From contig JACVTC010000165.1 in assembly GCA_016946835.1 (NCBI GenBank), positions 1 through 42,500 of the forward strand: a stretch of DNA of 42,500 bases, in the 5' to 3' direction. This DNA is from Neocallimastix lanati (nom. inval.) (taxonomy: Eukaryota; Neocallimastigomycota; Neocallimastigomycetes; Neocallimastigales; Neocallimastigaceae). The position numbers and the translations under genes were made by a program. Numbering within the stretch: position 1 is the stretch's first letter; every line of letters starts with the position of its first letter. Shown one piece after another: positions 1 to 42,500 of the stretch. The notes under the pieces were generated by a model. The model saw only the letters and a list, made by a program, of their open reading frames with translations, was not told the origin of the DNA and searched no databases.

Positions 1-675
1 ATGGTTTCTATTGGCTATTGAGAGCACGAAGCGGATATAGATTAGATGCTAGAATTGCTAAAGCTGCAAAAATAGTGGACCAAATGTGTCCTAATTTTTG
101 TCCCTGTTGTAAAAGTAATAAACAATGGATTAAGTCATTGGTTAATTGATTGTCCCTTTTCAATCATACTCGTAGTAAAGTTAATGATAAAATTTTATTT
201 TTATATAATGCTTTTTACCGTGGCAACCTAACAAATGATATTGTTAATAGTAATAATGATAATAGTAATAGTAATAATAGTAATAGTTATAATAGTAATA
301 ATAATATTAGTACTAGTATTTTTAGTAATGTTAGTAATAGTATTGAAAATAATGTGTATATTGATTCTAGTGTGTGTGAAAAAGTGTTTAATTTCCTTCT
401 TGGAAGTCGAAGTATTAATAACAGTACAAGGGAATGGAAGGATCTATTTAAGTGCCAGATGAAATCAGGTGCTTATTCTGATACTCCGTTCTTAGTGGTT
501 ACTGCGGCACTTCTCCAATCGATTATAACCTATTGCTATTGGCCAGCAATGGTCTTTATTCAATAGGTTCAAATCGAATCGTACTACTACTACCAAGAGC
601 GTCAATGCTGAAGAAACAGTAAGACAGGCCAGCAGGGCTAGCGCAACCAATGAAGATCATAATTTTGTATCTTAA
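1..675 (+). pseudogene. LINE family A polyprotein, C-terminal part with indels
   Basis: This is the C-terminal end of the single LINE ORF: the CCHC knuckle region, an Asn/Ser-rich linker (about 235-330) and the conserved tail. Compared with the intact copy it has three one-base changes. There is an extra T near 128, which leads to a stop before the knuckle is complete, and one T fewer in the T run near 157, which restores the frame. An extra A near 529 makes the frame close at 566. The stop position matching the intact ORF is 673-675. The product would be non-functional. All three changes fall in or beside short A/T runs, so assembly error cannot be ruled out for any one of them. Confidence 0.9.
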
Positions 676-933
676 AATTATGATTAACATTGCGAAGTCA
701 AAGTTAATTATTATACTTCAGTATAATAATGCCCTTGTGAAGTCTTACAAATATTAATTAAATGAAACTAGAATATATTATACCATTATTTTATTTTTAT
801 TTTGTGTTTTATTTTTGTTTATTTTTTTTTCTTTTTTTTTTTTATTATTTTATTACATGTATTTTATCAAATATTTAATTAATAAAGATGAAACAAGTTT
901 GCTGCCGTTAAAAAAAAAAAAAAAAAAAAAAAA
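1..933 (+). mobile_element. LINE family A, 3' fragment cut by window edge
   Basis: The sequence follows the full-length copy at 934-6053 from its position 5089 onward, at high identity by eye. It covers the C-terminal coding part, a 3' UTR with AATAAA at about 884-889, and a poly(A) tract of 24 at 910-933. The leader of the next LINE follows directly on the same strand, so this is the first visible unit of the head-to-tail array. The 5' end lies outside the window. Confidence 0.93.
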
Positions 934-1328
934 TTCTATTTTCATGTAGTATTACTATTCTCATGTAAGAATCTATTGTATTCAATTGTATTTCAACTTT
1001 ATATTTCATGTATCACGTTGTAAGAGATTGATTCACTCTAAATCTTGTAGTAATTTATTTAACTCTTTACTAATTTTGTGCCATTTTATTTCATCAATTC
1101 AATCTTAGTCATTAAATACTTTATGATATTCAATTTAAATAATATACTGAAAAAAGTGCTAAATCAAATTATTTTTCAATCATTCAACAAACTACTAATT
1201 ATCGAAATTATTTACTCCAAAAAGATATAAAATTATTACAATTCTCATTATACTCAAGACTTTATATTAAAAATTGACTTTTTTTTATTTTTTTTTTAGT
1301 TATTAATTTTTAGTTTTTTATTACTATT
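934..1328 (+). promoter_or_regulatory. 5' leader of LINE A (probable internal promoter region)
   Basis: This non-coding stretch lies between the previous poly(A) and the ORF start. It contains ATCTATTGTATT near 970 and AGATTGATTCACT near 1025. Similar words in the same order occur in the leaders of families B (6340-6520) and C (11530-11710), although these families are otherwise diverged. LINEs of this kind usually carry an internal promoter in the leader; that role is inferred here. No TATA box stands out. Confidence 0.55.
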
Positions 1329-4300
1329 ATGGAAATCCAATTTATAAGAAATAAGAATTTCATTCTAAGAGGTTCAAGGTGCCACGGTATACCAATGGAG
1401 AATACGAAACTACTCTTTATCCGCGGACTTCGATCTTGGCCAGAAATCAAAATGAGAAGACATTTAAAGAAAACTCTGAATGAATTAAATGATAAGGTTT
1501 TATCAGTTAAACGTATTGCTAATTTTATTGATGCATTCTTTAAAATTAAAATAGTAGGTAATGAAGAAGAATTAACATCTATTACTGATTGTATTGTTAA
1601 TAGTTTCAAACGTGCTTCAATTAATGTTATTAATTGTAGCAAAAGGAATCATAAATACAGTTTTTCTTCACTCAAAAGGAAACATTTTGCCTTATCAGAA
1701 AAAGTGAATTCATCTTATAATATCAACTTATTCACTACTTCAAATTCAAATGCAGATTCAAGTCAAAATTCAAATTCAAGTTCAAATACTGATTCATGTT
1801 CAAGTTCAAGTACTAGCTCAAGTTCAAGTTCAAGTACAAGTTTAAGTACAAGTTCAAGTACAGGTTCAAGTTCAAGTTCAAGTCCAAGTTCAAGTACAAT
1901 TTCAAGTTCAAGTTCAAGTACAAGTTCAAGTACAAGTTCAAGTTCAAGTTCAAGTTCAAGTACAAGTTCCAGTTCAATTTCAAATTTATGTTTAAATTCA
2001 GTTTCAAGCTCAGATTCAAATTCAAATTTCAGTTCAATCAATTATAATAATTCCAATAATATTAATAACACTCATATTAATAATAATACAGTTAAAGAAT
2101 TTTCTCTATGTGTCAGTTGGAATACTAATGGATGGAACTTTGATAAAAAAGACAGTGTTGAATTCTTTATTTCAATGTACAAACCACTTTTCTTATGCTT
2201 TCAGGAAACAGGAAATGGTTCAGGTTCTAGCAGTAAATATCCATGTCGAGTATCATTAAAAAACTACAAACATTTCTTCAAAAAAGCTAATAATGAAATT
2301 CCCGGTAAAAGAGGTCTTTATATTGGGTTTCATAATTCTTGTCAAGCCTCTCTTGAAAACAACACTTATGAGTATATTATTTCCTTGTATACTTATAATT
2401 TTTGGAATTTCACTAAATGTTCTATTGGTAATGTGTACGTACCTCATAGTGGCCATAGCCTTCATGCTAGAGCTGCTAGAATTGAAATATTGTCTTGGTT
2501 AAATAGTCACTCTTCTCATCCTTCAATGTTGGTTGGTGATTTTAATTTACCTACTGAGAAATTAAGTAATTTGCTCTCTAAATTTAGTAATTGGAAAATT
2601 CTTCCCTTATGGGGCTCCCCAATTTCATGGAGTAGAGGTAATAGAGAATCTGATATAGATCATGCGATTGTCAATGATCATATGTTAGATTTACTTTCAT
2701 ATGGTACTTTTATTGACTTTCCCCCCATTTCGGATCATAAACCTTTATTAATAAAGGGTAAATGTTTTTCATCAGTTAATTCAGATAATTCTTTCTCTCT
2801 GCCTAAAAAGACAGTTAAATGGGATAGATTAAAATGTATAAATGAAAAAGAATCAATTTTTGACAACAACTATTTTAGTGTATTAGAGGAAGTGATTCCA
2901 GATCCTAATATTAGTATTGATGATATTTCAAAGAAATTTATTTCAACTTCATTCAATATTGCTAAGGAACTTAATATCACGTCAATTTCAGAAGTTCGAA
3001 AATCTTTTTTTCATATGTCGCAGAAAATATTTAATTTGCAAAAACTCAAAATGAAATTATATAAATCCATTAAAAAAAGAGGTTCTTATCATAATTTAGA
3101 TGAATTTGAAGAATTAATTGATAAATATAATAGAATGTGCAAAATTATTCATCATATGTGTAATATTTATAGGAAAACTGAATACCAACATTGGATTAAT
3201 ACAGGATGTGAATATATGAAATCTCATAACCCTAAGAAAGCTTGGAAATGGCTTAAAACAACAGCAAAAGTAGATAAATTTAAAAATATGTCAAATTCTC
3301 CAGTAAAGGACAAAAATGGTAAACTAGCTACTTCTACTAAAGAACAGTTAGAAGTATGGCACAATCACTATAAAAAACTTGCTTCAAGTCATTCTGATAT
3401 CAATAGTGCATTAATCGAATGGTCTAATAAATTTTCCAATGGAACAATTAGGTATACGAGACACAATGAATGGGATATAAATCAAGACATCAGTATAGAA
3501 GAAATTAGAGAAGCAATTTTGGCTACTCCAAATTTTAAAGCTTCAGGCCCGGATGGAATTCCTATTGAATTTTATAAAGCTTTAATTCCTCCGGATGACG
3601 AAAATTCAGTAAATAATTCTTCTTCTGGTTTAAATTGTTTACAGAAGATATACTCAAGAATTTGGAATGGAGAATTTCCTAGCTCATGGAATGAAGCAAG
3701 TATTATATCTATTCCTAAAAAAGGAGATGATCTATCTGATTGTGACAATTATCGAGGTATCTCTCTGATTAACAATGGTATTAAACTCATTTCGAAAATA
3801 GTCTCCAAAAGAATTTCAGAATATGGACTTAAAAATAATTTTATTAGGCCAGAGCAATTTGGATTTCGTACTAAAGAAGAATGTGTTAGTTTATTTATTT
3901 CAATTCGAGAAATTTGTCAAAGGCGTAAAAATGATAATAAAGAAACTTACCTAGCTTTTCTAGATTTAAAAAAGGCATATGATTCTGTTCCAATAGGTAA
4001 TATTTTATATAAATTAGATGCTTTAGGTATTAGAGGTAAATGTTATCAATTTATAAAAAATCTATATTTGACATCCAAAGCTAGTGTTAAAATTGATGAT
4101 CAATATTCGGAATCTTTTAATATTATGAAAGGAGTTAGACAAGGTTGTCCACTATCACCAATTCTTTTCAATCTTTTTATTAATGACATTTTTAATGATG
4201 TTTCAGAACTTGGAATTCCTTTAGGCGAATCTAGATGTTGTGGTGGACTCTTTGCAGATGATATTGTTCTATGCGCACCGTCAAGAACTAAGTTGAAAAA

Positions 4301-5762
4301 AATGCTTAAGAAGGTAAATGAATGGGCTAAATTTAATATGATGAATTTTGGAATTAATAAGTGTGCAACGATGGTGATTCGACCAGACACACCTCTTTTT
4401 CAAAATAAAAGAGATCCTACTTTTTATCTTGCTGGTCAACCAATTCCAATAACTAAATGTTATACCTATTTAGGTATACCATTTGATAAAAGCTTATCGT
4501 TGAAACCTATTATTAAATTACTTAACTCTAAAGTAACTAAAGCTCTCTTTTCTGTTAGTAAATTTCTTTCAAATTCCAAAATTCCTATTCCATTTAAGAA
4601 GATTATAATTAACTCTTATGTACTTAGTAAAGTCTCTTACTTTGCACCTTTACTTGGTTCGAATAAAACGAGAACAAATAATACTCAGAAATTAATTAAT
4701 AAAGGATTAAGATGGATTGCAGGTATACAAAAAGCCAAATCATTTATTAATGTATATTCTATTTCAAAAGATTTACATATTCCTCCATTGTCAGCTAAGT
4801 GTGCTTTGTCTCAGGTCAAATGTTTTGATAAATGGAAAAATTCAAATTGTATTATTTCCTATTTAGTTAATAATATTCCAAAATCTAGAAAATATACATG
4901 GACAAAAGAAAGTAGAACTCTTAAACGTAAACTAGAGAAAAGAGGTAATAACGATAATAAAATCAAGGATTTTTATTGGAAAAGAGATATGAAAATCAAT
5001 TCTATTAAAGCTGAGTTTTATGACAAAAACAAATTCGAAGAAACATCAAAATTTATAAAACTTTGTTATGACTATCCTGATCTTTCATATGGTTTCTATT
5101 GGCTATTGAGAGCACGAAGCGGATATAGATTAGATGCTAGAATTGCTAAAGCTGCAAAAATAGTGGACCAAATGTGTCCTAATTTTTGTCCCTGTTGTAA
5201 AAGTAATAAACAATGGATAAGTCATTGGTTAATTGATTGTCCCTTTTTCAATCATACTCGTAGTAAAGTTAATGATAAAATTTTATTTTTATATAATGCT
5301 TTTTACCGTGGCAACCTAACAAATGATATTGTTAATAGTAATAATGATAATAGTAATAGTAATAATAGTAATAGTTATAATAGTAATAATAATATTAGTA
5401 ATAGTATTTTTAGTAATGTTAGTAATAGTATTGAAAATAATGTGTATATTGATTCTAGTGTGTGTGAAAAAGTGTTTAATTTCCTTCTTGGAGGTCGAAA
5501 TATTAATAACAGTACAAGGGAATGGGAGGATCTATTTAAGTGCCAGATGAAATCAGGTGCTTATTCTGATACTCCGTTCTTAGTGGTTACTGCGGCACTT
5601 CTCCAATCGATTATACCTATTGCTATTGGCCAGCAATGGTCTTTGTTCAATAGGTTCAAATCGAATCGTACTACTACTACCAAGAGCGTCAATGCTGAAG
5701 AAACAGTAAGACAGGCCAGCAGAGCTAGCGCAACCAATGAAGATCATAATTTTGTATCTTAA
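1329..5762 (+). CDS. LINE polyprotein: APE endonuclease, reverse transcriptase, CCHC knuckle (family A)
   Basis: This 1477-residue single ORF encodes the retrotransposition machinery: target nicking and target-primed reverse transcription. Residues 1-140 have no recognised domain. Residues 141-236 are a nearly pure Ser/Thr linker encoded by a TCAAGT-like repeat, absent from families B and C. An endonuclease/exonuclease/phosphatase domain spans about 258-475, with the catalytic Glu in FQETG, GDFN at about 403-406 and SDH near 468. The reverse transcriptase spans about 710-1080, with the YRGISL and GVRQGCPLSP motifs and FADD at 975-978. A CX2CX8HX4C knuckle lies at Cys1287, Cys1290, His1299 and Cys1304. 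After it comes an Asn/Ser-rich linker and a conserved tail that recurs in the other copies. I see no RNase H. The frame has no breaks. The clade (L1-, Tad- or RTE-like) is not assigned. Confidence 0.95.
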   Translation: MEIQFIRNKNFILRGSRCHGIPMENTKLLFIRGLRSWPEIKMRRHLKKTLNELNDKVLSVKRIANFIDAFFKIKIVGNEEELTSITDCIVNSFKRASINVINCSKRNHKYSFSSLKRKHFALSEKVNSSYNINLFTTSNSNADSSQNSNSSSNTDSCSSSSTSSSSSSSTSLSTSSSTGSSSSSSPSSSTISSSSSSTSSSTSSSSSSSSSTSSSSISNLCLNSVSSSDSNSNFSSINYNNSNNINNTHINNNTVKEFSLCVSWNTNGWNFDKKDSVEFFISMYKPLFLCFQETGNGSGSSSKYPCRVSLKNYKHFFKKANNEIPGKRGLYIGFHNSCQASLENNTYEYIISLYTYNFWNFTKCSIGNVYVPHSGHSLHARAARIEILSWLNSHSSHPSMLVGDFNLPTEKLSNLLSKFSNWKILPLWGSPISWSRGNRESDIDHAIVNDHMLDLLSYGTFIDFPPISDHKPLLIKGKCFSSVNSDNSFSLPKKTVKWDRLKCINEKESIFDNNYFSVLEEVIPDPNISIDDISKKFISTSFNIAKELNITSISEVRKSFFHMSQKIFNLQKLKMKLYKSIKKRGSYHNLDEFEELIDKYNRMCKIIHHMCNIYRKTEYQHWINTGCEYMKSHNPKKAWKWLKTTAKVDKFKNMSNSPVKDKNGKLATSTKEQLEVWHNHYKKLASSHSDINSALIEWSNKFSNGTIRYTRHNEWDINQDISIEEIREAILATPNFKASGPDGIPIEFYKALIPPDDENSVNNSSSGLNCLQKIYSRIWNGEFPSSWNEASIISIPKKGDDLSDCDNYRGISLINNGIKLISKIVSKRISEYGLKNNFIRPEQFGFRTKEECVSLFISIREICQRRKNDNKETYLAFLDLKKAYDSVPIGNILYKLDALGIRGKCYQFIKNLYLTSKASVKIDDQYSESFNIMKGVRQGCPLSPILFNLFINDIFNDVSELGIPLGESRCCGGLFADDIVLCAPSRTKLKKMLKKVNEWAKFNMMNFGINKCATMVIRPDTPLFQNKRDPTFYLAGQPIPITKCYTYLGIPFDKSLSLKPIIKLLNSKVTKALFSVSKFLSNSKIPIPFKKIIINSYVLSKVSYFAPLLGSNKTRTNNTQKLINKGLRWIAGIQKAKSFINVYSISKDLHIPPLSAKCALSQVKCFDKWKNSNCIISYLVNNIPKSRKYTWTKESRTLKRKLEKRGNNDNKIKDFYWKRDMKINSIKAEFYDKNKFEETSKFIKLCYDYPDLSYGFYWLLRARSGYRLDARIAKAAKIVDQMCPNFCPCCKSNKQWISHWLIDCPFFNHTRSKVNDKILFLYNAFYRGNLTNDIVNSNNDNSNSNNSNSYNSNNNISNSIFSNVSNSIENNVYIDSSVCEKVFNFLLGGRNINNSTREWEDLFKCQMKSGAYSDTPFLVVTAALLQSIIPIAIGQQWSLFNRFKSNRTTTTKSVNAEETVRQASRASATNEDHNFVS
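1749..2035 (+). repeat. Coding hexanucleotide repeat (TCAAGT-like)
   Basis: Imperfect repeats of TCAAGT, with ACAAGT variants, encode the Ser/Thr-rich stretch at residues 141-236 of the LINE A protein. Families B and C lack it at the matching place, before the endonuclease domain. It probably grew by slippage in the family A lineage. Confidence 0.85.
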
Positions 5763-5998
5763 AATTATGATTAACATTGCGAAGTCAAAATTAATTATTA
5801 TATTACAGTATAATAATGCCCTTGTGAAGTCTTACAGATATTAATTAAATGAAACTAGAATATATTATACCATTATTTTATTTTTATTTTGTGTTTTATT
5901 TTTTGTTTATTTTTTTATCTTTTTTTTTTTTTTTTATTATTTTATTACATGTATTTTATCAAATATTTAATTAATAAAGATGAAACAAGTTTGCTGCC

Positions 5999-6055
<57 letters not shown>

Positions 6056-6102
6056 AACATTTTATCATTTTAAATTTTTTAATTTTTTAATTTCAACTTC
6101 AT

Positions 6103-6550
6103 CAACTCCCCAATGAAGTGGACTGTTTTTCCAGGTCCATGGAGGGTTGATGGAAAAGGAATAACCTATATCAGGTGTACTAATTACAGCTTTCTGTGAT
6201 TCTGATGATAATCAATGGTTATCCTTTCTAAAGTGGCTTCTAGTACGAAGAGAGAAATCTGGAATACTGGAAGACTGTAGAAAGTGAACTTGACGTTCTA
6301 TAATGCCTTAAACTGGATATGTAGTAACATTGGAATTGTATAATTAATAATATCATGTAGTTTCTACATATTATCATTGTAATGAATCTATTGTATTTTT
6401 TACTTTAGCATTATTTTGTATATGTTTTTTTCTATAGTATTATTTATACTCTCATGTAGCTATTGTAAAATGGAAATGTAGGAGATTGATTCACTCCAAA
6501 GCTTGTGTTTGAGACATTATTTAACGGATGGGAATCTTTTTATAGTTTTT
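6103..6550 (+). repeat. Shared LINE leader, copy 1 (family B)
   Basis: This segment is nearly identical by eye to 11293-11740, the family C leader, while the B and C coding regions are much more diverged. It contains the conserved AGATTGATTCACT word near 6486. The first 200 bp look coding-like but are broken. A B/C leader of this type followed by its own ORF occurs twice in the array. Confidence 0.85.
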
Positions 6551-6834
6551 CACAACTATTATTTCATTAACATTTAAATTTTATATTATATATGATTATT
6601 TTACAGAAATTTTTACATAAAACAGGAATTTATAATTGAAAATCATTAATTAAAAACTAGTCAACACAAAAAGAAAGAAAAACAAACAAGTTTTAGCAAA
6701 CAATATACACGAAAGAGAAGACAACAGCAATAAATTTTTATTTTTTTTTAATTTTTTAATTTTTTACTAATTTTATTTTTTATTTTTATATTACACTTAC
6801 TTTTTATTAATATAGATAAGTTTTTTATTTTATT

Positions 6835-9800
6835 ATGTCAACTATACGAAGAGGTCTGCGACTTTATGGTCCTGACCATGATAAATTTGTTTTAATTTTC
6901 ATTCATGATCTTGAATCTTGGACTGAAAGTAGACTATGGGAATTTTTAAGCAAAAAGATATCAAATTGTAATGAAGTTGTTCATGGAATCGTTAAAAAAC
7001 ACTATATTAATATGGAAAACTACTTCATCCTAAGAGTTAACTATAATAATTGTACGGATTATTTGAAGGTTATTTATTTGATTACTAAGCACTTACCTGT
7101 TAAAAGAATAAAATGGAAGATTACTTCAAGGATACGCACATTTAGCAATGTTAATCATAATAGAACCAGGTATTATTCTGAACCCTCAATCCCCATCTCT
7201 GAAAGCCTCCTGTATGCTAACCCTTTCTCGAATACTAAATATTTCAACCTCTGTATTAGCTGGAACATAAATGGTTGGAATTCTGAAAACGTGACGGACT
7301 TACCAATTTTAATTCAATCTTTAATCCTATTTGTATTTGTCTTCAAGAAGTCGGTAATAGTTCATTCCTTAACTCCTTTTCTAACTCATGTCCATTCCTT
7401 AATCATTATAGAACAGTACTGAGACGTGCGGACAAAAAAATCCCTGGTATGAGGGGCCTTTATATAGGTGTGCACTCCTCCTGCCAATTCACTAATGATG
7501 ATTTTGAATATAGATATATACTCTCAGTAAATATATTCTCTTTTTGGGGTGTCAGATGTTCTTTAGGGAACATTTACATCCCTAGCAAAAAACACAAAGA
7601 CTCTAGAGAAAAAGCGGAAACTGATTTTGCTAATTGGCTCAAGAACCATCAAAATAACCCTTCGGCTATTGTTGGTGATTTCAACATGACTAAGCAACAA
7701 CTCAAAGATCTTATTCTTAGAGTTTCCCCTCAATGGTTTGTTATGGATATGGTTGGTCATCAATTTACTTGGTCTAATGGTGGAAAGAATTCTTGTATTG
7801 ATTTTATAGTAGTGAACGATAAATTAAGAAATTATCTGAATATTGCTTCTGTATGCTACTCTTTTAATGACATCTCTGACCATTTACCACTTATTCTTTC
7901 TTGTAAAAAAATATCTCCTGATGGTTTTGTTACTCCCCCTCGGGATAAACAAATTAAGTGGTCTAATCGAATTTGTAGGGATAAACGTGAAGCAATCTTC
8001 TTTCATAATAAATTCACATGTTTACTGGATGAATTTGAACATAATGATAATCTAGACTCTAATACAATGATTAAAAAACTTCTTGACACAGCAAATAAAA
8101 TAGGCGATGACATTCAAGCAAGAGTTCCTACAAATTTACAGGGTTCAGCGTTCCATTGTCCTGCTTATATTAAGAAATTATCACATGAAAAACATTTATT
8201 TTATAAAAGGATTAAAAATTTTAAACTTAGTAATGATTTGTCAAATCTTCAAGAATTTTGTGATCTCTCAAAAGAATATAGAGTTCTTTCTGATTATATC
8301 ATTAGTATTAAAAGAAATATTAGGAATATTAGATTTAAAAATTTGATTCATTCCATCGGCGAATGTTTCTTAAAAAATGATGCCCAGCGTGGTTGGTCTG
8401 GACTTAAGAAAATTTCTAAACCTTCTTACTCTCCTTCCCAATCACCTGTATACATTAAAGATAAAGAAGGTAATGTTCTAGTATCCCAAGAAGATCAACT
8501 CAATCGTTTTGCAGAACACTATGAAGAACTTGCTTCTGATATAACTGGTCACAGTCTTAATGAAAATTATTGGAAAAGAATACTTAATAATTCTTCTACT
8601 CCTCAGGAATCATGGGATATTAATCAACCTATTTCCATGTCAGAAATTCATTCAACTGTTCTTTCAATGAAAAATAACAAAGCACCTGGTCCTGATGGTA
8701 TACCTACAGAATTTTTTAAAGCATTTTTTAATTCTGAGAGTAGAAATTCTTCTCAGGATGACTCTAATCAAGAGGTTACTTATTCCGATTGTGCAAAGTG
8801 TCTGTTATTACTTTTTAATAAAATTTGGGATGGTGACTTTCCTAATGAATGGAACTCTGCTTCTATTGTTTCTATTCCTAAAAAAGGGGATCTTTCAGAT
8901 TGTAATAATTATCGTGGTATTTCACTCATCAATGTAGGTTTAAAAATTCTATCAAAAATTGTCACTAAAAGAATATCGGACTATGCTTTTTCTAATGGAA
9001 TAATTAGACCAGAACAGTTTGGTTTTAGAAATAAAGAAGAATGTATTAGTTTATTTGTATCCATTCGTGAAATTTGTCAAAGAAGAAAATTTAAGGATAA
9101 ATTTACCTTTCTTGCCTTTCTTGACCTTAAAAAAGCTTATGATTCAGTTCCAATTTACAATATACTTACTAAACTAAATTATCTTGGTATTCGTGGTAAA
9201 TGCCTTCAATTCATTACTAATCTATACCTTACCTCGAAAGCTCGTGCAAACTTTAATGGTAAACTTTCAAAAGAATTTCCAATACACCGTGGTGTTCGCC
9301 AAGGGTGTCCTCTCTCACCTATTTTATTCAATATATTTATCAATGATATTTTTGATAAATGTAAAAGTTATGGTGTGATTACTGAAAAGAAAAAGTGTTG
9401 TGGTGGATTATTTGCTGATGATATTGTATTATTAGCTCCTACAAAATCTTCACTTAAAAACCTTTTGAATATTGCTCATGATTGGGGTATTAAAAATGAA
9501 ATGACCTTTGGAATCAATAAATGCGCTACACTAGTTGTTAAACCAAAGAATTTTATACCTTCAAGACATTATGAAAATCCTACTTTTAGACTTGGTATGA
9601 ACTATATACCAAGCACTAATCAATATACATATCTTGGTATACCTTTTAATGAATCGTTGGATTTAAAACCTATTATTGCTAAGATGAATAGTAAAATTAA
9701 TTATACAGTTAACTCTTTCTTTAGATTTTTAACCAATAGGAATGTTCCTTTCAACTTTAAAACTCGTATACTAGTTTCTTTTGTCCTTAGTTCAGTTCTT

Positions 9801-10918
9801 TATTATGCTCCCTTACTTGGTTCAAATAAAAAGAATACTGAAAAAGCTCAAACTGCTTTTAATCGAGGTTTGTATTGGAGTTTCGGGTTTAAAAATAAAA
9901 CCTCCAATACTTCAATTTACAATATGTCTAAGGAACTTTCTATACCTCCTATAGCTAGTTTTTGTGCTAAGGCGATGATTCGATGCTTTAAAAAGTGGAA
10001 AGATTCTTCTTGTATTATTTCTCATTTAGTCAAAAATATACCTACACTTTCTCACTATTCATGGACGAAAAAAGCACAGAGTTTAGCAGTACACAAGCAC
10101 AATAATAAACTTCCTGGAGAAATAAGGAAGTTTTACTGGGAAAATATTCATTATTCAAGCACTCCTGCGATCAGATCTACAAAATACAAGAAATTTAAAT
10201 TTGGTTTTAAAAAATTTATTCAACGTCTATCACTTAAATTTTCACAATTTTCTCTTGGATTTTTTTGGATTGGACGAATTAAATGTGGATTCAAATTTGA
10301 TGTAAAAACGTTTGTTAAAAGTAATCTAGTATCAGAAAATTGCCCAACATACTGCCCTTGTTGTGGTGAGAGTAACAGCATTCCTAGTTTTACACACTGG
10401 ATACTTTTATGTCCTAAATTTGAAGAATTTAGGCAACATTTCATTCCCTTTGTTGATGAAATTTTTATTAATTTTTCTCTTATTGTTCATGAGAAATCAT
10501 TGAACATTCCTGATGATAAAGAGGAAGATTTTGATGATAATATCAATTTTTACGTGCTGTGTCTCCTTCTTGGCGGAAATGCAGTATTTGAAATCTTAAA
10601 GATCGGCTTGGGGAAAGAAGGCGATATATTAATAATATTTTTCAATCACCTTCGAACGAGTCTTCTTTCCCGATTTCATATTTTGTGGGGCTTGCGGAAT
10701 TCCTTACTAATGTTATGCCTATTGTGATTGGTGATTTTTACACCATGATCGATTTGTATAGTGTTAGACCTACCGTTGTCAAGAGCGTCGACGTCGTAAC
10801 GATAAGGCAAAGAAGAAATTCTGATACAGATTCGAATGATAATTTTCATCCACATGGAGTTATCTTCGATGAATGGGAAGAGTTAGAGGCCTTTTCGTCC
10901 TCGAATCTCATAACGTAG
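6835..10918 (+). pseudogene. LINE polyprotein family B, two frameshifts
   Basis: The ORF is preserved in three pieces. 6835 to about 7290 holds the N-terminal region and the start of the endonuclease domain. About 7300-10600 (frame of 7449) holds most of the endonuclease, with GDFN near 7676 and SDH near 7880, plus the complete reverse transcriptase with FADD at 9411-9422. It also holds the CX2CX10HX4C knuckle near 10350-10410. About 10605-10918 holds the conserved C-terminus. Alignment by eye with LINE C places the breaks near 7290 and 10600. The protein is about 60-70 percent similar to LINE C in most parts and less similar to LINE A. There is no Ser-rich linker. The copy is inactive as it stands, but the RT core is complete. 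Confidence 0.9.
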
Positions 10919-11012
10919 TTTTTTAATATTAATATAAAAAATAATTTCATGTATTTAAATTTCATGTATTTTTTAAAAAAAATATTATTAAATAAAGTTT
11001 ATTCCTAGTCTA

Positions 11013-11048
<36 letters not shown>

Positions 11049-11050
<2 letters not shown>

Positions 11051-11290
11051 TCATCAACTGTTCCGTATTTTGTGGGAATTGCGGAGTTTCTAACAAACGT
11101 AATACCATTAATTTGTCGATCTTTTAGTTCGATGATGAAATAGTATTCCGTTGAATCTACCGTTACCAAGAGCCTAGACCCTCAGGTTACAGCCTTAATC
11201 GTAACTTCTGGATCCATGCTTTAAGGAATATTAGTCTTAGATCCTCTACCTGGAATATCAACGATCCCATTACGATTGACGATATTAAAA
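11049..11290 (+). pseudogene. Patchwork of LINE fragments between B and C
   Basis: 11049 to about 11175 matches the C-terminal coding region of LINE C (16070-16190) at high identity, with an in-frame TAG replacing part of it. After this, about 11215-11283 translates to a stretch containing STWNINDPITIDDI, which resembles the pre-RT linker of LINEs B and C (for example TWDINDSITIEEI in C). These two pieces lie about 1.5 kb of coding apart in an intact LINE, so this is a rearranged composite. It lies directly after the poly(A) of LINE B and runs straight into the shared leader. Confidence 0.75.
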
Positions 11291-11292
11291 AA

Positions 11293-11740
11293 ACCCCAAT
11301 GATGTGGACTGTTTTTCCAGGTCCATGGAGGGTTGATGGAAAAGGAATAACCTATATCAGGTGTACTAATTACAGCTTTCTGTGATTCTGATGATAATCG
11401 ATGGTTATCCTTTCTAAAGCGGCTTCTAGTACGAAGAGTGAAAACTGGAATACTGGAAGACTGTAGAAAGTGAACCTGATGTTTTATATTGTTTTAAACT
11501 GGATATGTAGTAACATTGGAGTTGTATAATTAATAATATCATGTAGTTTCTACATATTATCATTGTAATGAATCTATTGTATTTTTTACTTTAGCATTAT
11601 TTTGTATATGTATTTTTCTATAGTATTATTTATACTTTCATGTAGCTATTGTAAAATGGAAATGTAGGAGATTGATTCACTACAAAGTTTGTGTTTAAGA
11701 CATTATTTAACGGATGGGAATCTTTTTTATAGTCTTTCTC
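11293..11740 (+). repeat. Shared LINE leader, copy 2 (family C)
   Basis: This is the counterpart of 6103-6550, with only scattered substitutions visible by eye. The similarity fades beyond about 11740 towards the ORF start. From 11740 to 12221 the leader is AT-rich, with a T-rich stretch before the start codon and no coding signal. Confidence 0.85.
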
Positions 11741-12221
11741 TACTAATATTTTTTCTTTTTAAATATACTTTTAGCTAATTTATGATTATTCAACAGAAAA
11801 TTTTTAACATCTTAAAGCGCTTTATTAATTGAAAGAATTTCAATCATTCAAAAGATAAAAAGAAACAATTATTCATTTTAACAGTATATACAAGTAATTT
11901 TGTATCAATAAATTACTAACCCTTGAGTAAATTTATAAATATTATATCAGTTATACAGGATAAAATCAATTATTTACAAAATCTAAAATCTATTAAATCA
12001 TCAAGAACAATTTTATATTTCAAGCTTTCAAATATTCAACACCAATATTTTTTTTTTTACTATTTAAAGGGAATTTACTTTCTCTTTTATTTTTTAATTT
12101 ATTTTATTATATATATATATATATATAAAAAAAAAAAAAAAATTTTTTTACCTATTTTTTTTATTATTTTTATTATTTTTATTTTATTCTTCTTTTATTT
12201 TATTTTTTAGGCTTTCTTGAT

Positions 12222-15200
12222 ATGGATAATACTTCTTCAAATTCAGCAACTATACCTGTTTTGCGACGTGGTCTTCGAAGATACGATATTCAGAATAAAG
12301 ATTTCATTCTTATCTTTATTCATGATCTTCAATCATGGTCTGTTAGTAAACTTTGGGAATTTCTTAGTAAACGTATTTCCAATTGCAATGAAATAGTTCA
12401 TGGAATTATAAAAACACACACACCTAATATGGAAAATTACTTCATTTTAAGGATAAACTATGATAAACCCACTTATTACCTAAATATTTTATTTCTTCTT
12501 ACCCATTGCCTTCCAATCAATAAAATTAATTTGATCCAAACCGACAAAATCAGAACTTTCAGTGAAGTTAAGAAATTTAACAACAAATTTTCTTCTTTTG
12601 AAACTAAATCAATGGCTAAAGATTTTCTTTATAGTAATATTTATTCACCGTCTACTCAGTTCTTTAATCTTTGTGTCAGTTGGAATATTAATGGATGGAA
12701 TGATGAAAAACGTGATGGTATTAGATACTTTAATGAAATTTTTAAACCCATCTGTATTTGCTTGCAAGAGGTCGGTAATAGCCAATACCTTAATGTACAT
12801 TCAAATAATTACCCATTTCTTTGTCACTATAATACAATTTTACGTAAAGCTGATCCAAATATACCCGGTATGAGAGGTCTTAGTATAAGTGTACATCGTT
12901 CATGTTCATTTTCTCCTGATCCCTTTGAATATAAGTATATCATTTCTGTCAACATTACTTCCTTTTGGGGAATTAAATGCACTATTGGTAATATTTATGT
13001 TCCTACGGTCACTCATAAGGAAGAAAGAAAGAATGCCTTTTCAGAAATTACTAATTGGATAAAGAAACATACTAATACACCTTCTATTCTTGTAGGTGAC
13101 TTTAATATGTCTAAATCCCAATTAGATAGTTTACTTAATAAATCATCTTATCAGTGGTTCACTAAATACTTATCAGGTCTCGATTTCACATGGGCTCGGG
13201 ATGGTAGATCGTCTTGTATTGATCATGTTTTATTTAATTGTAAAATGAAGGAATACATTAATAAGGTATCTGTTTGTAGTACATTCAATGATATATCTGA
13301 CCACTTCCCTCTTATCCTTTCCTGTAAGAAAGATGACTCAGAAGGTTTTCGTGCTCCTACTCCTTCTAGAAGATTCAAGTGGTCCCAACGCATGTGTAAT
13401 GAAAAGCATAATGAAATATTCTCAAGTAACTACTTCTCAATTCTTCTTAATGAATTTGATGATAATAAAGAATTAAGTTCTAATGAAATGGTCAAGAAAT
13501 TTATAGAAACAGCTAATAAAGTTGGTGATAAAGTTCATGCTAGAGTTCCTTGTGATCTTAAAGGATCAGCTTTCCACTGCCCTTATTATATCAAGAAACT
13601 TTCTCATGAAAAGCATGTTGCATTTAATGAAATCAAAAATTTTGCTTTAGGTTCTAATCTTGAAAACCTTGATGAATTTTTAAATTTGCTTCGTGAGTAT
13701 AAAAATATATGTGGTAAAGTCAGGTCAATTAAGTTTTCTATTAAATCAAAACAATTTCATCAGTCAATAGAATCTGCATGTAATGATTTTAGTAATAAAA
13801 ATGCTAGGAGTGCTTGGTTAAAATTAAAGAAGCTATCTCGCCCTATGTACTCTAATTCTATTTCGTCAAGTGTTTTAAAGGACAAGCAGGGTAACTTTTT
13901 ATTTTCTCATTCGGATCAATTAAATCGATTTGCTGAACATTACAGTGAACTAGCTTCTGATGTTACTCAACACAGTTTGGATAATGAATACTGGGTAAGT
14001 TTATTTGGAACTAATCCTAATAATAATCTTACTTGGGATATTAATGATTCTATTACTATAGAAGAAATTCAAAACACTGTGCTTGAAATGAAAAATAATA
14101 AAGCTCCTGGACCCGATGGTATTCCGATTGAATTTTTTAAAGCCTTCTTTAGTAAATCTGATTTATCCGATAATCAAGATGATTCTTCAGATGATCACTA
14201 CTCTAAGTGTGCTAAATGTTTACTTTCATTATTTAACAAAATCTGGGATGGTGATTTCCCTGAAGAGTGGAATTCGGCTTCTATAATATCAATTCCAAAA
14301 AAAGGAGATCTTTCGGATTGTAATAATTATCGTGGTATTTCTCTTATTAATGTTGGCTTAAAAATTATTTCAAAGATTGTTACTAATAGAATTGCTAAAT
14401 ATGCCCTTGAACATAAATTTGTTAAACCTGAACAATTTGGATTTAGAAATAAAGAAGAATGCATAAGTTTGTATATTTCAATTAGAGAGATATGTCAAAG
14501 AAGAAAATTTAAAGGAAATTTTACTTATCTTGCTTTTCTCGATCTTAAAAAAGCCTATGATTCAGTTCCTATCTTTAATATTTTGACCAAATTATATAAC
14601 TTAGGAATTAGAGATAAATGTCATCTGTTTTTAAAGAATCTTTATCTATCCTCTAAAGCTCGTGCTTTTTTTAATGGTAATCTCTCAGAAGAATTTTCGA
14701 TTAATCGTGGTGTTAGACAAGGATGCCCTCTATCTCCTATTTTATTCAATTTGTTCATTAATGATATACTGGATAATTGTGATAAGTATGGTGTATATTT
14801 AGATTCTCAATATTGTTGTGGTGGACTTTTTGCGGATGATATTGTTTTAGTTGCTCCATCTAAACAAGCTCTTAAGAAAATTTTGAATAAAGTTCATGAA
14901 TGGGCTATTAAAAATGAAATGACTTTTGGAATTAATAAGTGTGCTACTCTTGTTGTAAAACCGATTAACTTTGTTAAACAGATAAATTATGAAGATCCAT
15001 CTTTCTTTATTGGTAGTAAAAAATTACCTAAAACTGACAACTATACCTATCTTGGTATTCCTTTTGATGAATCTTTATCACTGAAACCTATACAATCCAA
15101 ATTAAACAGTAATTTAAATGTCAAGTTAAATTTGTACTTTCGATTTCTTATTAATAAATCTGTTCCTCTCCCATTGAAGAAATATGTTTTAATTTCGTTT

Positions 15201-16347
15201 ATTCTTAGTCTTGTTATATATTATGCTCCTCTCTTTGGTTCAAATAAGAGCAGATGTTCTAAAGCTCAAAAAATTATTAATAGAGGACTTTATTGGAATT
15301 ACGGATTTAAATCTCGCAATTCTTCTGTTAGTCTCTATAATATTACTCGTGAATTGAGAATACCTCCTCTTTCAGTTGTCTGTGCTATATCTCAATTACG
15401 TTGCTTTAGAAAATGGAAAAATTCATCATGTATTATTAATCATCTCACTAATAATATTCCTACTATGTCACATTATTCATGGACTAAAGAATCAAGGACT
15501 TTGGATAAGAAATTAAGTAGTATGAAAACAAGTGAAATAAAAAAGTTTTTATTGGGAAAGAGATGTCTTCAAACCCTCAAAAGCTAAAAAAGTAATTATT
15601 TACAAGGAGAATGATTTTGGATTTATTTCAGAAATCAGAAACTTAACATTTCAATATCCTAAGTATCAGTTGGGATTCTTTTGGATTTCTCGTATTAGGT
15701 GTGGTTTTAAATTCGACATTAGTATTTCCATTAAAAGAAAAATCGTCTCAGAAGATTGCCCTAAATGTTGCCCTTGTTGTGGTGTTAGTGTACCTAGCTT
15801 TTCTCACTGGATCTTTGCCTGTAAAGAATTGGAAAATTACAGAAATAAATCTTTACCTTTTCTAGATGATCTCTTTTTGAAGTTTGCATTGATAATTGAA
15901 CAAAAATCCTTGGATGTTTCTTTAGATTCAGAAAAGGATTATGATAATAATATTTATTATTATATATTGAGTGCACTTCTTGGTGGGCGTTCAATATATT
16001 CAAAAATTAAAGTTAATGATGGGGAACAAAGACAATTAGTTGACAATATTTTTAAACAAAGTTCAACTTCGTCAACTGTTCCGTATTTTGTGGGGATTGC
16101 GGAGTTTCTAACAAACGTAATACCATTAATTTGTCGATCTTTTAGTTTGATGATGAAAAGGTATTCCGTTGAATCTACCGTTACCAAGAGCGTCGACGTC
16201 GAAATGATAAAGCATGGATTTTCACCTCCAGATACAGATTCGATTGATAACACTAATACTGAAATTATTACTCGCAATAATGGACGTGGTGTTATTATCG
16301 AGGAATGGGAAAAGTTAGAGGCTATTGCTTCTAACGCACTTTTATAA
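12222..16347 (+). pseudogene. LINE polyprotein family C, one-base frameshift
   Basis: The first frame (12222-15587, 1121 codons) carries an endonuclease domain from about residue 149, with GDFN at 292-295 and SDH at 359-361. The reverse transcriptase follows, with FADD at 870-873. The second frame continues to 16347 with the CX2CX8HX4C knuckle (about 15759-15825) and the conserved tail. The join falls at a run of five T at 15546-15550: with four T the frame would run on, and the alignment with LINEs A and B continues there. The copy is therefore one base from intact. The extra T could be a real inactivating insertion or a sequencing or assembly error in a homopolymer. I see no other break. 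Confidence 0.92.
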
Positions 16348-16455
16348 TTTTATAATATATAATATTTTATTTCATGTATTTTATTTGTTTTTTTTTTTTC
16401 ATTTAATTTCATGTAATTTTATTATTATTATAAATTAAATAAAGTTTTCTCTAAG

Positions 16456-16494
<39 letters not shown>

Positions 16495-16530
16495 TTTCAA
16501 ATGCACTTTTCACCTACATGTATTTTTTAT

Positions 16531-16824
16531 AAAGTGTTTAATTTCCTTCTTGGAGGTCGAAGTATTAATAACAGTACAAGGGAATGGAAGGATCTATTTA
16601 AGTGCCAGATGAAATCAGGTGCTTATTCTGATACTCCGTTCTTGGTGATTACTGCGGCACTTCTCCAATCGATTATACCTATTACTATTGGCCAGCAATG
16701 GTCTTTGTTCAAAAGGTTAAAATCGAATCATACTACTACTACCAAGAGCGTCATTGCTGAAGAAACAGTAAGACAGGCCAGCAGGGCTAGTGCAACCAAT
16801 GAAGAACATAATTTTGTATCTTAA
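16531..16824 (+). pseudogene. LINE A C-terminal tail, frame open but truncated
   Basis: Codes for the last 97 or so residues of the family A polyprotein, in frame to the normal stop. It has a few substitutions relative to the intact copy but no indel. It lacks the endonuclease, RT and knuckle. The ATG at 16501 lies upstream of the homology and is probably not a real start. Confidence 0.85.
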
Positions 16825-17057
16825 AATTAGGATTAACATTGCGAAGTCAAAATTAATTATTATACTTCAGTATAATAATGCCCTTGTGAAGTCTTACAAA
16901 TATTAATTAAATGAAACTAGAATATATTATACCATTATTTTATTTTATTTTGTGTTTTTTTTTTTTTTTTTTTTTTTTATTACATGTATTTTATTAACTA
17001 TTTAATTAATAAAGATGAAACAATTTTTGCTACCTTTAAAAAAAAAAAAAAAAAAAA
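16531..17057 (+). mobile_element. LINE family A, 5'-truncated copy
   Basis: Homology to LINE A starts sharply at 16531 within the C-terminal coding region and continues through the 3' UTR to a poly(A) of 20 at 17038-17057. 5' truncation of this kind is typical of incomplete target-primed reverse transcription. It lies 42 bp after the poly(A) of LINE C, on the same strand. Confidence 0.92.
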
Positions 17058-17580
17058 TTAGAAATAACGAAATATATAATATTAATAATAATAGCAATAG
17101 AAATAATATTATTAATAATAGTAGAATTAGTGATAGCGAAAATAGAAATATTAATATTAATAATAGTGAAAATAATAATATCGTTACTACTAGTGTAGTG
17201 AATTGTTCAATTGGTGAAAATCATGTTAATTTAAGTAATTTCTGAATAATGAGTGTGTAAATATATATGTAACGTTGTACCGATTATATAACTTCCTTAT
17301 TGGTGGAAGAGATGTATACATTATTGATTTAAATTATAAAAGAGAATGGGATATTCTGTTTAAAAACCAATTCATTTCTGGTGATTATTCAAAAATACCA
17401 TTCTTAGTGCCATCTGCAGCTCTCTTAACAGAAATTATGCCTCGGGCTAGTACTCGGCAAGGGATACTATTCCGAAAATATAAGCGCAAACTAATTAGGA
17501 GCATCAACGCTGAAAATGCTGTAAGATAGGCTAGCAGGGCCAATGCCTCCGAAGGAGAAGACCATAATTTCTTTCAGATA
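17058..17580 (+). pseudogene. Diverged LINE polyprotein C-terminus, broken
   Basis: An Asn/Ile/Ser-rich linker (17058-17243) ends in a stop. The frame containing YNFLIGGRD and FLVPSAALLTEIMP (about 17281-17526) then matches FNFLLGGR and FLVVTAALLQSIIP of LINE A. After AENAVR a TAG stands where LINE A has a Gln codon, and the tail (ASRANA and so on) continues in the same frame. So there is at least one frameshift and one nonsense change. Confidence 0.82.
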
Positions 17581-17847
17581 GTCAATTCAAATGCTAATCC
17601 ATAAGGAGTGAGGTTTGTTGCGTAGGAACTTTTTTCTGAATTTATTTATACACTTTATTTTTGATTACTACTTTTTATTTCACGTTACTATTTCATTTAT
17701 TATTATGTTCAAATTGGACAAATAATATTTATTTATTTTATTAATTCTATGTTTTTTTTTTATTTTTTATTAAAATTAAAAGTATTCATGTATTTTATAT
17801 AAGAATAAATAAATAAAGAATAAAGTTCGTAATAATTGTGGCTATAA

Positions 17848-17888
<41 letters not shown>
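17058..17888 (+). mobile_element. LINE of a further family, 3' fragment
   Basis: The fragment begins at the poly(A) of the previous copy and ends with a poly(A) of 38 at 17851-17888. The 3' UTR (about 17580-17850) carries an AATAAA near 17820 and TTCATGTATTTTAT near 17784. The coding remnant is clearly related to the tail of LINE A but much more diverged, so it represents a separate family. Confidence 0.82.
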
Positions 17889-17890
<2 letters not shown>

Positions 17891-17936
17891 AAAGAAAAAG
17901 AAAGAGAAAAAGAAAAAGAAAAAGAAAAAGAAAAAA
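17889..17936 (+). repeat. (AAAAAG)n microsatellite after LINE poly(A)
   Basis: A purine-only run of A4-5G units directly follows the poly(A) of the last LINE. It probably arose by slippage and mutation of a longer poly(A) tail. Confidence 0.9.
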
Positions 17937-17952
17937 TGTCGAGAATTTTTTT

Positions 17953-18033
17953 GGATTTGAAAATTAAACTCACTAATAAATGGATTGAAATTAAATTTCG
18001 ATTCTTCTATTAGTGAATATCATTTTCAAATCC
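17953..18033. repeat. Imperfect inverted repeat (25-bp arms)
   Basis: The arms 17953-17977 and 18009-18033 are complementary at 22 of 25 positions, separated by 31 bp. They begin and end with GGATTTGAAAAT and its complement. A diverged version of the right half appears near 19641-19715 (CTATCAGTGAAT...AAATCCATTAAT). It may be a small MITE-like element or a hairpin relic; no target duplication was identified. Confidence 0.55.
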
Positions 18034-18804
18034 ACTAATATTCACAATAAAAAAATATAGACTTTGATAAGATTTGAGTTATATTAGTCAAGTTAAAATG
18101 TTTTTATTAATAAAATAAATAAAAATAAAATAAAATATTACATGCAAAGTTTTATAAATTAATTAAGAAATTCAATAATTAAAGTTTAAGTTTTATTAGA
18201 ATCTTTAATTTAATATTTTAAGAATAAGTTTTATTAAAATTAATGCAACGAATTAATGTTTTTGTTACAATTAGTTTAATTAGTTTAGGTTAATAATCTT
18301 ACAAATATTATAAATGAAGGGAATTTTAATTCTTTTTTATACTAATCTAAAAATAATAATTTATAATGTAATTTATTATTGCATTTAATATTAATATAAG
18401 CATTCATGTAAATTAACTATATAAAATATGAAATAAAATAATAAAATAATATTGATAAAAATCTTTTAATAAAATAACTATATAATTATTAATAAAACAA
18501 TTTAAGAATAGAATGATTTAATAATGAAATGATAAAATAATTTAAGATCTTAAAACTAATTATAAGTCCTCTTAGAAATCTTTAGAATTATAAAGAATTC
18601 CTTTGAATCTTTTAGAAATTATTTTGGTAACTTATTACCAATAATTAGTACACTAATTTATCTAAAACTATTAAGTCATTTAAAATATTATAAATTATTA
18701 TTAATTTTTAATTTATATAATTTAATTATTAATTTTGTATATAATGATTAATAATATAAAATCAAAATTTTAAAAGTTTTTTCTACATAAAATATTAATT
18801 ATTT

Positions 18805-18945
18805 GGTAATCCTAAGGAATTAGATATAACTGGAGCACTAATTGAAGTTGAATTTAATGCAAAGAATGTGGATGGTTCAACTTTTGTATTTAAAGCAAGT
18901 AAAGAATTTGAAAAAGAATTAATTAATTACTTACAGTCCATTTAA
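18805..18945 (+). pseudogene. Short coding-like relic, unrecognised
   Basis: 47 codons are open, ending in TAA at 18943-18945. Base composition is less AT-rich than the surroundings and the translation looks protein-like (contains ALIEVEFNAKN and EFEKELINYL). There is no convincing start codon, and no clear splice acceptor was found upstream. I do not recognise the family. It could be the last exon or a fragment of a host or transposon gene. Confidence 0.35.
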
Positions 18946-20420
18946 ATAATTAAACTATTTTTTTTATATATCTATATATATATATAATTAAAAAATTCTT
19001 TAAAATTTAATATCTTGTGTTTATTGGTTCAAATGAGTTGAAATTAATATACGTTATAAATCTCAAGAGTAGCTTTATAATGAATATAATTTTAATTTTA
19101 ATTTTGAAGGTAAATTTTCTGTTATTTGTAGATCATCTTTTTTTCTTCCTCTTATTTTTATTAATTTCATAAGGGTTAAATTAAATTGAATTATCTGGGG
19201 ATCGTGCATTTCGCAATATAGCGTATAAAATTTTTAAATAAAGCCATACATTTTTAAGATATTCTATACAATCATAAATAAATATATAAATAATTATTAT
19301 TTTAAAAGAAATAATAATATATTTTTTTAATTAAATATTATTAAATAACTATTTCAAAAGAAATAATAATATATTCTATTAAAAAAGAATTATAAAAAAT
19401 TACTTTTATAATTGAATATTAATAAATTATATATATATATAAAAAGAATATTTATTATTTATTTAATTATTATATATTAACTATTAAAAACAAGCCACAT
19501 ACAAAATACGCCACATTATAAAGTGAAAAACTAGATACATATATAAAATAGTCCAAACCCTTATGTTTCTAAATATTATCCATTCCTAATATTTCTTTTT
19601 TATAATAAAAATAGAGTTTTATTTTAAAATTCTCAATAACGAAATTTAATTTCAATCGATCTATCAGTGAATTTCAATTTTAAATCCATTAATGTTTGTG
19701 ACAATAAAAAAATGTTAAGATAATAACTGAATTTCCATTTAATTCAATTTCAATTTCAATTTCAATAATTCAGTCATTTAAATTTCAATATTAATGAATA
19801 ATAATATATAATAATTATTATTAAATTAACTTTATTAAAATATTTAGGAATTAGTCTAGGCCAACTAATTACTAAATATTATTAACATATTGAAATTAAT
19901 ATATATTAAATAATGTATACACGTGATTGTCATATTAAATTAATTTCTACATATTATATTTTAATTATTAAAATATAATATTTAGCTATATTAGATTCTT
20001 ATGTTTTATTTATATTAAATATTTATATTATTATCTTAGTTTATATTATCAATATCAAACTTATATTAATATTCATATCAATAATTAATATTTTAATATT
20101 TAATTATTTTATATAAATACATGTTTAAATCTTTTGATTAATCCTTTGTAGGATTATTGTAATTTAAATTATAGTAATAATTATATAAAATAATAATGTA
20201 ATAAAATATTATTAAGATTAAATAAAATTTATATTTTAAATAAAAAACTTATTCATAAAATTTACTAATAACAATATGTTTTAAATAAGAATAAAATTAA
20301 ATTATTAATTAATTACTATAATTTGGCATCTTGACCTAATCGTTAAGACCAAATTACCTAAAAACTTTGACAAAAAAAAAAATGCATAAATATTAAAATC
20401 TTTTTTCATCTACAAGGTTA

Positions 20421-20425
20421 CATTT
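20421..20425. repeat. Target-site duplication of LTR-alpha, left copy (CATTT)
   Basis: CATTT precedes the TG start of LTR-alpha at 20426. The same five bases follow its CA end at 40649-40653. Confidence 0.85.
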
Positions 20426-20770
20426 TGTAATAATTCTATTAAGAACTAACTCAAAATAGAATTATTAACTACAACTTAACGACTAATTCATTAAGTTGAG
20501 AAAATAAAATAAAATAAATTTTTTTTACCTTTAATGTAGAGTTTATTATAAAATTAATTATAATAATAACACAAAATGTAAGAGAAGAATTGTTTGTATA
20601 AATTGATCTTAAAAATATGTTTTTGAATAAAATATTTTTATTAATTTATTAAAGTTAAAAATATAAAAATGTTACTATTATAACTATGTTTTTTATAATA
20701 ATAACTCTTGATTTCTCAAAGAGAACTCAAGAGCCTTATTTATATTTTTTTTTATGAAAATAAGGTTAAA
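20426..20770 (-). mobile_element. Solo LTR-alpha, left part
   Basis: It begins with TGTAATAATT and is a diverged relative of the gypsy-3 LTR (32732-33697), including the ATAATAACTCTT block near 20705 and a TATA-like box read on the minus strand near 20745. It breaks off after GGTTAAA at 20770, where gypsy-1 starts. The rest is at 40081-40648. Removing gypsy-1 and one TTAAA gives a continuous LTR of about 913 bp. No internal gag-pol belongs to it, so it is a solo LTR left by LTR-LTR recombination. Confidence 0.88.
20766..20770. repeat. Target-site duplication of gypsy-1, left copy (TTAAA)
   Basis: TTAAA stands before the gypsy-1 LTR start at 20771 and again after its end, at 40076-40080. The two flanks join into a sequence matching the gypsy-3 LTR around 33090-33120. 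Confidence 0.9.
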
Positions 20771-21402
20771 TGTAACGAAATCTTCAGTTAGTAAAATTAG
20801 AACTTTGGTTCAATGGTTAGTTACATTGACCATGACCAATACTTCATGGATTCGATTCACACCTCAACTCATTTTGCATAAATAATTATTTTATTAATTA
20901 TTAATAATATCTTCTTGAATATTCTTTCTGTATAAAATTATAGAAAGTTAAAGATTCTTTCGGTTCGTAATTCAACCGAAATGAATTTAGAAATTCTTAT
21001 TATATAAATTATTTTATTCTTTTTTGATAAGATTCATTTTCATCAATTAAAATCTATATTCTAGAAACTTTACATTATTAATTATTACAAACATATTTCT
21101 AAATATTTCTTTAAAATTATTTTTACATGTTAAAACTGTTTTTCCGTTAAAAGTATAAATAGTGCGAACTTCACGAATGAAAATATTTTTCTTCGTGCTT
21201 TTATTAATAATAATTAACGTATAAGTAATTCGAAATATTACCTTGTTGATTAATATTAATAATTATTTTAAATTTTATAATTAATAAAAAATATTTCTAA
21301 TAAAACGAATTATTTATACAGATAGTGTAAACCTATTGAGTTTTCTCCTTTCTGTGTTTCTATATCTCATCCCGCCTTTACAATAGAAGCACCTCCGTTA
21401 CA
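20771..21402 (+). repeat. Gypsy-1 5' LTR
   Basis: 632 bp, begins TGTAACG and ends GTTACA. It carries a TATAAATA box at 21154-21161. The predicted transcript start is near 21196, at a GTGCTTTTAT block complementary to the primer site. A tRNA-like block lies at 20799-20871. Confidence 0.93.
20799..20871 (+). promoter_or_regulatory. tRNA-like block with A and B boxes inside the gypsy-1 LTR
   Basis: 20806-20816 reads TGGTTCAATGG, which fits the Pol III A box (the tRNA-Ser of this window has TGGCGGAGTGG). 20849-20858 reads GATTCGATTC, close to the B-box core GGTTCGANTC. The spacing is typical of a tRNA gene. ACTTTGG and TGGTTA are shared with the tRNA-Ser gene at 40669. The ends do not pair into an acceptor stem, so it is not a working tRNA. 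It may be a degenerate tRNA or a SINE-like head captured by the LTR. The second copy is at 39472-39544. Confidence 0.55.
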
Positions 21403-21412
21403 ATAAAAGCAC
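21403..21412 (+). promoter_or_regulatory. Gypsy-1 primer binding site, probably self-priming
   Basis: The ten bases directly after the 5' LTR (ATAAAAGCAC) are the exact reverse complement of GTGCTTTTAT at 21196-21205 in the LTR, about 42 bp downstream of the TATA box. Tf1/sushi elements prime minus-strand synthesis from the 5' end of their own mRNA in this arrangement. I see no obvious match to the 3' end of the tRNA in this window. Confidence 0.65.
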
Positions 21413-21898
21413 CTGCTAATCCAAGCCCTCAATACCTTTACGCTATTCCTCAGACATTTTACCGTACTTTTAGGAATTCTACCTTCTCAATATCTTTTGG
21501 CAATCGTTGGGTTTCTACTTTTACTATTCTACTATTAAAGAACAAATACCTACTCTTCCGGTTCTCTCTATCTTAGTCTAATAATCTTTAAATAAATCTT
21601 CTTATCTACTATCTCTTTAATACCGGACTTCTATATCTTTTAATCTCGGATTTTATCTCCTCCCAAACGAATAATTACTGCCTATTGATTCCTATTCAAA
21701 TTATCACCTTGTCTGTTTCGAGTTACCCTCACTATTATATAATTCAATCCTTTGTATTTATTATATTACCGGATAATCCTAATCCTATAGTTATTGAAAT
21801 TAATTCTTATAACAAAAATTCTTGTACTACCCGATCAAATAATTCAATTTAAATTTGTACTACCCTATTAAGATAAAACTTGCATTACCTTAACCTTT

Positions 21899-21929
<31 letters not shown>

Positions 21930-22110
21930 GATAATATTAAATTAATCTTGTATTACCTTAACCCTTCAAAATTAATTCTAATATTTACCCAACAAAATTA
22001 ATTAATAATTAGATAAATAATATTAAATTAATTTAATAAGAAAAAAATTTTTAATTTTTAGATAAATTTTTTAGATTAATTTAGTGAATAAATCAATTAG
22101 TTCTAGATAA

Positions 22111-22149
<39 letters not shown>

Positions 22150-22199
22150 TTTTTCATTTAATTTATTACAAAAATAATAAATTTTTTAAATTAGCTTAG

Positions 22200-22261
<62 letters not shown>

Positions 22262-23309
22262 ATAATAATAATAATATTAATAATTATAATAATAATTTTT
22301 ATTTTTAATTATTTTAATAAAATACTTGCTTGAAATAATAGCAAGAAAAACCTGTACAATTTTTTTTATTTATTTATTTAAAAAAGCGTTTATACGAGCG
22401 AATAGAGCTCATATACAGAGTTAGAAGAATTGTCTTCTTTAGTGTTGCACTCGACGAATAGATTTGGTTCTAGACTAGGTAAAACTCTATAAGAGAGCAC
22501 CGTAGCCTATTATAAAGGAAAACGGTTCTAGGTTTGCAACAACTCTGGCGAATAAGGAGCTTACGTCACCGAAGGCGTAAAATTAAAATTATATAGTATT
22601 TTAAAATTTTATTTCGTGCTTACTCGCGGCACTAGTTATAATAGTACTGACGGTTTTTTTTTCTATAGTTGTGAGTCAATAGTACTATTCTATTCTATCA
22701 ATTAATAATTTTATAATTAATATTATAATTTTATAATTAAGAAAACAAAGATTAAAATATAAATATAAGGTTTATACGACTTCCAAAGCGACAGAAGTTG
22801 GTCTCTGTTTTCGTAACATTTTAGTGTTCAGATACTATTGATATAGGGGAAAATAATTTGTTTTATTCTTTTCAGCTAACAATAAGTTAGACATAATAAA
22901 GAATCTAACAATATTACTTCCTTTTGTCTATAAGACATTAACAATCGATTTTATCTGCGTTATCACTAAAAGGCTAAAGGAACTTATCGTATAAAACTTT
23001 GATAGATTATATATTTAGTTGGTCCAATACTATATAATCTAGTTTATATTTCAGTAATTTTTGATAAATAATTATAAAATAGAAATATTTAATTATAAAA
23101 TATTATAAAGTGTTATTAAAATTTTGTGTTCTTATCCATTAACCTTGGAAACCTACCAATAAACAACTTTTGAACTTTTGGAATCTCTACTACCTATCTA
23201 CTACCTTTTGGATTATTGGAATCTCTACTACCACTTTGGGAATTTCTGGATTCTACCGCCTATTCTTTACCTTTGAAAACTTATTCTACTTTACCTTATT
23301 TATTTTAAT
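21413..23309 (+). other. Long gypsy-1 leader
   Basis: About 1.9 kb lies between the primer site and gag, without a coding frame. 21413-21900 is pyrimidine-rich. Three poly(A) tracts follow at 21899-21924, 22113-22145 and 22203-22259. A less AT-rich block at about 22385-22650 is unlike its surroundings and unexplained. The stretch before gag repeats GGAATCTCTACTACC. Confidence 0.7.
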
Positions 23310-25754
23310 ATGGACAACTATTATCAAGAAAATCCTACTTTTAAGGACGGTTTTGCTGGTGATCGTCGATTCTTTAAAGGATTTCTAGCTAAAATGGAAC
23401 TTATTTTTATGATTCAACCAGAAAGATTTGCAAACGATGAAGCTAAAGTAATCTATATCATTTCTCGTTTGTATGGAAACGCCATGAATTGGGCTGCTAC
23501 TCTCATTGAAAACCAAGATCCTTGTCTCCTTAATTACAATCAATTCATTGCTAGATTAAAATCAGTATTTGGAAGCTACGATTCTACCTTTATTGCGAAC
23601 CAGAAATTAAGAACAATCAAACAAAAACGAATTGGTGAAGTCAGAAATTATATTTTAGAATTTAATAAATACGCCGATGAATCTTCCTGGAATGAAGAAG
23701 CCAAGATGGACGCCTTTCTTGCCGGTCTACATGACCATATTGCTACTAGAATTTTAGAAATGTTTCCTGGACCTCAAACCCTCTTTGCTATGCAAACAAT
23801 TGCATCTAGAATCGATAATCGTATTTTTACTCATAGACAATTTTCCAATCTTCAAGGTCAAAATTCAAATAATAGTAATATTAATAAAAATAAAAAGGGC
23901 AAAAAATCATTCTTTTTCCAAAAGCAATTTAAATCCAAACCTCATGGACCTCTATCTCAAGAAGAAAAAGAAAGAAGAAGAAGAGAAAATCTTTGTTTAT
24001 ATTGTGGATCCTCTGAACATTCTCTCGACAATTGTCCACTTAAAAATAAATATAAAAATAAAAATAAACCTTCATCAAGTAGCACTTATGTTTCTAATCC
24101 CGAATCAAAACCTATATCTAGACCCAGAGTTTCTGACTCAAATCTTCCTATTTACGAATTTTCTTTAAGTATTGATAATACAAATTCTACCGCTAAAATT
24201 CTTCTCGATACTGGTTCTCAAATCAATTTAATGGATATCTACTATATTAAAGAAAATAATATCCCGTATTCAACTAAAACTAATTTCCCAAAGGTATCTG
24301 GCATCGGTGGAAAGCAAACTATTCTTGGTAAAACTCTTCCTATTTCTATCACTTATAATAACCATAAATGTAAGACTCAATTTTATGTGGTTGACCTTCC
24401 TTCTTATTGTGCTATTTTAGGTTTCGAATGGATTTCTACTCACAATCCCGACATTGACTTCAAAAATAAAGTCTTAAGATTTAATTCCAATTATTGCGTT
24501 GAAAATTGTTTAATCATCCCTAACTCCTTTACTTCTTATGTTCCTTTAAATACTACTAAACAAAATGACAAAAATGAAAATGAAGAAATCAATAATAGAA
24601 TAAGCAAATCATTACCAAAAAAATTACTTCCATTTATAGACACTTTCAGTGAAATATACACTATTCAATCACCTCCTTATTGTCCTTTTGATAGCGAGAT
24701 TAAACCCAAACAAAATGAAAAACTTCATTATGACCCAATCTACCCCTTAACTGAAAAAGAATCTCTAGCTTCGAAGAATTATATTAAAGAAAATGAAGAC
24801 AAAAAATTTATTAGAAAATCTAAATCTCCAGCTGCTGCTTCTGTTTCATTTGTTCCCAAGAAAGACCTAAATGATCTCTTTCGTATTCATAAACCACCCT
24901 CCGATTTTTTTTCTGATAAAGATTCTCAATTCACTTCAAAATTTTGGTCAGCTATTTGTAAATCTTTCAATATCACAACGAAACTTGCTTCTCCCTTCCA
25001 TCACCAAACCAATGGTTTAACGGAGAGGGTGAACTCCGTTATTGAACAATACTTAAGATGTTATTCAAACTTTAAAGGTTCTGATTGGTATAATTTTTTA
25101 TTCCTAGCAGAATTCAGTTATAATAATTCAATTCAAGAATCAATTAAGCACTCACCTTTTTATGCAAACTATGGATATAATCCAAGATATTCACCATCAA
25201 TTCCAAACAGTACAGATGTTCCTAGAGCTGATGAATTTACAAAAGACCTTTCAGAATTATTCAAAACACTTAATGGAAATTTACAACAAGCAAGAAAAAA
25301 GCAAGAAGAATTCGCAAACAAACATCGTATTGAAGCTCCAAATTTTAAACCTGGTGATAAAGTGTGGATTAATAGTTCACTTATAATTCATAATGGAAAT
25401 AAAAAACTTAAACCCAGAAAACTTGGTCCATATAAAATCATTAAGAAAATTTCTCCCGTTCCATATAAGTTAGACTTACCAAAAGAAATCAGAATCCATC
25501 CTGTAATACATGTTTCTGAACTTGAACCATTTTATGAAGATTACTTTGGACGAAAGAAAGAACCACCACCACCGATAATTATTGACAATGAAGAAGAATA
25601 CGAAGTTGAAAAAATTCTTGATAAAAGAAAACATTATGGCAAAACCCAATATCTTATTAAATGGAAAGGCTATCCTTTATCTGAAGCATCTTGGGAACCC
25701 GAAGAAAACTTAAATTGCCCTAAACTCTTAAAAGAATTTAACAAAAATAACTAA
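23310..25754 (+). CDS. Gypsy-1 Gag-protease-(deleted RT)-integrase-chromodomain polyprotein
   Basis: 814 codons in one frame. A retrotransposon gag domain spans about 20-180. A CX2CX4HX4C knuckle lies at Cys229, Cys232, His237 and Cys242, and an aspartic protease with DTGS at 300-303. The RT entry region (PLTEKES...FVPKKD) runs to Asp519, where the sequence jumps within about 10 residues into the integrase core (SDKDSQFTS at 535-543, Asp536, Glu572). The RT palm with YxDD, RNase H, the HHCC finger and the first integrase Asp are missing. Judged by gypsy-2, about 588 codons were lost without breaking the frame. A GPY/F module follows, then a canonical chromodomain at about 764-812 ([21 protein letters not shown] region). 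The element cannot copy itself, but Gag and protease could still work. Chromodomains usually steer integrase to particular chromatin. Confidence 0.93.
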
Positions 25755-26076
25755 AATTAAAACTTGAAAATGAATCTTCACTTTATTAATATCAAACTTA
25801 TATTAATTTATTAATATCAATATTACTAAATATTATATTATTAAATATTATTAATATTCATGTATTCTTATTATATTTTATATTCATGTAACTTTATTAA
25901 TATCATGTAATTTTATTCAAAAAAAAAAAGTTCGTACTATAAAATGGTTAATTAATTATTTTATTTTATTATATTTTATTTTATTTTAGTTTAGTTTAGT
26001 TTAGTTTGCTTAATTTTAGTATAAGTTATGCCTAACTGTTAGATTCGTCTGGTATCCGAATCCTGGAGGCGGACCA
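25755..26076 (+). other. Gypsy-1 3' region with polypurine tract
   Basis: The AT-rich 3' non-coding part includes repeated ATCATGTAA/TTCATGTA words and a short TTTAG repeat (25984-26006). The purine-rich GGAGGCGGACCA at 26065-26076 directly precedes the start of the 3' LTR (TGTA at 26077-26080). It is the likely polypurine primer for plus-strand synthesis. Gypsy-2 is inserted right here. Confidence 0.75.
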
Positions 26077-26080
26077 TGTA
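26076..26080. repeat. Target-site duplication of gypsy-2, left copy (ATGTA)
   Basis: ATGTA before the gypsy-2 LTR at 26081 is repeated after it at 32715-32719. Joining the flanks restores the junction between the gypsy-1 internal region and its 3' LTR. Confidence 0.92.
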
Positions 26081-27020
26081 TGTAAAAATAAAATAATAGC
26101 TTAGGTCGGCGAGGACAGACTATAATTTATTTTACACTATTTTATTATATCAACACTATAATTAATTATTAACTAAAACACTAAAACTAAAAAAACTAAT
26201 TTAATTTTTTGTTTTATAAAAAAATCCTTTTATTAATATTTCTTATTTGTTGAATTTAACTATTCTAAAATCAACAATCACTTAACTGGGTACCGTAGGG
26301 TCCTTTACCGGAAAGCCTACTAGCAGTTAAGATTTTAAAATAAAATTTAAAATAAAACTTGTTTTATAAAAGATAACTATTCTAATAATAGTTATAATAC
26401 TAATTAATAAAATATAAAATTTGTACTATCTATCTTATTTATAATATTTCCTATACTATTCTATTTTCTAACTAAACTATACTAATCTATACTATTTTCC
26501 AACTATCGTTCAATAGTTGAAAATTAACTCTTTTTATACTTTTTGAAAATTAAAATTTAAATTGAATAGATTGTAATAAACTAACTAAAATATTATTATA
26601 TATTTGTAATTACATTTAATAATAAATTACATGAATTTTTATGAGTTATTTTAATATAAAAACTATTTAAAACTATCTAATATTTCTAAAATAAATAAAC
26701 AAAACGGCAAGTTTTTGTAAACGAACGGAAAAGGCAATTTTTCTTTGATTATTTTAATTTAACTAATTTATGACTAATTATTTTTAATTTACAAGTTTCA
26801 TGACTAATTATTTTTAATTTACAAAGTTTCATGATTCAAAGTGAGTAATAATGATGTAAATTCTCCAAATAATTTAGTCATACATTTTTGAGAAAATTAA
26901 TTAAATTAATAATTTGGAATACATTTAAATTTATATTAAAAATTTGGAAAACATTTTTATCCACAATAATTTACATTACATTACATTTAAATATGTATTC
27001 AAATTATTAAATATTTTACA
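26081..27020 (-). repeat. Gypsy-2 3' LTR
   Basis: 940 bp, TG...CA ends. On the minus strand it has TATAAAAA about 34 bp before the predicted transcript start AGTTGGAAAAT (complement of 26494-26504). A CAACTAT/ATAGTTG inverted repeat surrounds that start. Confidence 0.93.
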
Positions 27021-27053
27021 TGCCCCTCTGTTTAAGTCGAGCCCCTGAGCGAC

Positions 27054-30000
27054 TTATAATCTAGAAGGAACTCTATTTGTTTTATTGAACTCTTGAACTA
27101 ATTGAGGATCAGTGATTTCATCTTCAGACAACCAAGTACATTCAGTAGCTGGAAGTCCTTTCCATAACATAAAGTAAAAAGGTTTATTGTTAACAACTTT
27201 AGCGGCAACAATCTTCAAAGGTTCCTTTCCTTCAGTATCAGTAGCGATCGAAGTAATTCGAGTATTAGTACTTGCACTTGATTCATCAAATTCTCTTTCA
27301 TTGTAAGGTTCTAGGTTTGAAATATGGAAAACATTATGACATTTAATAGTATCAGGCAATTCTAATTTATAAGAAACAGGGCCTGTTTTTTCAATAATTT
27401 TAAAAGGACCGAGTTTTCTGTTAGTCAATTTAGAAGGACCTTTTGGAAGTAAGTCTGGACGCTTTAACCAAACTTTATCACCTACTTTTAATTTTGGTCC
27501 TACAATTCTTAAATGATCTGCATATCTCTTATATCTTTCCTTAGCTTTTTCTAAATTTTTCTTGAGGAATTGCATGTTTTTCCTTATTTGTTCAACATGG
27601 TCAATGGTACTTGTTCTTCTGCTATCAGCAGGTATAACTGGATTGAATTTTGGATTAAAACCATTATTTGAGAAGAATGGTGTCTGATTAGTCGATTGTT
27701 GTAATGTGTTATTATATGCGAATTCAGCATAAGGAAGAATGTCCATCCAGTTATTTTTTCTTTTGTTAATATAGCACCTTAAAAATTGTTCTAATATACC
27801 ATTAACTCGTTCAGTTTGACCATCTGTTTGAGGGTGATGTGCTGTTGACAAATTTTGACGAATATCTAATAGACTGCATAATCGTGTCCAAAATTCCGAG
27901 GTAAATTGAGAACCCCTATCCGAAACAATATCATCTGGAAGGCCGTGTAAGCGAAAGATTTCACGAAAGAAAACATCTGCAGCGATAACAGCGGTAGGAA
28001 GGTTTCTAAATGGGATAAAATGAGCCATTTTAGTTAATCTGTCTACTATAACCATAATTACTGATTTGTCTCTCGATTTAGGTAAATCAGTGATGAAATC
28101 CATTGAGACATATGACCATGGTCTTTTTGGAGTAGGGAGCGGTTGAAGTAATCCATATGGTTTATGACGATCATCTTTAGCTTGACAACAAATCTTACAA
28201 GAAGCAATGTACTTTACGATATCATCCGTCATTCTGAACCAAACAAAATTTCTACTAATAACTTCTTTAGTTTTAAGAATTCCAAAGTGGCCTTGCACAG
28301 GATTATCATGGTGAATAGCAATGATAATATTTCTCATCTTCTTTGGAACGAAAATTAAACCCTTATATAATAATAAACCTTCTTCGTCAATAGTAAAGTC
28401 TTTCATTTTATTTTTATATTTATTATTAGGAGTAGATTCTCCTTTTTTGATCTTGATTAATTCTTGTATGACTTCATCATCTTTAATTTCTTTTATCAAT
28501 TCATCTTTTAAGTTCCCTTGAATTGCAACTAAACATAAATCTTCTGTAGCTTCTTGTATTGTAAGACAAGCTGAAGTTTCTTTTTCATCATCTATTTCTT
28601 GATTTTCATAATCTGGTCTTCTCGAAAAAGCATCTGGTTTTCCACCTTCTTTTCCTGGTCTATATTGTATTTTGTAATCAAATCGAGATAAGAATAAGTT
28701 CCATCTTATTTGACGTTGAGATAACAACTCAGGTTTACGTGGAAAAGTTAAATTTTTATGATCGGTATAAATTGTAAATTGATGCTTAGCCCTTTCTAAG
28801 TAATGTCTCCATTCTTGTAACGCACACTTGACAGCTAATAATTCCTTGTCATATATTGGATAATTCTTTTCAGATTTTGTTAAACCTCTTGAATAATAAC
28901 AAATTGGATGTAATGCGTTTGTATATTTTTGTCTTTGAGATAACACAGCACCGATTGCAAAATTACTTGCATCTGTCTCTACTATAAACGGTAATTCTGG
29001 ATCTGCATGAACAAGTATTGGTTCTTTTGTAAAGAGTTTCTTTAAAGTTTCGAATGCGACAGAACATTCTTCAGTCCATTCATATTTAACATCTTTTCTT
29101 GTTAAGTTGTGTAACGGCTTAGCAATTTTAGCAAAGTTTGGGATGAATCTTCGGTAGTAGTTGCATAAACCTATAAATGATTGTACTTCTTTAACTGTAG
29201 TTGGTATTGGCCATTCTAAGATAGACTTAACTTTATCCGGATCCATGGAAATTCCTTGATTGGATATTACGTGCCCCAAGAATGTTGTTTTCTGGACTTC
29301 AAATTCACACTTACTTAATTTTGCATAAAGTCCACTTTCTTGCAAACGTTTAAGAATCTTCTTCACATGCACGCGATGTTCTTCTAGGGTGTTTGAGTAT
29401 ATAAGTATATCATCAATATAAGCGAAAGCGAATTCATCTAAGTATTCCCCTAATACATCATTAATAAAGTGTTGGAAAGTAGCAGGTGCATTCTTTAATC
29501 CAAAGGGCATTACTCGGTATTCATAATGACCGTATCTTGTTCTGAAAGCGGTTTTATACTCATCTCCTTTACGAATTCTTACTAGATTATATGCTGATTT
29601 TAAATCTAACTTAGTAAAATACTTAGCTTCTCTCAATCTGTCAAAAAGCTCGGTGATTAAAGGGAGTGGATAGGAGTCCCTTATAGTATTTTCATTAAGT
29701 CTTCGATAATCGACACAAAGTCTTAAACTTCCATCCTTTTTTCTAACGAATAAAATTGGAGCACCAGCAGGAGATGTTGAAGGTCTAATGAAGCCTTTTT
29801 CTAAATTTTCTTTGATATATTCTTTTAAAGCTTCACGTTCTTCTTCCGTTAATGGATATAATGGTCCATAAAATAAGTCTACATCATCCTTTAATCTAAT
29901 TTTACAGTCGTATGGACGATGTGGTGGTAATTCGTTACACTCTTGTTCATCAAACACATTTTTAAATTTCTCATATTGTTTTGGTATTCTTTCCAAACTT

Positions 30001-31679
30001 TTATTTTCTTTAACACTTTCATTATTATAATCACATTTAATAACACTTTTATCTTTATTTTCATTTTTTAAAACATAACAGAAAGCATAATTTTCAAATT
30101 TTCCTTTATTTAATTCTTTTCTTTTAATACATTTTTCTTTTTTAACTAAGGCTTTTTTCATAATAGCCTTTATATTACGTGATTTTTTACTACATAATTT
30201 ATTTTTATTATCGACTAATTTTTTAACATCATTATTATCTAAACTATCTAATACATTATTATAATTATTAATAATTTCTCTAGCTAATTGTATCTTACTT
30301 CGGCGGATTTCATCTTTTTTCTTCTTTTCTTCAGTTGTTCTTCTCATAATATCTTCAGCGGTGGCACAACAATTTCTCTTGCAGTATTGGGAACTGAATC
30401 TGATATTACCTTTATCAAATTCAATTGTTGGGCAATGCTTCTTCAACCATGGATTTCCTAAAATAACCGAAATTCCTTTTGGTAAACTATAAATGTAAAA
30501 TTGAATGGTTTCGATATGTTGACCCATGACCATAGTTAATGGAATGGTTTCATAACGAATTGTTCCATTTCCGTTAAATCCGATAACGTTTTTCTCATGG
30601 CGGATTCGTTGTACTGGGATCTGGTATTTATCGGCGGTAGCTCTATCCATAATATTAAGATCTGAGCCAGTATCTAGAATTGCGGACATAATAAAACCAT
30701 TTTTGTACTTAAAAACAACATTGTAAGTGTGAGCTAAACTTTTCTCGCTCAATTTAATCTGTAAGATCTTTTCTCTTCTTCTAATTTTGTCCTGTTGCTT
30801 GGGACAGTTTTCCTTTAAGTGGCTTGTGCTCTTACATATAAAACACTTCTTCGGTTTGTTTGACCTCTTTGGTGAAGAATCCCTGTAATTTTGGCTACTT
30901 CGGTAATTATTTTGGTAACGACTTGATCCTAAATCCCTACGAAAAGGTCTAATTCTTCTTTGATCTATATCCATTGGGTCATTTCCGTTAACACGACGAT
31001 CTTCTTCAGCATTAGCAGCTACAACATTAATTAGTTCATTAATTCTTCTAATTCTAGGATAAATTAGTTTGGTTCTTTCTTTTTCTCTTGTTGGTAAACC
31101 CTCAATGAAAAAATGGATTTTAGCTTCGTCATTAAATGATGAATCTCTGGCTATTTTCTCGAACTGATTGCAGTATTCGGCTATTGTTCTAAATTGTTGG
31201 CTACGTATCTTGGTAAGTCGACTGTTCGCGACATCTGAACTCGCACAGGATTTGTAACGTTGTTGCAAAGCGTCAATAAAATTCTCGTAATTTTCCAATA
31301 GTGGACTTTCTTCTTTAACTAGATCAGCAAACCATTCAGCAGCGTTTCCCTCCAAATAACTACTTATAATATCAATCTTGAATTCGTCATCAGCAGCAGC
31401 TTCTTCGTCTAAATTGTACTTAAAATATCGGTTGATTTGACCAAGGAAGGCTGGTAGTTCGTTTCTTCTTCCGGAGAATGCTTTTGGTTTCGGAATGAGG
31501 TGTGCCCTGGTATTGACGTTATTACCAACCTCATTTTCTATTTCCATGGAGCTGGCTTCAGAGGCTGCGTCAAAGTCTCCCCTAGCTCCTGGATGTTGAT
31601 TGTTGATATTTATGTAATTCATCTTATTATTATTATTTATTAAACTATAAATTAAACTATAAAGTATTACTAAATCCAC
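27054..31679 (-). CDS. Gypsy-2 Gag-Pol polyprotein
   Basis: 1541 codons, uninterrupted. The retrotransposon gag domain spans about 63-230. A CX2CX4HX4C knuckle lies at Cys279, Cys282, His287 and Cys292, and the aspartic protease has DTGS at 336-339. The reverse transcriptase has YIDD at 754-757, and RNase H has the catalytic Asp region near 903 (ETDAS). The integrase has an HHCC finger at about 1110-1160 and a D1194, D1254, E1290 catalytic triad (DX59DX35E). It is followed by a GPY/F module and a C-terminal chromodomain-like segment (FYFMLWKGLPATECTWL) that lacks the usual first aromatic context. The first 19 residues are hydrophobic and Asn-rich and look like leader. Met20 (start codon at 31620-31622) is a likely alternative start. 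Gag and Pol share one frame, so their ratio must be set without frameshifting. Confidence 0.96.
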   Translation of the reverse strand: MDLVILYSLIYSLINNNNKMNYININNQHPGARGDFDAASEASSMEIENEVGNNVNTRAHLIPKPKAFSGRRNELPAFLGQINRYFKYNLDEEAAADDEFKIDIISSYLEGNAAEWFADLVKEESPLLENYENFIDALQQRYKSCASSDVANSRLTKIRSQQFRTIAEYCNQFEKIARDSSFNDEAKIHFFIEGLPTREKERTKLIYPRIRRINELINVVAANAEEDRRVNGNDPMDIDQRRIRPFRRDLGSSRYQNNYRSSQNYRDSSPKRSNKPKKCFICKSTSHLKENCPKQQDKIRRREKILQIKLSEKSLAHTYNVVFKYKNGFIMSAILDTGSDLNIMDRATADKYQIPVQRIRHEKNVIGFNGNGTIRYETIPLTMVMGQHIETIQFYIYSLPKGISVILGNPWLKKHCPTIEFDKGNIRFSSQYCKRNCCATAEDIMRRTTEEKKKKDEIRRSKIQLAREIINNYNNVLDSLDNNDVKKLVDNKNKLCSKKSRNIKAIMKKALVKKEKCIKRKELNKGKFENYAFCYVLKNENKDKSVIKCDYNNESVKENKSLERIPKQYEKFKNVFDEQECNELPPHRPYDCKIRLKDDVDLFYGPLYPLTEEEREALKEYIKENLEKGFIRPSTSPAGAPILFVRKKDGSLRLCVDYRRLNENTIRDSYPLPLITELFDRLREAKYFTKLDLKSAYNLVRIRKGDEYKTAFRTRYGHYEYRVMPFGLKNAPATFQHFINDVLGEYLDEFAFAYIDDILIYSNTLEEHRVHVKKILKRLQESGLYAKLSKCEFEVQKTTFLGHVISNQGISMDPDKVKSILEWPIPTTVKEVQSFIGLCNYYRRFIPNFAKIAKPLHNLTRKDVKYEWTEECSVAFETLKKLFTKEPILVHADPELPFIVETDASNFAIGAVLSQRQKYTNALHPICYYSRGLTKSEKNYPIYDKELLAVKCALQEWRHYLERAKHQFTIYTDHKNLTFPRKPELLSQRQIRWNLFLSRFDYKIQYRPGKEGGKPDAFSRRPDYENQEIDDEKETSACLTIQEATEDLCLVAIQGNLKDELIKEIKDDEVIQELIKIKKGESTPNNKYKNKMKDFTIDEEGLLLYKGLIFVPKKMRNIIIAIHHDNPVQGHFGILKTKEVISRNFVWFRMTDDIVKYIASCKICCQAKDDRHKPYGLLQPLPTPKRPWSYVSMDFITDLPKSRDKSVIMVIVDRLTKMAHFIPFRNLPTAVIAADVFFREIFRLHGLPDDIVSDRGSQFTSEFWTRLCSLLDIRQNLSTAHHPQTDGQTERVNGILEQFLRCYINKRKNNWMDILPYAEFAYNNTLQQSTNQTPFFSNNGFNPKFNPVIPADSRRTSTIDHVEQIRKNMQFLKKNLEKAKERYKRYADHLRIVGPKLKVGDKVWLKRPDLLPKGPSKLTNRKLGPFKIIEKTGPVSYKLELPDTIKCHNVFHISNLEPYNEREFDESSASTNTRITSIATDTEGKEPLKIVAAKVVNNKPFYFMLWKGLPATECTWLSEDEITDPQLVQEFNKTNRVPSRL

Positions 31680-31763
31680 TTTATAATTATTATTTCAAAA
31701 AAAAAAATTTTTTATACTATTACTAGTCTATCCTACACAAAGGTAAACTATACTAATCTAACG

Positions 31764-31774
31764 AGTTGGAAAAT
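31764..31774 (-). promoter_or_regulatory. Gypsy-2 primer binding site, self-priming type
   Basis: The 11 bases next to the 5' LTR, read on the minus strand as ATTTTCCAACT, are exactly complementary to AGTTGGAAAAT in the LTR (complement of 32188-32198). That block begins about 34 bp after a TATAAAAA box and is therefore the predicted mRNA 5' end. This is the Tf1/sushi arrangement. Confidence 0.75.
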
Positions 31775-32714
31775 TGTAAAAATAAAATAATAGCTTAGGT
31801 CGGCGAGGACAGACTATAATTTATTTTACACTATTTTATTATATCAACACTATAATTAATTATTAACTAAAACACTAAAACTAAAAAAACTAATTTAATT
31901 TTTTGTTTTATAAAAAAATCCTTTTATTAATATTTCTTATTTGTTGAATTTAACTATTCTAAAATCAACAATCACTTAACTGGGTACCGTAGGGTCCTTT
32001 ACCGGAAAGCCTACTAGCAGTTAAGATTTTAAAATAAAATTTAAAATAAAACTTGTTTTATAAAAGATAACTATTCTAATAATAGTTATAATACTAATTA
32101 ATAAAATATAAAATTTGTACTATCTATCTTATTTATAATATTTCCTATACTATTCTATTTTCTAACTAAACTATACTAATCTATACTATTTTCCAACTAT
32201 CGTTCAATAGTTGAAAATTAACTCTTTTTATACTTTTTGAAAATTAAAATTTAAATTGAATAGATTGTAATAAACTAACTAAAATATTATTATATATTTG
32301 TAATTACATTTAATAATAAATTACATGAATTTTTATGAGTTATTTTAATATAAAAACTATTTAAAACTATCTAATATTTCTAAAATAAATAAACAAAACG
32401 GCAAGTTTTTGTAAACGAACGGAAAAGGCAATTTTTCTTTGATTATTTTAATTTAACTAATTTATGACTAATTATTTTTAATTTACAAGTTTCATGACTA
32501 ATTATTTTTAATTTACAAAGTTTCATGATTCAAAGTGAGTAATAATGATGTAAATTCTCCAAATAATTTAGTCATACATTTTTGAGAAAATTAATTAAAT
32601 TAATAATTTGGAATACATTTAAATTTATATTAAAAATTTGGAAAACATTTTTATCCACAATAATTTACATTACATTACATTTAAATATGTATTCAAATTA
32701 TTAAATATTTTACA
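31775..32714 (-). repeat. Gypsy-2 5' LTR (promoter copy)
   Basis: 940 bp, same sequence as 26081-27020 by eye. It drives transcription leftwards. The predicted start is at 32198 on the minus strand. Confidence 0.93.
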
Positions 32715-32731
32715 ATGTAACGAAATCTTCA
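32715..32731 (+). repeat. Short piece of the gypsy-1 3' LTR between gypsy-2 and gypsy-3
   Basis: 32715-32719 is the second ATGTA duplication of gypsy-2. 32716-32731 is the first 16 bp of the gypsy-1 LTR. 32727-32731 (CTTCA) is the left target duplication of gypsy-3. Two elements are thus parted by only these bases. Confidence 0.92.
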
Positions 32732-33697
32732 TGTAATAATTTAATTATAAAATTAATTAGAATTAAATTATTAACTACAACTTAATAATAACTAAATAAT
32801 AATTATTATTAAATTGAGAAAACAAAAAAAAGATAAATATACTTATCTTCTATAAGAGAGAGTTTATTATAACTAATTATAATAAACTAATAACACAAAA
32901 TTGTCAAAGAGAAAAGATTATTTTATTTTATTTTTTTTTTTTTTTAAATTTGTTTTTTATTAAAACTTACTTTATTAAAATAGAAATATAAAAATTTTAT
33001 TAATGTTATTACTATATTATAATTGTTATAATAATAACTCTTGATTTCTCAAAGAGAATTCAAGAGCTTTATTTATACTTTTTTGAAAAATAAGGTTAAA
33101 TTAAAAAATGTTTTCTAATCTTAACAAATCTCTTATCTAGGAAAAGATTAGAGAGAAAAACCTAGATAAGATTTTTGATCGATATTCTATCCATATCGAT
33201 CATCGTATCAATTAGGTAAAACCAATTACTTTTAAAAAGTGATTGGGAAAAACCCTAATTGACCGATTAGCTAATCTAATTTAATTGATCGAAAATAAAA
33301 GAATAAAATAATAAAAGATATTTCGACCATAAAATCATAAATTTACAAATAAGGAAAATAACATAATAATGATATTAATAAACAAAATACAGAATACATT
33401 ATTAAGTACATATTAGAATACATAATATATTTGTTTACAATTTAATTAAATAAATAAACTAAGACTAATAAATTTAATAATTAAATATATAATTAAATAA
33501 ACTATAATTATTTATAAATGTATAAATAATAATTAAATAAATTTGTTGTATTAAATTAATGATTATTTAATATTGAGTTTAATAAATTATTAATAATATT
33601 TAAATGAATAAATATTATATAATTAAATAAAGTTATAATTATAACTTAACTAAGAAAATATAATTATTTTATTTAAAAATAATTATAGATTCTTACA
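32732..33697 (-). repeat. Gypsy-3 3' LTR
   Basis: 966 bp with TG...CA ends. On the minus strand, TATAAATA (complement of 33070-33077) lies 35 bp before AAGAGTTATTAT (complement of 33031-33042), the predicted transcript start. Confidence 0.93.
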
Positions 33698-33706
33698 TTG
33701 CTCCTT

Positions 33707-36421
33707 TTACGATGATGGCTCTTTCAATTCTTTATTCCGCTCTGTATAAGGCTCCAATTGTGAGATATGAAATACCGGATGAAGATGTAAGTTTTCTGGA
33801 AGTTCCAAGCGGTAATTCATTCTTTCCCCCTTTTCGATAATTTTAAATGGACCAAGATACTGAGAAGATAGCTTTTTGGACGGTTCATTTGTAAAATAAT
33901 ATCTTTTAAGCATAACCAAGTCATTAACTTTGAAGTCAGGGCCTATAGATTTTTTATTATCAGCATATTTCTTAAAATCTTCTTTGGCTTTTATTAAGTG
34001 TTGCCGGAGGGCATTAAAGTGTGACGACCAGTCTCTAGTAAGGATAGAAGCTGTGTCTCTTAGTAAGACAGGAGGGGAGTCAATAACACAATTAGGATCG
34101 AAACCATAGTTAGCATGAAAAGGAGTTTGGCCAATTGATTTATGGATGGAGTTATTATAAGACATTTCACATAAGGGAAGATAATAGCACCATTCATTCT
34201 GGGCGGAAGAACAATAACAACGAAGATATTGTTCAATAACAGCATTGGCACGTTCCACTTGACCATTTGATTGCTGATGATGGGCCGTTGCTAATCTTGG
34301 TTTGGCTCTAATAGCATCACATAAAGAGGTCCAGAATTGGGAGGAGAATTGAGAGCCGTGGTCGGAAACAATAACTTTTGGAAAACCATGGTGTTTAAAG
34401 ACTTGGAAGAGCAGTAATTTTGCGGTTAGGTCGGCGGAAGGAACGTCGGAGCAGGGCACTAAATGGACCATTTTTGTTAAATGATCAGAAACAATCATGA
34501 TGCATGTGCAGTCTTGCGAAGAAGGCAGAGAGACTATAAAATCCACGCCAATTACTTCCCAGGGTTTTGTAGGAATGGGAAGTGGTATTAGCTTACCATA
34601 TGGCTTATGTCTGCGAATCTTACTTCGGGAACAGACATTGCACGAAAGAACATAGTTAGAAACATCTTTCTTCATGTTTGGCCACCAGTAGAACCTTTTA
34701 AGTTTTTCAAAGGTCCTTTCTATCCCTTGGTGGCCGCTAGTAGGCGCATCATGGAAGGATTTTAAAATCCATGCCCTGAGACTAGATGGAACAATAATTC
34801 TTTTTTGGAAATGAAGAATTCCCTCGACGAGAGTAAATAGAGAACTATTTAGTTTTTTCGACTGATCTCTTAATTTAGAAAGGATATTTTGACAATATTG
34901 GTCTTCTTTCTGTGCTTTAATAAGTTTACTTATATTGTCGCTAGTAGCACAACAAAAAGCATTCTTATTAATTAAGGATTGTTGTTCCACGGGATGTGTG
35001 GATTTATAATCTGGTCTCCTGGATAAAGCATCAGGCTTTCCACTTTTTGAGCCAGCTCTATACGCAATCCTATAGTCGAATTTAGACAGGAAAAGGCTCC
35101 AACGAATTTGTCGTTGGTTTAAATGTTGTGGTTTTTTAAAGTATAGCAGATTCTTATGATCTGTTATTACTTGAACTGGGAACTTGGCACCTTCAAGATG
35201 ATGTCTCCAGGTTTCAAATGCAGTAATAATAGCAAGAAGCTCTTTATCATAGATAGTATAATTAGCTTCTGCTTTATTAAGGGATCTGGAGTGAAATGCC
35301 ACAGGATGCAATTGATTATCTTCACTAGATACCTGAGAAAGTATACATCCGACTGCAAAATCACTTGCATCGGTTTCAACTATAAATTCTTTATCAGGAT
35401 CAGGAAATATTAAAAAATCATCAGCTTTAAAAGAGTCCTTTAACTTTTGAAAAGCATCTTCAGCTGATTTATCCCAGATAAAAGGATTTTCCTTTTTTAA
35501 AAGTTTGCGAAGGGGTTCCATGTTTTTTGCAAAGTCTTTTATAAATTTTCTATAGAAATTACATAATCCAAGGAAACTTTGCAATTCTTTAACATTTTTA
35601 GGACTTGGCCAATCGAGTACTGATTTGACCTTATTTTTATCCATAGTTAGCCCTTTATTGGAAACTGTGAAGCCTAAGAATGTGGTTTCAGTTACATGAA
35701 ACTCACATTTCTCTAATTTAGCATATAATCCATTATCAATAAGAATTTTTAAAACAGTTCTTACATGGTTAATATGCTCTTTTAAGGATTTGGAATAGAT
35801 AATTATGTCATCAAGGTAAACTCTAACAAAAATACCAATACAGTCGTTAAGTATATCATGAATGAAACGTTGGAAAACGGAAGGCGCGTTTCTAAGCCCG
35901 AAAGGCATTACGAGATATTCGAAATGCCCTAAAGGAGTTCTAAACGCTGTAAGATATTCATGCCCTTCTTTAATTCTTATAAGGTTGTAGGCGGATCTTA
36001 AGTCAAGACGGGTAAATATCATTGCACCTTTAAAAGATTCCATTAAGTCATTTATTCTTGGAATCGGGTAACTATTACGGATTGTAATAGCATTCAAGCG
36101 TCGATAATCGACACATAATCTGAGAGTTCCATCGCGTTTCAATACAAATATAACTGGAGCACCTGCTGGTGATTTTGATTTTCGTATGAACTTTTTTCTA
36201 AGATTTTCTTGAATATACTCTTTCAAGGCTTTCATTTCCGGAACGGTAAGAGAGTAGATTGGACCGAAGAATAATTGGCCACCAGGAATAAGATCAATTG
36301 ACATATCATATTCCCTGTGTGGTGGTAACTTCTCAGCTTCATTTTTCTCAAATACTATTATGAGATCAGAATAGTATTTGTCGAGAATCTCTCTTATGCC
36401 TCGGTTTTTTCCCTTCGGAGT
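33707..36421 (-). CDS. Gypsy-3 Pol: RT, RNase H, integrase
   Basis: The Pol frame is open from 36421. The first ATG is at 36304, but Pol homology (KYYSDLIIVFEKNEAEKLPPHREYD region) begins before that ATG, so Pol is probably made by shifting from Gag. From Met at 36304 (865 codons): RT with YLDD at 163-166; RNase H with ETDAS; an integrase HHCC finger with CNVC; triad D588, D648, E684 (DX59DX35E); then a GPY/F module ending in HPVFHISQLEPY. The protein stops about 14 residues later, with no chromodomain, unlike gypsy-1. Overlap with Gag is 56 nt (36366-36421). All catalytic residues are present. Confidence 0.93.
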   Translation of the reverse strand, partial: TPKGKNRGIREILDKYYSDLIIVFEKNEAEKLPPHREYDMSIDLIPGGQLFFGPIYSLTVPEMKALKEYIQENLRKKFIRKSKSPAGAPVIFVLKRDGTLRLCVDYRRLNAITIRNSYPIPRINDLMESFKGAMIFTRLDLRSAYNLIRIKEGHEYLTAFRTPLGHFEYLVMPFGLRNAPSVFQRFIHDILNDCIGIFVRVYLDDIIIYSKSLKEHINHVRTVLKILIDNGLYAKLEKCEFHVTETTFLGFTVSNKGLTMDKNKVKSVLDWPSPKNVKELQSFLGLCNFYRKFIKDFAKNMEPLRKLLKKENPFIWDKSAEDAFQKLKDSFKADDFLIFPDPDKEFIVETDASDFAVGCILSQVSSEDNQLHPVAFHSRSLNKAEANYTIYDKELLAIITAFETWRHHLEGAKFPVQVITDHKNLLYFKKPQHLNQRQIRWSLFLSKFDYRIAYRAGSKSGKPDALSRRPDYKSTHPVEQQSLINKNAFCCATSDNISKLIKAQKEDQYCQNILSKLRDQSKKLNSSLFTLVEGILHFQKRIIVPSSLRAWILKSFHDAPTSGHQGIERTFEKLKRFYWWPNMKKDVSNYVLSCNVCSRSKIRRHKPYGKLIPLPIPTKPWEVIGVDFIVSLPSSQDCTCIMIVSDHLTKMVHLVPCSDVPSADLTAKLLLFQVFKHHGFPKVIVSDHGSQFSSQFWTSLCDAIRAKPRLATAHHQQSNGQVERANAVIEQYLRCYCSSAQNEWCYYLPLCEMSYNNSIHKSIGQTPFHANYGFDPNCVIDSPPVLLRDTASILTRDWSSHFNALRQHLIKAKEDFKKYADNKKSIGPDFKVNDLVMLKRYYFTNEPSKKLSSQYLGPFKIIEKGERMNYRLELPENLHLHPVFHISQLEPYTERNKELKEPSS

Positions 36422-37799
36422 CTATTTTCGTTGGCATAGCGGCACATAAATCGGAGTCACTCAAGTCTGAATGACAAACAGTATCTTCTGGGATTGATTC
36501 AGGAATGATAGAATCATGATCGGCATTGTTAATTGTGGGATTGTCGAACATAGTTGCAGTGAAATTAGAGTTTTGGTTTGCGAACTTGAATTTCCTTGAA
36601 GAAGGGCAATGTGAACCACAGTATTTACCTAAAAAGAATATTTTATTTTTCTTGTAATCAATGAAAGGATTATGAACTGAGAGCCAATCTCTTCCAAGAA
36701 TACCATTGATTCCTTGGAGGGCTATGTTTGCGATGCAAAATTCAAAACGTTCTGTATGGTCCATAATCTTGAGTTTAAGCGGTTTTGTAGTTTGTTTAAT
36801 GTTCATGCTTTTACTATTTGGGAGTTGAATATTAATTGGAGAGGATAAACCTAATGATGGAATTTTGTGACTATTAGCGAAATTTCTACAAATGAAACTT
36901 CTAGCAGATCCGGAGTCAATTAAAAAGTTTGTTCTAATATTTTTATCATTTATATTTAAGTAAAAGGCAGTAGTGATTGTTGGGTTTCCATTAGAAGTAT
37001 AGTTGGCTGAGAGAATGTCATTTTTAGGTTTATTTTTATTGTGAAAATGTTTCTTGTAGTTCTCGATTTTGGTGAGTTCTCTGCGCTTCTTTTGAAAGGA
37101 TTTATGATTCTTCTTGAAATTCTTAGTCTTATTCCTTAAACTACTTTCCAAATAACATTTTTTATCTATTCCAATTATAGTGTTCGTAGCTTCAAACAAG
37201 GTAGATGGTTTCTCAACCTTGTCGAATTCTTCGCGCACCTTATCCACAAGTCCTTTTCCAATAATGTCAATGAGCACTTCGTCGGGCCATCCAAGACGTC
37301 CCGCCAACCTACGGAATTCGATAGTGTATTCAGCGACACTACCAAGTTGAGATTGTTTAAGCTTCCACAATTTGTCCATAATAACGTATTTCTGCTTCCT
37401 TTCAATACCTGAATCGAAATTTTCTAACAAAAGTTTCTTGAATTTTTCAAATGTTAACTTCTTTAGAGTCCCATCAGTTAGCAAAGAGAGACCCCATCTT
37501 CTTGCAGTTCCTGTTAGTTTATTGATAACAAAGGAGTTTTTTGACTCATCATCCTTGAATGTATTTGGATGAGTCTTAATAAAGTCTTCACTATGGATAA
37601 TTATTTCCCTAATACTTGGTTGGTTTTTCACATCACTTTCTTTCTGAAGAACTCCATTTGGCGAAAAGAAGGCAGGTATGAAATCTGTAATAGCAGAGAT
37701 TAGTTTAGAAGCATTTTCGTTATACGTAATGGACTGTGAAATTGGTGATGGTGTGTCTGCTAAAGGCTCATTAATTTGAATATCACTATTGTTTTCCAT
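36366..37799 (-). CDS. Gypsy-3 Gag-protease
   Basis: 477 codons from ATG at 37797-37799, which is preceded on its own strand by a poly(A) tract of 21. A gag-like domain lies at about 70-220. A basic Lys/Arg-rich stretch follows (about 220-265) in place of a CCHC knuckle; none is visible. The protease active site reads DSGS, near residue 295. A CX2HC-like motif follows the protease (KYCGSHCPSS), as in the other elements. The frame ends with TGA at 36366-36368, after the region where Pol homology starts in the +1 frame. Confidence 0.9.
   Translation of the reverse strand: MENNSDIQINEPLADTPSPISQSITYNENASKLISAITDFIPAFFSPNGVLQKESDVKNQPSIREIIIHSEDFIKTHPNTFKDDESKNSFVINKLTGTARRWGLSLLTDGTLKKLTFEKFKKLLLENFDSGIERKQKYVIMDKLWKLKQSQLGSVAEYTIEFRRLAGRLGWPDEVLIDIIGKGLVDKVREEFDKVEKPSTLFEATNTIIGIDKKCYLESSLRNKTKNFKKNHKSFQKKRRELTKIENYKKHFHNKNKPKNDILSANYTSNGNPTITTAFYLNINDKNIRTNFLIDSGSARSFICRNFANSHKIPSLGLSSPINIQLPNSKSMNIKQTTKPLKLKIMDHTERFEFCIANIALQGINGILGRDWLSVHNPFIDYKKNKIFFLGKYCGSHCPSSRKFKFANQNSNFTATMFDNPTINNADHDSIIPESIPEDTVCHSDLSDSDLCAAMPTKIDSEGKKPRHKRDSRQILF
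36398..36404 (-). promoter_or_regulatory. Candidate +1 frameshift site CCG-AGG-C between gypsy-3 gag and pol
   Basis: In the gag frame the minus strand reads CCG AGG C inside the 56-nt overlap, and a +1 slip gives CGA GGC in the Pol frame. Ty1 uses CUU AGG C, where a slow AGG codon allows a +1 slip. A run of six A (complement of 36405-36410) lies just before it. A one-base loss in that run is the alternative explanation. Confidence 0.45.
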
Positions 37800-37904
37800 T
37801 TTTTTTTTTTTTTTTTTTTTACCTAGTTTTATTAAGTTATGTGAAAAATTATAATTAGTGTAGATTTAAAATTTTGTAATATTTCTAATAAATTATGTTT
37901 ATCT

Positions 37905-37938
<34 letters not shown>

Positions 37939-38208
37939 TATATATATATCTATTTACACAATATATATTATTTGTTTTATTTATTTATATATTATAGTGA
38001 TTTTATATACGTCATGTATTCATTTATATATAGTAATATATTTATTAAAAGTATGTATTTATCCATCCATTAATATATAATAGTACAAATATATAATTTT
38101 TTTTTTTTTCTTTTTTTTTTTGCTTAATTTCTAGACTATTCTATATATATCGTTTTATTGTAATTATTCTATTCTAATATATTGTTTTAATTTATTATTA
38201 TTTTATGT

Positions 38209-38242
<34 letters not shown>

Positions 38243-38362
38243 TAATTTCTAGACTATTCTATATGTATCGTTTTATTGTAATTATTCTATTCTAATATAT
38301 TGTTTTAATTTATTATTTTTATATTATTTTATTATTAAAAATATATTGAAGTTTTATCTTAA

Positions 38363-38406
<44 letters not shown>

Positions 38407-38476
38407 TACTACATAATTCAATAATATATTGGTATTATTTAAAATTTTCTTTGTACTACACTAATCTATTCTAGAT
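37800..38476 (-). other. Gypsy-3 leader with poly(T) tracts and tandem duplication
   Basis: Non-coding leader between primer site and gag. It holds T tracts (plus strand) at 37800-37820, about 37909-37935, 38098-38120, 38212-38239 and 38368-38405. A block starting GCTTAATTTCTAGACTATTC occurs at 38122 and again at 38240, offset 118 bp, nearly identical over about 79 bp. Confidence 0.8.
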
Positions 38477-38488
38477 AAGAGTTATTAT
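38477..38488 (-). promoter_or_regulatory. Gypsy-3 primer binding site, self-priming type
   Basis: The 12 bases next to the 5' LTR read ATAATAACTCTT on the minus strand. They are exactly complementary to the LTR block AAGAGTTATTAT (complement of 38788-38799), which lies 35 bp after a TATAAATA box. This predicts priming by the 5' end of the element's own mRNA. Confidence 0.78.
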
Positions 38489-39454
38489 TGTAATAATTTA
38501 ATTATAAAATTAATTAGAATTAAATTATTAACTACAACTTAATAATAACTAAATAATAATTATTATTAAATTGAGAAAACAAAAAAAAGATAAATATACT
38601 TATCTTCTATAAGAGAGAGTTTATTATAACTAATTATAATAAACTAATAACACAAAATTGTCAAAGAGAAAAGATTATTTTATTTTATTTTTTTTTTTTT
38701 TTAAATTTGTTTTTTATTAAAACTTACTTTATTAAAATAGAAATATAAAAATTTTATTAATGTTATTACTATATTATAATTGTTATAATAATAACTCTTG
38801 ATTTCTCAAAGAGAATTCAAGAGCTTTATTTATACTTTTTTGAAAAATAAGGTTAAATTAAAAAATGTTTTCTAATCTTAACAAATCTCTTATCTAGGAA
38901 AAGATTAGAGAGAAAAACCTAGATAAGATTTTTGATCGATATTCTATCCATATCGATCATCGTATCAATTAGGTAAAACCAATTACTTTTAAAAAGTGAT
39001 TGGGAAAAACCCTAATTGACCGATTAGCTAATCTAATTTAATTGATCGAAAATAAAAGAATAAAATAATAAAAGATATTTCGACCATAAAATCATAAATT
39101 TACAAATAAGGAAAATAACATAATAATGATATTAATAAACAAAATACAGAATACATTATTAAGTACATATTAGAATACATAATATATTTGTTTACAATTT
39201 AATTAAATAAATAAACTAAGACTAATAAATTTAATAATTAAATATATAATTAAATAAACTATAATTATTTATAAATGTATAAATAATAATTAAATAAATT
39301 TGTTGTATTAAATTAATGATTATTTAATATTGAGTTTAATAAATTATTAATAATATTTAAATGAATAAATATTATATAATTAAATAAAGTTATAATTATA
39401 ACTTAACTAAGAAAATATAATTATTTTATTTAAAAATAATTATAGATTCTTACA
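38489..39454 (-). repeat. Gypsy-3 5' LTR (promoter copy)
   Basis: 966 bp, same as 32732-33697 by eye. TATA box at the complement of 38827-38834; predicted transcript start at 38799, running leftwards. Confidence 0.93.
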
Positions 39455-40075
39455 CTTCAGTTAGTAAAATTAGAACTTTGGTTCAATGGTTAGTTACATT
39501 GACCATGACCAATACTTCATGGATTCGATTCACACCTCAACTCATTTTGCATAAATAATTATTTTATTAATTATTAATAATATCTTCTTGAATATTCTTT
39601 CTGTATAAAATTATAGAAAGTTAAAGATTCTTTCGGTTCGTAATTCAACCGAAATGAATTTAGAAATTCTTATTATATAAATTATTTTATTCTTTTTTGA
39701 TAAGATTCATTTTCATCAATTAAAATCTATATTCTAGAAACTTTACATTATTAATTATTACAAACATATTTCTAAATATTTCTTTAAAATTATTTTTACA
39801 TGTTAAAACTGTTTTTCCGTTAAAAGTATAAATAGTGCGAACTTCACGAATGAAAATATTTTTCTTCGTGCTTTTATTAATAATAATTAACGTATAAGTA
39901 ATTCGAAATATTACCTTGTTGATTAATATTAATAATTATTTTAAATTTTATAATTAATAAAAAATATTTCTAATAAAACGAATTATTTATACAGATAGTG
40001 TAAACCTATTGAGTTTTCTCCTTTCTGTGTTTCTATATCTCATCCCGCCTTTACAATAGAAGCACCTCCGTTACA
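39455..40075 (+). repeat. Gypsy-1 3' LTR, main part
   Basis: 39455-39459 is the right CTTCA duplication of gypsy-3. 39460-40075 matches positions 17-632 of the gypsy-1 5' LTR without visible differences, including the tRNA-like block at 39472-39544. It is followed by TTAAA (40076-40080). Confidence 0.93.
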
Positions 40076-40344
40076 TTAAATAAGAAAGGGTTTTCTAATC
40101 TTAACAAATCTCTTATCTAGGAAAAGATTAGATAGAAAAACCTAGATAAGTTTTCGATCGATATTCTATCCATATCGATCATCGCATTAATTAAGTAAAA
40201 CCGATTACTTCTAAAAAGTAATTGGAAAAAATCTTAATTAACCGATTTTCCAATCTAATGATCGAAAATAAAAGAATAAAATAATAAAAGATATTTCGAT
40301 CATATAATTTATCCTTATATTAAAAATATAAAATTAAATAGTTA

Positions 40345-40452
40345 ATAAAATACAGAATACATTATAAAATACAGAATACATTATAAAATACAGAATACAT
40401 TATAAAATACAGAATACATTATAAAATACAGAATACAATACAAAATACATTA
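40345..40452. repeat. 19-bp tandem repeat in LTR-alpha, about 5.5 units
   Basis: Units of ATAAAATACAGAATACATT start at 40345, 40364, 40383, 40402 and 40421, the last ones decaying. The gypsy-3 LTR has a single copy of the core (ACAGAATACATT). Confidence 0.9.
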
Positions 40453-40610
40453 GTTACAATAGAGAATTTAGCATATTTTAAATATATTATTTAAAATTAA
40501 TTAAATAAATTTTGTTAAATTAATGAATATTTAAAATTAAAATAAATAAATTTAATAAATATTATATGTAATTAAATAAAGTTATAGTTATAATAACTTA
40601 ACTAAGAAAA

Positions 40611-40638
40611 TATAATTATTTGCTAGCAAATAATTATA
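40611..40638. repeat. Perfect 28-bp palindrome near the LTR-alpha end
   Basis: The sequence centred on TTTGCTAGCAAA reads the same on both strands over 28 bp. The gypsy-3 LTR has a broken version at this place. Confidence 0.85.
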
Positions 40639-40648
40639 GATTCTTACA

Positions 40649-40653
40649 CATTT
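40649..40653. repeat. Target-site duplication of LTR-alpha, right copy (CATTT)
   Basis: Matches 20421-20425 and lies 20 to 16 bp before the first base of the tRNA-Ser gene. Confidence 0.85.
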
Positions 40654-40668
40654 TTTGCAATGCCCAAT

Positions 40669-40750
40669 GTCACTTTGGCGGAGTGGTTAACGCGGTGGCC
40701 TGCTAAGCCATTTCCCTTTGGGAGCGCAGGTTCGAGTCCTGCAGGTGACG
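40669..40750 (+). tRNA. tRNA-Ser(GCU)
   Basis: 82 nt including discriminator G. The acceptor stem GTCACTT pairs with AGGTGAC (one G-T pair). A box TGGCGGAGTGG at 40676-40686. The anticodon stem GTGGC/GCCAT encloses loop CTGCTAA, with anticodon GCT at 40702-40704, reading AGC/AGT codons. A long variable arm (TTCCCTTTGGGAGC region) is typical of serine tRNAs. The T arm is GCAGG/CCTGC around TTCGAGT, with the B box at 40729-40739. No intron. A run of nine T follows. It is the only intact host gene I see. Confidence 0.96.
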
Positions 40751-40754
40751 GATA

Positions 40755-40763
40755 TTTTTTTTT
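40755..40763 (+). terminator. Pol III terminator of tRNA-Ser
   Basis: Nine T begin four bases after the mature tRNA end, a standard RNA polymerase III stop signal. Confidence 0.85.
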
Positions 40764-40916
40764 ACGTTTGAAGTTTTTTGTTTTGTTTAATTTTGAGAGT
40801 AACGCTTTTTTTTTTTTTTTATTTTGTTTTTTTCTTTTTTTTTTTTTTTTTTCTCAGAATGATACTAATCCAGAAAATACATATTCCTTATATTGAGCAA
40901 AAATGTCTATATTTTT

Positions 40917-41018
40917 TATTATTTAATAAAATTTTGGGATGGTAACTTTCCTTGATGATATTGTTATGTTGGCCCTTAAAAAAAACCTGTATTGAAAAAC
41001 CTTTTATTTTTAAATAAT

Positions 41019-41063
<45 letters not shown>

Positions 41064-41460
41064 AAAATGATCTTTGGAGTTAGTAAATACACTACACTTG
41101 TTGTTGTTGCTAAACTAAAAGAAACTTTATATACTTTCAAGCTATTATAAAAATACTACATTTAAGCTTGATATGAACCATCTACCGAGCATTAATCAAT
41201 CTACATATCTTGGAATACCTTTCAATGAACTATTGGATTTAGAACCTATTATTGTAAAGATATACAGTAAAAATAAATTATAGAGTTAACTTTTTCTTTA
41301 GATTTTTAACTAATAGGAACATACCTTTCTATTTTAAAACTTGTATTCTAGTTTCATTTGTCCTTTAGTTCATTTTTTTACTATGCACCTTTATAAGAGT
41401 CTAATAAAAAGAACAAGAAAAAGCTCAAACTGCTTTAAATTTTGAAAAAAAAATCCTTAT
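40917..41460 (+). pseudogene. Decayed LINE family B relic (RT and downstream)
   Basis: The start resembles LINE B near 8812 (AATAAAATTTTGGGATGGTAAC), then jumps to the part after FADD (near 9418). From 41065 it follows LINE B from about 9500 to 9860: FGVSKYTTLVV against FGINKCATLVV, then YLGIPFNE, then FFFRFLTNRN-like sequence. Many frameshifts and stops and an internal deletion show an old copy. A tract of 42 A at 41020-41061 interrupts it. Confidence 0.82.
41020..41061 (+). repeat. Poly(A) tract of 42 inside the LINE relic
   Basis: The tract follows TTTTAAATAATC and sits within the LINE B-like sequence, not at its 3' end. Confidence 0.85.
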
Positions 41461-41527
41461 ATAGACTGTAGAAGATGACAGTAAAAAGTCAAATCTCTAC
41501 TCAGAGTATATTTTATTTTAAAATAAT

Positions 41528-41528
<1 letters not shown>

Positions 41529-41592
<64 letters not shown>

Positions 41593-41595
41593 TAT
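41529..41595 (+). repeat. Poly(A) tract of 42 followed by (TA)n
   Basis: Preceded by TTTTAAAATAATC, almost the same lead-in as the tract at 41020, and followed by about 12 TA units. Confidence 0.85.
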
Positions 41596-42500
41596 AGTAT
41601 AGTATAATATACCAGCTTCTAATGTATACAGATTATTATGTTTCAGATAACAGTAAATAACGAAAAAAAAAAAATGTTGACTGCGATAATAAAATAAAAT
41701 CAAGGTTTCTATCAACAGATAATGAATATATTTCTTTTTCATATTAAAGAAAATCTTAATTATCAATAAATGATATGGTGACTCTCTGTCTAATATAATT
41801 TAACATGAAATTATTAATCTCACTATAATATTGTACTAATTTTTTTCTTTCTTTTTTTTTTTTTTTAATCCATTGTTAAAATAGAAATATAAATATATTA
41901 ATTCACATATTTTAAAAACAAATTTTATCCTTATACATATAATTAATCGTTACTCCTCAACTACAAAGTTAATATTTAAAGAAAGTACAATGATCATTGA
42001 ATACCATAAAAAAAATTTATGAAAATAATGAAAATAAATAACATTTATAAATAATAAAAACCAAATATGATGGTTTTACCTATAGTACGAAATGAGTTTT
42101 CATCATTGATAATAATAATAATAATAATAAAATAATAATAATAAATAGCAATGGTATAATATTTTCATAGAAAGGGGCTCCATTGCGGTTATGATGACAC
42201 TGATTCTATTTCAGTAATATATTTGAAAAATATTGTAATAGATTAAATATGTAAGCCACAATATAAATATAAAAAAAAATATGTGTAATTTAAATTAAAT
42301 TACATACATAGTGTCATAAATTATATTAACAATAATGTTATCATAGTTAAAAAACCTAAATTTCTGACTCTTAACAAATATGTAATATATATTTCATTTT
42401 TTTTTTCTTTTTTAAAAAAATGTTCTAAGAAAATTTTATTATATTTCTAGTAATTTAAAAATAGTCATTCATCAATAAATTACATATTTTCAACACATAG
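41596..42500. other. AT-rich DNA without supported genes
   Basis: Many stops in all frames, an AAT microsatellite near 42110-42143, and no feature I can name. Confidence 0.6.

What the first reader, a model, noticed from the sequence alone, without database searches (positions are those of the whole stretch)
39455..39544. tRNA-like block in the gypsy-1 LTR as a landing site for two other retrotransposons
Gypsy-2 and gypsy-3 inserted independently only 12 bp apart, in the same orientation, at the start of the 3' LTR of gypsy-1. Relative to the start of the tRNA-like block (39472, or 20799 in the 5' LTR), the target duplications lie at about -29 to -25 (gypsy-2) and -17 to -13 (gypsy-3). LTR-alpha, a gypsy-3 relative, lies -20 to -16 from the true tRNA-Ser. 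Ty3 of yeast integrates at Pol III start sites through TFIIIB/TFIIIC. The inference is that the A/B boxes of the LTR recruit TFIIIC and draw Pol III-targeting elements into gypsy-1 instead of host tRNA genes, making one transposon a decoy for others.
Basis: partly seen in the sequence, partly recalled or inferred. Interest (0 to 1): 0.85.

Follow-up and report, generated by a model that had tools for sequence, protein, structure and literature searches.

The report
A retrotransposon landing pad for others
One jumping-gene family carries a tRNA-gene-like promoter block in its ends, and other jumping genes that normally settle beside tRNA genes settle beside this block at the same fixed distances, in about half of its copies across the genome.

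Summary
In the window, gypsy-2 and gypsy-3 sit at -29..-25 and -17..-13 of the A/B-box block of the gypsy-1 3' LTR, each with a perfect 5-bp duplication. Genome-wide the block has 268 copies. Only 130 keep the 29 nt upstream of it, while at a control site in the same LTR 261 of 265 keep the 28 nt upstream (Fisher 8e-46). Of 93 exact copies examined, 38 are cut, all 14-20 nt before the block, by about 20 different LTR ends. Far halves of such insertions were found too (87 clean junctions of 100 listed). Offsets are family-specific and agree at tRNA genes and blocks: gypsy-3 14-18 nt versus 16-17, gypsy-2 28-29 versus 29-31. Family X, the commonest invader, lies at 6 tRNA genes and 7 blocks in 40 sampled ends. 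The block looks like a Pol III promoter, not a tRNA: A/B boxes are kept in at least three LTR subfamilies, while no tRNA model matches them. TFIIIC/TFIIIB binding is inferred. That the block spares host tRNA genes (a true decoy) is not shown. Closest known kinds: Ty3/DGLT-A targeting; Helenus/Cassandra TRIMp3 LTRs.

The parts
20426..20770 (.). LTR-alpha, first part (gypsy-3-like LTR, 77-79% identical where aligned), with duplication CATTT at 20421-20425
20771..21402 (+). gypsy-1 5' LTR (intact)
20799..20870 (+). tRNA-like block in the 5' LTR: A box TGGTTCAATGG from 20806 (11 of 11 to TRGYNNARNNG), B box GATTCGATTCA from 20849 (9 of 11), spacing 43, T4 66 nt after the A box start
   Evidence: no ARAGORN call
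23310..25754 (+). gypsy-1 ORF of 814 aa: Gag capsid, weak protease, part of the integrase core, SH3, chromodomain; no reverse transcriptase or RNase H found
26076..26080 (+). gypsy-2 target duplication ATGTA, left copy (26077-26080 are the first bases of the gypsy-1 3' LTR)
26081..32714 (-). gypsy-2 (LTRs 26081-27020 and 31775-32714, identical); ORF 27054-31679 minus, 1541 aa, with chromodomain E 1e-7
32715..32731 (+). gypsy-1 3' LTR fragment between the two invaders, with gypsy-2's right duplication (32715-32719) and gypsy-3's left duplication CTTCA (32727-32731)
32732..39454 (-). gypsy-3 (LTRs 32732-33697 and 38489-39454, identical); ORFs 33707-36304 and 36366-37799 minus; no chromodomain at E 0.001 or better
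39455..40075 (+). rest of the gypsy-1 3' LTR, opening with gypsy-3's right duplication CTTCA
39472..39543 (+). tRNA-like block in the 3' LTR (A box 39479, B box 39522), the landing pad of the finding
40076..40648 (.). LTR-alpha, second part (opens with gypsy-1's right duplication TTAAA), followed by CATTT 40649-40653
40668..40751 (+). tRNA-Ser (GCT), the gene next to which LTR-alpha sits

Best explanation
The first ~100 bp of the gypsy-1-family LTR hold a compact Pol III-type promoter (A box, B box, T-run). It no longer resembles a tRNA but is read by the integration machinery of several Pol III-targeting LTR retrotransposon families as if it were a tRNA gene. SHOWN: insertions cluster at family-specific distances upstream of the A box, close to the distances these families keep at real tRNA genes, in about half of the block copies. 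INFERRED: TFIIIC binds the A/B boxes and places TFIIIB upstream, and each family's integrase (or a partner) reads TFIIIB or an adjacent factor at its own offset (about 16 nt for gypsy-3, X and others; about 29 nt for gypsy-2). gypsy-1 itself was not found at tRNA genes (21 flanks), so it spreads such landing pads to new places. In the 3' LTR the pad is rarely used at -17 unless gypsy-2 has landed at -29; this fits interference from the gypsy-1 body (for example Pol II read-through), and that step is speculative.
For: (1) 268 block copies, of which 130 keep the 29 nt upstream. Control in the same LTR: 265 copies, 261 keep the 28 nt upstream; Fisher 8e-46. (2) 38 of 93 exact blocks have the LTR start cut, with an LTR end 14-20 nt before the block in all 38, about 20 different ends (recounted). 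(3) Far sides: 119 matches against 9 for the reversed pattern; 87 of 100 listed are clean gypsy-1 LTR starts cut at LTR positions 12-20. Some near and far sides pair on one strand 0.6-25 kb apart. (4) Offsets agree: gypsy-3 at tRNA 14-18 nt (8 flanks), at blocks 16-17 (4); gypsy-2 at tRNA 28-29 (5), at blocks 29-31 (4). (5) X sample of 40 ends: 6 tRNA genes (at 13, 14, 14, 15, 16 nt and one outlier at 4 nt), 7 blocks of three types. (6) A box 10-11 of 11, B box 9-11 of 11, spacing 43-44 in gypsy-1, two other LTR subfamilies (C741, C446), L181 and L016, although those two LTRs are only 65-66% identical to gypsy-1 overall. Of 14 flanks without an ARAGORN tRNA that were put to Rfam, only L196 and L200 (a CCA-bearing repeat) matched its tRNA model; the seven holding gypsy-1-type blocks did not. 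(7) 0 of 21 intact gypsy-1 5'/solo flanks hold a tRNA; 3 of 3 positive controls were found.
Against: No binding, chromatin or RNA data; Pol III action is inferred from where insertions fall. The window's own B box is one of the poorer ones (9 of 11). Uninterrupted 3' LTR junctions are almost never hit at -17 (2 of 75, possibly one locus), so the block alone is not sufficient. One X end lies only 4 nt from a tRNA gene (L195). 18 of 40 X ends lie beside other LTRs or are unclear and could not be tied to a tRNA or a block. 5 of 22 gypsy-2 loci could not be assigned, and in 4 of the 11 counted as LTR-block loci (C632/C546, C511, C7, C14) only the LTR start was seen, the block lying beyond a second insertion. 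Assembly redundancy inflates raw counts.
Confidence: 0.88

Rival explanations
1. The LTR start is a hotspot because of its DNA sequence or shape (for example TCTTCAGTTAG), unrelated to Pol III.
For: Insertions in gypsy-1 share the same local sequence.
Against: The same families land at matching offsets from different tRNA genes with unrelated upstream sequence, and from blocks of LTR subfamilies whose upstream letters differ. Two families keep two different offsets at both target kinds.
Confidence: 0.05
2. A few nested loci were copied by segmental duplication or redundant assembly, giving a false hotspot.
For: Some loci share both flanks or one telling flank (C561/C231/C182; C632/C546; the C114 pair).
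Against: About 20 different inserted LTR ends, family X alone at five different distances, and TSD ends at eight different LTR positions from 12 to 20. The control site shows no such loss.
Confidence: 0.03
3. Adaptive decoy: the block is kept because diverting invaders spares host tRNA genes or benefits gypsy-1.
For: gypsy-2 loci: 11 of 22 at LTR blocks versus 5 of 22 at tRNA genes; family X 7 versus 6 of 40. A/B boxes are kept in several LTR subfamilies.
Against: Insertions at tRNA genes remain common and may be harmless. No comparison of genomes with and without the block was possible. A promoter or insulator role for gypsy-1 itself would keep the boxes equally well.
Confidence: 0.12
4. Loss of the LTR start reflects 5'-end variants made during gypsy-1 reverse transcription, not insertions.
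For: Cut copies are mainly 5' or solo LTRs.
Against: LTR starts ended by another LTR start exist in similar numbers, some of them on the same strand upstream of a cut block, and the window shows both halves with perfect duplications.
Confidence: 0.01

Closest known systems
Ty3 of Saccharomyces cerevisiae and DGLT-A of dictyostelids (Ty3/gypsy LTR elements targeting tRNA-gene upstream sites)
   Same: LTR elements a fixed short distance upstream of tRNA genes: DGLT-A about 15 bp, 13-16 bp in D. purpureum; Ty3 uses TFIIIB (PMC5006619 and PMC5911963, passages seen). gypsy-3 lies 14-18 nt and X 13-16 nt upstream, with one X outlier at 4 nt.
   Different: Here a large share of targets are promoter-like blocks inside other retrotransposons, and a second family (gypsy-2) uses a second fixed offset of about 29 nt.
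TRE5-A integration at A/B-box loci without tRNA context on Dictyostelium rDNA (PMC5391098, abstract and passages seen)
   Same: A Pol III-targeting retrotransposon inserts upstream of A/B boxes that are not tRNA genes, at tRNA-like distances.
   Different: Those sites lie in an extrachromosomal rDNA element; here they are carried by a mobile element in about 270 copies and are hit by several families.
TRIMp3: Helenus (tRNA-like), Ajax and Cassandra (5S) non-autonomous LTR elements (PMC10886601: abstract, passages and Discussion seen)
   Same: A Pol III-type promoter lies inside the LTR; conservation centres on boxes A and B; most Helenus are judged unlikely to give a functional tRNA; 5-bp duplications in fungi.
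   Different: Helenus elements are short (311-1263 bp) TRIMs. gypsy-1 is a 5.3-kb (or longer) Gag- and integrase-coding Ty3/gypsy element, too long for a plausible Pol III transcript of the whole. The parts of the paper seen do not describe such LTRs as targets of other elements.
Chromoviruses (Skipper and other Ty3/gypsy elements with an integrase chromodomain)
   Same: gypsy-1 has a clear chromodomain (E 4.7e-18), gypsy-2 a weaker one (E 1.2e-7), gypsy-3 none at E 0.001; dictyostelid Skipper/DGLT-A show a comparable split of chromodomain and targeting (PMC5006619, abstract and passages seen).
   Different: Targeting by the chromodomain was not tested here.

Membership tests
Ty3/gypsy chromovirus (gypsy-1) | Gag, integrase and C-terminal chromodomain in Ty3-type arrangement | tested here: met
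   (Ty3 Gag-Pol 7q5b E 2.5e-23 over residues 523-742; chromodomain E 4.7e-18)
Ty3/gypsy chromovirus (gypsy-1) | Own reverse transcriptase and RNase H (autonomy) | tested here: not met
   none in the 814-aa ORF, no other gypsy-1 ORF of 250 aa or more; another copy (L215) carries about 1.75 kb more at one point, so this looks like an internal-deletion, non-autonomous form
Ty3-like Pol III-targeting element (gypsy-3) | Fixed insertion about 13-18 nt upstream of different tRNA genes | tested here: met
   eight flanks (Arg, Ala, Met, Trp x3, Glu, Thr) at 14-18 nt; the top 40 LTR matches were scored, 30 fetched
Ty3-like Pol III-targeting element (gypsy-3) | Integrase contact with TFIIIB | not testable with these tools
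   needs biochemistry
Pol III-targeting element with a second offset (gypsy-2) | Fixed insertion about 28-29 nt upstream of tRNA genes | tested here: met
   five flanks (Arg, Ala, Met x3, two of them an inverted duplicate) at 28-29 nt; C390 read by eye at 29 from L075
TRIMp3 / Helenus (gypsy-1) | A/B boxes in the LTR | tested here: met
TRIMp3 / Helenus (gypsy-1) | Short TRIM (Helenus 311-1263 bp) | tested here: not met
   about 5.3 kb between LTR starts, 814-aa ORF
Functional tRNA gene (the block) | tRNA fold or covariance match | tested here: not met
   no ARAGORN call at the blocks in the window, no Rfam tRNA match for L017, L019, L181, L183, L191, L204, L209
Active Pol III promoter (the block) | TFIIIC/TFIIIB occupancy or a Pol III transcript | not testable with these tools
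   no ChIP or RNA data

The most novel reading that the evidence does not exclude
A transposon family has evolved, and keeps under selection, a Pol III-promoter mimic in its LTRs that works as a mobile landing pad. It redirects a large share of the genome's Pol III-targeting retrotransposons away from tRNA genes and onto itself, building nested stacks; in the 3' LTR the pad is gated, opened for -17-type invaders once a -29-type invader has cut it off from the transcribed gypsy-1 body.
Probability: 0.2. Interest if true: 0.9.

Novelty: new variant of a known kind. Interest (0 to 1): 0.78.

Why it matters
Insertion patterns here act as a natural assay of Pol III factor placement on non-tRNA DNA and show that one selfish element can create targets for others. 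That makes competition, decoys and niche construction among transposons testable with counts. It gives a coding LTR retrotransposon (not a TRIM) with a Pol III-type promoter in its LTR, and two Ty3/gypsy families with two different fixed offsets. The 3'-LTR exception is a ready natural test of whether upstream transcription blocks Pol III complexes.

Tried and rejected
Rejected: sequence hotspot, duplicated locus, 5'-end variants (see rivals). A/B-box scoring alone was rejected as evidence, because a loose A/B pair criterion finds several pairs by chance in the window. The block as a tRNA gene was rejected. gypsy-1 as itself tRNA-targeting was rejected on 21 flanks (one side and about 100 nt only).

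Corrected on recount: one search placed one inserted LTR end at 12 nt and left one unplaced, because its search skipped overlapping end motifs; one search places an LTR-end motif 14-20 nt before the block in all 38 (two ends are possible at C741 and in a few others; the one farther from the block was taken, TATTA being used only where nothing else fits). In one search one of the 100 listed places was left out by mistake (99 used); the complete list gives the same two gypsy-1-type cases.

Led nowhere or incomplete: the Rfam tRNA search of the genome scored only 63 of 9278 candidates, 57 of them tied at the top score (the eight fetched are tRNA-Arg), so a full tRNA-gene census was not possible. 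The protein search placed gypsy-2 among thousands of Ty3/gypsy proteins. Its hints to the host are an Orpinomyces protein (P0056) and short unnamed metagenome contigs, so an anaerobic gut fungus is likely but not proven. The paper search for gut-fungus transposons found nothing. 5 of 22 gypsy-2 loci (C747, C151, C23, C22, C68:314003) stayed unassigned.

Literature: the statement that I found no report of a retrotransposon LTR serving as a Pol III-type landing pad for other retrotransposons rests only (open-licence PMC papers; most subscription papers are not held).

Full report
WHAT WAS CLAIMED AND CHECKED. The window (C74:1-42500 of an unnamed 199-Mb, 762-contig genome; 26% G+C) holds three nested Ty3/gypsy-type elements. 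Every boundary was read directly: gypsy-1 LTRs (632 bp, 0 differences), gypsy-2 LTRs (940 bp, 0 differences), gypsy-3 LTRs (966 bp, 0 differences), each element with a perfect 5-bp duplication (TTAAA, ATGTA, CTTCA). gypsy-1 lies inside LTR-alpha, a gypsy-3-like LTR whose duplication CATTT lies 15-19 nt before tRNA-Ser. Because gypsy-2 sits further from the block than gypsy-3, gypsy-2 most likely came first; an earlier gypsy-3 would have moved the block away from the gypsy-2 site (inference).

GENOME-WIDE TEST. The 50-mer of the block occurs 268 times with up to 3 mismatches (reversed pattern 0). Extended by the 29 nt upstream, it occurs 130 times: 138 of 268 have lost the LTR start. As a control, a 50-mer elsewhere in the same LTR occurs 265 times, and extended by 28 nt upstream 261 times: 4 of 265 lost. 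Fisher p = 8e-46. Copies on redundant contigs are counted as they stand in both sets.

WHERE AND BY WHAT. I fetched all 93 exact copies outside the window; copies with 1-3 mismatches were not fetched. 38 are cut, 3 carry gypsy-2 directly at the LTR start, 31 are intact 3' LTRs (polypurine tract present) and 21 are intact 5' or solo LTRs. In all 38 an LTR-end motif of the inserted element lies 14-20 nt before block base 1 (base 1 here is one base inside the A-box-aligned start). About 20 different LTR ends occur; family X (15 cases) uses five different distances, so these are not one copied event, although some contigs are redundant. The other halves of these insertions were sought with a pattern for an LTR start cut by another LTR start: 119 matches against 9 for the reversed pattern. 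Of the 100 listed, 87 are clean gypsy-1 starts ending at LTR positions 12-20, with most at 16-18, and 13 were set aside as not clean. Some near and far halves lie 0.6 to about 25 kb apart on the same strand, fitting a solo LTR, one element or stacks of elements.

FAMILY-SPECIFIC OFFSETS. gypsy-3 ends 14, 15, 16 (five times) and 18 nt from the first base of tRNA genes (eight flanks: Arg, Ala, Met, Trp, Glu, Thr) and 16-17 nt from A-box-aligned block starts (four flanks, two LTR subfamilies). gypsy-2 ends 28-29 nt from tRNA genes (five flanks) and 29-31 nt from block starts (four flanks, three LTR subfamilies). The 12-bp step between the two insertions in the window is therefore the normal difference between the two families. 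L021 and L027 (Trp), and L066 and L067 (Met), may be duplicated loci. These counts come from the 30 best LTR matches fetched per family (40 scored). Flanks without a called tRNA or a recognised block often open into what looks like another LTR, that is, stacks (by eye).

HOW OFTEN BLOCKS RATHER THAN tRNA GENES. gypsy-2: after merging obvious duplicates, the 40 scored LTR matches represent 22 loci: 11 in gypsy-1-type LTR starts (C74, C112, C632/C546, C1, C511, C231/C561/C182, C741, C446, C57, C7, C14), 5 at tRNA genes (C555, C65, C743, C114, C390), 1 at a tRNA-like repeat (C68:1420119) and 5 unassigned (partly by eye). In 4 of the 11 (C632/C546, C511, C7, C14) the block itself lies beyond a second insertion and was not seen. 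A further gypsy-2 end at a block, C79, came from the block list and is not among the 22. Family X: 40 ends were taken at even steps from the 68 of 100 listed ends that were not obvious 5' LTRs. 5 proved internal, 6 are tRNA genes (five at 13-16 nt, one at 4 nt), 7 are blocks (4 gypsy-1; L191 of the C741 subfamily; L181 and L204 of a further, probably LTR-borne, type), 4 are other repeats with A/B boxes and 18 are stacked on other LTRs or unclear (partly by eye). X has 796 ends in all, so this is a small sample of one side only.

WHAT THE BLOCK IS. A box TGGTTCAATGG fits TRGYNNARNNG 11 of 11; the B box fits GGTTCGANTCC 10 of 11 in another gypsy-1 copy (C1) and 9 of 11 in the window. Two further LTR subfamilies (C741, C446, 65-66% identical to gypsy-1 overall), L181 and L016 keep A boxes at 10-11 of 11, B boxes at 10-11 of 11 and spacing 43-44, with a T-run after the B box. 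These consensus motifs are recalled; TRRYNNARYNG and GTTCRANNC variants are quoted in PMC5391098. No tRNA was called in the block, nor did Rfam match it in seven fetched flanks. So the promoter boxes are kept while the tRNA fold is not. A motif match of the window's quality alone is not rare by chance; the insertion data carry the argument.

gypsy-1 ITSELF. 0 of 21 intact 5'/solo flanks have a tRNA within about 100 nt upstream, while 3 of 3 control flanks did. The window copy codes for Gag, a weak protease, part of the integrase, SH3 and chromodomain, but no reverse transcriptase was found. A longer copy matches it except for about 1.75 kb more in the middle, so the 5.3-kb form (six LTR pairs lie 5.2-5.3 kb apart) looks like a non-autonomous internal deletion.

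AN EXCEPTION WORTH FOLLOWING. Uninterrupted gypsy-1 3' LTR junctions are rarely hit at -17: 2 of 75 exact junctions (C356, C573, perhaps one locus). Across subfamilies there are 15 such junctions beside 152 junction matches (up to 3 mismatches). Where gypsy-2 sits at -29 in a 3' LTR, 5 of 10 loci also carry a -17 insertion (C74, C632/C546, C231/C561/C182, C7, C14; not C112, C1, C741, C446, C57). Fisher 1e-4 against 2 of 75, 0.003 against 15 of 152 (an approximate comparison, since the two patterns differ), 0.002 with gypsy-1-type LTRs only, 3 of 6. The geometry puts gypsy-2 first. One reading is that the gypsy-1 body upstream (transcription, or its GC-rich tract) keeps Pol III factors off the 3' block until gypsy-2 separates them. 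The counts are small and the comparison was made after seeing the data.

COMPARISON WITH THE KNOWN. DGLT-A inserts about 15 bp upstream of tRNA genes, reminiscent of Ty3, and Ty3 works through TFIIIB (PMC5006619 and PMC5911963, passages seen). TRE5-A inserts at A/B-box loci that are not tRNA genes, needs the B box, and uses a lone B box at under 1% of the rate of a tRNA gene (PMC5391098, passages seen). [quoted passage not shown] Helenus, Ajax and Cassandra carry Pol III-type promoters in short LTR elements; their author argues that the autonomous partners must use Pol II and are unlikely to share long LTR stretches with them (PMC10886601, Discussion seen). gypsy-1 departs from that picture by being a coding 5.3-kb element. 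No paper in the listings was seen to describe such LTRs as landing sites for other retrotransposons; of these papers I opened four, in part.

VERDICT. The landing-site reading is strongly supported. Recruitment of TFIIIC/TFIIIB is the most likely mechanism but inferred. The decoy in the strict sense is open.

Noticed in passing
3' LTRs genome-wide (for example 26077-39460 in the window): Insertions at -17 are rare in uninterrupted gypsy-1 3' LTRs (2 of 75) but present in 5 of 10 3' LTRs that already carry gypsy-2 at -29.
   Followed up: partly
23310-25754 and L215: gypsy-1 of the window lacks a detectable reverse transcriptase/RNase H stretch; a longer family copy holds about 1.75 kb more in the middle.
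   Followed up: partly
20849-20859 and 39522-39532: The window's B box differs at two bases from the copy on C1 (GATTCGATTCA versus GGTTCGACTCA), yet both gypsy-2 and gypsy-3 landed there.
   Followed up: no
L196, L200, L072: A repeated tRNA-like unit (GCCATG...GGCATGGCACCA, CCA encoded, followed by a constant tail) is also a target of X and gypsy-2; perhaps a tRNA-derived SINE.
   Followed up: no
L188, L201: Another repeat with A/B-like boxes (TGGCTCGCTGGTCGAG...GGATCGGATCC) right beside X ends.
   Followed up: no
L075-L076 (C390): At a tRNA-Met gene, read by eye, what looks like an older LTR starts 14 nt upstream and gypsy-2 lies at 29 nt, inside that LTR: the same two offsets as in the window.
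   Followed up: partly
L001-L004, L006-L008: Seven of eight fetched tRNA-Arg loci have what looks, by eye, like another tRNA gene ending about 14-16 nt upstream, perhaps tRNA pairs; the eighth (L005) has an LTR end 13 nt upstream that resembles the one at the cut block on C97.
   Followed up: no
7449-10727 (also 1329-5762 and 12222-15587): A non-LTR-type element with reverse transcriptase and a weak endonuclease match at 7449-10724; two more long ORFs lie in window 1-17000 among direct repeats of about 75-98% identity.
   Followed up: no
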